IMG/VR virus record: IMGVR_UViG_3300046463_000145
Span: 1-47,705 of that record
Reading direction: 5' to 3' (one strand)
Length of the DNA stretch: 47,705 nucleotides
Origin: a virus
Both the position numbers and the translations under genes were made by a program. Shown here one piece after another: positions 1 through 47,705 of the stretch. Under the pieces are notes generated by a model, which saw nothing but the letters and a program-made list of their open reading frames with translations, was not told the origin of the DNA and did not search any database. Position 1 is the stretch's first letter; every line of letters begins with the position of its first letter.

Positions 1-127
1 CGGATTACGATTAACGAGAATCTGGCCTTGGGCGATAAGGCGAACTTCTTTAAGATTTTCGCTGCGATGAATTACGCGGGCAAGGCTACGCACATGGCGG
101 AGCTTCTGGGCGAGGCCTTCCTCGTCT
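1..127. repeat. Terminal direct repeat, left copy (assembly overlap)
   Basis: These 127 bases are identical to the last 127 bases of the window, and both copies lie inside one reading frame that continues across the join. A repeat of exactly 127 bp within a coding sequence is what a k-mer assembler leaves at the ends of a circular contig. It is read here as circular closure, not as a biological terminal repeat. A real short terminal repeat of a linear genome cannot be fully excluded from sequence alone. Confidence 0.9.
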
Positions 128-591
128 CCGTGTATCACAAGAAAAGCAAGGACGGTAAGAAGACGTACGCCACGCTGAAGGGCAGTAACGATACGCTCCC
201 GGTCGGAGACGGCTACCGCATTACCGGCCCGCAGTATGACGACCCCATGAGCGGGAAGCGGGTCCCCGTGGCAGTGGCCCCGGCAATTACGGACCTCAAG
301 GCGTTTATCTGGGAGAACGCGGATAAGGAGATGTGGGACAGCCTGTACATCGAGGGCGAGTACCCGGAGCGTAAGGACGAAGCCGGTAAGGTTACGGCCC
401 CGGCCCGCAGCAAGAACGTGATTCAGAACAAAATCCGCAGCGCTAAGAACTGGGGTACTCACTCGCTCTCCGCGATTGTCGCCGCAGGCGGAGCAGAGCC
501 GGACCTCCCGGACGCAGAGAACCCGGAGCGCGAGGAAGACCCGGCGCCGTGGACGGACGCAGCAGCGGACCCGCTCGCAGCTATCGGTTAA
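1..591 (+). CDS. Probable single-stranded DNA-binding protein, C-terminal part
   Basis: This is the 3' part of a gene that begins at 47306 and is cut by the linear ends; the joined protein is about 287 aa. It lies directly after the DNA polymerase and before nuclease genes, as SSBs do in T7-like replication blocks. The C-terminus is acidic and proline-rich and ends DPLAAIG, reminiscent of the acidic partner-binding tail of T7 gp2.5. The core motif KANFFKIFAAMNYAG recalls conserved phage proteins usually left as hypothetical or called ssDNA-binding. The stop overlaps the next start as TAATG. The SSB role is inferred from position and tail; no OB-fold was computed. Confidence 0.6.
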   Translation, partial: RITINENLALGDKANFFKIFAAMNYAGKATHMAELLGEAFLVSVYHKKSKDGKKTYATLKGSNDTLPVGDGYRITGPQYDDPMSGKRVPVAVAPAITDLKAFIWENADKEMWDSLYIEGEYPERKDEAGKVTAPARSKNVIQNKIRSAKNWGTHSLSAIVAAGGAEPDLPDAENPEREEDPAPWTDAAADPLAAIG

Positions 592-1046
592 TGGCTAGAG
601 CCGCGTACGTTCGCGGTTCGTTTCTGGCCCGCCTCTGGGCGAAGATCGATGTTCGGGGGCCGGGGGAGTGCTGGCCCTGGACGGCGAGCCTTTCCTCCAC
701 CGGCTACGGCCAGATTAACCAGAACGGAAAACCACAGAGGGCACATCGGGCAGTCCTGTTAGAGGCGTGGCCGTTCTTCCCGCACGGCACGAGCTACCAC
801 GCCTGCCACTCATGCGACAACAAACTCTGCTGTAACCCCGCACATCTTTACTGGGGCACACGTTCCGACAACATGCGGGACTCCCGAGACCGTAACAGGG
901 TAGGCGGGAGGCAGAAGCTCACGGCAGAGCAGGCGGACGTAATCCGAGGTAGCGCGAAACGGGTTAGCGAGCTTTGCGCGGAGTTCGGGATTAGCCGCTG
1001 GCAAGTAACTAACATCCGCTCGGGGAGGCAATGGACGCGAGACTAG
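591..1046 (+). CDS. HNH homing-type endonuclease
   Basis: A 151-aa protein starting at the ATG of a TAATG overlap with the SSB-like gene. The centre carries an HNH core of the HNH_3 type: CHSCDNKLCCNPAHLYWGT followed by DNMRD, with paired cysteines that would bind zinc. The last 45 residues look like a helix-turn-helix (LTAEQADVI then FGISRWQVTNI), a common DNA-targeting tail of free-standing phage homing endonucleases. It sits between replication genes, the usual place for such selfish genes, and is one of three HNH genes here. A longer frame from 549 is possible but lacks a better ribosome site. Confidence 0.85.
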   Translation: MARAAYVRGSFLARLWAKIDVRGPGECWPWTASLSSTGYGQINQNGKPQRAHRAVLLEAWPFFPHGTSYHACHSCDNKLCCNPAHLYWGTRSDNMRDSRDRNRVGGRQKLTAEQADVIRGSAKRVSELCAEFGISRWQVTNIRSGRQWTRD

Positions 1047-1966
1047 CAGCCAAAATAAAACAGGCAGCGGAGGATAAGCCCCAGTTTGGACCGGGTACTT
1101 TCCCCGCTGTAGTGCCCGGAAGGGTCCTGCACATGGACCTAGATTACTTGGCTTATTTCGCTTCCGGCAATGACGACACGCTACCGGGGCAGGCGAGACA
1201 AAACGCCTTTGGCCGTATCGAGACCACACGGCTACTCACAGGCTCCGAGAGCGTAGTAGGCCACCTGTCCGCCTCCGGCTGCACGAAGGCCCACCGCTAC
1301 CTAATCGCAACGGTCAAGCCCTACCAAGGGCAGCGCAGCGGACGCAAGCCGCGTAACTGGGCGTATCTCCGCGAGGTGCTGGAGCATTACGAGGGGCCTA
1401 AGTTCCGCCCGAAGGTCTGGGTAACGCGAGAAGCGGACGACGGGGTAGCGTACTGCTCCACCCTTGAGCATATCGCTATCAGCACTCGGGACAAGGACTT
1501 CCGGATGCTCCCCGGCCTGCACATTAACTGGATGACGTGGGAGCGGACAGAGGTTCCGCCTGGGGCGTATGACGTGCGGGGCGAGGACGGCCTCCAGTAC
1601 GGCCTTAAGTGGTTCTGGCTCCAGCTCCTCCAAGGCGATACGGCGGACCATATCCCCGGCATTCCCAAGCTATTCGGGAAGCAGTGCGGAGAGGCCGGGG
1701 CGGAGAAGTACCTCGCTGGGACTACCTGCACGGAAGACGCCTACGACCGCGTACAGACCGCCTACGCCGCCCACTACGGGACGGACTGGGCAGACGCTCT
1801 CGTAGAACAAGCGGGCCTCCTGTGGCTGCGTACGGACGCCCAGGCCAGCATAGCGAACATAGCGGAGGCGTTCCCTCCGTGCCCTCACATTAACCGAGCG
1901 CTGGAGAGATTGCAGCAGCGCGTAACCACGGGGATTAATGAGCTTCAGAAAATTAAAGGCCACTGA
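1031..1966 (+). CDS. 5'-3' exonuclease (FEN / T7 gp6 family)
   Basis: A 311-aa protein with the acidic motifs of the flap-endonuclease family in order: HMDLDYLAYFA near residue 35, VTREADDGVAY near 133, STRDKDFRML near 154, then LLQGDTADHIPGIP near 198. The last is the helix-hairpin-helix entry typical of PolI 5' nuclease and T7 gp6. It would remove RNA primers and degrade DNA 5' to 3' during replication and recombination. A good ribosome site (GGGGAGG) precedes the ATG, which overlaps the HNH gene by 16 bases. Being separate from the DNA polymerase is normal in T7-like phages. Confidence 0.9.
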   Translation: MDARLAAKIKQAAEDKPQFGPGTFPAVVPGRVLHMDLDYLAYFASGNDDTLPGQARQNAFGRIETTRLLTGSESVVGHLSASGCTKAHRYLIATVKPYQGQRSGRKPRNWAYLREVLEHYEGPKFRPKVWVTREADDGVAYCSTLEHIAISTRDKDFRMLPGLHINWMTWERTEVPPGAYDVRGEDGLQYGLKWFWLQLLQGDTADHIPGIPKLFGKQCGEAGAEKYLAGTTCTEDAYDRVQTAYAAHYGTDWADALVEQAGLLWLRTDAQASIANIAEAFPPCPHINRALERLQQRVTTGINELQKIKGH

Positions 1967-2324
1967 GCTAGCCGCATGGCGGACAGAGCAGAAGGCACAG
2001 CAGGGCGGTAAATGCCCTATCACAGGTTGGTACATGACAGAGGACGTAGCGGCGGACCATTGCCACAAGTCCGGCATGATGCGCGCGACGCTTCCCCGCT
2101 GGGTTAATTCGGTGCTGGGCCGCGTAGAGAACTGGGCGGGCCGCTGCGGAGGCGGAGTAGCCCCGGCTACATTCCTGCGTAAGTGCGCTGCCTACATCGA
2201 GCACTACGAGCTTAACCCGAGCTTCGTATTCCACCCGCTGCACAAGACCCCCGAAGAAAAGAAAGAGGCTGCGAAGAAACGCGCTGCTGTACGCCGTAAA
2301 GCTAAAAAGGAAGCCGCGCAATGA
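1938..2324 (+). CDS. Endonuclease VII-like protein (Holliday junction resolvase family)
   Basis: A 128-aa protein resembling the T4 gp49 / phage endonuclease VII domain: GGKCPITG, then VAADHCHKSGMMRATLPRWVN, matching the usual DHxHxTGxxRGLxCxxCN block that carries the catalytic residues. The family normally holds a zinc with two CxxC pairs; here the first is CPIT and the second is LPRWVN, so the zinc cysteines are largely gone. The C-terminus is lysine/arginine-rich. Likely role: cutting branched DNA before packaging. It overlaps the exonuclease end by 29 bases and the next gene by 4. Confidence 0.75.
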   Translation: MSFRKLKATELAAWRTEQKAQQGGKCPITGWYMTEDVAADHCHKSGMMRATLPRWVNSVLGRVENWAGRCGGGVAPATFLRKCAAYIEHYELNPSFVFHPLHKTPEEKKEAAKKRAAVRRKAKKEAAQ

Positions 2325-3106
2325 AGAAGCCCCGTATCCTCGTACTCGACATCGAGACAAGCCCCGTCCTGGGTTATGTGTGGTCCCTGTGGAAGCAGAA
2401 CGTAGGCCTTAACCAGATTAACGCGGAGTGGTGCATCCTCTCGTACTGCGCTAAGTGGCTGGACGACCCCCGCATTCTGTACGCGGATAACTCGAAGCAG
2501 CGGAACAAGGAAGACGATAGCCGTATCGTTAAACGCCTCTGGAAGCTCCTTAACGAGGCGGACATCGTAGTAGCCCATAACGGTAAGTCGTTTGACGTGC
2601 GGAAGATTCAAGCCCGCTTCCTCCTGCTGGGCCTCCCGCCCACGTCCCCGTTTAAGGTAGTGGATACGCTGCTAGAGACGCGGAAGCATTTTGCGATGAC
2701 CTCCGCAAAGCTCGAATTCTTGACGGACAAACTGTGTACCGCAAAGAAGCTCAAGCATTCTAAATTCCCCGGCTTCGTCCTTTGGAAAGAGTGCCTTGCT
2801 GGTAATCAGGAAGCGTGGGACGAGATGCGGGAATACAACATCGCGGACGTGGTTTCGCTGGAGGAGCTTTACCTTATCCTCCGCCCGTGGATGCAAGGCC
2901 ACCCGAACGTAGGTAACTACGATAAGAAGGCGAGCAAAAGCCCCAAGTGCCCGCACTGTGGCAGCGACCACGTACACCTTAAGGGCCTGCGCTATACCCA
3001 AGTCGGACAGTATCCGCGCTATCACTGCCAAGGCTGCGGAGCGTGGAGCCGTGGGCGTCTCACGGTCAATTCTAAAGCACAGAAGGCTAACCTTTTGGTG
3101 AGTTAA
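2321..3106 (+). CDS. DEDD-family 3'-5' exonuclease with C-terminal zinc ribbon
   Basis: A 261-aa RNase H-fold protein. Exo I is VLDIETSPVLGY near residue 8, Exo II is VVAHNGKSFDVRKI near 88, and Exo III is YNIADVVSLEELY near 182. Residues 207 to 240 form a zinc ribbon (CPHCGSDH then CQGCGAW). The YG/W-stacked N-terminus matches the predicted 3'-5' exonucleases common in phage replication blocks. It starts within the ATGA overlap with the endonuclease VII gene. Substrate is not evident; since the DNA polymerase also seems to have a proofreading domain, this enzyme probably acts in repair, recombination or host DNA breakdown. Confidence 0.85.
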   Translation: MKKPRILVLDIETSPVLGYVWSLWKQNVGLNQINAEWCILSYCAKWLDDPRILYADNSKQRNKEDDSRIVKRLWKLLNEADIVVAHNGKSFDVRKIQARFLLLGLPPTSPFKVVDTLLETRKHFAMTSAKLEFLTDKLCTAKKLKHSKFPGFVLWKECLAGNQEAWDEMREYNIADVVSLEELYLILRPWMQGHPNVGNYDKKASKSPKCPHCGSDHVHLKGLRYTQVGQYPRYHCQGCGAWSRGRLTVNSKAQKANLLVS

Positions 3107-3327
3107 TGCGAAAGCTCCTAATCCACGCTGCCGAGGAGGCGGGCGAGTTCATACAAGCCGCAATGAAGAAAGCTCGCGGGGATTGGAGCTTAAAGAATCT
3201 GACAGACGAGGCCGCCGATATGGCGGCTTTTCTTATTGTGCTTCAGGAGCGGGGCCTCGTAGACCGGGACCGATTCGAGGAGCGCAAGGCAATGAAGGTT
3301 AAGAAGATGCGGAGGAAGTATGGCTAG
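3106..3327 (+). CDS. MazG-like nucleotide pyrophosphohydrolase
   Basis: A compact 73-aa all-alpha protein with the MazG signature EEAGEFIQAAMKKA followed by LTDEAADMAAFL, giving the ExxE and ExxD metal-binding pairs. Such enzymes hydrolyse NTPs or dNTPs to the monophosphate and pyrophosphate. The start is the ATG of a TAATG overlap with the exonuclease. It lies beside a second predicted nucleotide pyrophosphohydrolase, so the two probably tune the dNTP pool or lower alarmone levels during infection. Substrate is inferred from the family only. Confidence 0.8.
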   Translation: MRKLLIHAAEEAGEFIQAAMKKARGDWSLKNLTDEAADMAAFLIVLQERGLVDRDRFEERKAMKVKKMRRKYG

Positions 3328-3823
3328 TACTCAAGGACTGCCGTTAGACATTTTCGTAGGCGAGACGCTGGCCCAGTACGCGAAGCGGCAGGCAGAGGTT
3401 AAGAACCCGAACCCGAAGGACTCTATCGGTAGCTCGAAGGTCCCTATGCACCTCTGGCCGATGGAAGCTACGGTACTCGGGACGCTGGGCCTTCTGGACG
3501 GCGCAGGCAAGTACGGCCGCAGTAACTACCTCGTGGCCCCGGTCCGAGCAAGCATCTATTACGACGCAGCAATGAGGCATCTAGCGAAGTGGTTCTCCGG
3601 GGAGGAGACGGACGAGGATAGCGGTATCCCGCACCTGGGCCACGTCCTAGCCTGCTGCGCCATTCTAGTAGGAGCACAAGCAGCGGGAACCCTCATTGAT
3701 GACCGTAACGTTAAGAACGGCTTCTGCGAGTTCCTGAAGCAGTACACCCCGCACGTTAAGCGGCTGCAAGAAAAGCACGCTAGCCAGTCCCCGAAGCATT
3801 ACACCATTAAGGATAACGCTTGA
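3320..3823 (+). CDS. dATP/dGTP diphosphohydrolase-domain protein (DUF5664-like)
   Basis: A 167-aa protein with the typical NPKDSIGSSKVPMHLWP opening, then GLLDGAGKYGRSNYLVAPVRASIYYDAAMRHLAKWFSGEE and DSGIPHLGHVLACCAIL. This pattern fits the dATP/dGTP pyrophosphohydrolase N-terminal family (MazZ/DUF5664-like) of phages. In 2-aminoadenine phages such an enzyme removes dATP and dGTP, but no PurZ-like gene was recognised here, so that system is not implied. It starts inside the end of the MazG gene (8-base overlap). Confidence 0.7.
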   Translation: MASTQGLPLDIFVGETLAQYAKRQAEVKNPNPKDSIGSSKVPMHLWPMEATVLGTLGLLDGAGKYGRSNYLVAPVRASIYYDAAMRHLAKWFSGEETDEDSGIPHLGHVLACCAILVGAQAAGTLIDDRNVKNGFCEFLKQYTPHVKRLQEKHASQSPKHYTIKDNA

Positions 3824-4014
3824 GCGTCGCAGAAGTCCTCCGCGTGAGTTCGTACCGCGCCTTCTACGACCTTATAGCCTGCGCCCTTCTCACGGGCGAC
3901 ACCCGAGGAGCACGGGAGCGAGTCTACGAGGCCCGCGAGTACCTGCCCCAGATCGAACTACACAAGCTAGTACAGGAACTCGAAGCCGATTACTACGAGT
4001 TCGCCTACGAATAA
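3820..4014 (+). CDS. Hypothetical protein, 64 aa
   Basis: A small acidic, mostly helical protein (RVSSYRAFYDLIACALL, ELHKLVQELEADYYEFAYE) starting with TTG in a TTGA overlap with the preceding gene's stop. No known domain is recognised. It is the last gene before the RNA polymerase, and its tight coupling suggests it is translated. A polymerase-linked role would be a guess. Confidence 0.55.
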   Translation: MSVAEVLRVSSYRAFYDLIACALLTGDTRGARERVYEAREYLPQIELHKLVQELEADYYEFAYE

Positions 4015-4031
4015 ATCCACATAGAGGCCCG

Positions 4032-6419
4032 ATGCAGACCATTGCAGAATATCAGCGCAGCCGAGAGCAAGCAGCAGCAGTAGAGATTAAGGCGATTCCG
4101 GAAGTACGGCCCTTTGCCCGTAAGCACGTTGAGAAGCTGCAAGAAGATGGAAAGTCTGTGCTGGTCCTGCGTCAATTGGTCCGAGAGGCGGAAAGCTCGC
4201 GCCGTGTGTCCACAGAGGAAGCCCTCGCGGAGCACGCAGAAGCACTCAACGTCCCCGCATTGCAGGCAGGCCTAGACGCCTTCCGCGCAGCGCTGGAGAC
4301 GGGCAAGCGGACGGCCCGGAAGGTCTCGAAGATTGAGCACAAGGGCGGGAAGTACAATCCGATTAACGCCCTCTCTGTGGATGCCCAGGCGGAGGCTACG
4401 TGGGACGCCGTGGTTTCCTTTGTGGGGCGTATGGCGGACGCAGACCGGCCCCTAAGCGTGCAGACGCTCGCGGGCCACTTGGGCAAGCGTCTTCGCGGCC
4501 TCGCCCACGGGGCTGCGGAGTACGGGGACTTCGGCTACGAACGAGCCGCCCTGGTCCTCCTAGACCACTTCTGCGCTGCTACGGGGTGGCTGGAGGAAAA
4601 CCGAGCCGTCCCCAAGGCGTTTATGGGGGGCATTAGAAAGAACCCGAATACGTACACACTCACGCCTAAATTTATGGAGGACGCTCTGGGTGGGGGCGTG
4701 GCTGTGGACTTCTCCGAGCGTCGCCCGATGCTGGTCCGTCCGGTCCCTTGGACGACTACAGCCACGCACGGCGGGTATCTCCACTCGCCCGTACAAGCAG
4801 TCCGGGGCACGCCTAACCCTATCGGTTCCCCGGTAATCGTCGCTGCACTTAACGCCTTGCAGGAGACGGCCTTCCGAGTTAATCGGGAAGTTCTGGCTGT
4901 GGCCCGCACCTTCAATACGAACGCGGAGGACGTGGGCGGTAGTATGGTTCTGGGCCGCTACATGGAAGCTCGCCACGATGTAGCAGAGCACGTCCAGCGG
5001 GCTAAGACAATCCGCAGCGCTCTTACCCTGTCCGCCATTGCCGAGCTTGAGTATGTGGAGGAGTTCTTCTTCCCGTGGAATTTGGATTGGCGGGCCAGAA
5101 TGTACCCCGCCACGAGTCTAGTTAGCCCGCAGGGCGCAGACCTGTGTAAAGGCCTCCTGCAATTTGCAGACGGTACGCCGCTGGGCCGCGAGGGCGGGAA
5201 GTGGCTTGCTATACACCTGTGTAACCTCGCGGGGGCCGATAAGGCTATCGTGGGCGGTTCCTACCAGACGCGCACCCCGGAGGAGCGGGAAGCGTGGACG
5301 CTGGAGCGCAGCGCGGAGATTCTGGCTGTGGCTGCTGACCCGCTGGCTAATCGCTCGTGGCATCTAGCCGGGGGCTTCGGGCTTCAGAAGGTAAAGCGGG
5401 GCCGTGTGGTTCCGGTAGCCGTGGACAAGCCGTGGCAATTCCTCGCGGCCTGCTTCGAGTGGGCATCCTTCCAGGCAGAAGGCCCCGGCTTCCGTAGCCG
5501 CCTCGCGGGTGCTCTGGACGGTAGCTGCTCCGGAGTGCAGATGCTCGCGGGTATGACCCGAGACCGCAGCGCGGGCACAATGGTTAATCTGGTCCCCGCA
5601 CCCCGAGGAGATGACTATTACGGGCGGATGGCCGGGGCGCTGTCCGAGCGGCTGTATAAGCTCGTGGACTCCGCAGACGCGGGCGATATGGAGCACCTTC
5701 GTTACTGGTCCGAGCAGACGCTAGACCGGGACTTGCTGAAGGCCCCGAGTATGACGAAGGTTTATAGCGCGGGCACGTACACCTTCGGGGAGCAGGTGCA
5801 GGCGAAGACGGGAGCACCGGACGGGGAGGCTATGTGGCTAGCAGCGCAAATAAACGAATGCTTTGGGGACGTGGCCCCTGGGATGCTTCGCGCTATGAGC
5901 TATCTACAGGCGGTATCAGACGTGCTTACGGAGGAGGGCGTAGCGTTGCACTGGAAGACGCCCGCAGGCCTGGGAGTACAGCAGGCCCGCCACGAGACGG
6001 GCAGCGTACGCTTGGACACCCAAGTAGCGGGACCCGAAACCCGGAAAACCCGTACGTTTGTGTTTAATAGGGACGGACTCAGCAAAAAAGCCCAAAGAGC
6101 AGGAGTAAGCCCGAACTTCGTCCACGGGGTGGATAGCTCGCACATGGCTATGTCCGTTAATGCACTGCACGCCCAAGGCGTCCGTAACTTCTGGATGATT
6201 CATGATAGCTTTGGCGCACCGTTCGCCCAATGTCAGGCCGTATTTGATACGACCCGCGAGCAGTTTATCGAGCTTATGTCCGGAGACCTCCTGCGCCAAT
6301 GGACGGATGACGTTACCGCCTTGCTGTCCCCGGAAGGAAAGGCGAAGCTGCCAAGCCTCCCGGAGTACGGAGAGCTAGACCTTAACGAGGTCCGGGACTC
6401 TGTTTATGCGTGGTTCTAA
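4032..6419 (+). CDS. T7-like single-subunit DNA-dependent RNA polymerase
   Basis: A 795-aa polymerase (T7 has 883). Landmarks are NLDWRARMYP near residue 355, motif A ALDGSCSGVQ with the catalytic Asp at about 496, motif B MTKVYSAGTYTFGEQ with the key Lys at about 576, and motif C WMIHDSFGAPF with the second catalytic Asp at about 725. The protein ends DSVYAWF, comparable to the aromatic C-terminus of T7 RNAP. A GAGG ribosome site precedes the ATG. It closes the rightward unit and would transcribe phage genes, presumably the leftward virion operon, from its own promoters; none could be recognised. Such an enzyme with a lambda-type virion is unusual. Confidence 0.96.
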   Translation: MQTIAEYQRSREQAAAVEIKAIPEVRPFARKHVEKLQEDGKSVLVLRQLVREAESSRRVSTEEALAEHAEALNVPALQAGLDAFRAALETGKRTARKVSKIEHKGGKYNPINALSVDAQAEATWDAVVSFVGRMADADRPLSVQTLAGHLGKRLRGLAHGAAEYGDFGYERAALVLLDHFCAATGWLEENRAVPKAFMGGIRKNPNTYTLTPKFMEDALGGGVAVDFSERRPMLVRPVPWTTTATHGGYLHSPVQAVRGTPNPIGSPVIVAALNALQETAFRVNREVLAVARTFNTNAEDVGGSMVLGRYMEARHDVAEHVQRAKTIRSALTLSAIAELEYVEEFFFPWNLDWRARMYPATSLVSPQGADLCKGLLQFADGTPLGREGGKWLAIHLCNLAGADKAIVGGSYQTRTPEEREAWTLERSAEILAVAADPLANRSWHLAGGFGLQKVKRGRVVPVAVDKPWQFLAACFEWASFQAEGPGFRSRLAGALDGSCSGVQMLAGMTRDRSAGTMVNLVPAPRGDDYYGRMAGALSERLYKLVDSADAGDMEHLRYWSEQTLDRDLLKAPSMTKVYSAGTYTFGEQVQAKTGAPDGEAMWLAAQINECFGDVAPGMLRAMSYLQAVSDVLTEEGVALHWKTPAGLGVQQARHETGSVRLDTQVAGPETRKTRTFVFNRDGLSKKAQRAGVSPNFVHGVDSSHMAMSVNALHAQGVRNFWMIHDSFGAPFAQCQAVFDTTREQFIELMSGDLLRQWTDDVTALLSPEGKAKLPSLPEYGELDLNEVRDSVYAWF

Positions 6420-6447
6420 CGTGTAGGATTACAGACGATAATCGATA

Positions 6448-6939
6448 TTATGACAAGTCCGATAGGCAGGACGTGTACTCCGCCTGTCTCCGCTTCACGA
6501 GGCCGGGTAGCTTCTGGCCTCCGCCGTACACCCACTTAAGTAGCTCGTGGCAGGCTTCCACATGCTTACCCGCATTGAGCAGCCGCAGCAGTGTGCTAGA
6601 CCCGAACGAACCAGCGCCGACATTAAATACAAAGTCTGTGTACGCCAGGGTCTCTCCAGCCGACAGCGGAACCTTTACCCGAGCAGCTACGGCCTTCTGT
6701 GCCGTTAGGATGTCCTGCCCGAGAAGGTAGCTGCAAGTATCATCCGAGTACACCTCTCCAGCCCGTAGCGGCTGTCCCTCTGGTCCTGTGTAGGCGTGCC
6801 CTACGCAGACCGTCTTAATGCCTACTGGGTCTACATAGACCTTGGGCGAATTCCCTTCCCACCCAGCAGTAAAGAGCGCGGTAGCCACAGCAGCAGCCCC
6901 GGCGATACGGGCCACGATAGCCCGGTTAATGGTCGGTAT
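6448..6939 (-). CDS. GH24 endolysin (SAR-type lysozyme)
   Basis: A lambdoid/T4-type lysozyme. The catalytic block is GWEGNSPKVYVDPVGIKTVCVGHAYTG, with Glu, Asp and Thr spaced as in GH24. A hydrophobic Ala-rich segment before it (IAGAAAVATALFTAGW) fits a signal-arrest-release anchor, so export without holin is possible. The first canonical start is a GTG at 6915 without a ribosome site. A strong AGGAGG lies at 6944-6949 and, four bases on, an in-frame ATA at 6937-6939 would give a 163-aa protein starting MPTINRAIVARIAG. The gene converges with the RNA polymerase, away from holin and spanins. Confidence 0.92.
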   Translation of the reverse strand: MPTINRAIVARIAGAAAVATALFTAGWEGNSPKVYVDPVGIKTVCVGHAYTGPEGQPLRAGEVYSDDTCSYLLGQDILTAQKAVAARVKVPLSAGETLAYTDFVFNVGAGSFGSSTLLRLLNAGKHVEACHELLKWVYGGGQKLPGLVKRRQAEYTSCLSDLS

Positions 6940-6950
6940 AGGACCTCCTA

Positions 6951-7010
6951 AAATTATTTGTCACTGTCCCGTAGAAATTAGTTGACAGCTAGGGGCGCGG
7001 GGAATACATT
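6951..7010 (+). promoter_or_regulatory. Sigma70-type promoter with upstream operator-like motif
   Basis: TTGACA at 6982-6987, a 17-base spacer and TACATT at 7005-7010 read rightward, giving a start near 7017. Upstream, AAATTATTTGT at 6951-6961 is the complement of ACAAATAATTT, the half-site of a palindrome beside the second promoter at 36016. The segment just before the -35 (GAAATTAGTTGACA) also nearly matches that promoter. This points to shared control. It lies between the divergent endolysin and the accessory block. Confidence 0.65.
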
Positions 7011-7055
7011 CTCCCCATGCGCTGCACACGCAGCGAGACAAACCGGGGAAACAAA

Positions 7056-7406
7056 ATGAGCGCACTTCAAACCGTAAAGCTGATCGACCGGACCACGGGC
7101 TACGTTTTCGACGCGTACCTGTCTGAAGGTGAGGAAGTGGACTTCTCGATTTTCACGAATGACGTTGACTACGCAGACGCGCCGGTTATCACGCTGGAAG
7201 CGGAGGGCGTAGTAGTTCTGGAAGCGGGGGCAGTCCTCACGGACGCAATCCGCGCGAAGCTCGCAGCACTCCCGGCAGCTACGGCTAATCGTCGCGCTGT
7301 GGTTTCGGCAGACGGCAAGGTTTCGTACGAGACGTGGGTACGGGTAAAGGATTACGGCGGCTTGGAGTTCTCGGGCTGCGATGTTTATAAGTGGGCCGCT
7401 GCGTAA
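7056..7406 (+). CDS. Hypothetical protein, 116 aa
   Basis: First gene of the rightward accessory block and first after the promoter at 6982-7010. The ATG at 7056, about 40 bases into the predicted transcript, is preferred; an upstream ATG at 7017 would sit at the transcript's 5' end without a ribosome site. The protein is acidic with a beta-rich pattern (VKLIDRTTGYVFDAYLSEGEEVDF, YETWVRVKDYGGLEFSG). No known domain is recognised. Being directly behind a host-type promoter, it could be expressed early or in the prophage state. Confidence 0.6.
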   Translation: MSALQTVKLIDRTTGYVFDAYLSEGEEVDFSIFTNDVDYADAPVITLEAEGVVVLEAGAVLTDAIRAKLAALPAATANRRAVVSADGKVSYETWVRVKDYGGLEFSGCDVYKWAAA

Positions 7407-7413
7407 CCTATCC

Positions 7414-7429
7414 GCCCGCTACGGCGGGC
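7414..7429 (+). terminator. GC-rich hairpin between small accessory genes
   Basis: GCCCGC, loop TACG, GCGGGC forms a perfect six-base-pair stem just after the stop of the first accessory gene. No T-tract follows, so it is more likely a weak attenuator or an mRNA-stabilising hairpin than a full terminator. Confidence 0.4.
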
Positions 7430-7461
7430 CTGTCCACCACACTTTAAGGAGACCTAAAATA

Positions 7462-7620
7462 ATGACCGTCTACACAGTAGAGAGCGAGTACCACACAGTC
7501 CGCGTAGAGCACGTAGCAGGCTGGTACGAGGTGTACGGACCCGAGGGCAGAGTTACCCGCCTTCGCTCCTTGGGCCGTGCGGAACGCTGCGCCCGTGCCG
7601 TAGCCCGGATGCTGCCGTAA
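7462..7620 (+). CDS. Hypothetical protein, 52 aa
   Basis: A small protein (MTVYTVESEYHTVRVEHVAG onward) with an AAGGAG ribosome site at 7446-7451 and an ATG at 7462; longer in-frame starts overlap the previous gene without a site. The C-terminal part is basic (RVTRLRSLGRAERCARAVARMLP). The beta pattern VYTVES/YHTVRVEH/WYEVYGPEG suggests a small beta sheet followed by a helix. Its stop overlaps the next gene as TAATG. Function unknown. Confidence 0.55.
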   Translation: MTVYTVESEYHTVRVEHVAGWYEVYGPEGRVTRLRSLGRAERCARAVARMLP

Positions 7621-7757
7621 TGGGACGCCTCCTTGCCCTGCTCCGGAGACTGTCCCGCGAGCGTACCGCCCGCCTGCTGGCTTCGGACCCGTGGCTCTCG
7701 GAGGCTACAGCCAAGCTGGACGAGTTCAAACGATTACACCCGCACCTTTTTAAGTAA
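7620..7757 (+). CDS. Hypothetical small basic protein, 45 aa
   Basis: Starts at the ATG of a TAATG overlap with the preceding gene and encodes MGRLLALLRRLSRERTARLL onward, ending FKRLHPHLFK. The N-terminal half is an arginine/leucine-rich amphipathic helix. No family is recognised. Translational coupling and the following ribosome site support it as real. Confidence 0.45.
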   Translation: MGRLLALLRRLSRERTARLLASDPWLSEATAKLDEFKRLHPHLFK

Positions 7758-7768
7758 CAGGAGAGGAC

Positions 7769-7948
7769 ATGGAGGACAAGAAAATTGTAGTGAAGCACCG
7801 CCCGCGTCCGTGGCAGTCCCTAACTAACTTCGCGTGGTCCGACCCGCGCCCCTTCGTGGTGTACGTGGACGGGCAGCTTGCGAAGGACAATCGAGGCGGG
7901 GAGCGTCGATTTTCGACAGAAGCAGCCGCCCGCAAGGCGTTTTCCTGA
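7769..7948 (+). CDS. Hypothetical protein, 59 aa
   Basis: A 59-aa frame (MEDKKIVVKHRPRPWQ onward, ending STEAAARKAFS) with AGGAGAGGA just upstream of the ATG at 7769. The layout resembles small phage proteins with one beta hairpin and one helix: PFVVYVDGQLAKDNRGGERRF then a short helix. Function unknown. It is placed in the chain of small genes behind the 6982 promoter. Confidence 0.5.
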   Translation: MEDKKIVVKHRPRPWQSLTNFAWSDPRPFVVYVDGQLAKDNRGGERRFSTEAAARKAFS

Positions 7949-7977
7949 ACCCCTTTTAACGACACAAGGAGTAATTG

Positions 7978-8523
7978 ATGATAAACGAGCATAACGCCGC
8001 CCCTATCGCCCCGCGTGCGGACGTACCGGAAAACGTAATGTTGGCGCTTGACCGTATGTGCACCCCGCTTGATGAATCGAGACTCAGTGGGGCAACGGCA
8101 GCCGCCGACGCGCACTGCATGAAGCTGATCCGCGATTACGTGCTATCAGCCACGCGTGCGGACGCCGACACAGCGAATATTTACGAACGGTTCGACACAT
8201 GGATGAAAGGCCCGCACGCGCGAGTCCAAACCATGCTGGACGCCTTCGCAGCAGGCGCGAGTAATGAGCGTGCGGACGTGTTCAAGTGTGACGGGAAATT
8301 GTTATGTCGTCACTGCCTCGCCCCAGTGGTTCCAATGGGCGACGGGTACGAGCACCGACCTGAGCGTGCGGACGCCGAAAAGGATGCGGCGCTGACGGAG
8401 ATTATCGAAGAGTTTGGGGCGGGTGACTGGATTAACAGGCGAACTGGAGCAAGTGTGAACGCCGCGTCATTTGCCCGCGCAATCCTAGCCGCAATAAAGA
8501 ACAAGGAGATGAACAACCCGTGA
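7978..8523 (+). CDS. Hypothetical protein with repeated Arg-Ala-Asp motif, 181 aa
   Basis: The ATG at 7978 lies six bases after AAGGAG. The protein contains CDGKLLCRHCLAPVVP, two CxxC-like cysteine pairs that might bind zinc. The 11-mer GCGTGCGGACG occurs four times in the gene (8013, 8154, 8268, 8364), always in the same frame, giving the tripeptide RAD followed by V or A. Segments like ERADAEKDAALTEII recall hypothetical proteins of Burkholderia-type prophages (from memory). Function is unknown. Confidence 0.6.
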   Translation: MINEHNAAPIAPRADVPENVMLALDRMCTPLDESRLSGATAAADAHCMKLIRDYVLSATRADADTANIYERFDTWMKGPHARVQTMLDAFAAGASNERADVFKCDGKLLCRHCLAPVVPMGDGYEHRPERADAEKDAALTEIIEEFGAGDWINRRTGASVNAASFARAILAAIKNKEMNNP

Positions 8524-8765
8524 AAACGCCTACGCCAGAAGAACTTGCCCGCATTTCTGAATGCTTGGCATATGAACCTGAAACCGGGATAACGGACGAC
8601 CAAATCACAGAACTGTGGATGGACTCAGCGCTTTGCAAAGACCGACACATCGGATTCGGCCTGATGATCGCCGGCGAAGTTATGGCCCAACTTCGGGCGC
8701 GCGGACTGGTGAAGAACGCCTCTGAGCGCACTGTGAGCGGGACGGGGAAAAGCCGTGAAAGATAA
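8520..8765 (+). CDS. Hypothetical protein, 81 aa
   Basis: Starts with GTG in a GTGA overlap with the preceding gene. The sequence (MKTPTPEELARISECLAYEP, then ITDDQITELWMDSALC) is helical and acidic. The end NASERTVSGTGKSRER shares RTVSG with the middle of the next protein, suggesting the two were built from similar modules or that a small duplication lies here. No known function. Confidence 0.5.
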   Translation: MKTPTPEELARISECLAYEPETGITDDQITELWMDSALCKDRHIGFGLMIAGEVMAQLRARGLVKNASERTVSGTGKSRER

Positions 8766-9030
8766 CGAAATCAGAGACTTCGTAAGCGCTCTGACAAAAG
8801 TTGCTGAGGAATATGGACAGACACAGCAACTCAGAGAACGTATTCGCGGAATCGTATTTCCGTTTATCGAAGAAGCACGCCGCACTGTGAGCGGGCAGGA
8901 GGCGGTGTATCAGGTGCGTAGCGGGTATGGTTGGATTGATGTGTCGGAGGGTGAGTATGCAAACGGCTATCAAGACTCCGAACGCCGCATCGTCTACGCC
9001 GCGCCCATTCCCGCAACGGAACCGAAGTAA
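8755..9030 (+). CDS. Hypothetical protein, 91 aa
   Basis: GTG start at 8755 within the end of the previous gene. The first 45 residues form a helix (IRDFVSALTKVAEEYGQTQQLRERIRG); the rest, from VYQVRSGYGWIDVSEGEY, is a small beta domain of a type often seen at the ends of phage hypothetical proteins. No catalytic motif is visible. It is the last of the small genes before the lipoprotein. Confidence 0.5.
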   Translation: MKDNEIRDFVSALTKVAEEYGQTQQLRERIRGIVFPFIEEARRTVSGQEAVYQVRSGYGWIDVSEGEYANGYQDSERRIVYAAPIPATEPK

Positions 9031-9085
9031 CTAAAGTATTACAATTCCCCGCCGTTATTACCGGCTCTAACCTGAGAGATTCAAA

Positions 9086-9886
9086 ATGTACAAACTTGCT
9101 GCTGCCGTAACCCTTGCCCTCTCCCTCGCAGCCTGCGGAGGCGGAGGTAGCGACGCCACCCCGGCCCAGCCGGTAGCCAAGGTCCCCACCCTCTCCTTCT
9201 ACGGTAACGCGCTGGCAGCTCCTGCCAAGGCCACAGCCAAGGCCGCAGCTTCAGAAGCCGCAAGCGCAGCAGCCCCGGCCTCCGCCTCAGACGCAGCAGC
9301 CGCGACGGTCCAGAGCCTTACGGACGCCCTCGCAGCCCAAGGCGTTACCGCGAACGTAACCGCGCAGGTTATGGACGGAACCACGCTGCACGCTATTGTT
9401 ATGGGCGAAAACAACGGCCTGCCCCCGACTCCGGACCAATTCAAGCTGGACCCGTCCGAGTGGCTTATCGTTAATTTCGCGCTGGACGATATGGTTTCGA
9501 CTATCGATGTCCCGAGCCAAGCCGCAGCCCTCGCGCAATTCCAGCAGGACCTTACGGTATTCATCCAGCGGGGCCACGTCTCGGGAAAGAATACTTTCAT
9601 CGTTACGCCTATCCAAAGCTGCGACGGCTCCCCTACAGGGTTCTCCGCTACTGAGGGCCTGCGGAACGCCGAGAACCAAGCTTCCTACGCGGCCTTCGCC
9701 TTCATTACGGGCCTGGGTGCTGGTCCCATTGTCGTAGGGCCGGACGGTAAGAACGTGGATACCCTCACGGCGGGCCACATGGGCGCAGACTGCCGCACCC
9801 CGGATGCCTACCTGCTTAATCTCCAGACGCAAGCCATTGCTACGGACATTGCGGGACGCCTGAAGCTCGCAGCCGAAGGTAAGTAA
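9086..9886 (+). CDS. Secreted lipoprotein, possible degenerate SGNH-hydrolase fold
   Basis: A 266-aa protein with a signal peptide and lipobox LSLAAC, lipid-modified Cys at residue 17, then GGGGSD, the tether common in betaproteobacterial outer-membrane lipoproteins. An Ala-rich linker (about residues 45-75) follows. Later blocks loosely resemble SGNH hydrolases: LIVNFALDDM like the Asn block, NTFIVTPIQSCD, and TAGHMGADCRTPDAYL like the His block. The expected GDS nucleophile is absent (nearest is FYGNAL), so activity is doubtful. An exported lipoprotein beside the plasmid module suggests lysogenic conversion or superinfection exclusion (inference). Tandem hairpins follow its stop. Confidence 0.7.
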   Translation: MYKLAAAVTLALSLAACGGGGSDATPAQPVAKVPTLSFYGNALAAPAKATAKAAASEAASAAAPASASDAAAATVQSLTDALAAQGVTANVTAQVMDGTTLHAIVMGENNGLPPTPDQFKLDPSEWLIVNFALDDMVSTIDVPSQAAALAQFQQDLTVFIQRGHVSGKNTFIVTPIQSCDGSPTGFSATEGLRNAENQASYAAFAFITGLGAGPIVVGPDGKNVDTLTAGHMGADCRTPDAYLLNLQTQAIATDIAGRLKLAAEGK

Positions 9887-9897
9887 CACAGCCGGAC

Positions 9898-9959
9898 GGA
9901 GGGGCTTACGGGCCTCTCCCCGACTAGCTACCCGCCTAGCTAGTTTGCTAGTTTGTTTT
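9898..9959 (+). terminator. Tandem hairpins, probable transcription terminator
   Basis: Two stem-loops lie 12 to 60 bases after the lipoprotein stop. The first (9898-9919) has an eight-pair stem with one G-T pair. The second (9923-9944) pairs ACTAGCTA with TAGCTAGT around CCCGCC and is followed by a T-rich run ending TTTGTTTT at about 9959, as in an intrinsic terminator. This would separate the accessory genes from the parA operon. Confidence 0.6.
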
Positions 9960-9998
9960 CCGTATCCCTCGTAATAGAGCGGCCTGTCTTTACTCCCC

Positions 9999-10048
9999 TT
10001 GTACTACCCAGCCGCATAGGCTATTCTCGTGCAACAATCCAACACGAG
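9999..10048 (+). promoter_or_regulatory. Putative parA promoter with overlapping inverted repeat
   Basis: TTGTAC at 9999-10004, 17 bases, then TATTCT at 10022-10027 gives a moderate sigma70-type promoter. An inverted repeat, CTCGTG at 10026-10031 and CACGAG at 10043-10048, overlaps the -10 end and start point, as expected for an autoregulatory operator or partition site bound by the ParA/RHH pair. The spacer contains GCAACAATCCA, which recurs at 36413-36423. Confidence 0.5.
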
Positions 10049-10060
10049 AAGGAATAAAAC

Positions 10061-10735
10061 ATGAGTGTTACCTGTGTAGTCGCGCAGAAAGGCGGTACGG
10101 GGAAAAGCACGTTCTGTCAGAACCTAGCCGCCATACGAGCCGCACTTAATTACAAGTGCGTGATTCTGGACCTAGACGGGCAGGAGACTAGCCAAGCGTG
10201 GGTAGAGGAGCGTAGCGTCCTAGCAGGCGTGCAGCGTATCGAGGGCCGCACGCTTAAACACTTGCTGGAGGCCGACTTGGTAGAGGAGTTCGGGGCCTTG
10301 CTGGCAGACGCCGTAGACGGCTACACGGACGTATTTATCGACGTGGGCGGGAAAGATACCCGGCTGGCCCGTGCGGCCTTAGCTGCCGGCGATGCAATCG
10401 TAGTGCCCCTCAAGCCTTCCCCTGCGGACCTGCGGACGGTCCCCGCCCTGTACGCCGCGCTGGGGAGCCTCACGAAGACCCTAGGCCGGGGCATTAACGC
10501 CCAAGTGGTTCTCAATGAGGCGGACCCGCGCAAACGTCTAACTAAAGTAATGATTAGAGAGATGGAACAATTCTCCGACCTCCTGCCGAGGTGCAACACG
10601 CTAGTAGGCTCCCGCGAGTCCTTCAAGCTGGCTATGGCGCAGGGCCGGGGCGTCTGTGAGATGGCGGGCGAGGACTTCGACGCGAAAGCAGCCCACGAGA
10701 TTAAGTCCGTCTACTTGGAGGTCTACGGAAAATGA
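10061..10735 (+). CDS. parA: ParA-family partition ATPase
   Basis: A 224-aa Walker-type ATPase. The deviant Walker A KGGTGKST is at residues 10-17, Walker A' is VILDLDGQETSQAW near 38, and Walker B is DVFIDVGGKDT near 90. It lacks the N-terminal helix-turn-helix of long ParAs, so it is the small type Ib form. It should position the plasmid prophage at cell division by binding the nucleoid and a small partner protein, plausibly the next gene. AGAAGGA precedes the ATG. The stop overlaps the next start (ATGA). Strong evidence for an episomal life stage. Confidence 0.92.
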   Translation: MSVTCVVAQKGGTGKSTFCQNLAAIRAALNYKCVILDLDGQETSQAWVEERSVLAGVQRIEGRTLKHLLEADLVEEFGALLADAVDGYTDVFIDVGGKDTRLARAALAAGDAIVVPLKPSPADLRTVPALYAALGSLTKTLGRGINAQVVLNEADPRKRLTKVMIREMEQFSDLLPRCNTLVGSRESFKLAMAQGRGVCEMAGEDFDAKAAHEIKSVYLEVYGK

Positions 10736-11127
10736 GCAAGCCCCAGCCCACAATGTCCGCAGCCCGCACGAACCGGAGCACGGTACTGGAGGACTTACAG
10801 AAGGCTTCCACCGTGATTAACGCCGTTCCGGACCCGGACCAGACCTCCGTACAGCCTCTCAGTGCCTCTCCCGCACCTCCGGAGGTATCAGCGCACCTCC
10901 CGGACCCTGCGAAGCCCGCCTACCCCGCGTGGGCCGCTACGAAGGAGGAACGCCCGGATTTAGGCGTCCCCCTCAATGTGCGAATCCCTACAGACCTGTC
11001 CGAGGAGCTACGGGAGTTCTGTCTCCTTACCCGCCTGAAGCAGAAGGACGTAGTGGCCGATGCAATCCGCAGGCAGCTAGCCGCCCTGAAGCAGGAGCGG
11101 GCCGCGAAGCACGGGAGGGGCGGGTAA
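10732..11127 (+). CDS. Ribbon-helix-helix partition partner (ParB-like)
   Basis: A 131-aa protein with a disordered Pro/Ala-rich N-terminus (about 80 residues) and a C-terminal ribbon-helix-helix domain: LNVRIPTDLSEELREFCL then KQKDVVADAIRRQLAALKQ. Small RHH proteins following a small ParA are the centromere-binding partners of type Ib systems. The long N-terminal tail would carry the ParA-activating region. It overlaps parA by four bases and the next gene by one (TAATG). The parS site is unidentified; the inverted repeats near 10026 or in the origin region are candidates. Confidence 0.75.
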   Translation: MSKPQPTMSAARTNRSTVLEDLQKASTVINAVPDPDQTSVQPLSASPAPPEVSAHLPDPAKPAYPAWAATKEERPDLGVPLNVRIPTDLSEELREFCLLTRLKQKDVVADAIRRQLAALKQERAAKHGRGG

Positions 11128-11711
11128 TGGAAGCCGAGGAGGTGCAGGGCGAACTCTGGCCGGATAACGTGCAGGCGGAGACTCTTTTCTTTCACGTCCT
11201 ACGGGCGATGGTCCAGCGGGACAGAATCGCGGAGATGGGCGCTACGGCCTTCTGCGTCTACGTGGTGCTCAAGAGCTACGCCTCTCTGGAGGCTGGCTAC
11301 AGTAACCCCGGACGGGACTTGATAGCCCGCCACATAGGGGCGTCCGAGCCGACAGTAGACCGCGCTATTAACCGCCTCGTGGAGCTAGGTCTCGTGAAAA
11401 AGCAAAAGAGCACAGGCAAGGACAGCCGGGGCAACGAGTACGCACTCGTAGAGGCTATCCCGCTGGTAGACAAGGCCTCCCGCGAAGTAGTAGGGCAGGG
11501 CGAGGCGAAGTACATCCCGCTCCAATTCGAAGCCCTGCGTAAGCAGCTTGAGGGGCTGGCCGCGTCCGGGAAGATAGGAAAGGGCTTAGAGGTAAAGATT
11601 ACCCTCAATGCGAACTTTATAACGCAGGCCCCGAATAGCGTAGTCAATAACACCTACTACAACGGGACGATAGAAGTTATCCCCAAGGAGAGCAACACAT
11701 CAGACGAATAG
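11127..11711 (+). CDS. Winged-helix protein, probable plasmid replication initiator
   Basis: A 194-aa protein starting at the ATG of a TAATG overlap at 11127. Residues about 30-95 form a helix-turn-helix of winged type: ATAFCVYVVLKSYAS, NPGRDLIARHIGASEPTVDRAINRLVELGLVKKQKS. The remainder has no recognised domain. Its position after parA and the RHH gene, directly before a region with repeated palindromes, an AT-rich stretch and DnaA boxes, fits a Rep protein. A transcriptional repressor reading the same palindromes is the main alternative. Confidence 0.6.
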   Translation: MEAEEVQGELWPDNVQAETLFFHVLRAMVQRDRIAEMGATAFCVYVVLKSYASLEAGYSNPGRDLIARHIGASEPTVDRAINRLVELGLVKKQKSTGKDSRGNEYALVEAIPLVDKASREVVGQGEAKYIPLQFEALRKQLEGLAASGKIGKGLEVKITLNANFITQAPNSVVNNTYYNGTIEVIPKESNTSDE

Positions 11712-11714
11712 GCC

Positions 11715-11882
11715 GGAGACTTTAAAAGCTTTTAATATATAGAGTCTTTATAGGTCCTCATGGGTGAGGACTATCTACCCCGAAAACGCCCATTTAGTCC
11801 TCACCTGTGATTGTCGTTTTTCCGCAACACTCCTCATGGGTGAGGACTATCTTACTTATCCACAGGGCAGTTATCCACAGAC
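11715..11882. other. Origin-like region: AT-rich stretch, palindromic direct repeats, two DnaA boxes
   Basis: An AT-rich segment (about 11720-11750) is followed by a 22-base element present twice (11755-11776 and 11831-11852). Each copy holds a palindrome, TCCTCA-TGGG-TGAGGA. A third, inverted partial copy (TAGTCCTCACC) lies at 11795-11805. Two exact DnaA boxes TTATCCACA occur at 11856-11864 and 11871-11879, 15 bases apart on the same strand. Repeats, DnaA boxes and an AT-rich element after a Rep-like gene are the layout of a theta plasmid origin. The palindromes could also terminate the two converging transcripts. Confidence 0.8.
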
Positions 11883-11886
11883 GGAG

Positions 11887-12231
11887 CTAGCGCAATGCTA
11901 GCCGCTTCCTACCCACGGCTACGAGGTGATCCACCAAGTAGGCCAGAGGCTCCGCAGTATTCGAGAGCGGGTCTATCCCGCACGTCTGGAGCAGGGCAGA
12001 GGCCGCGTGTACGCACTCGTGTACAAGCGTCATTAACTTACCGTCGAATACCCCAATTACCCCGTCTACCTTCTTCCCGCCGTCGAAGGCCCCAGCCGTT
12101 CCCTTGAAGCTAACCTCCGTGTGATACCGGAGGGCGTGGAACTCCTTTACCGTGTCCGTGTATGCAATCCTCAAACCGTAGGGCTGCACGGTGTAGGTAG
12201 ACCTCACGGAGTAGCTACCCCAGCCTTCCAC
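11887..12231 (-). CDS. Putative zinc metallopeptidase-like protein, 114 aa
   Basis: A small protein with the zinc motif HECVH (TLVHECVHAASALLQ) and a downstream Glu within NTAEPLAYLVDHLV, a pattern of short M48/SprT-like phage proteins. The N-terminal part is beta-rich (YTVQPYGLRIAYTDTVKEF, VIGVFDGKLMTL). Start is the GTG at 12231, overlapping the o-spanin gene by 28 bases. It is the last gene of the leftward late operon, so its product is probably made with lysis and virion proteins. Substrate unknown. Confidence 0.6.
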   Translation of the reverse strand: MEGWGSYSVRSTYTVQPYGLRIAYTDTVKEFHALRYHTEVSFKGTAGAFDGGKKVDGVIGVFDGKLMTLVHECVHAASALLQTCGIDPLSNTAEPLAYLVDHLVAVGRKRLALR

Positions 12232-12467
12232 GTCCGGAGCGCTGCCTTGTCTGCCGTGCAGGCGTCAAGCTGGCCCCGCTCATTGATAAGCCACTGGGCG
12301 AGGTCCGCTACCGTCCGGCCCGCTGGGCGGGGGGCGTGCGTGCAATCCTTCAGCAGAGCATCCGGGGGCGTGAGGGCCTTTACCTGCACCACAGGGGCCG
12401 TAGCGCAGCCGGACATACAGGCCGTAGCCACGAGCAGCACGAAGACGATTAGGTTATTTCTGAGCAT
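12204..12467 (-). CDS. Rz1/LysC-like outer-membrane spanin lipoprotein
   Basis: An 87-aa protein with a hydrophobic signal (LIVFVLLVATACMSGC) and candidate lipid-modified Cys at 17 or 21. The pattern LTPPDALLKDCTHAPRPAG, then DLAQWLINERGQLDACTADKAALRTW matches the LysC group of P2-type o-spanins. It would sit in the outer membrane and join the inner-membrane spanin to disrupt the outer membrane in the last step of lysis. It overlaps the i-spanin gene by 14 bases, as LysB/LysC pairs do. Confidence 0.85.
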   Translation of the reverse strand: MLRNNLIVFVLLVATACMSGCATAPVVQVKALTPPDALLKDCTHAPRPAGRTVADLAQWLINERGQLDACTADKAALRTWKAGVATP

Positions 12468-12816
12468 CGCTGCCCCCGTCGATAGCGTCCCACACGTCCG
12501 CAGCCACTACAGCCGCAGCCGCCGAAGGGTTGGCCGAGACTGCCGAGGCCAGCCGGGTAGTAGCTGCTGCGTGCGTCTTCTGGGCTGTCTGGAGGGCGGT
12601 AGCCTGCGCTTCGAAGGCCGCACGGGTAGCCGAGGCTTCCGAGACTGCGGCTGCTGCGTTCGCCTGGGCCTGCGAGGCAGCTAGGGCCAGCGCTACCATC
12701 TCCTGCTTCTGTACCTTGCTATGCTCGAAGCCTGCGTACAGGGCGAGACATACGCCCGCAGCCATTAGCAGTCCTACGAGTCCAAGGAGGACTCTTTCCA
12801 CAATAGGAGAGAACAT
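12454..12816 (-). CDS. Rz/LysB-like inner-membrane spanin
   Basis: A 120-aa protein with one N-terminal membrane helix (VLLGLVGLLMAAGVCLALYAG) followed by a long Ala/Gln-rich coiled coil (about residues 35-95). This is the layout of an i-spanin that bridges the periplasm to the lipoprotein partner encoded next. It starts at an ATG overlapping the holin stop by one base. Confidence 0.85.
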   Translation of the reverse strand: MFSPIVERVLLGLVGLLMAAGVCLALYAGFEHSKVQKQEMVALALAASQAQANAAAAVSEASATRAAFEAQATALQTAQKTHAAATTRLASAVSANPSAAAAVVAADVWDAIDGGSDAQK

Positions 12817-13079
12817 TAATCATCCTTTGTCGGGGTGGGCTGGTCTCCGAGCTTCTGCCAGAGAGACCAATCCTTATTAAGAATGCCCCGCTTCAATGCT
12901 ACCGATGTCCTCCACATCCGGGGCAGTGCGCCGAATAGATAGAACAAGGTAAGAACGAGGGTAGCTGCCGAGACATACGTACTCAGGGGCAGGGTGGACA
13001 GGCTGTAGGCCGCTCCTGCTACGCTGGTTACTACTTGCGTGCCGGACGCGGACTCTGCCGCGCGAGAGAAAAGGCCCAT
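12816..13079 (-). CDS. Probable holin
   Basis: An 87-aa membrane protein from the ATG at 13079, which has GGAG five bases upstream; an upstream GTG at 13103 adds eight residues and is less likely. Two hydrophobic stretches are visible (VVTSVAGAAYSLSTLP and VSAATLVLTLFYLFGALPRMW), with a charged tail. Small size, two membrane segments and adjacency to spanins indicate the holin that times lysis. The endolysin lies about 6 kb away, an unusual separation, and may be able to export itself. Confidence 0.75.
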   Translation of the reverse strand: MGLFSRAAESASGTQVVTSVAGAAYSLSTLPLSTYVSAATLVLTLFYLFGALPRMWRTSVALKRGILNKDWSLWQKLGDQPTPTKDD

Positions 13080-13126
13080 GTAGGCTCCATTGGAGACAGG
13101 CACGGGGCCTATCCTAGTTTTATTGA

Positions 13127-13885
13127 TTACAGATACGAGACATCGATAGCCGTAAATTCCCAGTTAAGGGCCTCACGGAAGCCGACATAGTTATTAAAGT
13201 TACGGTTATCTCCGAACGAGTCCATATTGACGTTGACGGTTCCGCCTACGGTGTTGTAAGTCGAGAGGTACACTCCCGCGTTAGTCTGTCCTCCTGCGCC
13301 TGCGCCCACCACGTAGGCAGGCTGGATGCAGGCCACAGCCACCCGCTCCAGTACGGAGAAGCCGTAGCTACCTTGGGACGTTGCCCACGTTCCGCTATCC
13401 GAGGCGTAGCCCGTGGAGCCGTAGGCATACTTGGGGTTCCCGTGGATAGTGCCTACCGGCTTGGCAAACGGACTAAGAGCGTCCGCTACCAGCACTCCGG
13501 AAGCATTAAAGACTTGAAGGCCGTAGTGGCTGCTGCTCGTGGCCCAGTCGTTAGTATCGAAGACGTACATAGTTACAGCCGCCCCGGAGGTCCCTACGAC
13601 CGTTACGGAGTACCCGTTCCCGCTTTTGCTCCACGTCATAGGGGTCATATAACCGCCCGAGCATTCAAAGGCCACGAGCGGATTAAGAGCGGAGAAGGAG
13701 AACGTGGTTACGAAGCCCGAGGAGGAGCGGGTAGAGCCGTCCGAGATGGTGTACACCTGGAAGCCGCCCGCTGCGAGCGTCTGGGTAGTCTTCGTCCGTA
13801 GCTGGAGGTTAGGTAGTCCTATGTCGCTATCAATCTGGACTACGTTAGACCCGTCCGCCGCGAAGGATTGAAAGCCAGCAGGCAT
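13127..13885 (-). CDS. Tail-associated protein, 252 aa
   Basis: A beta-rich protein beginning MPAGFQSFAADGSNVVQID. Its opening resembles that of the next upstream gene (MAAGLQIWDASGRLRVD), so both belong to a family found downstream of lambda J in many siphophages. The body is Gly/Ser/Thr-rich like tail tip decorations. Lying between J and the lysis genes, it is probably a tail tip or fibre accessory protein in contact with the receptor-binding end. No enzymatic motif is seen. Confidence 0.6.
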   Translation of the reverse strand: MPAGFQSFAADGSNVVQIDSDIGLPNLQLRTKTTQTLAAGGFQVYTISDGSTRSSSGFVTTFSFSALNPLVAFECSGGYMTPMTWSKSGNGYSVTVVGTSGAAVTMYVFDTNDWATSSSHYGLQVFNASGVLVADALSPFAKPVGTIHGNPKYAYGSTGYASDSGTWATSQGSYGFSVLERVAVACIQPAYVVGAGAGGQTNAGVYLSTYNTVGGTVNVNMDSFGDNRNFNNYVGFREALNWEFTAIDVSYL

Positions 13886-14196
13886 TAGCGCACCCCATAG
13901 AAAAGCCAGCCCCGCATACGCTGGGTATGTGTGCCGAAACCGGCTGTGTAAGTCCAGGAGATGGTATTACCGGACACTGTAAAATTTGGGCGGGGTACGT
14001 CCCCGTCGATGTAGCCCCACACGTTCTCCTGCTGGAAAGCGAGGAAGGGCGTGCCCTGAGACAGGGCCGCATTAGACACGGACCCCGAGGATGCGGAGCC
14101 GTCTATGTAGACGCTACTGATAATGCGGGAGAGGCGGCTTGTGAAGTCCACCCGGAGACGCCCGGAGGCGTCCCATATCTGAAGACCCGCAGCCAT
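13885..14196 (-). CDS. Small tail-associated protein, 103 aa
   Basis: Start is the ATG at 14196, in a TAATG overlap with the J stop. The longer frame to 14247 lies wholly inside J and is disfavoured. The sequence MAAGLQIWDASGRLRVDFTS opens like the 252-aa neighbour, suggesting a paralogous pair or a shared tail-binding N-terminus. Residues after 40 are beta-rich (GNTISWTYTAGFG). Likely a short tail tip accessory protein. Confidence 0.6.
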   Translation of the reverse strand: MAAGLQIWDASGRLRVDFTSRLSRIISSVYIDGSASSGSVSNAALSQGTPFLAFQQENVWGYIDGDVPRPNFTVSGNTISWTYTAGFGTHTQRMRGWLFYGVR

Positions 14197-17100
14197 TACC
14201 AGAGGCCCAGACGGACGCGGAGGGTCCCGCTGCCGTCGAATACACAAACCTGCTGGGAGGTAACGGTTAGATAACCGGACCCTGCGTTATTACCGTTCAT
14301 AGTTAGACTTCCGTTTTTATCGAGAACCCAGAGAGGCTGTCCGTTAGCGCCTACCGCGTTAGACTGGAGTACGCCCCCAATCTTCCCGTTAGTAATCGAC
14401 GCGTCCGCGATGAATGCCGAGGACATAAACACCTGTCCGCCCTGCACCACGAAAGGCGAGGAGACGGCAGTCCCGTTAGGGTCCAGAATGGCGAACCGCG
14501 AAGCAGCTACGAGTACCTGAGACTCCACGGTCCCGCTGCTGTTATCCACGCCTACGCCGATGCCCGCTATGTACGTCCGCCCGTTGCTCGTTATCTGAGT
14601 TTTGATTGTGTACGAGGCCGACACACGCCCGTTAAGGTCCGCGTAGGCGTTAGCGTTAGTCTGCACGGAGGCGCTAAGAGTCGAATTAACCGAATCTAGG
14701 TTAGCCTGTACAGTCGTAATAGCCGAGGCGTTAGCTGAGTCCGCAGTTACGCGGGCCGTCTGCTCCGTGTTGATAGCCGCCGTTAGGTTACTGGCCGTAG
14801 TGGTTATCTGCGCCGCTACGGTATCCGTCTTCTGCGAGAGGGCGAGGTCCGCCTCCGCGCGTGCCGTAACTTCCGAGTACACGCCTGCGTAAGCCGTCTG
14901 CGAACCCGCGTAATCCGAGCCGCCCGCCATCGGCGGAGTAACGTACTGGGCCTCCACGGTAGCGATACGCTGCGAGAGCGCACCGTCCGCAGTGATACGG
15001 GCCGTGGTCTCGTCGCTTACTGCCGTTTGAGTAGCCGTAAGGGTGGACTGGATGCCGGGGATAGCCTGGATAGGCGAGAGCACGTCCTGTCCTAGCTGGG
15101 TCTGGGTAATCTGGCCCGTCAGGTAGGTAAGGATCGCGTTAGCGTCCGCGCTGGACTGCCCGTGTGCGCCCGCTCCGGTCGAAGCCGGGTAGAACGCCCC
15201 GACATTGCCGGTAGTGTCCACGAGCCGCGCCCAGAAGTACAAGTCATAGCCCGCAGCCAGCCCCAGCAGGTTAGCGCTGGTAGTCGGATAGCTGTAACGC
15301 CCCATAGCGGTAGCGGAGGCGAAGTTAGCCGTGTGGCTGTAGTAAATCTCCGTGTACGCCGTGTCCCCTGCGCCTGCCGGGAAGCTCCACGCCACATTGA
15401 TAGCGAAGACCTTATCCGTACTAGCCGAGAGGCTGGCTACCACAGGAGGAGCACCCGTCTTACCCGCGAGGCCGGTAAGGGACGAGTACGCGTACGGGGA
15501 GCTAATGTCTAGCCCGTTCGTAGCCCGGACCCGTGCCGTATAGCTGCCCGTGTAGATGTTGCTCACGTCCAGCGACAGCCCGCCCGTAGTGCCTGCCGTA
15601 ACCCAGTCCCCATTATCCTTACGCCACTGGACCGTGTAGGAGACTGCGTTAGCCGCAGCCGCCCACGAGATGGACATATTGGTTTTAGAGATACCCTGGT
15701 CCGTAACCACGTACTGCGAGACGGTTACGCCCGTGGGCGGGGACTGCACCGTAAGGGTGTTGCCCGTGATAGGCCGGAAGTCGATAGCCGCGCCGTTATC
15801 GATAGCCGCGTACTTCCCCGGCTCGTGCTGGGTAGCGGTAATCTCAAACGTAATCCCGTCCTTCTCCGAGACCGAAGCCACACGGAAAAGCTGGGACTTG
15901 AGCGTAGCGCTCTCCAGCATCCACACAGCGCCCGCAGCCGGAACCACGGAGAAGCCCTGCGAGACGTTGATAACCGCCCCGGATACTGCGCTTACCGTGT
16001 GTGTCTCTGCTTTGCCCGAGGGGAGGATAACCGTAAGGCTATCGCCCGCTGCCGTCCCGTCCAGAGCCTTATCTAGCGTAATCTGGGCCGTACCGTTTGC
16101 CGACCGGATACGCCCGCCTGTGCGCTTCCCAGCGCGCGAAGGGTCCGCCACGGCGATAATCTGCCCCGGCTGCGCAAGCGTCCCGTCCAGCCCCACGGAG
16201 AACGTAACCGTATTGGTTTCGTACCGCGAGGTGAGGAGCGCCCATTGGCCCACCCGCTGCGCTTGCGCGCGGCTCGTGCAGGCGAAGGCCGTAAGCTGCG
16301 CCTTATTGATGCCGTACCGGGCCACGCCGTCCGCGTCCTCCACGTACTCTACTGCCTGCTCGTAGCCGTTCTCGGGGTCATTCCACGTAACGACAGCACA
16401 GGTGTAGCGAGTCTTCAGCGAGGACCCCACGTACTTAAACTGCCCGCCAATGACGTTAGCAGCCGTGTACACGTACGCCGTATCTAGCGGCATATCGCAG
16501 GCGGCTTGCACCTCTCCCGCGCCCCAGTACGCCATACCCCGGAAGACGCTTGCGATGTCTTGCAGGACCTTGTAGGCGTCCGTCCGAGAACCGATGTAGC
16601 AATTGCAGGAGAAGCGAGGCTCCAGCCCGCCCGCACCGTCCGAGACCATTACATCGCAGTACTGTGCAATCTGGTACAAGTCGTATCGGTCTATCATGCT
16701 CGCGTCTACCCACTTGCCGAGGCCGTAGCGGGAATTAAGCACGAGGTCATAGAACACCCAGGCGGGGTTATCAGTCCAGCCCGTAGTAAATGTGCCGTCC
16801 CACGTCCCGGAGTACGCGCGGGTAAGCGGGCTGTAGTTGCTGGGGTACTTAATCAGTAGCCCCTTCATATCGTACGAACGCGTAGGGACGCTGGAGAACT
16901 CCGAGGCGTCAAGCTGCACCCCGCATACCGCACTCATGGGGTAGCGTAGCTTCGCGTCGATAAGCTCTGTGTAGCTAACGAGGTTCGTAGTGTCCTGCGT
17001 GTACACGTCCGTAGTGTCTGCCGTGAGGCGGATAACCTTAACCGTGTACTGGGACGTAGCCCCGGAGAGTTCAATACGGTGCGAGCGCTGGTAGACGGAC

Positions 17101-17567
17101 GAGGCCTTACCATTGAAGGAGGTATCTACTACCGTGGCGTACTGCCCGCCGTCCTTCGATAGCTGAATCTGGTACGCGACCTGATAGCCTTTTACGTCCC
17201 CGCTGCTGGAGTCCGTCTTCGAGAGCGCACTAACGCTCAAGGTAACGCGTACGGCGGAGAGGGCGAGGTTAGTTACGGTATGGACCCACGGGGCGGAAGC
17301 CTTAAGCTCCACGCCTACGCCTACCTCATTGGCGGTACTGTCAAAGCCGCTAATCGGGTCCTGCGTAAGCGTGCCCGTCCGAAGGTCCAGCTGCTTTACA
17401 TTGAAGTTATTGGACCCGTCCGAGTTCTGGACTACGGTCCCGTTAAAATACACAGACCGGGCCGGGGTTTCCGAATTAGCGGGGCCAAAGATCGGACCTT
17501 CTGAAATGAGGTCCAAAATCTGAGCATACGCTGTACTACTAAGCGAATCATCGGCCTGTGTCGGCAT
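14196..17567 (-). CDS. J: Tail tip host-specificity protein (lambda J homologue)
   Basis: An 1123-aa protein, close to lambda J in length, starting MPTQADDSLSSTAYAQILDLISEGPIFG, which matches the J N-terminus. Later come fibronectin III-like segments (VTVSQYVVTDQGISKTNMSISW, YTVQWRKDNGDWV) and a long C-terminal coiled or repetitive region (ITQTQLGQDVLSPIQ, repeated Tx-AxxxAxIxT helices) before a globular end. J forms the central tail tip fibre and binds the host receptor. It follows gpI, as in lambda. Confidence 0.93.
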   Translation of the reverse strand: MPTQADDSLSSTAYAQILDLISEGPIFGPANSETPARSVYFNGTVVQNSDGSNNFNVKQLDLRTGTLTQDPISGFDSTANEVGVGVELKASAPWVHTVTNLALSAVRVTLSVSALSKTDSSSGDVKGYQVAYQIQLSKDGGQYATVVDTSFNGKASSVYQRSHRIELSGATSQYTVKVIRLTADTTDVYTQDTTNLVSYTELIDAKLRYPMSAVCGVQLDASEFSSVPTRSYDMKGLLIKYPSNYSPLTRAYSGTWDGTFTTGWTDNPAWVFYDLVLNSRYGLGKWVDASMIDRYDLYQIAQYCDVMVSDGAGGLEPRFSCNCYIGSRTDAYKVLQDIASVFRGMAYWGAGEVQAACDMPLDTAYVYTAANVIGGQFKYVGSSLKTRYTCAVVTWNDPENGYEQAVEYVEDADGVARYGINKAQLTAFACTSRAQAQRVGQWALLTSRYETNTVTFSVGLDGTLAQPGQIIAVADPSRAGKRTGGRIRSANGTAQITLDKALDGTAAGDSLTVILPSGKAETHTVSAVSGAVINVSQGFSVVPAAGAVWMLESATLKSQLFRVASVSEKDGITFEITATQHEPGKYAAIDNGAAIDFRPITGNTLTVQSPPTGVTVSQYVVTDQGISKTNMSISWAAAANAVSYTVQWRKDNGDWVTAGTTGGLSLDVSNIYTGSYTARVRATNGLDISSPYAYSSLTGLAGKTGAPPVVASLSASTDKVFAINVAWSFPAGAGDTAYTEIYYSHTANFASATAMGRYSYPTTSANLLGLAAGYDLYFWARLVDTTGNVGAFYPASTGAGAHGQSSADANAILTYLTGQITQTQLGQDVLSPIQAIPGIQSTLTATQTAVSDETTARITADGALSQRIATVEAQYVTPPMAGGSDYAGSQTAYAGVYSEVTARAEADLALSQKTDTVAAQITTTASNLTAAINTEQTARVTADSANASAITTVQANLDSVNSTLSASVQTNANAYADLNGRVSASYTIKTQITSNGRTYIAGIGVGVDNSSGTVESQVLVAASRFAILDPNGTAVSSPFVVQGGQVFMSSAFIADASITNGKIGGVLQSNAVGANGQPLWVLDKNGSLTMNGNNAGSGYLTVTSQQVCVFDGSGTLRVRLGLW

Positions 17568-17582
17568 ATTTCTACCCTATTG

Positions 17583-18161
17583 TTAAGCGTCTACGGACTG
17601 AGTGCCCATACTGATTACGGTACTACCCACCCGCATACGTCCGTACAGCAGCGGGACCGGCCCGCCCTGAGACGTTACGTTATCCGCCCCATTGAAGTAG
17701 TAGGAGGTCTTGGTAGCCCCGCTCGTGCCGTTATCGGCTGCTGCGTGGGCGGAGAGCATTTGCGAGATACCCCCGAACGCGAGGGACGCGCCCATAAGCA
17801 TCATCTGGCCCGCGTACGGGTTCCCGAAGTAGGCGGAGACTGCCCCGGCTACAAAGAGGACGGCCCCGGCGATTGCCGCGAAGATACCGCCCTTACGGCC
17901 CGTAACGAGGGGCGCGATACGAATATCGTTATCCCCGCTGGGGTGCGATAGCTGGGTTTCATCGATGTTCCGCTTACCTACGAAGACCGCGTAGCTAACG
18001 CCCCGGTCCTTACTCGTCATAAGCTCCCGCTCGAAGCCGGGGACCATGCGGATTAGCGCGCGGAGGGCGTCCCGAGGGGAACCAACCACGAACCGATGTA
18101 CCCGCCCGAACTTCGCCCCGAGCTTGCTGTACAGGCGGATTGTTCTAACTTGGTCTGTCAA
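17583..18161 (-). CDS. I: Tail assembly protein I
   Basis: A 192-aa protein like lambda gpI: TIRLYSKLGAKFGRVHRF at the start, SYAVFVGKRNIDETQL, then a Gly/Ala hydrophobic region (IFAAIAGAVLFVAGAVSAYFG) and GGPVPLLYGRMRVGSTVISMG at the end. gpI is needed for assembly of the tail tip but is not found in the finished particle. Start is TTG at 18161 with AAGGAGG upstream, overlapping the K-type peptidase gene by four bases. Confidence 0.88.
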   Translation of the reverse strand: MTDQVRTIRLYSKLGAKFGRVHRFVVGSPRDALRALIRMVPGFERELMTSKDRGVSYAVFVGKRNIDETQLSHPSGDNDIRIAPLVTGRKGGIFAAIAGAVLFVAGAVSAYFGNPYAGQMMLMGASLAFGGISQMLSAHAAADNGTSGATKTSYYFNGADNVTSQGGPVPLLYGRMRVGSTVISMGTQSVDA

Positions 18162-18556
18162 GGGGCCTCCTTATATCTGAGAATGTGCGTAACCCGGTCC
18201 CGGTATCGGGGCAGGCCCTCTCGCATAGAGAGCCGCTTGGGCAAGTGGTGTAGAAGCGTATCTCCACCCAAGTACACCCCCGAGTGGTTAGGGGCGTGGT
18301 TCCGGCTGGCTACTCGCATAAGGAGCATATCCCCGACCGCTAGAGGAGCATCGAGGGGCACGGGCACGAAGCCCGCCTCCGCGTAATAGGAGGTAAAGGC
18401 GTTCCCGTCTCCGTCCGCTGTCTCTGCGCCGCGCGGGAAGTCCCGGAGGACAATCCCCCGCGTCTGCCAGTACCAGCGCCTTACGAGGCCGTAGCAGTCG
18501 TCCGAGCCGTAACGGTACTCGCAGCCCACTAGTGGGGCCTCAAGCTCCGAACTCAT
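18158..18556 (-). CDS. NlpC/P60-family tail tip peptidase (C-terminal half of lambda K)
   Basis: A 132-aa papain-like domain starting MSSELEAPLVGCEYRYG at the ATG at 18556. The catalytic Cys is in DDCYGLVRRWY and the His in NHSGVYLGGDTLLHH, with ASRN just before. In lambda K this domain follows a JAB domain in one chain; here the JAB domain is a separate gene overlapping by 17 bases in another frame. It probably trims host peptidoglycan at DNA entry or acts in tail tip assembly. Confidence 0.88.
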   Translation of the reverse strand: MSSELEAPLVGCEYRYGSDDCYGLVRRWYWQTRGIVLRDFPRGAETADGDGNAFTSYYAEAGFVPVPLDAPLAVGDMLLMRVASRNHAPNHSGVYLGGDTLLHHLPKRLSMREGLPRYRDRVTHILRYKEAP

Positions 18557-18872
18557 ACCAGCCCCGCACGCCGTCCGGCCCGAGGGCCACAATTACCCAA
18601 GGAAGGCCGGTAGCCCCCTGGGCAGAGAAGTCCGCCCCACTGGGGAACGCTGCCCCGTCCGGGTGCGAGTGGACCACCTCCGTAATATCCCCGAGGTCTT
18701 CCGCTGCTGCCCAGTCTGCGGGCGAGATAGCGAAGGCTTCCCGAGGGGTGGAGGAGGTATTGAGGCAGGGCACGTACCGTGCTGCGTCGATAACCAGCCC
18801 GCAGGACTCCTCCGGATAGCACGCGCGGGCGTGCCGGGCGATTGCGTTCTGTAGATAAATCGGGAGGTGCAT
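18540..18872 (-). CDS. JAB/MPN metalloprotease-domain tail protein (N-terminal half of lambda K)
   Basis: A 110-aa Mov34/JAB1 domain with the metal motif HSHPDGAAFPSGAD (HxHP, then SxxD) and the early Glu within YPEESCGLVID. It corresponds to the N-terminal domain of lambda gpK. It starts at the ATG overlapping the stop of the L-type gene. Residues needed for zinc binding are intact, so it may be an active isopeptidase-like enzyme in the tail tip. The split from the NlpC domain is real in this sequence: the two frames differ. Confidence 0.88.
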   Translation of the reverse strand: MHLPIYLQNAIARHARACYPEESCGLVIDAARYVPCLNTSSTPREAFAISPADWAAAEDLGDITEVVHSHPDGAAFPSGADFSAQGATGLPWVIVALGPDGVRGWYEFGA

Positions 18873-20545
18873 TAGATCGTCCCCGAGATACCAGCAGACG
18901 GGAAGCCCCCGAAGGGCAGGGCGTTAGTAGCCCCGTAGCGGACCTTGCAGCCGGTTAGCCGCTTGCTACACCTGTCTTGCGACGGGTCCCCGACAGGGTT
19001 ATTGTCCTTGTCATAGAACGTAACTCCCTGCCAGCCGCACTCCGTACCCTTGTAATCCCACTGGCACAGCGTAGCGACTACCTGCCGCGAGGGAAGCTGC
19101 CGTCCCGAGAAGTCCAGCACGGACGAGAGCGTAAATTCGACTTGGAGATTATCCTCCGAGGTCTTCTGCTCCACGTACCACTTCTCCGGGGACATCTCCT
19201 GTGTAGGGTCTGCTCCCGGCCTGCCGTCGAGATACTGGGCTAGCGTGCGCCTGCGCGTTACCTTCGCGCCTACAAGGTCCCCGAGGAAGATACAGAGGGC
19301 AGAGATACTGCCGTCCACGTTCGCTACGGTTATTGTGGGCGAGGGCTGGCTAGCGTCCCCGGTCCGCTCGAAGCCCGCAGCCGTGATAGGCCACGGGGCG
19401 TACGAGTTACCCTGCCATACGATCGGGCCGGACTGGAGCAGGGAATGGAAGCGGAGGAAGTCCCCGCCCATATCCGTACAGTCCATCTCGAAAAGCTCAA
19501 TGAGGGCGCCCGGTTCAAGCTGCTGGACGGCTGCGGTAATGCCTCCGGTAATCGCGGGAGCGGGCGTGGTGGAGAAGCCCGAGCCGGAGGCTGCGTTCTT
19601 GTTCTGAAGGCCTGTGCCGCTGCCCGACACGGCCACCTTCCCGGACCCGCTGGAGACGTTCTTAGCCTGCGTAGTGGCTCCGCTGCCTGTCGTCCCTGTG
19701 CTGCCTACTGTGCCGGTCCCGTAGGCCGTGTTAGTCGCCTGCACGGATGCACCCGAGCCGGAGACGGCTACGCCCCCTGTGCCCGAGCTAGTGCCCTTCG
19801 TTCCCGTGGATGCTCCCGCACCCGAGAGGGCCACCGCTCCCGAGCCTGCCGCTACGTTCTTAGCCTGGGTGGAGGACCCGGACCCAGAGACGGAAACCCC
19901 GCCCGAGCCGGACCCCGTGTTAGCTGCCTGCGTGCTGGCCCCGGAACCCGAGGAAGACGCGCTGGCCGTAAGGTACTTAGCCGCGTCTAGCCACGCCTGC
20001 CCCTGCCCGCTCGTAAGGCTGGTAATCGTGATCGTGATAGCGAGCGTCTGGCCCGCTGAGTTCGCCGAGTAGGTAAGCGTCGTCTTTTGATACGCCGAAT
20101 TACCCGCGCCCGGAGACGTTGTGTTAATCGTTACGTCTGTTGCGCTGCTGTCGGAAAGGTGCGCGAGGATACGCCCCGGAGCCTGATAGGTGCCCCAGTA
20201 AATCTCAATGGTGCGCGTACTAGTATCGGCCGGGGCCGTGAAGCCAAGCCCCTGCCCCGCTGCGGGCGTGGTGGGCGTAACGATAATGCCCTGCTGCTGC
20301 GTAGCGCTCGCAGTGGGCGTACCGTCCGACCATGTAATAAACGGACCGACCCCGGAGAAGTTATCCTTAGTAAGCGTGCCCGTGCCCACCGTGCTAGGTA
20401 GGCCGAATGTAGACCCGCCCCCGGACTTACGGTTAGGGGCCGTCCACGAGCCGGGAAACTGTATCCAGTCGGTTTGTACGGGCGACGAGAGGTTGAATGT
20501 CTCTGTGCCCGCTAGTACGGTATTGGAGCCTGACAGGACACCCAT
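18872..20545 (-). CDS. L: Minor tail protein L with long repeat-rich N-terminal extension
   Basis: A 557-aa protein; lambda L has about 230. The C-terminal 230 residues, from QQLEPGALIELFEMDCTDMG to the end, match gpL, including cysteines near LCQWDYKGTECGW and DRCSKRLTGC that fit its iron-sulfur/Cys-rich end. Before it lie a beta-rich domain of about 185 residues and six imperfect repeats of about 21 residues (consensus SGSGASTQAKN, then GSGxVAV). The extension is probably surface-exposed at the tail tip, perhaps a glycine-rich adhesin or spacer (inference). L starts the tip by capping the tape measure complex. Confidence 0.85.
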   Translation of the reverse strand: MGVLSGSNTVLAGTETFNLSSPVQTDWIQFPGSWTAPNRKSGGGSTFGLPSTVGTGTLTKDNFSGVGPFITWSDGTPTASATQQQGIIVTPTTPAAGQGLGFTAPADTSTRTIEIYWGTYQAPGRILAHLSDSSATDVTINTTSPGAGNSAYQKTTLTYSANSAGQTLAITITITSLTSGQGQAWLDAAKYLTASASSSGSGASTQAANTGSGSGGVSVSGSGSSTQAKNVAAGSGAVALSGAGASTGTKGTSSGTGGVAVSGSGASVQATNTAYGTGTVGSTGTTGSGATTQAKNVSSGSGKVAVSGSGTGLQNKNAASGSGFSTTPAPAITGGITAAVQQLEPGALIELFEMDCTDMGGDFLRFHSLLQSGPIVWQGNSYAPWPITAAGFERTGDASQPSPTITVANVDGSISALCIFLGDLVGAKVTRRRTLAQYLDGRPGADPTQEMSPEKWYVEQKTSEDNLQVEFTLSSVLDFSGRQLPSRQVVATLCQWDYKGTECGWQGVTFYDKDNNPVGDPSQDRCSKRLTGCKVRYGATNALPFGGFPSAGISGTI

Positions 20546-20563
20546 ATTACGCCCCCCGTTAGA

Positions 20564-20977
20564 TTAGTTGCCGTTCGTGTACGTGTAGCCGGTAACGCTC
20601 ACGGTCTGTCCGGTAGCGATGCTTGTATTGTTGATATTCAGGTCTGCACCCGAGATACCTACAGTCCCGTCGATATGGGCCGTACCGCCCGAGGTGCGGA
20701 GGCGATACCACGTAGCCGTAGTCCCACCCGCTGCGCCTGCCGTGCCCGTACCATTCGAGATAGCGTTAAGCGTGAGGATGCCGTTAGCCGGAGCGGGGGC
20801 AAGCGTTGCGCTACACGGGAGCGTGGCAAGGAGAACCTGCGAGGTAATCGCCGTATCGGGGTTAGCGGGCTGCGTGCCGCTGTACAGATCGAACGCCGCG
20901 CTAGCGCCCAGCGTGGTAGTAATCGCGTTTTGCTGCGCGTTCTTTAATGCTGCGGAGTACTTAAGATTAGATGCCAT
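20564..20977 (-). CDS. Phage structural protein, 137 aa
   Basis: A small beta-rich protein: YSAALKNAQQNAITTTLGAS, AFDLYSGTQPANPDTAI, then Gly/Thr-rich strands (GTAHIDGTVGISGADLNINN) ending YTYTNGN. This pattern recurs in tail or head regions of many siphophages as a protein of unknown function. Its placement between a tail fibre gene and L points to a tail tip component. Confidence 0.6.
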   Translation of the reverse strand: MASNLKYSAALKNAQQNAITTTLGASAAFDLYSGTQPANPDTAITSQVLLATLPCSATLAPAPANGILTLNAISNGTGTAGAAGGTTATWYRLRTSGGTAHIDGTVGISGADLNINNTSIATGQTVSVTGYTYTNGN

Positions 20978-21001
20978 AGAGGGTCCTGGTTTGCGGGCTT
21001 G

Positions 21002-21982
21002 TTAGGTCTTAATGCAATATGCGAGAGCGACGTTTACCGGGCGGTTTTCGCCTGTTACGCTCATGGGAATATCGGTGTAGGCCGTGCGTACGTTACCGCC
21101 CTGCCCGACAGCGGCATGTGTGATTCTGTCATAGGCCGCGCCTGTATTAACCTCACTACCGAATGCGGGTTGTCCGTTCGCGTCGTTCCACTCGTACAGG
21201 TATGCTGCATCGTGGCCGTAAGGGAGCCTGTGCTTGTGTGAGGGCGTGTTAGCTGCTTGGCTGGAGCCGATTGAGCGGCCCGCGTCTACGCCCTTGGAGT
21301 CGTCCCACGCACGCGGGAATGAGCCGCGCATATCCGGGAGATTAAAGGTAGTAGAACCATCGCCCGTCCCGTAGACCGTGCTAACGGCTGCGAACAAATC
21401 CGGGTACGCGGTACGGCTAACCGCTGCGCCGTTACACTTAAGCCAGCCTGCCGGGGGCGTCGCCATTGCGAAGGCCGCTACCATACCGGGGGGCGCTGCC
21501 GCTGTTACCGTGGGAGAACTAATGCTAGCCGCCGTGAGGGTCCCTACTACTGTCTCATTGTCCGCGTTAGACCGCCCGCGAAGGAGGACGCTCCACGCGT
21601 GGATTCCGTCCGTATCCAACGAGACGGACTCCCCCGGGTTGAGCTTAGATAACGCTACAGTGTCTCCGGAGCCTGCGGTAATCGCCAGAGTAACTACTGT
21701 AGTGCCTACGTTACGCAGGAGCAGGACGTTATCCGCAGCGCACGTAGCAGCGGACGGGAGGTTAATCGTCCCCGACGTAGCGAGGTTGATATTTACCCGC
21801 TTGCCTACGTGCGCGACCGTGAGAGCCTGCGCCGTGGTGATGGTACTAGCATTAGAGACTAGCGCGGCCTGCGCTTGGAGGACTGCGGTATTACTATTCG
21901 CCTTGGTAAAGCCCGTGCGTACGCTGTCGCCTTGGCTACCGTCCGAGGCCGCGCCAAAGGCTACGGTTTGCAATGCTGCCAT
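21002..21982 (-). CDS. Tail fibre protein with collar domain
   Basis: A 326-aa protein. The middle has a phage tail collar domain: GMVAAFAMATPPAGWLKCNG, AYPDLFAAVSTVYG, STTFNLPDMRGSFPR. The end, VTGENRPVNVALAYCIKT, is a typical fibre tip. The N-terminal 130 residues are beta-rich (AHVGKRVNINLATSGTINL) and may attach to the baseplate. It lies between the M and L genes, which are adjacent in lambda, and its start overlaps the M stop by one base. Probably a side fibre for receptor binding. Confidence 0.82.
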   Translation of the reverse strand: MAALQTVAFGAASDGSQGDSVRTGFTKANSNTAVLQAQAALVSNASTITTAQALTVAHVGKRVNINLATSGTINLPSAATCAADNVLLLRNVGTTVVTLAITAGSGDTVALSKLNPGESVSLDTDGIHAWSVLLRGRSNADNETVVGTLTAASISSPTVTAAAPPGMVAAFAMATPPAGWLKCNGAAVSRTAYPDLFAAVSTVYGTGDGSTTFNLPDMRGSFPRAWDDSKGVDAGRSIGSSQAANTPSHKHRLPYGHDAAYLYEWNDANGQPAFGSEVNTGAAYDRITHAAVGQGGNVRTAYTDIPMSVTGENRPVNVALAYCIKT

Positions 21983-22314
21983 TAAGAGAAGACCTCAGTA
22001 AAGGTTACGGTTAGCGTGTACGAGTCCCCGCCGTGCGGCTGGATCGTGTACGGGCCTGCCCGGAATAGGCTTTGTGTGCCCAAGGGCGGAGTCCAATAGA
22101 AGGACACGTAACCCTGTGTTGCGTCGAAGAAGGCCTTAATTGCCGCAATTTTTGCGGAGCTTCCGGAGAAGGTGAGGGGCCACGAGTCCACGGCGTTATT
22201 AATACCGTTCGCCACGGACTGGCTGTAGCCGTCCCCGAACTGGGCCGTACGCACGGAGTACGTAGTAGTCCCGACTACATCTAGGGAAGGCTGATATGGA
22301 AAAGTAGCTGGCAT
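21982..22314 (-). CDS. M: Minor tail protein M
   Basis: A 110-aa protein like lambda gpM: an early FPYQPSLDVVGTTTYSV, then AQFGDGYSQSVANGIN and SFYWTPPLGTQSLFRAGPYTI, ending in TVTFTEVFS. gpM lies between tape measure and L in lambda and helps assemble the tail tip initiator. AGGAG precedes the ATG. Confidence 0.88.
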   Translation of the reverse strand: MPATFPYQPSLDVVGTTTYSVRTAQFGDGYSQSVANGINNAVDSWPLTFSGSSAKIAAIKAFFDATQGYVSFYWTPPLGTQSLFRAGPYTIQPHGGDSYTLTVTFTEVFS

Positions 22315-22335
22315 ACAGCCTTACTCCTGTGTAGG

Positions 22336-25140
22336 TTACATTTGCCCGTGCTTCAGTTTGTACCCGTAGCCGCCTTGCCCGTTCATACGCTGGGCGAGAC
22401 GCTTATCTATGAGGTTCTGAAATAACGGGGCGAGGGCGATAAGGTCCTCCTGCGACAGGCCGTTAGAGCCGCCCGCCTGGAGATTCATTTGGAGGTTAGT
22501 TACCGAGCCGCCCGAGGTGCTGGCCGGGACAGAGCCGACAGCCCCGCCCGTGGCGAAATGCGACATATGCCCGTTGTTAATGGCCTCCAGCAGGCTACGG
22601 TACTTGCCCGCCTGCGCCGCCTTGACCACGTACTCCCCATTAGAGAGCATGGCCGGGATGCTATCGCTAGTGCCCGTGCCCGCCCCGGAGATGTGCCCGC
22701 CGTCCGCGTAATGTCCGACTTCCCCGCCTTCGCTGAAGAAGCCCATAGACGTACCGAGGCTCTTAAAAATCTGCACCTCTGCCGCATGTAGCGCAATCTT
22801 TGCGAGGTCCGCGAGGATGCTAGAGGCGAGGGACGAGAAGTTAAGTTTGCCCGTGGTAACGAACGTCTCCAGAGCGGAGGACATATCCTTAAACGAGGTA
22901 TCGAAGGCCGTAGCCGCGAGTTCCGCGTTAGTCTGGGACTGGGCCGCGTAGCCCTTGAAGACCTGCGCGAACTGCTCGCTGTAGCTCTCTCGAATCTGCT
23001 TCTGCTGCTGGAGGTTAGCTTCCAGCATAGATAGCTGGTCGTCGTAACCCTTCTGTGCAATCGCCCGCTTCTCCGTCCAGCCTTCGAAGTCCGTCTTGCC
23101 GGAGTTAAATTCCTCGTCCAGCGCGCGGCCCGCAATTAGAAAACTCTCGTGGAGCTTCTGGCGGGCATCGTATTCCGCCTTGTCACGGGGAAGCATGTTC
23201 CGCGTATCGTAGGCTTCCCGATACTGGGCCTGCGCCTTCTGCGTGGCTTCGTTCTGCTGCTTCGCGTACTTCGCCACACCGTCCGCGCGCTGCTTCGCGT
23301 GCTTTTCGAGCGAGGACGTTAAATCATCGTCCACCTTCTTACGCTGCTCTACGAGCTTCAGGTACTCCGCGTGCGCCGTCTCGTAGGCGGACTGCTCCTT
23401 CTTGCCCTTGGCTACTGCTGCCCGCTTCTCCGCGTTCGCAATCTCCGCGTCTAGGAGCTTCGCCTGTATATCGTGCAGGCCCCGGAAGTAATCCTCCGCG
23501 TCAATCAGGCCCGCGTCCCGCTGCCCCTTGAGGACAGCCTCCGAGCGCTTGGCTTCCGCCTCCAGAAGGGTATTCTGCCCCCGGAGGTCCGCCATACGGG
23601 CGTTAATCGCACCCTCTCCGGGAGCCTTGCCGCGCGTCTTCTTCGCGTACTCCGTCTCGATTGTCTGGACGTTCGCGTAATGGCGCTTGAGTGCGGCTTG
23701 ATAGTCCGCAGAGTTCTTATCTAGGTCCTTCGTAGCCTTGCCGAAGGCTTGCTTCTCTGCCTCTAGCTCTAGACCCTTTTTGTCGCCCGGACTGGCGTAC
23801 TTCGTGGAGCCGAGGTAGCTATTAACGGCTACCTTCGCGTCCCCGCTCTTTGCGGCCGCTTCCTTCGCCTTCTGGGACTTGAATTCTACGGCCTGCTGGT
23901 CCCGGAGCACGGCTAGCTTCTGCTGCTCTACCGCAAGCTGGGCTTCCGCAGCGCGGGCGGCTGCAAGGTTCCCCATGCGGCGCTGGTCCGCAATACTCCG
24001 CTGCGTAGCCTCTACTCGGGCTAGCTGCTCTCCTACCTGCTGCGTGATACCGGCAGGTACGCCGATATTCATAATCGCATTCTTGTACATCCCCACTACT
24101 TCTAGGATGTCTCTCCAGCCCTGCGCGATAAAGTTAGTAGCCTGCTTGCCGCTTGCTTCCGCTACCTTGTGCGCGCCTTCGAGGTCCCGCAGAATGGCGT
24201 TATACGCGGAGGTAGTATCCCCGGCCTTGACGAAGTTATCAATCTCCTCAATCTGGGCCGCGCTAAATGTGTGGTGGGCGCGCTGGTACTCCGTAACCCA
24301 CTTCATTACGTCGTCTTGAATCTTTGCCAGAGACTCCGCAGCCTTGTCCGTCCCAATGCCAATATCGGACGCCATAGCTAGCGCTGCCTGCGTGGCTAGG
24401 GCTAGCTGGTCTCCCGTAAAGGCTCCCGTAGCCGCTACCTGCGCCATAGCCTCGCGCACCTGAGACAGGCTCTCATGTGCCGTCTGGAGGCCGTTAGACA
24501 TAGCAATCATCTGCTCCGCCGACAGGCCCAAGAAGCCGCCCGTGGAGGTGATAGCCTTATTGAACTCCTCTACCTGCTTTGCGCCCTCGTGTATCTTCGA
24601 GAAGAACAAGAAGGCAGCACCGCCCGCGACGCCCAGCGCGATACCCAAGGGAGAGAGGAGGTAACGCATAGCGTCCACCTGCTCCCCGAGGACCATCATA
24701 GAGCCGCCGAATTTACTCCAGCTACCTTGCGAGGCCTCGTGGGCCAGGACGATAAGCTCCCGCCGCGAGGCTGCGGACTTCAGGCCGAACTCGTGTACGT
24801 GCTCGCTGGCCTGTGCAATCTCCGCGCCCATGCTGGAGAAGGTATCCCGCACGCCCTTGTTAGCGGCCTGCTGGTTCAGAATCTCTACGCGGGACTTGCC
24901 CGCCGTCTCTGCTAGCTTCTGGTACTGCTGCGCGAGCTTGTTAGCCTCGCGTGCTGTGATAGGGAAGCCGTTATTAGCGGCCTCCTGCATTGCTGCTGTA
25001 ACGAGCCGCTGCCGCTCGCGCATGGCGTCCATAGACGCGGTAGCCTGCGTGGCTGCGGACTTGAGCTTATTAACCCCGGCCTCCGCCCCGGAGGCGTCTA
25101 CCGAGACTTTAATCGTAGTGTTGTTATTGCTGGTAGACAT
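22336..25140 (-). CDS. H: Tail tape measure protein
   Basis: A 934-aa protein (lambda H has 853). It has long helical and coiled-coil stretches, a membrane-like Gly/Ala segment near residue 165 (LSPLGIALGVAGGAAFLFF), and a Gly/Ser-rich C-terminal part with YADGGHISGAGTGTSDSIPAMLSNGEYVVKA, typical of tape measure C-termini. It sets tail length, so a tail about as long as lambda's is expected, and probably enters the host envelope at DNA ejection. It follows the G/GT chaperones with one gene between. Confidence 0.93.
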   Translation of the reverse strand: MSTSNNNTTIKVSVDASGAEAGVNKLKSAATQATASMDAMRERQRLVTAAMQEAANNGFPITAREANKLAQQYQKLAETAGKSRVEILNQQAANKGVRDTFSSMGAEIAQASEHVHEFGLKSAASRRELIVLAHEASQGSWSKFGGSMMVLGEQVDAMRYLLSPLGIALGVAGGAAFLFFSKIHEGAKQVEEFNKAITSTGGFLGLSAEQMIAMSNGLQTAHESLSQVREAMAQVAATGAFTGDQLALATQAALAMASDIGIGTDKAAESLAKIQDDVMKWVTEYQRAHHTFSAAQIEEIDNFVKAGDTTSAYNAILRDLEGAHKVAEASGKQATNFIAQGWRDILEVVGMYKNAIMNIGVPAGITQQVGEQLARVEATQRSIADQRRMGNLAAARAAEAQLAVEQQKLAVLRDQQAVEFKSQKAKEAAAKSGDAKVAVNSYLGSTKYASPGDKKGLELEAEKQAFGKATKDLDKNSADYQAALKRHYANVQTIETEYAKKTRGKAPGEGAINARMADLRGQNTLLEAEAKRSEAVLKGQRDAGLIDAEDYFRGLHDIQAKLLDAEIANAEKRAAVAKGKKEQSAYETAHAEYLKLVEQRKKVDDDLTSSLEKHAKQRADGVAKYAKQQNEATQKAQAQYREAYDTRNMLPRDKAEYDARQKLHESFLIAGRALDEEFNSGKTDFEGWTEKRAIAQKGYDDQLSMLEANLQQQKQIRESYSEQFAQVFKGYAAQSQTNAELAATAFDTSFKDMSSALETFVTTGKLNFSSLASSILADLAKIALHAAEVQIFKSLGTSMGFFSEGGEVGHYADGGHISGAGTGTSDSIPAMLSNGEYVVKAAQAGKYRSLLEAINNGHMSHFATGGAVGSVPASTSGGSVTNLQMNLQAGGSNGLSQEDLIALAPLFQNLIDKRLAQRMNGQGGYGYKLKHGQM

Positions 25141-25141
25141 A

Positions 25142-25573
25142 TTACCCCTTGGCTTTAAGTGCCTTCGTTATCTCTGCTTGTCCTGCCTCTGCTGCGCGTT
25201 CTTTCGCAGCCTCAAAGGAGGGCCGCACGAACGGCCTAGCCGCCATCTTTGAAGTACCGTTCTCCAGCCAGCCCGCGAGGGCACGGCGGGAAACCTTCCG
25301 CTGCCGCTTGCCCTTGGGCCGCGTGTCGCCTACGAAGACCATCTCGTAGGACGCAATCTTCCCGGTAACGCTATCCTCCGGGAGGTACACCACGGTAAGG
25401 CCCTTCGAGAGGTCCCACGTATCGCGCGGGACGTACCGGAAGACCTCGTTTTTAAACACCGTAGCGGTAGCAGCAGCCGCCTTCCGGAGGGTAGATTCCG
25501 CGAGGGAGTCCTCCAGATTGGAGATAGCGTTAGCCAGCGCGTCCGGGTTCTGAATCTCGAATGTCTTAGCCAT
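25142..25573 (-). CDS. HK97 gp10-like tail-component protein
   Basis: A 143-aa protein matching the HK97 gp10 family: FEIQNPDALANAISNLEDSL, a helix ALRKAAAAT-type, then LAGWLENGTSKMAARPFVRPSFEAAKE, the family hallmark. These proteins normally act at the head-tail joint or tail end and are encoded before the tail tube. Here the gene lies between the GT frame and the tape measure, an uncommon position. The start overlaps the T frame by eight bases. Confidence 0.8.
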   Translation of the reverse strand: MAKTFEIQNPDALANAISNLEDSLAESTLRKAAAATATVFKNEVFRYVPRDTWDLSKGLTVVYLPEDSVTGKIASYEMVFVGDTRPKGKRQRKVSRRALAGWLENGTSKMAARPFVRPSFEAAKERAAEAGQAEITKALKAKG

Positions 25574-25940
25574 TGCGCCCCTTGATAACTACCGTCTTGG
25601 TTCCGTTCTGCTTGAGTTCCGCGAGGTTGATACCGAAGACGGAAGCAGCCACGGCCTCCGGAGAGGGCGGAGGGCCTTCCGGCTCTGGGGGTTTGGCCCA
25701 AGGCACGAAGTCCAGCGGAGAGAAGGGTTTAGCGTCCTTGCTTAAATTGGCGTTCGCTACCACGCTGGCTATCGTGCCCGCCCGGATGTCCGCGAAGCGT
25801 TCCCCGAAGGGTTCGATGCCGTAGTAGGCTACCCACTCCGTAAATTCCGCGCTGTCTACTTCCTGCTGGCAGCGCCTAACGCTCATGCCTAACTCTTTAG
25901 CCAGCCGGAACCACATAACACGGTCCGGGCTGGCCCTTAG
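25566..25940 (-). CDS. GT: Tail assembly chaperone T domain, made by -1 frameshift from G
   Basis: This frame encodes the T part of lambda-type GT: MWFRLAKELGMSVRRCQQE, then FTEWVAYYGIEPFGERFADIRAG and SPLDFVPWA. Its only ATG (25916) lacks a ribosome site. The frame is open back to the slippery heptamer A-AAA-AAC at 25940-25946, just before the G stop (TAA, 25937-25939). A -1 slip continues as KLRASPDRV into MWFRL, giving a fusion of about 234 aa. In lambda the GT fusion binds the tape measure and recruits tube subunits. Confidence 0.88.
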   Translation of the reverse strand, partial: LRASPDRVMWFRLAKELGMSVRRCQQEVDSAEFTEWVAYYGIEPFGERFADIRAGTIASVVANANLSKDAKPFSPLDFVPWAKPPEPEGPPPSPEAVAASVFGINLAELKQNGTKTVVIKGRNG

Positions 25941-26269
25941 TTTTTTACGGCTGCTGCCTCTGCGTCCGCACCCAGCTTATTAACCGCCATAGCTGCGCCC
26001 GCGAGTTCCGTAAGGAGCGTCGCGTTACTGTCTCGTAGAGTCTCGATGTCCTCCGGGGAGAACATAGGGAGGTGATCTTCTTCTACAACGGAGGCCGCTA
26101 CAAGGCTAGCTTCGTAGTGGCTCGTATCAGCGTTCGCCACGGCATTCGAGTACAGGGCATCCCGTGCGCGTCCCGTGAGGACCTTGAAGCGCAGCTTTGT
26201 GCCGAGAGCCTTAATTTCTACTTCCTTAATCTCCGGAGCTAGGGCCGCGAGAAGTTCAAACTTATTCAT
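25937..26269 (-). CDS. G: Tail assembly chaperone G
   Basis: A 110-aa acidic protein (NKFELLAALAPEIKEVEIKA, LTGRARDALYSNAV, VEEDHLPMFSPEDIETL) with the features of the short tail assembly chaperone. Its last codons are GTA AAA AAC TAA, placing the slip site right at the stop. Most ribosomes should end here and make G; a fraction shift to make GT. The G:GT ratio is critical in lambda. Confidence 0.85.
   Translation of the reverse strand: MNKFELLAALAPEIKEVEIKALGTKLRFKVLTGRARDALYSNAVANADTSHYEASLVAASVVEEDHLPMFSPEDIETLRDSNATLLTELAGAAMAVNKLGADAEAAAVKN
25940..25946 (-). promoter_or_regulatory. Programmed -1 ribosomal frameshift site
   Basis: On the minus strand the sequence reads GTA-AAA-AAC-TAA: the heptamer A AAA AAC fits the X XXY YYZ rule exactly, and the zero-frame stop follows at once. 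The -1 frame is open into the T domain. Only six A residues and one C make up the site. No clear pseudoknot was worked out downstream. Confidence 0.88.
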
Positions 26270-26275
26270 ATCGTC

Positions 26276-26425
26276 CTATTGGCAGCTTTCGCAGCCTTCT
26301 TCAAAGCTGCACATTTTGGGCGGGGCGTCCTCGCGGGCTGCTGCGAGGAGACCACGGATAACGGGTACGGCGTTACGCTGGACTTCTTCCATCGCTTCCC
26401 GTACCAGACGCTCGATAAAGTCCAT
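26276..26425 (-). CDS. Hypothetical small protein with C-terminal cysteines, 49 aa
   Basis: Starts at the ATG of a TAATG overlap with the tail tube stop. It encodes a helical MDFIERLVREAMEEVQRN and an end with three cysteines (MCSFEEGCESCQ). It lies between the tail tube and chaperone G, a place where many siphophages carry a small unknown gene. It is translationally coupled, so probably real. Function unknown. Confidence 0.55.
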   Translation of the reverse strand: MDFIERLVREAMEEVQRNAVPVIRGLLAAAREDAPPKMCSFEEGCESCQ

Positions 26426-26847
26426 TAGCTACCGACAGTAACGGTAATGTCACCCGTAATCGTCAGGCTAACCGAACCCGTGTACACGCCGTCCACCTTC
26501 GCGGAGATAGGGAACGTGGCAACGAATGCGCTAAAGGCAATCGTGGTAGCGTCCGAGAGCGTAACCTTGAAGCTCTTTTGTGTGCCCGCCTTCTTCGCTG
26601 CGAGGAGTGCCGAATGGCTAGCGTCCTTCAGGTTGATATTGAGGGCGAGGGTAACGTTACCCCAGTCCTGCAAGCCCAGGCGACGCTCTTTAGCCGTCGA
26701 GCTAAGGTCCGTGGTATCAATCTCCGAGGCCTTACCATCGAAGCCGCTAATGTCCGAGACATTAGTAATAGGCACCCACGTAGGCGTGCCCGTGCCGGTA
26801 TCAATGGCGATGATAGTACCTTGTGCCGTTTGTGCGGTAGAACTCAT
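26425..26847 (-). CDS. Major tail tube protein
   Basis: A 140-aa protein with the tail tube pattern: TIIAIDTGTGTPTWVPITNV, DGKASEIDTTDLSSTAKE, a Leu/Asp strand region, and ATFPISAKVDGVYTGSVSLTITG ending in TVTVGS. It stacks as rings around the tape measure. The order here (tail completion, tube, small gene, G/GT) is the usual siphovirus one. Confidence 0.85.
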   Translation of the reverse strand: MSSTAQTAQGTIIAIDTGTGTPTWVPITNVSDISGFDGKASEIDTTDLSSTAKERRLGLQDWGNVTLALNINLKDASHSALLAAKKAGTQKSFKVTLSDATTIAFSAFVATFPISAKVDGVYTGSVSLTITGDITVTVGS

Positions 26848-26856
26848 TTGTAATCC

Positions 26857-27204
26857 TTAATATGTAATCGAAAAATCTAGGGATGAGCCGTACAAAAGCG
26901 TGTCGGACTCGAAGGTACTAACCGGCCCGCCGATAGGCACGGCCTTTACTACGGGGTTAGCAAGCGCTTGGAAGGCCTGCTCCATAATCTCCGCAGCCTG
27001 TAGCCGGGATTTAGCCCATACGGATACCTGCACCCGCGCGTTACGCGTTACAGGGGTAGCCGCGTCCACCGTGGCGAACGATTGGCCTCCCACGGCTTGG
27101 TATGTGATCCAAGGGGCGGGAGTGCTGCCGGGGGCTACATCGGGGAAGACTTGTACGGGGGCGAGGGAGGCGAGGGCGCCGTAGACAATGGCTTCAACCG
27201 TCAT
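26857..27204 (-). CDS. Tail completion/terminator protein (DUF3168)
   Basis: A 115-aa protein: IVYGALASLAPVQVFPD, PAPWITYQAVGGQSFATVD, VQVSVWAKSRLQAAEIMEQ. This is the DUF3168 pattern, equivalent to tail terminators such as lambda gpU. It would cap the tail and make the joint to the head. It overlaps the head-closure gene by 11 bases. Confidence 0.82.
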   Translation of the reverse strand: MTVEAIVYGALASLAPVQVFPDVAPGSTPAPWITYQAVGGQSFATVDAATPVTRNARVQVSVWAKSRLQAAEIMEQAFQALANPVVKAVPIGGPVSTFESDTLLYGSSLDFSITY

Positions 27205-27556
27205 TAGCGTTTTGTGTGCATACCAAGTCCGTATACTCGCGGGACTTGACGTTAGGGAGGACGGACGCGATGTTAAACACGATGCCTTGGGCTACCGCCC
27301 GGTCTGCGTGCGTTACATCCGTCCGGTATCGAATGCGGATACTGGCCTGTCCCGTGTCTACGGAGGTGCTGCCGGAGACCGTCTCACGGCCCGAAAGCTG
27401 CCGCACGTCTCCCCAGACCTTCGCGTATTCCGTCCACGAGTCCACAGGCTGGCCCAAGGCGTCCTTCCCGGAGGTGCGCCGCTGGAGCGACACCTGCACG
27501 TCCAGCGTGCCCGCCTGGAGGCTCTGGGAGAGCCTGCGGGGGTTTGTCTTGCTCAT
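27194..27556 (-). CDS. Head closure protein (Phage_H_T_join / SPP1 gp16-like)
   Basis: A 120-aa protein typical of head-tail joining stoppers: LDVQVSLQRRTSGKDALGQPVDSWTEYAKVWGDV, a Arg-rich strand ASIRIRYRTDV, and HADRAVAQGIVFNIASVLP. These proteins close the portal channel after packaging and dock the tail. Overlaps the connector gene by four bases. Confidence 0.82.
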   Translation of the reverse strand: MSKTNPRRLSQSLQAGTLDVQVSLQRRTSGKDALGQPVDSWTEYAKVWGDVRQLSGRETVSGSTSVDTGQASIRIRYRTDVTHADRAVAQGIVFNIASVLPNVKSREYTDLVCTQNANDG

Positions 27557-27843
27557 GCTAGGGCCGGGTCCCGAAACGGGCGGAGGATCGAATGGACAGC
27601 TACGCCCAGCGGGTCCTCCATGCCTTCCCGGTCCTGATAGAGCGCGGAGAGCACGAGGAGGACGGCAGTACGGACGGCAGCGGGCACAGTGTCCACCGTG
27701 TACGCGGGAGCAGTCGTCCCGCCGATGTAGCCGATTACCACAGCGCTAGCCGCCGTAACCATCTCCCCAAGCTCCGCGTCCGACTCCGTATCATCGATAC
27801 GAAGCTGCGCCTTGGCTTGGGCCAGCGTGATAAGGTCATTCAT
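27553..27843 (-). CDS. Head-tail connector protein (HK97 gp6-like)
   Basis: A 96-aa helical protein opening MNDLITLAQAKAQLRIDDTESDAEL, the signature of gp6-like connectors (DUF-type LxxAKxxLRID), followed by AVVIGYIGGTT and RTAVLLVLSALYQDREG. It forms the ring under the portal. It overlaps the portal 3' end by eight bases. Confidence 0.85.
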   Translation of the reverse strand: MNDLITLAQAKAQLRIDDTESDAELGEMVTAASAVVIGYIGGTTAPAYTVDTVPAAVRTAVLLVLSALYQDREGMEDPLGVAVHSILRPFRDPALA

Positions 27844-29176
27844 TCGGAACGGCCTCCTTCGGCTGGGGCTTCTCTGCGGGTGCGTCCGTCTGCGTCGCGT
27901 CTGCGGGCTTCGGGGCAGTGTCGCTAGGTGCGGGCTGGGTATCTCGCCGCGCGAGGGCGGAGAGGGCGTAGTTCTGCTGCTGGAGGTACGGCGTATCCCC
28001 GCCTTCCACAGGAGGCAGGCCGATAGTTGCGCGGGCCTCGTTGATTTTCATAACGCCCGAGCCGACCGCCTGGGCGTTAGCCGTGTGCCGTGCCGTCTCG
28101 TCCATGCGCATAAGGCCGGTAGTATCGAACTCGAAGCCCGCACCGTCCGGAACGTCTAGGGCGTCGTCCAGCAGGTTCTCGATAGCTTCGATGTAGCCCT
28201 GCAAGCAGTCCGAGTAGTACATAGCCTCGTAGATAGCCGAGCTATTAGCCGTGCGGCTCCCTGTGTCCGCCCCGATTTTATGGAGAGGGACGTGGAAGCA
28301 GCGGGCTACGTCTTCGGTAGACCATTTAAGCTGCTCGATAAGCTGGGCGTCTGCCCCGCTCATAGTCATAGGCTGGTACGTGAGGCCGTCCCCGCCGACA
28401 AGCGTCTTGCCCGCGTTCGCCCCGCTGTAGTTCGCCTCTACTTGCTGCTTGAGGCGCGCTGCTGTCTCATTGCTGATAGCCCCCGGAGCCGTGAGGAAGC
28501 CGGACGGACGGGAGGCGTTAGCGAAGAAGGCCGCGCTATTCGTGGTGATACCTTGGGCCAGCAGAGCCGCAGCCGCACAGGCCGTAATGGGCGACATACC
28601 TACGAGCGGATGCCACGAGGTGATACCCCTATCGTGGATAATGTCCCGAGCCGGAATAACCACGGCCTCCATTTGCGTAACTTGCAGAGGGGATACTGTC
28701 ACCTGATAGAAGATAGAGCCGTCCGGAGCTACGAGCGGGACTACATACTTGGGGTTCAGAATCTCCATTGAGAGGACTGCGCCCTTGTTATTCCGATTCA
28801 GCAGGACGTACGTATTACCCCAGGCAAGTTTAGAGCTAACCCACGCCTTGAAGAACTGGTCCCGCGTCTGGTAATGATTGGGCTTGCGGAGGACGCCCGT
28901 ATAGCGGGGCGCGCTGGACTCAAGCCACACGCCGTCCTTCAGGGCCACGTACTTTACGCGGAGCTTCGCCACGTCCGAGGAGATAAGGTCCGTGCAGGCG
29001 AAGACGGCGGAGCTTGCAAGCATCCCGTCCCGCGTGGTGAGGCTCTGGTTCTGCTGCCACGCACCCGTGTAAGGCTCTTTGATGTAGCCTGCTGCTCCCG
29101 GTGCTCCGATAGCCGAGGCCCCGACCGATGCAGCGGGCCGCTTGGCCTTCGTTACTTCAAAGCCAAAGAGCTTCAT
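27836..29176 (-). CDS. Portal protein (HK97 family)
   Basis: A 446-aa portal: FACTDLISSDVAKLRVKY, LRKPNHYQTRDQFFKAWV, LAWGNTYVLLNRNNKG, HDRGITSWHPLVGMSPI, STEDVARCFHVPLHKIGAD. The last 45 residues are a Pro/Ala-rich tail. The dodecameric portal is the DNA gateway and the motor's dock. In most HK97-like phages it precedes protease and capsid; here it follows the capsid with two small genes between. Confidence 0.93.
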   Translation of the reverse strand: MKLFGFEVTKAKRPAASVGASAIGAPGAAGYIKEPYTGAWQQNQSLTTRDGMLASSAVFACTDLISSDVAKLRVKYVALKDGVWLESSAPRYTGVLRKPNHYQTRDQFFKAWVSSKLAWGNTYVLLNRNNKGAVLSMEILNPKYVVPLVAPDGSIFYQVTVSPLQVTQMEAVVIPARDIIHDRGITSWHPLVGMSPITACAAAALLAQGITTNSAAFFANASRPSGFLTAPGAISNETAARLKQQVEANYSGANAGKTLVGGDGLTYQPMTMSGADAQLIEQLKWSTEDVARCFHVPLHKIGADTGSRTANSSAIYEAMYYSDCLQGYIEAIENLLDDALDVPDGAGFEFDTTGLMRMDETARHTANAQAVGSGVMKINEARATIGLPPVEGGDTPYLQQQNYALSALARRDTQPAPSDTAPKPADATQTDAPAEKPQPKEAVPNE

Positions 29177-29340
29177 TTAGTCTCCTGCCGAGGACGCCCC
29201 GGTTTGTTTATGTGCTTTACCCACCCGAGCGCGAGGAGTGCGCGTGCGTCCGTGGGGCTAAATTCCCTGCGTTCGCCCTCTTTAAGGGGCGGGTATAACG
29301 CAATATCCCGCAGGGCTTGTACCGCTACTTTCTGAGGCAT
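29173..29340 (-). CDS. Hypothetical small protein, 55 aa
   Basis: Encodes MPQKVAVQALRDIALYPPLK onward, ending KHINKPGRPRQETK, with GGAGGG upstream of the ATG and an ATGA overlap with the portal start. The segment EFSPTDARALLALGWVKHI resembles small head-region proteins found between capsid and connector in several siphophages. No function assigned; possibly a minor head protein. Confidence 0.6.
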   Translation of the reverse strand: MPQKVAVQALRDIALYPPLKEGERREFSPTDARALLALGWVKHINKPGRPRQETK

Positions 29341-29359
29341 AAGCCCTCCGAGCTATTCG

Positions 29360-29539
29360 TTAAACTGAAGCGAGAGACCAAGCTCCAGCAGCTTTCACGT
29401 AACGCTTACCGTCCTTGGCATCGAGAGCAACACTCCCATTAACGCCCGTGCCCGCAGCAGGAGCGCTGCCCGAGTACTGGAGGATAAGCAGACCCGCCTT
29501 AATGGCGAGGTAAATCTGTAAAATATCGCGTGGCTTCAT
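29360..29539 (-). CDS. Hypothetical small protein, 59 aa
   Basis: Encodes MKPRDILQIYLAIKAGLLIL onward, then GSVALDAKDGKRYVKAAGAWSLASV, a pattern seen in short phage tail or head decoration proteins. The ATG at 29539 has AGGA upstream. It lies right after the hairpin that follows the capsid gene. Function unknown. Confidence 0.55.
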   Translation of the reverse strand: MKPRDILQIYLAIKAGLLILQYSGSAPAAGTGVNGSVALDAKDGKRYVKAAGAWSLASV

Positions 29540-29555
29540 AGGAATCCTAAGCTAT

Positions 29556-29575
29556 GCCCCGCCGCGAAGCGGGGC
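29556..29575 (-). terminator. GC hairpin after the capsid gene, possible attenuator
   Basis: A perfect seven-base-pair stem GCCCCGC / GCGGGGC with a six-base loop lies eight bases after the capsid stop. No T-run follows on the minus strand, so it probably gives partial termination or protects the capsid mRNA end, raising capsid over downstream genes. Confidence 0.5.
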
Positions 29576-29582
29576 GTTAGTA

Positions 29583-30908
29583 TCACGAGCCGTAGGCTGC
29601 GCCCGAGATAGAAGCGACCGCGAGGTTACGACGCTTCGCCCAGTTGATGAACTGGCCGATACGGATAGCAACGAGGTTATTTTGGAACATGCTCGTAGGC
29701 TGGGCCGTGAGTGCGCCGCCCGTGCCCGGTGCGCTGTCCATAACGATGCTGGCTTCCGTGCTGATGTCGATTTGCGGGCCTGCGTCTTCCGACAAGAAGA
29801 TTTCGTCCTGGATAAACAGGTAGATGCCCGTACCCGGAACGTTATTAGACGTGATAACGCGGAGACCCAGAAGGTAGCCGCCTTCCGTGCCGTTCATCGT
29901 CGGGAATGCCGGAGCACCCAGCGGGGTAAGCATCGAAGCGATAGCCAGCGAGCGGGCCGGGGACATAACCAGCACAGCGGACGACAGGTTATAGTTAGCC
30001 GCGATAACCGGAGCGATAAGGGCCTGAATGTCCTTACGGAGCGATTCGTAGTCCGTGCCCGTAGCCGCGACCGGGGTAACGCCGTTGAGCATACCTGCGG
30101 GCGAGATGTTGGCGACAGCAGCAGCCGAGCCGAGGAACGATGTATCGATACCTTGCGCGGTAGCCTTCACGAGGTCCGACTGGACGAGGGCTTCGGCAGC
30201 GGGGTTCGAGAAGCGGATGATTTCTTGCGAGAGGACCGACAGAGCGTAGACCTTGCTCCACGTCAGGAACACGGCGTTAAACGCAGCCGAAGTAACCGGG
30301 GCCGGTGCAGCTTCGCCCACCCAGCCTACCGAAGTACCGCCCGTTTGGCCCGCGATACGGACGTTAAACGGAACCTTCTTCAGCGAGAGACGCCCGAGGA
30401 CCGTTTGCGGGTACAGGAGTTCGATAAAATCGCCGCCGTACTGCTCCGGGTACACCAAGTTACCGGCCCACGCTGCTACCTGCGTCGAGCCTGCCGAAAC
30501 TGCGGCCTTGATAATGCCGTTCGTAACCGCGTCGTCCTTGTAATGCACGTCTGCGAGGTCCTTAGCGACCGACAGATTACCCTGGGCCTTCGCCAGAATC
30601 ATTGCGGTACGCGTGAAAGCCGAACCCTTCGGGGCGTTGCTCTTAACTTCGATAGCTGCGGCGTTCTGGACGGGGACGCCCTTAGCGACTGCCACGGCCT
30701 GCGCTGCAATCGAACGCTCCACGGTTTCCAGACGGCCCAATTCTGCCGCGCCCGCGTCGAGTTCTGCGCCGAAGGTGTTGTATTGCTTAACTTCGTCGTC
30801 CGAGAGGCTACGGTCTTCCGTAACCGACTTCGAAACGAGTTCGTTACGCGCTGCTTCGGCTTGTGCGAGGCGTGCGCGGAGTGCTTTGATTTTTTCTGCG
30901 ATAGACAT
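29583..30908 (-). CDS. Major capsid protein (HK97 fold)
   Basis: A 441-aa protein starting MSIAEKIKALRARLAQAEAA at the ATG at 30908, which has AAGGA upstream; the frame can extend to 30947 without support. Residues 1 to about 110 are helical with coiled-coil character, the delta (scaffolding) domain that the protease removes. The rest has HK97 features: WAGNLVYPEQYGGDFIELLYP, LSLKKVPFNVRIAGQTGG, and the P-domain end NNLVAIRIGQFINWAKR. Directly follows the protease gene. Confidence 0.92.
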   Translation of the reverse strand: MSIAEKIKALRARLAQAEAARNELVSKSVTEDRSLSDDEVKQYNTFGAELDAGAAELGRLETVERSIAAQAVAVAKGVPVQNAAAIEVKSNAPKGSAFTRTAMILAKAQGNLSVAKDLADVHYKDDAVTNGIIKAAVSAGSTQVAAWAGNLVYPEQYGGDFIELLYPQTVLGRLSLKKVPFNVRIAGQTGGTSVGWVGEAAPAPVTSAAFNAVFLTWSKVYALSVLSQEIIRFSNPAAEALVQSDLVKATAQGIDTSFLGSAAAVANISPAGMLNGVTPVAATGTDYESLRKDIQALIAPVIAANYNLSSAVLVMSPARSLAIASMLTPLGAPAFPTMNGTEGGYLLGLRVITSNNVPGTGIYLFIQDEIFLSEDAGPQIDISTEASIVMDSAPGTGGALTAQPTSMFQNNLVAIRIGQFINWAKRRNLAVASISGAAYGS

Positions 30909-30918
30909 ATTGTAGTCC

Positions 30919-31542
30919 TTAGTGATAACGGCGAAACGAAAGGTCAATAGCGACCGTACGGGGGGTTTTTACAACAGGTGCGACCGTGGCCGCTTGTTCG
31001 CCTTGGGTTTCGCCCTGCGGCGCTGCTTCTCCGGGGTTTTCGCCCGGTACTTCGACTGCTACCGCAGTCTCAGACTTTGCTAGGCTTTTGAAGGCCGTAA
31101 TTACTGCTTCCGGGTTGCACGGGATAGCCACGAGGGATAACTCGTGGACGGACGCCTTGGTAAAGCGCACGCCTTTCCCTTCCCCGAGGAGTTCGTACTC
31201 GTCCGGGATGAATCCGATAGAGACGCCCTTGATAAGGCCGCTCTTTACGCTGTGCCACGCCTCGTCCGTTCGATCCTTCACTACTCCCGGCTCCGCTACC
31301 TTTGCGATAGTGGCTGTAAAGGGGAGACCCTTATCCGTGGGCGTGCCGAATTGGACACTGCCTACGGGCTGGGAATGATCGTGATTCAGGAGGAGCGGGG
31401 CGTCTGCCGCGAAGTAAAGCCCGGTAGGCTCTACGATGTCCTTAACCCGGTCCAGAGCCGGGGTGCTGGCGATACCTTCAATCTTCCGCTCCTCCTCGTG
31501 GAGGGCCTTGATTGTGATAGCCGAGAAAGCTTTAGTTTGCAT
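30919..31542 (-). CDS. Prohead protease (S78/HK97 gp4-like)
   Basis: A 207-aa protein. Family blocks: IEGIASTPALDRVKDIVEP, the His in PLLLNHDHSQPVGSV, the Ser in SGLIKGVSIGFIPDEYE, and VHELSLVAIPCNPEAVI. Together these give the His-Ser catalytic pair of the phage maturation protease. The last 50 residues are a Pro/Glu-rich tail, probably self-cleaved. It cuts the delta domain of the capsid protein during head maturation. Confidence 0.9.
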   Translation of the reverse strand: MQTKAFSAITIKALHEEERKIEGIASTPALDRVKDIVEPTGLYFAADAPLLLNHDHSQPVGSVQFGTPTDKGLPFTATIAKVAEPGVVKDRTDEAWHSVKSGLIKGVSIGFIPDEYELLGEGKGVRFTKASVHELSLVAIPCNPEAVITAFKSLAKSETAVAVEVPGENPGEAAPQGETQGEQAATVAPVVKTPRTVAIDLSFRRYH

Positions 31543-31548
31543 GGGGCC

Positions 31549-33102
31549 TTATAGGGCGAAGAATTGGAATTGTTTCTCCGGCTCTAGGTCTCCAGCCGCT
31601 AGGACCGTAGCTCCGAAAGCCATAGTGAGGGCTACAAGGCCGTCGATACGTCCGGTAGCCTTCTTCTTGTCTAGCTTCCGGTTCCCTGCGGGGTCCTTGG
31701 CTACCACGGCGTTAGCCGCGCACATCGTTAGGACGGGGTGCATACCGTGGGCAAGCTGCCCGTTGAGTAGCACCTCCTCCAGCAAGTCCATAGCCGGGGC
31801 GAAGTCCTTAAATCCCTGCCCGTGCGGGACGAGCGGGAGGAGTCCGCCTTCCTTCGCGGGCCGTTCCGTGTCTACGCCGATGTCGGAGAATTCCTTCTTC
31901 AGCAAGTCGATACGCCACCGGTCATACGCGATGGAATGCAAGTGCAGGCCGGAGCAGATTTTCGCTATCTCGAAGGCTACGTACTCGTAGTCCACCGTCT
32001 TACCGGGAGTAAGGCGGAGATGCCCCTCTCTGGCCCAGACATCGTACGGAGCACGGTCCGTCTTAGCCCGGTCGGAGAGGCCCGCCTCTGGGGTCCAGAA
32101 GTAGGAAGCTACCTGCCACACGCCCTTAACCCTGCCGATAAGCTGGAGCGAGGTAAGGTCAGTGCGCGAGGAGAGGTCCAGCCCGCCGAATACCTGCGTA
32201 TCCTTATCGAATTCGACCGGAGCGAGGGCGCAGGACTTCCAGACATCCCGAGAGATGAACGGGGAGACCGTGCTTACGCGCTGGTTAAGGATCAGGTTCC
32301 GGAATGTGTTCTCCATCGTGGGCATCCGGACGGCTTTTTGGGCCTGATTCATTACGTCCGATTCAGAGCGGAAGATTCCGAGGGCCGGATTAGCCGCACG
32401 CCACGCCTCACGGTCCATAAGCTCCGCGTCCGGCTTTGCCGCGTAGAGATGGACTACGGTGTGGGGGTCATTCGCTGCGAGAGCATCATCGATCCAGATA
32501 GAGAACAAGTCCGCGTCTGAAGCGGCCTGCGTGCTCACTACCATAATCAACGGGTTATCGTGTGCGCCCTGGGCCGTTGTGATAGCGTCGATAAAGTCCG
32601 ACTGCGGCCCCTGAATCTGTCCCGCCTCGTCAATAATTGCGAGGATAGGGGAGAGGCCGTGGGTAGTCTTCGCCTCTGCGGAGAGCGCCCTGTATTCGAC
32701 ATTGAGAGGAAGGCCGTACAGCCGCTTGCCCGAGGGTGCGATACGAACCAGCCCGGAAAGCTCCGGAGACAGATTAACCATCTTCGAGGCCAGGGCGTGG
32801 ATAATTGCGGCCTGATCCTTAGACATAGCCCCGGAGACAATCTGGCTATTGAGCTTCGCCTCCGGGCCTACCAAGTGGGCGAGGAGGAGGGCTGCAATTA
32901 CAGCGCTCTTACCGTTCTTTCGAGCGATGCTTAGGTAGCCGTTCTTGGTTCCGTGCGGGTTATCGTAGACATCGAGGATAAACTTACGCTGGAAGGCTTC
33001 GAACTTGAGAGGCAGGCCCACAAGTGCCCCTTCCGGGACCCGGCAGTACTTCTCGCAGAATGCAATTACCTTTTCGCCCCGTGTAAGTGGGCGTTTCGTC
33101 AT
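31549..33102 (-). CDS. Terminase large subunit
   Basis: A 517-aa packaging ATPase-nuclease. Walker A is SIARKNGKSAVIAAL near residue 60, Walker B is ILAIIDEAGQIQG near 155, and the coupling region reads MVVSTQA. The C-terminal nuclease starts at FGGLDLSSRTDLTSLQLIG with its metal-binding Asp residues. It resembles the HK97/P2-type (Terminase_1) branch that cuts at cos sites. The start overlaps TerS by four bases. Packages DNA into the prohead through the portal. Confidence 0.94.
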   Translation of the reverse strand: MTKRPLTRGEKVIAFCEKYCRVPEGALVGLPLKFEAFQRKFILDVYDNPHGTKNGYLSIARKNGKSAVIAALLLAHLVGPEAKLNSQIVSGAMSKDQAAIIHALASKMVNLSPELSGLVRIAPSGKRLYGLPLNVEYRALSAEAKTTHGLSPILAIIDEAGQIQGPQSDFIDAITTAQGAHDNPLIMVVSTQAASDADLFSIWIDDALAANDPHTVVHLYAAKPDAELMDREAWRAANPALGIFRSESDVMNQAQKAVRMPTMENTFRNLILNQRVSTVSPFISRDVWKSCALAPVEFDKDTQVFGGLDLSSRTDLTSLQLIGRVKGVWQVASYFWTPEAGLSDRAKTDRAPYDVWAREGHLRLTPGKTVDYEYVAFEIAKICSGLHLHSIAYDRWRIDLLKKEFSDIGVDTERPAKEGGLLPLVPHGQGFKDFAPAMDLLEEVLLNGQLAHGMHPVLTMCAANAVVAKDPAGNRKLDKKKATGRIDGLVALTMAFGATVLAAGDLEPEKQFQFFAL

Positions 33103-33569
33103 ACGGCCCGGAGACGCGGGATAAGCTCGTCCTCGTCGTCCTGCACTACGCCTCTAGCGGCCTGCTCCGCACCCAGCTTGTTACCAGCGTCGCGGGAGCG
33201 TCCCTGCGTAGCCTCTGCGTGGACGTGGAGGGCACGGCTAAGAGCGACTGCGCGCCGTGAGAGGGTTTCGATAAGGGCGTGCTTCGGATTAACTACCGGC
33301 GTACCCTTCTGGGACGTGGATACGTCTCCTTCTACCTCTAGGTCTACCTGGAGGCGGACAATATCGGATTGGCAGCGGGCCAGATTGGCAGCTAGCACTA
33401 GGTCCGAGTTAGTCCACGTCCCAGCAGCGCGAGCGAGTACGATAGCGTCCCAGAAGGGGAAGTCTGCGTCTCGTAGCGGGGTATGGGCGAGGGGCTGGAT
33501 AGCTCCGAGGGATGCAGCTTGAGCGGACTTAACGGCAGTCGTAATGCTGTCGCTTCTAACTCGTGCCAT
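33099..33569 (-). CDS. Terminase small subunit
   Basis: A 156-aa protein, first gene of the leftward virion operon, with AGGAGAC upstream of the ATG. Motifs like HTPLRDADFPFWDAIVLARA and TNSDLVLAANLARCQSDI match small terminases of the HK97-like group, and the C-terminus is helical and charged. It recognises the packaging site. The DNA just upstream of its start (33570-34300) is the likely site, since cos or pac usually lies beside terS. Confidence 0.75.
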   Translation of the reverse strand: MARVRSDSITTAVKSAQAASLGAIQPLAHTPLRDADFPFWDAIVLARAAGTWTNSDLVLAANLARCQSDIVRLQVDLEVEGDVSTSQKGTPVVNPKHALIETLSRRAVALSRALHVHAEATQGRSRDAGNKLGAEQAARGVVQDDEDELIPRLRAV

Positions 33570-34299
33570 TAGGTCTCCTATATATGGGCTACGCGTGCGG
33601 GCGTTTACACACGCGGGCGTGAGGATTTACGGATAGCGGCTGTGAATGACGTATGCCCCGCAGCAGCCGTAGCTCATTGGGGCGGTTCTCATAACCGCTA
33701 TGCGTAAATCGATTTAACGGGCCTACAGGCCGATGGAATGGTTTGGACTACCGAAGACAGCACAAAGCCCCTTCTGGCCCGTTACGGGCGGTTCTGGAGC
33801 GAATGCGGGTTATTCCGAGAGGACGGGGCTTGTTCTGCCCGTTTATTTGGACTTAGCGTTATTTCAAGTGGGACCAGTCGGTTTCCCGGCCACGATAGCC
33901 CCAATTTACCCTATCCCCCCGGTCATTGAGGATTACTATGGTAACTTTGACAGGCCAAAGGTAGGAACAATGTACTTTCTACAACTAGCCAGGCCTAGTG
34001 TTGGTATATCACAACACTCTACCTACCTGCCTCATATATGAGCAGTCCACACGGTACTAGATGCTTCGAACTCTTATTCTTATAAGGTTAGAGTGTTCTT
34101 ATATCGTTATGCACTGAGAGTCCTACTGTAGTCCTCAGTCTAACGACTGTAGACCTATAGATAGTCTTCGCTGTAGCTCTCACTGTGGACCACACTGTGG
34201 ATACCACTGTCCTATAGATAGGCTGTATCTCGATAAGCCATAGCGTACCTACTCTACCTACACAGACTAGGTAGTTGCTGTAGATATGTAGAGCAATCA
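33570..34299. other. Noncoding region upstream of terminase, candidate packaging/control region
   Basis: No convincing gene is seen in these 730 bases. It holds a nested inverted repeat (AAGCCCC 33765-33771 with GGGGCTT 33825-33831, enclosing GCCCG-TTA-CGGGC at 33777-33789), a second inverted repeat (AGTGTTG 33997-34003 with CAACACT 34012-34018), and a degenerate tRNA-like stretch near 33667-33730. From about 34020 it becomes AT-rich with many CTATAG and CTGTAG words. The leftward operon promoter and the cos or pac site should lie here; neither could be fixed. Confidence 0.5.
34154..34221. repeat. Short tandem 12-bp repeats flanked by a direct repeat
   Basis: CTGT recurs at exactly 12-base steps (34171, 34183, 34195, 34207) within the unit CACTGTGGA-NNN, degenerate at the outer copies. 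The array is flanked by CCTATAGATAG at 34154-34164 and again at 34211-34221. Regular spacing suggests protein binding along the helix, for example terminase at a packaging site or an initiator at an origin. Confidence 0.6.
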
Positions 34300-34605
34300 T
34301 TATCTATTCCAATGATGTAGCTTAGAGGTAGGTAATCCATCTTCTGAACTACCAGACTTAAGAACATAGCCTCTATCTTTGGCTGTCTTTATCTTATGAC
34401 AGGTAGAGCATAGTAGCTGTAGGTTACTATCATCATTAGACCCACCATATTCTAATGGCTTGATATGGTCTACTTCACCTACTCTTAGAGCTATAGAGCA
34501 ATGTCTACATTTATAACCATCTCTAAGCCTAATACGCTTGCTTTGCTCTATCGAGGCTCTGCCTAAGATACGGCTATGCCTAATCGGATTACCTTTATTA
34601 TTCAT
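34300..34605 (-). CDS. HNH endonuclease in an AT-rich island
   Basis: A 101-aa HNH protein: KRIRLRDGYKCRHCSIALRVGEVDHIKPLEYGGSNDDSNLQLLCSTCHKIKTAKDRG holds CxxC, DHI, N and the second CxxC of the fold. Small HNH proteins beside terminase genes can be needed for cos cleavage in HK97-like phages, so this may be a packaging factor rather than a homing enzyme. Codon use is clearly more AT-rich than in other genes here, which suggests recent transfer. AGGA precedes the ATG. Confidence 0.85.
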   Translation of the reverse strand: MNNKGNPIRHSRILGRASIEQSKRIRLRDGYKCRHCSIALRVGEVDHIKPLEYGGSNDDSNLQLLCSTCHKIKTAKDRGYVLKSGSSEDGLPTSKLHHWNR

Positions 34606-34864
34606 TATGGGAATCCTATTAGAAGACTACTAGAGTACTACTATAGTCTTATCTCCTCGCTTCGCTCGGATAGAACTATAAGGCTTCTAGAAGGTTGGTT
34701 GAATTAAATGGGCCGGGCTGCACCGACCTGCGAGCGCTACCGGCTCTGGGACTGCGGGCGGAGTCTTCTCCTCTCCCTAAGCTGTGTGGTATTTTACATC
34801 GTGAAATCTGGCCCGTAACTCATTGATTTTACTGGGAGTTGAGAACGGGCCTATTTCGGGTGCT
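34606..34864. other. Noncoding spacer with hairpin downstream of the recombinase
   Basis: No gene is seen. A long imperfect hairpin lies at 34810-34851: GGCCCGT pairs with ACGGGCC, and AACTC with GAGTT inside it. Read leftward it follows the recombinase stop by 14 bases and could end that transcript, though only a short T-rich run follows. The left part (34610-34690) has CTTCTAGAAG and CTACTATAG words like the AT-rich island. An attP could lie here but no core was identified. Confidence 0.45.
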
Positions 34865-35764
34865 CTAGGCCTGGGCAACGGGCTTAACGTACCTCTGGAG
34901 CGAGGCTAGGGACTTATGGCCGGTCATATTCCAGACCCGCTCAAGTGGGTACTGCTCTAATAGCCTGTGTATTGCCTCGTGTCGAATGTCACCCATTTTG
35001 AGATTAGCTAGGCCTGTCTTCTTTATTAGGCGGCTCGTGGAAACTTTGAGAGTGTTGTCTTTAAGTCCGTCGAATATTAGGCCTGAATCTTTCGGACCAC
35101 GAGCAAGTAGCATCGTTTTAACTCTCTCGGACATCGGGATTATACGCGGGCCGTACTTCCCATTAAGGCGTATCTCTCCCTCATTCAAATAGATATTGCT
35201 CCAGTCGAGAGATAGCATATCGGAAACTTCTAGGGCCGCGTCGAATGCGAGGATTATAGCGGGGGCTAGGTAGTCGCTCTTTGTACGAGCCGCCGTATTA
35301 AGTAGAGTATCTTCCTCATAAGGTGTAACTCTCCTAGAGCGTAGGTCCGACTCGTCAGAATAAGAGGCTGTTACTGGGTTCTGAGGGATGCGTACACCCA
35401 GCCACTTACGCGAGTGCTCTATTATTTCTTCTAAAGTATCGGATAGCCCTGAGTCGCACACAGGCCGGACTCTCTCCGGAGTAAGTGCCTTTACTGGGAC
35501 ATCGGCTATTCCGGCCTGCACGATAGCAGCTAAGGTCTCTCGGACCGGCTCTGTATCGTGGTGAGTCTTATAGGCCTCTGTTATCTCCCGCAGGGTAGGC
35601 GAGTACACAGGAACCGGGGGCCTAGCTCGGAGCCGCTGCTCCTCTAGCTTCGCCCAGGCTACCGCGTCCTCCCGCGTAGGGAAGCTCCCGGATACGGGAA
35701 CGTGTCCCGTTAGCCGAATCTTTGCCTGCCACATCCCAGTGTCCCGCTGGGTAATTGTTGCCAC
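34865..35764 (-). CDS. Tyrosine recombinase/integrase-like protein, key catalytic residues replaced
   Basis: A 299-aa protein with an N-terminal arm-binding domain (MATITQRDTGMWQAKIRLTG), a SAM-like core-binding part and a C-terminal catalytic fold. The end GHKSLASLQRYVK supplies the usual His and Tyr, and KMGDIRHEAIHRLLEQ is box II with its Arg. The normally invariant first Arg is Glu (ALEVSDMLSLDW where GLRxxELxxLxW is expected) and the box II His is Gly. It may be inactive or work unusually. GTG start with GAGGAGG upstream. Possible roles: dimer resolution, integration, or a DNA-binding remnant. Confidence 0.85.
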   Translation of the reverse strand: MATITQRDTGMWQAKIRLTGHVPVSGSFPTREDAVAWAKLEEQRLRARPPVPVYSPTLREITEAYKTHHDTEPVRETLAAIVQAGIADVPVKALTPERVRPVCDSGLSDTLEEIIEHSRKWLGVRIPQNPVTASYSDESDLRSRRVTPYEEDTLLNTAARTKSDYLAPAIILAFDAALEVSDMLSLDWSNIYLNEGEIRLNGKYGPRIIPMSERVKTMLLARGPKDSGLIFDGLKDNTLKVSTSRLIKKTGLANLKMGDIRHEAIHRLLEQYPLERVWNMTGHKSLASLQRYVKPVAQA

Positions 35765-35812
35765 TACTCCCTCCTCATATTGTGTGTGCGCGTGCGCTTG
35801 TGGATGCGCGCG

Positions 35813-35842
35813 AATCTAGCCCAATCTGTCCCGGACTGTCAA
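35813..35842 (-). promoter_or_regulatory. Putative promoter of the recombinase gene
   Basis: On the minus strand TTGACA (35837-35842) is followed by an 18-base spacer and TAGATT (35813-35818), or 17 bases and CTAGAT. It lies about 50 bases upstream of the recombinase GTG and points leftward, divergent from the early promoter at 36016. Confidence 0.55.
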
Positions 35843-35982
35843 TAATTTTCTGTACTGTAATACAAAAATGCCACATTGTAGTAACGGGCCTCTAGAAGAT
35901 GTAAGCAAACGATACAATTCGTGCGTCCTATAGGCATCTATGGCAGGGCGCAGAGGCTGGAACCCAAGCGCAGCAACGGTCC

Positions 35983-35997
35983 TACAAATAATTTGTA
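35983..35997. promoter_or_regulatory. Perfect 15-bp palindrome, operator candidate
   Basis: TACAAAT-A-ATTTGTA is a perfect odd palindrome between the divergent promoters. It ends 18 bases before the -35 of the rightward promoter. A half-site of the same sequence occurs at a matching distance before the promoter at 6982. Likely bound by a dimeric regulator. Confidence 0.6.
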
Positions 35998-36015
35998 CAT
36001 ACCTTATGAAAATAG

Positions 36016-36044
36016 TTGACACACTTAGTGTCCCAGCGTACATT
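36016..36044 (+). promoter_or_regulatory. Sigma70-type early promoter with overlapping inverted repeat
   Basis: TTGACA (36016-36021), a 17-base spacer, TACATT (36039-36044); the hexamers and spacing are identical to those of the promoter at 6982-7010. An inverted repeat GACAC (36018-36022) and GTGTC (36028-36032) overlaps the -35. It drives the rightward unit, beginning with the structured untranslated region. Confidence 0.7.
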
Positions 36045-36050
36045 ACGTCC

Positions 36051-36330
36051 ATGGCAGCGAAACACAGCGAGCCAGGAAGTAAGAAGCAAAGCAGGACAGC
36101 AGCACCGCAGATGGTTACGGCCTACCAGCCCAGCGCAACGGGATAAAGTGTCGGAGTCGGGGAGAGCAGTCCCAAGGGTAAGTTGCCGAGGGAAACCAAG
36201 CCGATGATTAGGATAAGAGGCGCAGATGGGTACACCGTGAGGTGTTGCCGGAGCCTGAACCTAATCACGAACCACGGTTCGTTAAGTAGCCTGTAAGATG
36301 CAGGCCGCTTACTTAACCGTAGTGCAGAAC
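36051..36330 (+). ncRNA. Candidate structured RNA (long untranslated leader or small RNA)
   Basis: About 280 bases behind the early promoter with no convincing gene but several strong hairpins. Hairpin 1 (36205-36267): TGATTAGG pairs with CCTAATCA, then AGGC with GCCT, and at the tip ACACC-GTGA-GGTGT, a stem closed by a GNRA-type tetraloop. Hairpin 2 (36267-36282): ACGAAC-CACG-GTTCGT. Hairpin 3 (36281-36317): GTTAAGTA with TACTTAAC, then GCCTG with CAGGC. TCGG at 36151-36154 can pair with CCGA at 36201-36204. It does not match a class I recognise. An origin for phage replication is an alternative. Confidence 0.5.
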
Positions 36331-36427
36331 CTGAGAATTGTACGATGAATACCCAGCAGCAAGAACCGGCCGCAGAGCCTTTCCCGCAGCAGACGCAACG
36401 TAACTAGCACGAGCAACAATCCACCCC

Positions 36428-36691
36428 ATGAAAAATAAACTGTACTTCTCCCTCGCTCGTAACGATGGACAGCCGGACCTTAAGATGTTCGATGTTGTTT
36501 GTACGCTGGCCGGGTACGCCTACCAGTGCTTCAATGCAGAAGGCGGGCAGGACGAAGCAGGCGTCTTTATGGAATTGGACGTGCAGTACGTAGGCCCGGT
36601 CGGCTACGAGGAGCAGAGTGCAGCGCTGTTAGCTATGGCCTTGGGGCAAGCCGACATCCGGACCCCGAGGCACGCGTTTATTTTTGCCTAG
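36428..36691 (+). CDS. Hypothetical early protein, 87 aa
   Basis: First clear gene of the rightward unit. The 87-aa sequence (MKNKLYFSLARNDGQPDLK, then GQDEAGVFMELDVQYVGPVGY and RTPRHAFIFA) is acidic and mixed alpha/beta, with no known domain. A terminator follows 75 bases after the stop, so it and the leader may form a separate short transcript. First early genes often encode host takeover factors; that is a guess here. The 11-mer GCAACAATCCA lies just upstream of the ATG. Confidence 0.6.
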   Translation: MKNKLYFSLARNDGQPDLKMFDVVCTLAGYAYQCFNAEGGQDEAGVFMELDVQYVGPVGYEEQSAALLAMALGQADIRTPRHAFIFA

Positions 36692-36765
36692 AAAGTTCGG
36701 AATACTACGGAGAACCTGAGCAGGGCGTCTCCTGTAACACTTAGAAACATACCTTTTTACCGTTT

Positions 36766-36792
36766 GCCCGCCACTGAGCGGGCTTTTCTTTT
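36766..36792 (+). terminator. Intrinsic terminator after the first early gene
   Basis: GCCCGC, loop CACTGA, GCGGGC, then TTTTCTTTT: a six-pair GC stem followed by a T-tract, the clearest Rho-independent terminator in the window. It separates the first early gene from the rest of the rightward unit, so downstream expression needs read-through or antitermination. Confidence 0.85.
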
Positions 36793-36801
36793 GGAGGTCG
36801 C

Positions 36802-37125
36802 ATGAGCGATCTAATGAAGCAGTTCTTGACGGCATACATTGAGTGGATCGAATCAGGCGCACAGGAAGGCGCACCGTTCACACGGGAATATGGCCTGTGC
36901 GTCAACGTGGAGCGCTTCGTCGCGTCCGGGGGCTACGAGACAGAAAAGAAGATCGTCCGAGAGCTTAAACATATGTTCGAGAATGACGGGCTCGATAAAA
37001 AGTACCCCTTCGGAGAAGGCGAGTATTGGGACCGGGCGTACTTGCTAACAAACCACCAACATCAGCCGCGAATTGATTGGGTTCGGGCCGCATTAAAGGC
37101 AGCAGCAGAAGACGCACAAGCCTAA
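36802..37125 (+). CDS. Hypothetical protein, 107 aa
   Basis: A 107-aa acidic protein with a good ribosome site (TTGGAGG) before the ATG. It is mostly helical (MKQFLTAYIEWIESGAQEG, ETEKKIVRELKHMFENDGL, IDWVRAALKAAAED). No domain is recognised. It lies directly behind the terminator and begins the chain of small early genes. Confidence 0.6.
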   Translation: MSDLMKQFLTAYIEWIESGAQEGAPFTREYGLCVNVERFVASGGYETEKKIVRELKHMFENDGLDKKYPFGEGEYWDRAYLLTNHQHQPRIDWVRAALKAAAEDAQA

Positions 37126-37157
37126 TTTTCTTCCATCAATAGATAAGGACTACAAAC

Positions 37158-37325
37158 ATGCAAGCAACGAACCAAAAAGAATTCGACCTGAACCGCAAGC
37201 ACACGGCGGGCCAGTTCCTCCGCGCTCATCCGGAAGCGCTCAAGGTGATGCGTGCTAACAGCAAGGCGCAGGAAGGTAAGTTCACCATCGGCGCGAACTT
37301 CCGTATGAAGGGCGAGGCTGCATAA
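37158..37325 (+). CDS. Hypothetical small basic protein, 55 aa
   Basis: Encodes MQATNQKEFDLNRKHTAGQF onward, ending IGANFRMKGEAA, with AAGGACTACAA before the ATG, a ribosome-site style that recurs before several genes of this unit (for example 37597, 38566). Basic and helical; function unknown. Confidence 0.55.
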   Translation: MQATNQKEFDLNRKHTAGQFLRAHPEALKVMRANSKAQEGKFTIGANFRMKGEAA

Positions 37326-37326
37326 C

Positions 37327-37584
37327 ATGATCCGCATTATCAGAGGCGAGGCCCCGAGCATCGCGGAGAAGGTGGCGCAAGCCGTAGCGTGCAAGCTAAC
37401 GAAGGATACGCTGGCCCGCATTGCGAAGCGTGCAGAGAAGCACGGGCTGTTGGTCCACTGGCTGCACGATGTCCCTTACATCGATGGACACCGGGCGGAC
37501 CGCTGGCAGGAACTCAGCAGCAAGCCGAATAGCCGGGGACGTGATGCACGCTTCCAAGGCTGCTTTATTGGCACATCAGCATAA
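37327..37584 (+). CDS. Hypothetical protein, 85 aa
   Basis: Begins one base after the previous stop. Sequence MIRIIRGEAPSIAEKVAQAV, then LARIAKRAEKHGLLVHWLHDVP, ending RGRDARFQGCFIGTSA. A helix followed by a small beta part; basic overall. No family recognised. Confidence 0.55.
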   Translation: MIRIIRGEAPSIAEKVAQAVACKLTKDTLARIAKRAEKHGLLVHWLHDVPYIDGHRADRWQELSSKPNSRGRDARFQGCFIGTSA

Positions 37585-37596
37585 GGAGTACTACAC

Positions 37597-37764
37597 ATGT
37601 ACACCGGGCCGAGACATTGGACGCAGGATGCTGCGCTGATTCGAGAGTTCCAGCGCGAGTGGAATAAGCGGGAGATTGAGAAGGCTCGAAAGATTAAGGG
37701 GATGACTCCTGCGGCTTTCGCGGCATATGCCCTTGGAATCAAGCCTATTCCGAAGCTGCACTAA
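37597..37764 (+). CDS. Hypothetical small basic protein, 55 aa
   Basis: Encodes MYTGPRHWTQDAALIREFQR onward, ending AYALGIKPIPKLH, preceded by AAGGAGTACTACAC. Strongly basic helix (REWNKREIEKARKIKG), so nucleic-acid binding is possible. Function unknown. Confidence 0.5.
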   Translation: MYTGPRHWTQDAALIREFQREWNKREIEKARKIKGMTPAAFAAYALGIKPIPKLH

Positions 37765-37766
37765 TC

Positions 37767-37937
37767 ATGCTCTGGCTATACGGCTGCGGAGTAGCTCTAG
37801 CTGTCTACGTTCTCGTCAAGCTCGCATACCAAGAGGGTAGAGCAGACGGCGAGGAATCAGGATTCGATAACGGTATCAAGTTCGCAGAAATGCGCGCTCA
37901 ACTTTGGAGAGAGTACGAGAATGGAAAAGCAGATTAA
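37767..37937 (+). CDS. Small single-span membrane protein, 56 aa
   Basis: Encodes MLWLYGCGVALAVYVLVKLA and then a charged helix ending LWREYENGKAD. One N-terminal membrane segment with the charged part on the other side. It starts two bases after the previous stop and overlaps the next gene by 17 bases. Could be a membrane-targeted early inhibitor; unproven. Confidence 0.5.
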   Translation: MLWLYGCGVALAVYVLVKLAYQEGRADGEESGFDNGIKFAEMRAQLWREYENGKAD

Positions 37938-38481
37938 GGCAGGTATGCAGGTTCGTTCGCTGGTTACAGAGAGCGACGTAACTGCAGGCACGGTCTACAC
38001 CATCACTGAAGTTCGGGGCGATTCGAAGTCTGCGTACATCAAGGACAATCGAGACCACGCGTATGTGCTGTGGGCGGGCGAGTACGAGATTGTTCCGGAG
38101 CGCAGGCAGTTCCAAGCGAGGGACATCGTTACGCCTAACGAGACCTGCACATCTCAGGATAGCTTCACGATTGGCAGGGAGTATATCGTGCGAGACATCA
38201 ACTGCCACCTTGACGCGGTGTACCTCGAAAGCGACGATAACGGCAGCACGGCCCGCTATCGCCCCGTGAGTGAATTCGACCTCGTACGCCGCCCGAGCGA
38301 GCAGCCTGCTACCGTCTACCTCGTCATCGGCCCGCGTGAAGTCTTCACCACGCGCTACGACAGCATCGAAGCTGCAGAGCAATTCATCTCGGAAGTGGGC
38401 GACAACGGCAAGGAGTACATCATCGCTCCGATTGCTAAGACCGTCCGCGTGAATCGTACTACCACGCTGGAGACGGTGTGA
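37921..38481 (+). CDS. Hypothetical protein with two SH3-like repeats, 186 aa
   Basis: Two similar beta-rich units: GMQVRSLVTESDVTAGTVYTITEVRGDSKSAYI (about residues 8-60) and ARDIVTPNETCTSQDSFTIGREYIVRDINCHLDAVYL (about 65-125), each with a V-x-x-G-x-x-Y-x-V pattern as in small SH3/KOW-type barrels, then a short alpha/beta tail (YLVIGPREVFTTRYDSIEAAEQF). Such barrels bind nucleic acid or protein. Domain assignment is by pattern only. Confidence 0.55.
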   Translation: MEKQIKAGMQVRSLVTESDVTAGTVYTITEVRGDSKSAYIKDNRDHAYVLWAGEYEIVPERRQFQARDIVTPNETCTSQDSFTIGREYIVRDINCHLDAVYLESDDNGSTARYRPVSEFDLVRRPSEQPATVYLVIGPREVFTTRYDSIEAAEQFISEVGDNGKEYIIAPIAKTVRVNRTTTLETV

Positions 38482-38585
38482 TCCTCGCGCTATCGAGCGC
38501 GTTCCTGTTCCTCGCCGTACCCATTCTACTGTCTATCTCTCTTACCAGAAAATTAAGGACTACACATGGCAAAGACCGCAATTGA
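38478..38585 (+). CDS. Possible small membrane peptide, 35 aa
   Basis: A GTG start in a GTGA overlap with the preceding stop opens a 35-codon frame (MILALSSAFLFLAVPILLSI then a basic tail). It fills the gap before the next gene. A single membrane helix with a positive end resembles small phage-encoded membrane peptides. No direct evidence of expression. Confidence 0.35.
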   Translation: MILALSSAFLFLAVPILLSISLTRKLRTTHGKDRN

Positions 38586-38940
38586 GCAACTCGAAGCCCT
38601 CAAGACCCGCCACGCTGCGGACGCGCTGAAGATTGCCGAATTGGAGGCGAGCATTAAAGCAGCCTCCGCGCTTGCAACGCTGAAGAAGGAGGACGTTATC
38701 GAGTTCAACTATGGGCGTGGTGAGACGCGCGGCCAGTTCTCGGGAGAAGTCCGAAGCATCTTCGAGACGGACAAGGGCCAGCGTATCAAGGTGCTGTACG
38801 GCGAAGGCGCGGAGGAGCAAATCGTAGTCATCGCGCCCAATGATGTTATCCGCGTGGTGAAGCAGGCGCAGGAGACGGACGCCCCGGCTGCTCTGGACCC
38901 GCTCGCGGCTGCTGCTGATCCGCTGGCCGGAATTAACTAA
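38566..38940 (+). CDS. Hypothetical protein with SSB-like acidic tail, 124 aa
   Basis: AAGGACTACAC precedes the ATG. Residues 1-40 are a helix (IEQLEALKTRHAADALKIAELEASI), 42-105 a beta-rich domain (VIEFNYGRGETRGQFSGEVRSIF), and the end is acidic: ALDPLAAAADPLAGIN. The final motif resembles the DPLAAIG end of the probable SSB, suggesting both bind the same partner. Function otherwise unknown. Confidence 0.6.
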   Translation: MAKTAIEQLEALKTRHAADALKIAELEASIKAASALATLKKEDVIEFNYGRGETRGQFSGEVRSIFETDKGQRIKVLYGEGAEEQIVVIAPNDVIRVVKQAQETDAPAALDPLAAAADPLAGIN

Positions 38941-38950
38941 GGAGCAACAC

Positions 38951-39229
38951 ATGGCTAGCGCAGTCAAGCAAGAACGCAAGGTGCGGGAAGTGGTAGAGCA
39001 AGAGGAGGCGGTAGTCCTCACGCTTACGGCGGAGGAGGCTCGTACGCTCCTGGACGTCATGCGCGCCGTGGGTGGGTGCCCGTTCAAGTCTCGTCGCCGT
39101 CATACGCAGAATGTAATGCTCGCGCTCCGGTCGGTTGGCGTTACCCGGACGCCTCCGCCTTCCGGTGGTTTCCGTCCCGCCGACATGGACACGGCAGTAA
39201 GCATTCTTTTCAACGATCTCTCTATCTAA
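38951..39229 (+). CDS. Hypothetical protein, 92 aa
   Basis: Preceded by AAGGAGCAACAC. The N-terminal half is helical and charged (KQERKVREVVEQEEAVVLTLTAEEARTLLDVMRAVGG), the C-terminal half has GFRPADMDTAVSILFNDLS. Basic middle (FKSRRRHTQ). No known domain. Confidence 0.55.
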   Translation: MASAVKQERKVREVVEQEEAVVLTLTAEEARTLLDVMRAVGGCPFKSRRRHTQNVMLALRSVGVTRTPPPSGGFRPADMDTAVSILFNDLSI

Positions 39230-39239
39230 AGGAACCATC

Positions 39240-39521
39240 ATGCACAAACTTACTGCAGCAATCCTCGCGGCTATCGCATCCCTTCGCAATGTCGCTCTCG
39301 ATGTTCGCCAGCGTGTTCTCGATATGCACGTCTCGAATCTCAAGGCCCTGCATACGACTTCGCAGAAGGAAGTAGCTGCGGCAGAGTACGCCAAGAAGGT
39401 GGCCGTGGACGCGTACGCGTTCGCCTGCAAGGAGATTGCGGAGGCGGATGAAAAGGTCCGCGATACGGTTACGTTCATCAAGGCCGAAGCTGCGAAGCAC
39501 GGCGTAACGCTGGAGGTCTGA
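39240..39521 (+). CDS. Hypothetical helical protein, 93 aa
   Basis: An almost fully alpha-helical protein: an Ala/Leu-rich N-terminus (LTAAILAAIASLRNVALDV) and then a heptad-like coiled region rich in Ala, Glu and Lys (SQKEVAAAEYAKKVAVDAYAFACKEIAEADEKVRDTV). AAAGGAACC precedes the ATG. Possibly peripheral to the membrane, given the next gene is a membrane protein. Confidence 0.55.
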   Translation: MHKLTAAILAAIASLRNVALDVRQRVLDMHVSNLKALHTTSQKEVAAAEYAKKVAVDAYAFACKEIAEADEKVRDTVTFIKAEAAKHGVTLEV

Positions 39522-39523
39522 GC

Positions 39524-39751
39524 TTGAAATTCAACATGAACCTGTGGGGCGTTGTGTTCGTGGTGCTGCTCGTTATGAAGCTCGCGGGCATTGGCACAGT
39601 GGCTACGCTGCCGTGGCTATGGGTAGCTGCTCCGCTGTGGCTGCCCTTGGCAATTACGCTCACGCTGTTCCTGCTGTGTCTCGCTCTGATCCTCGTCTTC
39701 AAAGGGCGACAGGGCGCAATCGATGCCATTGATAAGGCACTGAAGAAGTAA
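39524..39751 (+). CDS. Two-span membrane protein, 75 aa
   Basis: Starts with TTG at 39524, seven bases after GGAGGT; an ATG at 39536 is the alternative. Two membrane helices (WGVVFVVLLVMKLAGIG and PLAITLTLFLLCLALILVF) around a short Trp/Pro loop, and a basic tail (KGRQGAIDAIDKALKK). It has the form of a small phage membrane protein such as a holin-like or exclusion protein. Placed in the early region, exclusion or a membrane anchor for replication is plausible. Confidence 0.6.
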   Translation: MKFNMNLWGVVFVVLLVMKLAGIGTVATLPWLWVAAPLWLPLAITLTLFLLCLALILVFKGRQGAIDAIDKALKK

Positions 39752-39766
39752 CGACAAGGAGCGCGA

Positions 39767-40606
39767 ATGGATGATTGGCTGAAGTTCGCGCAGTCTCTCC
39801 CGGAAGGTACGCACAAGAAGTACCCGCACCACTGCGGACCGGGAGAGCCGCGTATCGTCAATCACAAGAGGGACGGCTGGGGCTGGAGTTGTTTCCGCTG
39901 TCCCGATGGTCAAAACAAGGGCTGGGTCCCGCGCCCTGCGGAAAGCCTCACGGAGAAGCTAGCCCGCCTGCAGCGTACGAAGGCCGCTGAGGACTCCGTG
40001 ATATGGGACCCGTCCTTACCTAAGCCCGCCGAATACAACCCGCAGGCGTGGCCGCTGGAGGCCCGTGTGTGGCTTTACAAGGCTGGAATTAGCAACACAG
40101 AGATTGAGCAGCTAGGTATTTACTGGAATTCGCGCCTTGCCCGAGTGGTGCTACCTGTCCGGGACGAGGCCGGAAAGCTTCTGTACTGGCAGGCCCGCAC
40201 GTTGGATAAGGCGAATCCCCGCAAGTATCTAAATCCCCACGTAGACAAGGATCGACTCATAGCCCGGTACGGGAGTGGCCCGCTGCTCGTGCTTACCGAG
40301 GACCTACTCAGCGCGTACCGCGTGTCTCGCGCAGGTGCTGAGGCGTGGTCACTGCTGGGCACGAAGATTACCGACTACATAGCCACGGAGATTATTAAGG
40401 CGGACAAGCCTGTAGCTACGTGGCTAGACCCTGATAAGGCAGGGCGAACGAACGCAGCAAAGATTAGACGAGCACTCCGCGCGTACGGCGTGGAGGTCCG
40501 AGATATTCAGTCCGACAAGGACCCCAAGTTACTCACAAGAGAGGCCATCGAATGCAAGTTAGCCACGTCCATAACGAAGGACATTCCTTCCTCGCCAGCC
40601 GCGTAG
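39767..40606 (+). CDS. DNA primase with zinc motif and Toprim domain
   Basis: A 279-aa protein. The N-terminal zinc module has His/Cys ligands in HKKYPHHCGPGEPRI and WSCFRCPDGQNKG, like the CHC2/T7 gp4 primase type. The middle reads ARVVLPVRDEAGKLLYWQARTLD, and the Toprim part has LLVLTEDLLSAYRVSRAG (Glu) and ATWLDPDKAGRTNAAKI (DxD-like). It lays RNA primers for the polymerase. T7 fuses primase and helicase; here they are separate genes with two small genes between. AAGGAG precedes the ATG. Confidence 0.9.
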   Translation: MDDWLKFAQSLPEGTHKKYPHHCGPGEPRIVNHKRDGWGWSCFRCPDGQNKGWVPRPAESLTEKLARLQRTKAAEDSVIWDPSLPKPAEYNPQAWPLEARVWLYKAGISNTEIEQLGIYWNSRLARVVLPVRDEAGKLLYWQARTLDKANPRKYLNPHVDKDRLIARYGSGPLLVLTEDLLSAYRVSRAGAEAWSLLGTKITDYIATEIIKADKPVATWLDPDKAGRTNAAKIRRALRAYGVEVRDIQSDKDPKLLTREAIECKLATSITKDIPSSPAA

Positions 40607-40911
40607 CCGCAATCCTCCACCGCGTTACGTTCCCTACCTATACGTGGTGGGTTACCGAGGACGGAGACGGCGTGCGTATCCATGCTCGATTCTATGCCCC
40701 GTGCAACGTCAACGGCGGCCAGCCCGAGGAGCAGCGTACGCGCCGATGGGGCATCCGTCCTGCAGCGTCCGACTCGGAGATTGTGGGCACGGCGTTTAAG
40801 TGCGTCCTCACGAGCCTGGAGCATGAGGCGCGGGAGCAGTTCAAGTACATGGGCCGTGCTGTCTTCGGTCCGCATATGGATGTAGCCAAGCTGTGGGAGT
40901 TGGCAGCGTGA
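40552..40911 (+). CDS. Conserved phage protein of unknown function, 119 aa
   Basis: Overlaps the primase end by 55 bases in another frame. The sequence has a distinct core (YTWWVTEDGDGVRIHARFYAPCNVNGGQ, then EREQ-type helix EHEAREQFKYMGRAVFGPHMDVAKLWELA) resembling hypothetical proteins near primase-helicase genes in T7-related phages (from memory). Function unknown. Confidence 0.6.
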   Translation: MQVSHVHNEGHSFLASRVAAILHRVTFPTYTWWVTEDGDGVRIHARFYAPCNVNGGQPEEQRTRRWGIRPAASDSEIVGTAFKCVLTSLEHEAREQFKYMGRAVFGPHMDVAKLWELAA

Positions 40912-41156
40912 CCGGTCCAATCGTCCCTGAAACGTTCGGAGTGGAGATTTCGGACGGAAAGAAAGTCTACACGATCATATGTAGCAAGCGCATCGCGGAC
41001 GCCCTCGTAAAGCTGAAGGAGGAGCGCAACAGTTTGAATGTTCTCCTCTTATCCGAACGAGAGCTTAACGCTCGCTTGCAAGACAAGCTGCAGAGGGCGG
41101 AGCAAAGGCTCTCTGACTACTCATGGCGCGATAGTCCCGGACAGATAGCATACTGA
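40908..41156 (+). CDS. Hypothetical coiled-coil protein, 82 aa
   Basis: Start is taken as GTG at 40908 in a GTGA overlap; a GTG at 40893 adds five residues. The N-terminal part is beta (FGVEISDGKKVYTIICSKRI) and the C-terminal part a coiled coil (KLKEERNSLNVLLLSERELNARLQDKLQRAEQRLSDY). Lying just before the helicase gene, it might be a loader or accessory; unproven. Confidence 0.5.
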   Translation: MTGPIVPETFGVEISDGKKVYTIICSKRIADALVKLKEERNSLNVLLLSERELNARLQDKLQRAEQRLSDYSWRDSPGQIAY

Positions 41157-41158
41157 TA

Positions 41159-42454
41159 GTGAGCATCGAAGTAACACTCCTCCAGCTTTTGAAGTATCGA
41201 GACCGATACGAAAGACTTGGAAAAGCAATACCCACCGCAGCACTCGAAGCTAAGTCCGTTGTCCTCCTAGCGGATTACGGCAAGTTCTTCGCAGAGTTCC
41301 CCGAAGCGCAGCGTATCGAGCACGAGCCGTTCATGCTCTGGTTTAAGGCGTTCGCGCATCCCACGCTTACGGCGGAGCAACTCGGGCTATACAGTGCGCT
41401 CCTTGGGAATGTCCTTAATAAGGACTGTGACCCTTCGCTAGAGTCCGGAATTATGGACCGCCTCGTAGCAGCAGAGGCAGCGAATCGGGTAACGGAACTC
41501 CTCACACGTTGGAACGAGGGCGAGGAGCGAGACCTCTACGTAGCGCTCCGCGAGGAAGTAGACCGCTTCGAGCAGGCCACCAACCGCAAGGTTAAGGTCC
41601 CTTGGGTCAATGAGGACATCGATAGCATCCTGCTCGATGACAAGGAAGACCGAGGCTTGCATTGGCGGCTCGATTGCCTGAATACGGTAATGCGGCCGCT
41701 GCGCGGCGGAGACTTCATTGTTATGGCCGCGAGACCGGACAAGGGTAAAACTACCTTCATGGCCTCCGAAGTCACGCACATGGCCGCGCAGTTTGACGAG
41801 TACTACGGCCCGAATCATGGCCGCTCAGTTATCTGGCTCAATAACGAAGGCCCCGGCAGGCGAATAGTCCAGCGTATCTACCAGAGCGCGCTCAACGCGA
41901 CCATTGCGGACCTTATCAAGTACTCGAATGCGGGCACTCTCAAGCCCAAGTACGAGGAAGCTGTAGGGAGCATGGACCGTATCCGCGTGATGGACATACA
42001 CGGCTTCTGGTCCTACGAGGTGGAGGACTTGCTCGCTAAGACCAAGCCGGGACTCGTTATCGCGGACATGGTGGATAACATCAAGTTCGGAGGGCAGGCA
42101 TCGAACGGCGGACAGCGAACGGACCAACTCCTAGAGGCCATGTACCAGTGGCAGCGCATTCTAGGCGTCAAGCTCGATTGCCCAACGATGGCCCTGTCCC
42201 AGCTTCCCGGAGACGCGGACGGCCTGCAGTACCCCACGCTCTCAATGCTCAAGGACAGTAAGACGGGAAAGCAGGGCGCGGCAGACGCAATCATAACGAT
42301 GGGCGCAGTAAATGACCCGTTCTACGCTAACTCTCGGTTCTTCGGGACTACGAAGAACAAGCTACGTAGACAAGGTGCTCCAGCGTCTCCTCAGTGTGAA
42401 ACCACATTCGACGGCGAGCGGGGCCGAATCAACATGCCGCAGGAGGCCGCGTGA
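41159..42454 (+). CDS. Replicative DNA helicase (DnaB/T7 gp4 C-terminal type)
   Basis: A 431-aa RecA-fold helicase. The N-terminal 150 residues are helical (primase-interaction type). The motor begins at PLRGGDFIVMAARPDKGKTTFMAS, with Walker A near residue 200, followed by SVIWLNNEGPGRRIVQRIYQ (H1a Glu), Walker B KPGLVIADMVDNIKFGG near 305, and the Gln sensor in CPTMALSQLPGDADGLQ (motif H3). Starts with GTG at 41159. It unwinds DNA at the fork with the primase and polymerase. Confidence 0.88.
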   Translation: MSIEVTLLQLLKYRDRYERLGKAIPTAALEAKSVVLLADYGKFFAEFPEAQRIEHEPFMLWFKAFAHPTLTAEQLGLYSALLGNVLNKDCDPSLESGIMDRLVAAEAANRVTELLTRWNEGEERDLYVALREEVDRFEQATNRKVKVPWVNEDIDSILLDDKEDRGLHWRLDCLNTVMRPLRGGDFIVMAARPDKGKTTFMASEVTHMAAQFDEYYGPNHGRSVIWLNNEGPGRRIVQRIYQSALNATIADLIKYSNAGTLKPKYEEAVGSMDRIRVMDIHGFWSYEVEDLLAKTKPGLVIADMVDNIKFGGQASNGGQRTDQLLEAMYQWQRILGVKLDCPTMALSQLPGDADGLQYPTLSMLKDSKTGKQGAADAIITMGAVNDPFYANSRFFGTTKNKLRRQGAPASPQCETTFDGERGRINMPQEAA

Positions 42455-42753
42455 ATTACGCAATGGTTATCACGGAGCGGAAGGCGTACGAGCGTGGGCC
42501 TAACGACCCCAAGCATTACCTCGTGCGGGGAACACTCGTCCGAGTCGTCCGCGAGACAGAGCTAGGCACATTCGTTACCGAGACTCTCTATCCGGTGTTC
42601 GGAGTTGAGGACACCTTCAATGGTTACCGCTATGAGACCCGCACTCAGTACCTAGACCGAGACGACTTCGTGTACCTGTCTGAGTGCCTCGCGCCAATGG
42701 TTGAAGCCGGGGCAGACCTCTTCCGTAAAACGCGGGAATTTCTTGGAGTTTGA
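42451..42753 (+). CDS. Hypothetical protein, 100 aa
   Basis: GTG start in a GTGA overlap with the helicase stop. Sequence is beta-rich (HYLVRGTLVRVVRETELGTFVTETLYPVFGVEDTFNGYRYETRTQYLDRDDFVYLSE) with a helical end. Such SH3-like small proteins are frequent in phage replication blocks. Function unknown. Confidence 0.5.
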   Translation: MNYAMVITERKAYERGPNDPKHYLVRGTLVRVVRETELGTFVTETLYPVFGVEDTFNGYRYETRTQYLDRDDFVYLSECLAPMVEAGADLFRKTREFLGV

Positions 42754-42754
42754 T

Positions 42755-42997
42755 ATGAGTAACGGAATGCACAGCGCGCAACTCGTCGCACAAATTCAAA
42801 GCCTGCAAACGCAAGTCCACACATTGGACAGCATGCTCCGGGGACTTAATACCGCAGCGCAGGCAGGTGCAACAGAGACCTACGAGCGCGGGGTACGCGA
42901 GCGGGTGTTCATGGCGCTGGGTCTCGTGCCCAACCATTACTACACGCTGGACGATATGGAAAAGGCGGTTCGTTACATCGTGGACGGCGCTAAGTGA
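42755..42997 (+). CDS. Hypothetical protein, 80 aa
   Basis: ATG at 42755, one base after the previous stop, with TTGGAG upstream. The N-terminus is a coiled coil (AQLVAQIQSLQTQVHTLDSMLRGL) and the rest is helical (ERGVRERVFMALGLVPNHYYTLDDMEKAVRYIVDGAK). It overlaps the ligase start by four bases. Function unknown. Confidence 0.5.
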   Translation: MSNGMHSAQLVAQIQSLQTQVHTLDSMLRGLNTAAQAGATETYERGVRERVFMALGLVPNHYYTLDDMEKAVRYIVDGAK

Positions 42998-43938
42998 TTC
43001 CGCAAGGATTCAAGCCCAATCTCGCGGCCACCCTCACGAAGCCGGAGCTTATCAAGTTCCCTGTGTGGGCCAGCCCGAAGATTGACGGTATCCGTTGTGT
43101 GGTGTTTGGCGGGGTTGCGTATTCGCGGAGTCTCAAGCCTATTCCTAACCCGCTTGTCCAAGAGTTTGCAAGTGCGTTCTCGGGCTTGCTGGAGGGTTTG
43201 GACGGGGAGCTTACGGTAGGTTCACCCACGGACGCTAACTGTATGCAAAACAGCATGGCGGTTATGGCGAAGAAAGGTGAACCAGACTTCACTTTCCATG
43301 TGTTCGATTACGTAGACCCTAGCGTTTCGGAGTTTATCTACGACGAGCGCACGGTAATAGTTGAAGGCCGTGTCTCCACGTTCTACGCGCGCTACCCCGA
43401 GATTGATATTCGGATGGTCCCACAGCATTCCTGTATGCATATGGACGACCTCAATACGCTAGAGGCGCAGTTCCTGGCCGAGGGCTACGAGGGCTTAATG
43501 ATCCGTAGCGGGGACGCCGAATACAAATACGGACGGTCCACCGAGCGCGAGGGTGGCCTCGTCAAGGTTAAGCGGTTCGTGGACGCGGAGGCGGTAGTAG
43601 TTGGGTTCGTGGAGGAAATGGAGAACACGAACGAGGCAAAGCGGGACGCCCTCGGGAACACGGAGCGGAGCACGGCTAAGGCGGGCCTCGTAGGTAAGGG
43701 GACGTTGGGCGCGCTCGTGGTGCGCAATACCTGCGAGTTGGACGACAGAGTACCGGTAGGCCCCGAGTTCAACATCGGTACGGGCTTTACTGCTGCGCAG
43801 CGCGCGGACCTTTGGCAACGCCGTGAGGAGTTGCTCGGGCAGCACGTTACGTACAAGTACTTTGCGCACGGCATTGTAGACGTGCCCCGCCACCCTGTTT
43901 ATAAGGCGTTCCGCTCTCCGGAGGACATGAGCACATGA
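42994..43938 (+). CDS. ATP-dependent DNA ligase
   Basis: A 314-aa ligase of T7 type. The adenylation motif is WASPKIDGIRCVVFGG with the active Lys near residue 29, then motif III GLDGELTVGS, motif IIIa FTFHVFDYVDP, motif IV YEGLMIRSGDAEYKYGRS, motif V GGLVKVKRFVDAEAVVVGF. An OB-like C-terminal part follows. It seals nicks between Okazaki fragments. GTG start in an overlap with the preceding stop. Confidence 0.92.
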   Translation: MIPQGFKPNLAATLTKPELIKFPVWASPKIDGIRCVVFGGVAYSRSLKPIPNPLVQEFASAFSGLLEGLDGELTVGSPTDANCMQNSMAVMAKKGEPDFTFHVFDYVDPSVSEFIYDERTVIVEGRVSTFYARYPEIDIRMVPQHSCMHMDDLNTLEAQFLAEGYEGLMIRSGDAEYKYGRSTEREGGLVKVKRFVDAEAVVVGFVEEMENTNEAKRDALGNTERSTAKAGLVGKGTLGALVVRNTCELDDRVPVGPEFNIGTGFTAAQRADLWQRREELLGQHVTYKYFAHGIVDVPRHPVYKAFRSPEDMST

Positions 43939-44384
43939 GCATCTTCTCTCGCATCGCAGACGCCCTCATTGCGCGGGCGAAGCGTACGCCGTACAGCCAC
44001 ATCATCAACGGTGTGGGCCTCACACAGAACCCGAACGAAGCGGACTACATGTGCCGCTGGCATCTCATCAAACCCGGTCGCTTTCCTTTCGCTGCCCGCG
44101 TACACCATATCAAGATGGCGGACCAAGACAGGCACTTGCATACCCACCCGTGGAATGCCGTGTCTCTGATCCTGAAGGGCGGCTATTGGGAGGAGCGTCC
44201 CAGCGAGAACGGAGGCATAACTATTTGGCGCGGCCCTGGAAGTCTCGTACGCCTCTCTCATAAGGACGTGCATCGCATCGTCAAGGTGGCAGATGGCGGA
44301 GCGTGGACTCTATTCATGACCGGCAAGTACCGGCATACGTGGGGCTTTCTCATTCCTTACCGCGAATATCTAGGTGATAACTGA
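43935..44384 (+). CDS. Cupin-fold protein, 149 aa
   Basis: A beta-barrel protein with cupin metal motif 1: DRHLHTHPWNAVSLILKGGYWEE, and motif 2 near LSHKDVHRIVKVADGGAW. The ligand pattern HxHPW followed by Glu fits a single-domain cupin. Similar proteins occur in phage replication regions with no known role; metal-dependent oxygenase or dioxygenase activity would be typical of the fold. It overlaps ligase by four bases and the HNH gene by 11. Confidence 0.75.
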   Translation: MSIFSRIADALIARAKRTPYSHIINGVGLTQNPNEADYMCRWHLIKPGRFPFAARVHHIKMADQDRHLHTHPWNAVSLILKGGYWEERPSENGGITIWRGPGSLVRLSHKDVHRIVKVADGGAWTLFMTGKYRHTWGFLIPYREYLGDN

Positions 44385-44859
44385 GGCAAGACTCAAGGAG
44401 CTTGTTACGTACGATCCAGAGACCGGCCTATATCACTGGCGGGTCTCCCGCGCAAAGACGAAGGCTGGGGCGCTTGCTGGGAGCTACCGGCCTGGAAAGT
44501 ACGTGCAGCTTCAATTAGACGGAAAGAACTACAGCGGCCACAGGTTAGCGTTCCTTTATATGACCGGTTCGATTCCATCTGCTGTGGATCATATAAACCG
44601 GGACCGTGCGGACACCCGATGGGCCAATCTACGCGGAGCGTCCACGGCGGAGAACGCGCGCAATCAGGGCAAGCGTCCAAGCAAGTACAGCAGCCTAAAG
44701 GGAGTGACGTTCAATAAGTCCCTTGGCTATTGGGTCGCGCAGATTGGATGCAACGGCAATAAGCACTTGGGATATTTTAAATCAGAGCAAGCCGCGCACG
44801 AGGCATACGTAGCCGCCTCGAAGAAGCTGCACGGCGAGTTCTCTAACACCGGAGGGTAA
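44374..44859 (+). CDS. HNH homing endonuclease with AP2-like DNA-binding domain
   Basis: A 161-aa protein. The HNH part is LDGKNYSGHRLAFLYMTGSIPSAVDHINRDRADTRWANLRGAST (DHI-N-H type). The C-terminal part SSLKGVTFNKSLGYWVAQIGCNGNKHLGYFKSEQAAHEAYVAASKKL is an AP2/ERF-like DNA-binding domain. This pair marks mobile homing enzymes. It is inserted directly before the DNA polymerase gene and overlaps the cupin gene; its 3' end contains the polymerase ribosome site, so insertion may have reshaped that start. GTG start at 44374. Confidence 0.9.
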   Translation: MITEARLKELVTYDPETGLYHWRVSRAKTKAGALAGSYRPGKYVQLQLDGKNYSGHRLAFLYMTGSIPSAVDHINRDRADTRWANLRGASTAENARNQGKRPSKYSSLKGVTFNKSLGYWVAQIGCNGNKHLGYFKSEQAAHEAYVAASKKLHGEFSNTGG

Positions 44860-44861
44860 CC

Positions 44862-47285
44862 ATAAGCTACACCGTATGGGACGTGGAGACCACGATTAAA
44901 GCCTACATGAAGCGTAAGGCGTCTCCTTTCCTCCCTGAGAATTTCGTAGTGGCTTCCGGCTGGAAGCGTCAAGGTAACACCGCAGTAACCGGAGAGTACT
45001 TTGGGCGAGGTCCTCGTCCCTTCGATTGGTTCACGAAGCTCCTTAAGGATACAACCATCCTCGTAGGCGTAAATATCAAGTTCGATTTGCTGCACGCTCT
45101 CCGAGAGCCGCAGAACCTCGATGCTTGGATGGAATACGTAGCGAAGGGCGGGCAGGTGTGGGATTGCCAGTTAGCGGAATACCTGCTCCAAGGTATGCAG
45201 CCATCGAGCCACATGCTGGCTATGGACGAGATGGTTACTGCGTACGGAGGCAATCTCAAGATTGACGAGGTAAAGGCGCTGTGGGAGGCCGGTATCGATA
45301 CGGTAGACATCGATAAGGACCTCCTCATGCGCTATTTGTGCGGAGACGAGAGCGGCCTAGGGGACATCGGAAACACTGAGAAGATTTTCTTGGGCCAGCT
45401 TGCCAAGGCCCGGAAGTCTGGACAGGTTAAATCCATCCTCCTGAATATGGGTAGCCTCATCGCTACCACGGAGATGGAGCGTAACGGCCTGTTTGTCAAT
45501 AAGGCCCTTGGGCTGGAGTTGGCAGCAGAGCTTAAGACGAACCTTGATGCGATGCGCGAGGAGCTTGCTAAATTCCTGCCCGCAGATTTGCCGTTCGAAT
45601 TCAATTGGTCCAACCGCTACCACCTCTCCCCGCTCATCTTCGGAGGCAAGGTCAAGTATCAGAAGCGTACCGTAACGCTGGGCGAGGACGGGCAGCCGGT
45701 GTACTTCTCCAAGGAGGTGGAAGTCCTCTACCTGAAGCACTCGAAGAAGCTTGTAGATGGCAAGGTGGAGTACGAGACCATGCCTGTGGAGGAGTGGCAG
45801 AAGCGGGACCATCAACCCGAGCCGGTCCGCTTCACTGGCGGTAAGAACGTAGGCGAGTTGAAGACCAAGAAGCTCAAGGTTCCCGACATCGAGCGCGGCC
45901 CGAAGTCTGCCATGCGAGACTTCTTCTACGAGTTCAAGGGCTATACAGAACCGGAGTCCGCGTGGGCCAGCAGTACCGAGGGCCTGTACTCTGTCTCGTC
46001 CGATGTCATCGAGGAATTGGGTAGCCGCAATATTCCCTTCCTTAAGACGCTAGCAGGCGTAGCCAAGCTCAATAAGGACTTGACTACGTACTACATCAGC
46101 ATGGACGAGAAGACGGGCGAGCAGAAGGGCATGCTTACCCTCGTGGGCGATGACAGCATCATCCACCACAGCCTTAACCACACGTCCACGGTTACGGCCC
46201 GCTTCTCCTCCAATAACCCGAATCTGCAGAACGTCTCGAAGGGCACGCATAACGACCCCGAGACCGGGAAGTACTGCGAGGTTAAGGGCAAGCCTGAAGG
46301 GTCGCAGATTAAACGTGTGTTCGTCTCGCGCTTTGCGGAGGACGGGCAGATTGTTCAATCGGACTTTACTGCGCTGGAGGTGTACGTCCAGGCCATCCTC
46401 ACATGCTGTAAGCAGCTTATCGAGGATTTGAAGCTCGGTCTGGATATGCACTGTGTCCGAGTCTCGCAGAAGGAAGGCATTACCTACGAGGAAGCGCTCC
46501 GCCTGTGTGTCACGGAAGCTAAGCCCGAGTGGAAGAAGAAGCGCACGGAGGCGAAGGTATTCAGCTTCCAGCGGGCGTACGGGGCGGGGGCTAAGAAGAT
46601 TGCAGAGTCTACGGGTATGGCAGTGGAGGACGTGGAAGCCCTGATTAAGGCGGAGAACCTGCGCTATCCCGAGATTGCAATTTACAACGAGGCGAAGACG
46701 GCCCGTATCAAGGCCAGCCGCAGGCCTACGCAGAACATCCAGCCGCACCCGGAAGTTAAGGGCCTAATGTGCCAGCTTGGCAAGGGGCGTAGCGTTACTC
46801 CGGATAACAAGGTCTACAGCTACAGCGAGTCCCCGTCCCCGGCCTGGGCGATTCGTCAGGGCGGTATGCCCCAGAGCTTTAGCCCTACCGAAATTGCTAA
46901 CTACGAGGTGCAGGGCACGGGCGGGGAGTGGGCGAAGGCCGCTATGTACCTCGCGGTACGCGCCTTCTACGCTCGTAAGAACTTCGGGGGCAAGGCCCTG
47001 CTAACCAATAACGTACACGATGCAGTCTACGCGGATGCTCACAAGTCGGTACTCGTGGACTCCAGCGCGGTACTCCACGCGTGCATGGTTAATGCCTCCG
47101 CGTACATGGAATGGAATTTTGGCTGGACGATTCCCGTCCCAGTCCCGAGCGTTACCAGCCACGGTAACAATATGATGGAAGAACGAGCCTTCGGAGCGGA
47201 CTTTGAAGAACTAGCCAGCAAATACACCTTAGACATTCGACAGCAGTATATGAACGGCTACAAGCCCTCTTTTCTTACGCACTAA
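44862..47285 (+). CDS. Family A DNA polymerase with 3'-5' exonuclease domain
   Basis: About 807 aa. Exonuclease motif I is WDVETT near the N-terminus, II is NIKFDLLHAL, and III has YLCGDESGLGD. Polymerase motif A is QSDFTALEVYVQAILT, motif B is KVFSFQRAYGAGAKK, and motif C is NNVHDAVYADAHK, with Ala where the usual HDE Glu stands. The first canonical start (GTG 44883) would remove the catalytic Asp of WDVETT and has no ribosome site. GGAGGG at 44851-44856 lies five bases before an in-frame ATA at 44862, giving MSYTVWDVETT. T7-like replicase with the helicase, primase and ligase upstream. Confidence 0.95.
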   Translation: MSYTVWDVETTIKAYMKRKASPFLPENFVVASGWKRQGNTAVTGEYFGRGPRPFDWFTKLLKDTTILVGVNIKFDLLHALREPQNLDAWMEYVAKGGQVWDCQLAEYLLQGMQPSSHMLAMDEMVTAYGGNLKIDEVKALWEAGIDTVDIDKDLLMRYLCGDESGLGDIGNTEKIFLGQLAKARKSGQVKSILLNMGSLIATTEMERNGLFVNKALGLELAAELKTNLDAMREELAKFLPADLPFEFNWSNRYHLSPLIFGGKVKYQKRTVTLGEDGQPVYFSKEVEVLYLKHSKKLVDGKVEYETMPVEEWQKRDHQPEPVRFTGGKNVGELKTKKLKVPDIERGPKSAMRDFFYEFKGYTEPESAWASSTEGLYSVSSDVIEELGSRNIPFLKTLAGVAKLNKDLTTYYISMDEKTGEQKGMLTLVGDDSIIHHSLNHTSTVTARFSSNNPNLQNVSKGTHNDPETGKYCEVKGKPEGSQIKRVFVSRFAEDGQIVQSDFTALEVYVQAILTCCKQLIEDLKLGLDMHCVRVSQKEGITYEEALRLCVTEAKPEWKKKRTEAKVFSFQRAYGAGAKKIAESTGMAVEDVEALIKAENLRYPEIAIYNEAKTARIKASRRPTQNIQPHPEVKGLMCQLGKGRSVTPDNKVYSYSESPSPAWAIRQGGMPQSFSPTEIANYEVQGTGGEWAKAAMYLAVRAFYARKNFGGKALLTNNVHDAVYADAHKSVLVDSSAVLHACMVNASAYMEWNFGWTIPVPVPSVTSHGNNMMEERAFGADFEELASKYTLDIRQQYMNGYKPSFLTH

Positions 47286-47305
47286 AACATAGGACTACTA
47301 GACAC

Positions 47306-47705
47306 ATGGCATACGACCTCAAAGCAAAGATTGCAGAAGCAGCAAAGACCGGCCCGAACATGACGGAAGCGAACGCAGGCGGAGGCGACTACACGCCCCC
47401 GGCCCAAGGCATCGCGCAAGCTCGCTTTGTCGCCTACTTGGAATTGGGTATCCACGAGGAAAACGACTTCAATAACCCCGGCCAGAAGAAGGATAAGAAG
47501 AAGGTAGATTTGGTCTTCGAACTGAGCGGCCCGAACCACGCCCCGCGCAAGCTGGACGACGGTACGCTTGTTCCTATCCGGATTACGATTAACGAGAATC
47601 TGGCCTTGGGCGATAAGGCGAACTTCTTTAAGATTTTCGCTGCGATGAATTACGCGGGCAAGGCTACGCACATGGCGGAGCTTCTGGGCGAGGCCTTCCT
47701 CGTCT
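47306..47705 (+). CDS. Probable single-stranded DNA-binding protein, N-terminal part
   Basis: The first 133 codons of the gene completed at 1-591 across the circular join; the last 127 bases here duplicate the start of the window. The ATG follows ATAGGACTACTAGACAC, in the usual ribosome-site style of this unit. Residues 1-90 read GIAQARFVAYLELGIHEEND, a Lys-rich loop (GQKKDKKKVDLVFELSG), then NHAPRKLDDGTLVPIRITINE, a pattern found in phage ssDNA-binding-type hypothetical proteins near DNA polymerases. Assignment as SSB is by position and acidic C-terminus. Confidence 0.6.
   Translation, partial: MAYDLKAKIAEAAKTGPNMTEANAGGGDYTPPAQGIAQARFVAYLELGIHEENDFNNPGQKKDKKKVDLVFELSGPNHAPRKLDDGTLVPIRITINENLALGDKANFFKIFAAMNYAGKATHMAELLGEAFLV
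47579..47705. repeat. Terminal direct repeat, right copy (assembly overlap)
   Basis: Identical to bases 1-127; see the left copy. Removing one copy gives a circle of 47,578 bp with an unbroken reading frame across the join. Confidence 0.9.

Follow-up and report, generated by a model that had tools for sequence, protein, structure and literature searches.

A candidate plasmid replicon and partition cassette in a siphovirus genome, and exchange of the replicon in sister phages

Positions 9999 to 11882 of the IMG/VR virus record IMGVR_UViG_3300046463_000145 are very probably the locus that maintains a temperate phage-plasmid in its plasmid state; a winged-helix (wHTH) protein there would be a replication initiator with its own oriV, next to a type Ib-like partition system. 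This virus record, of an environmental phage, is complete at 47,705 bp, and the whole stretch is called the window here. Gene content, repeats, cassette exchange, the mutual exclusivity of two replicons, and the recurrence of the module in plasmids and in a phage also known as a plasmid were all directly observed. The sequence suggests that this phage can live in bacteria as a plasmid, and that it can swap replicons.

The record has a 127-bp direct repeat at its termini, which is the usual mark of a circular assembly and indicates nothing beyond that. The minus strand holds lambda-like siphovirus head and tail genes (terminase, portal, capsid, protease, tape measure and a J protein/J-type tail). 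The virion gene set is complete, and there is also an Rz1-like lysis gene. The plus strand holds a T7-like replication and transcription set, consisting of a single-subunit RNA polymerase, primase, DnaB-like helicase, PolA-type polymerase, ligase and exonuclease. There are no tRNA genes in the 47,705-bp window. The stretch from 7000 to 14000 has no DNA match among 50,697 named phage records, and the wHTH protein has no match among named phages either. A host search across genome contigs returned only a distant Pandoraea homologue.

Three plus strand reading frames, for ParA, a 131-aa partner and the wHTH protein, overlap by 1–4 bp and make up one operon (Table 1). This is the arrangement that an earlier note, made from the letters of this DNA, had described, and the ParA and HTH_36 matches bear it out, with the RHH nature of the middle protein coming from homology. 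The ParA has no N-terminal HTH, and its Walker A motif KGGTGKS starts at residue 10 in an alignment with plasmid ParAs. Judged by these traits, it is a type Ib-like partition ATPase.

Pfam gives no match of its own for the 131-aa partner. Its homologue in locus L031 matches the RHH antitoxin family TacA1 (PF08681) with a score above the cutoff. The label ‘RHH’ is therefore used here on the basis of homology and a sequence pattern. In every ParA-bearing locus examined the partner gene is conserved in second place, in the order ParA-partner-wHTH, and its product is a probable candidate for a centromere-binding adaptor. ParA and this protein would be the two components of a type Ib-like partition cassette, in which the RHH-like protein has a putative role.

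The short repeats upstream of parA are tentatively either parS or the terminator of the gene before. The inverted repeat that the earlier note saw at the promoter is present, spanning 10024–10050, but it is missing from loci L004-L008 and because of this loss is probably non-functional. As a parS or operator it was ruled out, since it is not conserved.

Table 1 Features of the window. Positions are those of the 47,705-bp record; a dot means that no strand is assigned.
Feature	Position	Strand	Remarks
Short CTAG/CTAGTTTG repeats upstream of parA	9936..9955	.	Present in L002-L008; score as terminator-like too
Inverted repeat at parA promoter, TTCTCGTG...CACGAGAA	10024-10031 / 10043-10050	.	Real in sequence
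parA, 224 aa, small ParA/MipZ-type ATPase	10061..10735	+	Pfam AAA_31 3.9e-11, CbiA, MipZ; PHROG 164 ParA-like partition protein 2.9e-30
RHH-like partner, 131 aa	10732..11127	+	4-bp overlap with parA, 1-bp overlap with the wHTH gene
wHTH candidate replication initiator, 194 aa	11127..11711	+	Pfam HTH_36 3.2e-8; best PHROG 270 ‘replication initiation protein’ 3.6e-10
Exchangeable replicon block (wHTH, palindromes, DnaA boxes)	11136..11873	.	blastn breakpoints
AT-rich stretch, candidate unwinding element	11716..11755	.	75% AT; 0.04% of the genome’s 40-bp windows are equally AT-rich
Palindromic iteron 1, GTCCTCATGGGTGAGGAC, 18 bp	11754..11771	.	Overlaps 22-mer 11755-11776; identical in L004-L006
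Degenerate iteron 2 / inverted partial copy (half site), GTCCTCACCTGTGATTGT	11797..11814 (inverted copy 11795-11810)	.	
Palindromic iteron 3, TCCTCATGGGTGAGGA, 16 bp	11831..11846	.	Inside 22-mer 11831-11852
DnaA box TTATCCACA	11856..11864	+	One of the genome’s only two exact boxes
DnaA box TTATCCACA	11871..11879	+	The other of the genome’s only two exact boxes
Tyrosine recombinase, 299 aa	34865..35764	-	PF00589 5.1e-12; PHROG 1 integrase; weak XerC-like matches

The third protein of the operon scores 33.7 bits against HTH_36, where the gathering cutoff is 25, and its relatives score 37–50 bits. Among its PHROG matches are replication initiators of the O-like and DnaD-like kinds. Searches of PDB and NCBIfam profiles for a known Rep returned generic wHTH matches only. 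Generic MarR/GntR-like wHTH matches were also seen for the 194-aa protein. By fold and profile its nearest neighbours include no known Reps; they comprise generic transcription factors along with centromere-binding proteins of plasmids (TubR, AspA). The AlphaFold models have low confidence (pLDDT 55–63), and the fold matches were left out of the evidence for the Rep reading.

TubR and AspA rank among its nearest structures, and the strongest rival accordingly has the wHTH itself as a second centromere-binding protein of the AspA or TubR kind, with the palindromes as its centromere. A tripartite partition system like that of the archaeal plasmid pNOB8 would then consist of ParA, the RHH-like adaptor and the wHTH. 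The profile and fold matches to TubR (1e-4) and AspA (0.008), both plasmid centromere-binding, fit with this, as do the three-gene operon that holds ParA and the palindromic nature of the sites. These scores are however unspecific, and many MarR/Fur-type regulators reach similar values.

Just downstream of the wHTH gene lies the candidate origin. Everything listed in the earlier note was found there, namely the AT-rich stretch, two 22-mers, an inverted partial copy and two exact TTATCCACA boxes, with the refinement that the palindromes proper measure 18 and 16 bp. The two copies of the 22-mer (11755–11776 and 11831–11852) are identical, and the genome holds no further copy at up to 6 mismatches. 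The centres of iterons 2 and 3 are 33 bp apart. Exact TTATCCACA is seen 2 times in 47.7 kb, where 0.14 would be expected, and 0 of 100 shuffles had two. The module extends as far as the second DnaA box, to 11879.

The palindrome array sits between convergent 3’ ends. The palindromes were considered as terminators between the convergent genes, and a terminator-like match is absent. There is no promoter-like match at the palindrome sites either. Such a position, with neither kind of match, is as expected for an origin, and not for an operator.

This bears on whether the wHTH could be a transcriptional regulator, for example a prophage repressor or autoregulator, with the palindromes as its operators. 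HTH_36 and the generic MarR/GntR-like matches would suit such a protein, and palindromes are typical for regulator dimers. Membership of a known repressor family that plays no part in replication was what the earlier note named as counting against its own reading; the sites found lie between convergent 3’ ends, away from a promoter. They are also 3’ of the gene, DnaA boxes adjoin them, and in sister phages a Rep_3 replicon replaces the whole block. A regulator is therefore hardly credible here.

The replacement just mentioned carries much of the argument for the wHTH as initiator. Two sister contigs, L002 and L003, were assembled independently from two separate IMG/VR metagenomes, and their ParA is 99% identical to that of the window. 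By blastn, L002 is 96.6% identical to the window over 8996–11135 and 88% from 11874 onward, and the segment in between shows no similarity. Both contigs retain ParA and its partner, without any member of the wHTH family. In the slot they hold a minus strand Rep_3 gene (PF01051 1.4e-32, PF21205 4.7e-12), which comes with three 21-bp tandem iterons and one DnaA box. Its product shares 64% identity with the Rep of p2, a 20-kb Caballeronia plasmid.

In L007/L008 the breakpoints against the window are at 11142 and 11886, nearly the same points as in L002. There the slot holds a wHTH that is 29–31% identical to that of the window, and the palindromes differ. When whole records were searched, only L002/L003 had Rep_3, and only the window and the remaining relatives had the wHTH, so that no record has both. 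PF01051 has no match in the whole window, and the PF01051 scan and annotation searches recognised no Rep_3 or other plasmid initiator there besides the wHTH.

Since a canonical initiator with its iterons takes the place of this block while the partition genes stay, the simplest reading is that the block is a unit of initiator plus origin. On this comparison, the wHTH, iterons and DnaA boxes behave as a single exchangeable cassette. The exchange also weighs against tripartite partition. L002/L003 still have ParA (99%) and the partner, but a Rep_3 replicon in place of the wHTH and palindromes. If the wHTH is not the initiator, the window has no recognised plasmid initiator.

Alignment-based searches for relatives of the wHTH added more contigs from viruses and one from Pandoraea, and five other genomes of the 399 Burkholderiales ones searched also gave matches. 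An N4-type capsid (TIGR04387) is present on three of the operon-bearing contigs (L031, L032 and L036). Some homologues without ParA are on apparently chromosomal contigs, which means that the wHTH protein is not tied to plasmids. Palindromes are also found beside ParA-less homologues.

Origin features were counted over 15 family loci, in 250 bp spanning the wHTH 3’ end (which covers palindromes to about 220 bp downstream), and compared with control windows. At least one palindrome of 15–19 bp is present in 13 of the 15 loci, versus 26% of control windows, and at least two in 7 of 15, versus 3.4%. An exact DnaA box occurs in 9 of 15, versus 0.15%. The 15 loci are kin, and binomial p-values for these counts are hence optimistic.

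The palindromes differ by subgroup. They are TCCTCA-4-TGAGGA in the window, CCCTTA-4-TAAGGG in the Polaromonas plasmid pA29BJ2, GGTCTCTGGTAGAGACC in L028, GTGTCA-4-TGACAC in L032/L033, GGTGCA types in L024 and GGTATCAGTCTGATACC in the Acinetobacter baumannii plasmid pRBH2-3. Neighbouring palindromes have a centre-to-centre distance of 32–33 bp in the window, L012, L024, L028, L032 and L033. This is about three helical turns; other spacings exist too. In the few cases available, the same recognition helix goes with the same palindrome: SKAQVHRAL with GGTCTC in L029/L030, and SKSQVLREL with GTGTCA in L032/L033.

The earlier note had proposed looking for homologous modules in plasmids, and pA29BJ2 and pRBH2-3 turned out to have them. 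The 104-kb pA29BJ2 shares the gene order ParA-partner-wHTH, palindromes downstream and exact DnaA boxes with the window, and its wHTH is 30% identical over 97%. It has three palindromes of the form CCCTTA-NNNN-TAAGGG, spaced 32–33 bp, and in sequence these are unlike those of the window. Unlike the window module it is not in a phage: no phage genes are annotated in pA29BJ2, and integrase-type genes and IS elements are nearby. No other Rep was found in this plasmid, from its annotation, Pfam searches on ten hypothetical proteins, unannotated reading frames and a PF01051 scan.

The 75-kb pRBH2-3 has a ParA-small protein-wHTH operon with a palindrome, as the window does, and is N4-like by its TIGR04387 capsid. 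A stretch of 18.6 kb is 98.4% identical over 94% to the Acinetobacter phage vB_IME_Ab2712, with an identical wHTH. This phage is from sewage, and its record is marked UNVERIFIED. Given this near-identity, one carrier of the wHTH replicon is known both as a phage and as a plasmid, in virion and plasmid forms. It differs from the window in its podovirus (Schitoviridae) backbone, in a wHTH that is about 24–35% identical to the family, and in the absence of an adjacent exact DnaA box. PLSDB typing gives no replicon type for pA29BJ2 or pRBH2-3.

These comparisons, through the Rep_3 exchange and through homologues in plasmids and in a phage-and-plasmid element, lend strong support to the central claim of the earlier note, that this phage carries a module for plasmid maintenance, including a Rep-like protein and a DnaA-box origin.

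Such a protein and origin could in principle serve lytic growth, as a lambda O-like initiator with its origin, instead of a plasmid-stage replicon. The PHROG matches to O-like and DnaD-like initiators and the location of the wHTH in a phage genome are in line with that. The phage however has a separate T7-like set of RNA polymerase, primase, helicase, polymerase, ligase and exonuclease. The module is moreover coupled to ParA and present in pA29BJ2 without annotated phage genes, and it is a plasmid Rep_3 for which the block is exchanged. A lytic role is thus very unlikely.

For the tripartite partition rival, two observations from the wider family add to those from the exchange. Exact DnaA boxes adjoin the palindromes in 9 of 15 loci, and homologues that lack ParA still have palindromes. 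A second centromere-binding protein is, all told, improbable.

Under the preferred reading of the wHTH as plasmid initiator, a wHTH dimer would bind some three palindromic iterons just 3’ of its own gene. Host DnaA, on the adjacent TTATCCACA boxes, would help it open the AT-rich stretch, onto which the host replisome would then be loaded. The prophage would replicate as a low-copy plasmid, with copy control presumed, and ParA and the RHH-like protein, in its putative role, would segregate this episome. The T7-like genes of the phage would serve lytic growth, separately from the plasmid replicon.

Plasmid initiators with HTH_36 are not new. They have been described for the Paracoccus plasmids pAES7, pMARC3, pMOS2 and pAES1, where in pMOS2 inverted repeats overlap the iterons, and the REP regions of pAES7 and pAES1 have been cloned into shuttle plasmids (PMC3832669). 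Common to these and the window are a Rep protein with a single wHTH (PF13730) and a few iteron-like repeats adjoining rep. Compared by description only, the Paracoccus repeats are direct and 18–39 bp long, and a ParA/RHH link is undescribed there (PMC3832669). The system in the window is a distinct variant, and not categorically new. The ‘new plasmid replicon type’ of the earlier note thus stands as far as a distinct variant goes, but initiators with HTH_36, some with inverted repeats overlapping iterons, were already described (PMC3832669).

The 1.3-kb Klebsiella plasmid pNCRE-61-1.3 has a single annotated gene, for a wHTH with RepL/HTH_36 matches. GTCTCA palindromes precede this gene, so are 5’ of it, whereas those of the window are 3’ of the wHTH gene. 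When the family was aligned with two small-plasmid HTH proteins using hhalign, only the wHTH core aligned, at 95–96% probability, which may reflect just a common fold.

In sister phages, Rep_3 iteron replicons take up the exchanged slot; they, too, pair iterons with a DnaA box. They differ in their two-domain Rep3_N/Rep3_C initiator, direct 21-bp iterons and opposite orientation.

Extrachromosomal phages with partition genes are known as well. The cluster A mycobacteriophages carry parABS, and their origins are of alternative kinds, RepA or RNA-based (Wetzel et al. 2020, PMC7157519). As in the window, a partition cassette adjoins a replication cassette whose type alternates in related phages; unlike in the window, the hosts are other ones, partition is of the ParB/parS type, the initiator is RepA, parABS replaces the integration cassette, and RepA origins are without identified repeats (PMC7157519). 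Glacier viromes contain phage-plasmids with partition genes (PMC4490671). The Polaromonas plasmid pW11NP1 was reported with a novel Rep and described as pNI10-like (PMC6015842); it is absent from the wHTH search results.

A wider generalisation can be offered tentatively, and may well prove too broad. ParA, RHH-like protein, wHTH, palindromic iterons and DnaA box would be a distinct and widely shared replicon class. Its initiator cassette would move as a unit among siphoviruses with a T7-like RNA polymerase, N4-like podoviruses and plasmids. The wHTH recognition helix would set the origin sequence, with sites phased by about three helical turns.

If this is true, the pairing of recognition helix and palindrome would be an incompatibility code that can be read from sequence. 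The protein-to-iteron recognition pattern is testable. The near-isogenic natural exchange of replicons within one phage lineage, with constant partition genes, makes escape from incompatibility by cassette swapping directly testable as well. It would also tie a plasmid lifestyle to N4-like phages, and to phages with T7-like transcription and replication genes, through a replicon that Rep-family typing could miss.

The plasmid state of this particular phage is something we infer; a lysogen of it was not found, and an extrachromosomal form is documented for the N4-like carrier pRBH2-3/vB_IME_Ab2712 only. Besides the generic fold and profile matches of the wHTH and its homologues on apparently chromosomal contigs, two further points count against the plasmid-prophage reading. 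The window has no recognised CI-like repressor, which is why temperance is put forward as a proposal. The tyrosine recombinase could integrate the phage.

The recombinase could be an integrase or a dimer resolvase, and nothing convincing in the way of a res/att-like site was seen near it. In P1, Cre resolves dimers, and by analogy the recombinase could do the same here. It is kept at 97% in G001 and at 34% in G004/G005.

Judging by its sequence, the Acinetobacter baumannii plasmid pRBH2-3 (NZ_CP110465.1) is an N4-like phage-plasmid. It is almost one element with the sewage phage vB_IME_Ab2712 (Schitoviridae; OK149216.1), as compared over 18.6 kb. The typing in the plasmid record gives only non-mobilizable, and no replicon type.

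In the 1.3 kb Klebsiella plasmid pNCRE-61-1.3 a winged-helix (wHTH) gene is the single annotated gene. Upstream of it lie palindromes such as GTCTCATCAGCTATGAGAC, with a half-site resembling that of the phage wHTH family. Homologous wHTH genes, with ParA absent nearby, are found in Burkholderiales genome contigs (loci L042-L046), some clearly chromosomal. Some of these genes adjoin integrase-like genes and have palindromes, for example GTATCAGGAGCTGATAC in L046; these loci are possibly integrative elements that replicate once excised.

The window itself is a mosaic in which T7-like RNA polymerase and replication genes are combined with a lambda-like siphovirus virion module; the layout resembles that of Xanthomonas phage Xp10, with plasmid maintenance genes in addition. 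A tyrosine recombinase, which could be a resolvase or an integrase, sits in a segment of low GC (45-52%, versus about 59%), and its upstream leader is kept in a sister phage, G001.

Some smaller observations are included in the table.

Coordinates of features in the window and in two related loci
Sequence	Position	Feature	Remark
Window	4032-6419, 39767-47285	T7-like RNA polymerase and replication genes	
Window	14196-33569	Lambda-like siphovirus virion module	
Window	9086-9886	Lipoprotein-like secreted protein	Directly precedes par operon; PHROG 8011 (unknown function), 5e-45
Window	34865-36430	Tyrosine recombinase segment	
Window	43935-44384	Small gene in replication cluster	Match to PHROG 4786 'cysteine dioxygenase', 2e-39
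L002 (sister phage)	7067-7250	Small ORF (MEPYIQPTWKVTYVNND...)	Brought by Rep_3 cassette; between partner gene and rep
L063 (pNCRE-61-1.3)	418-571	Palindromes
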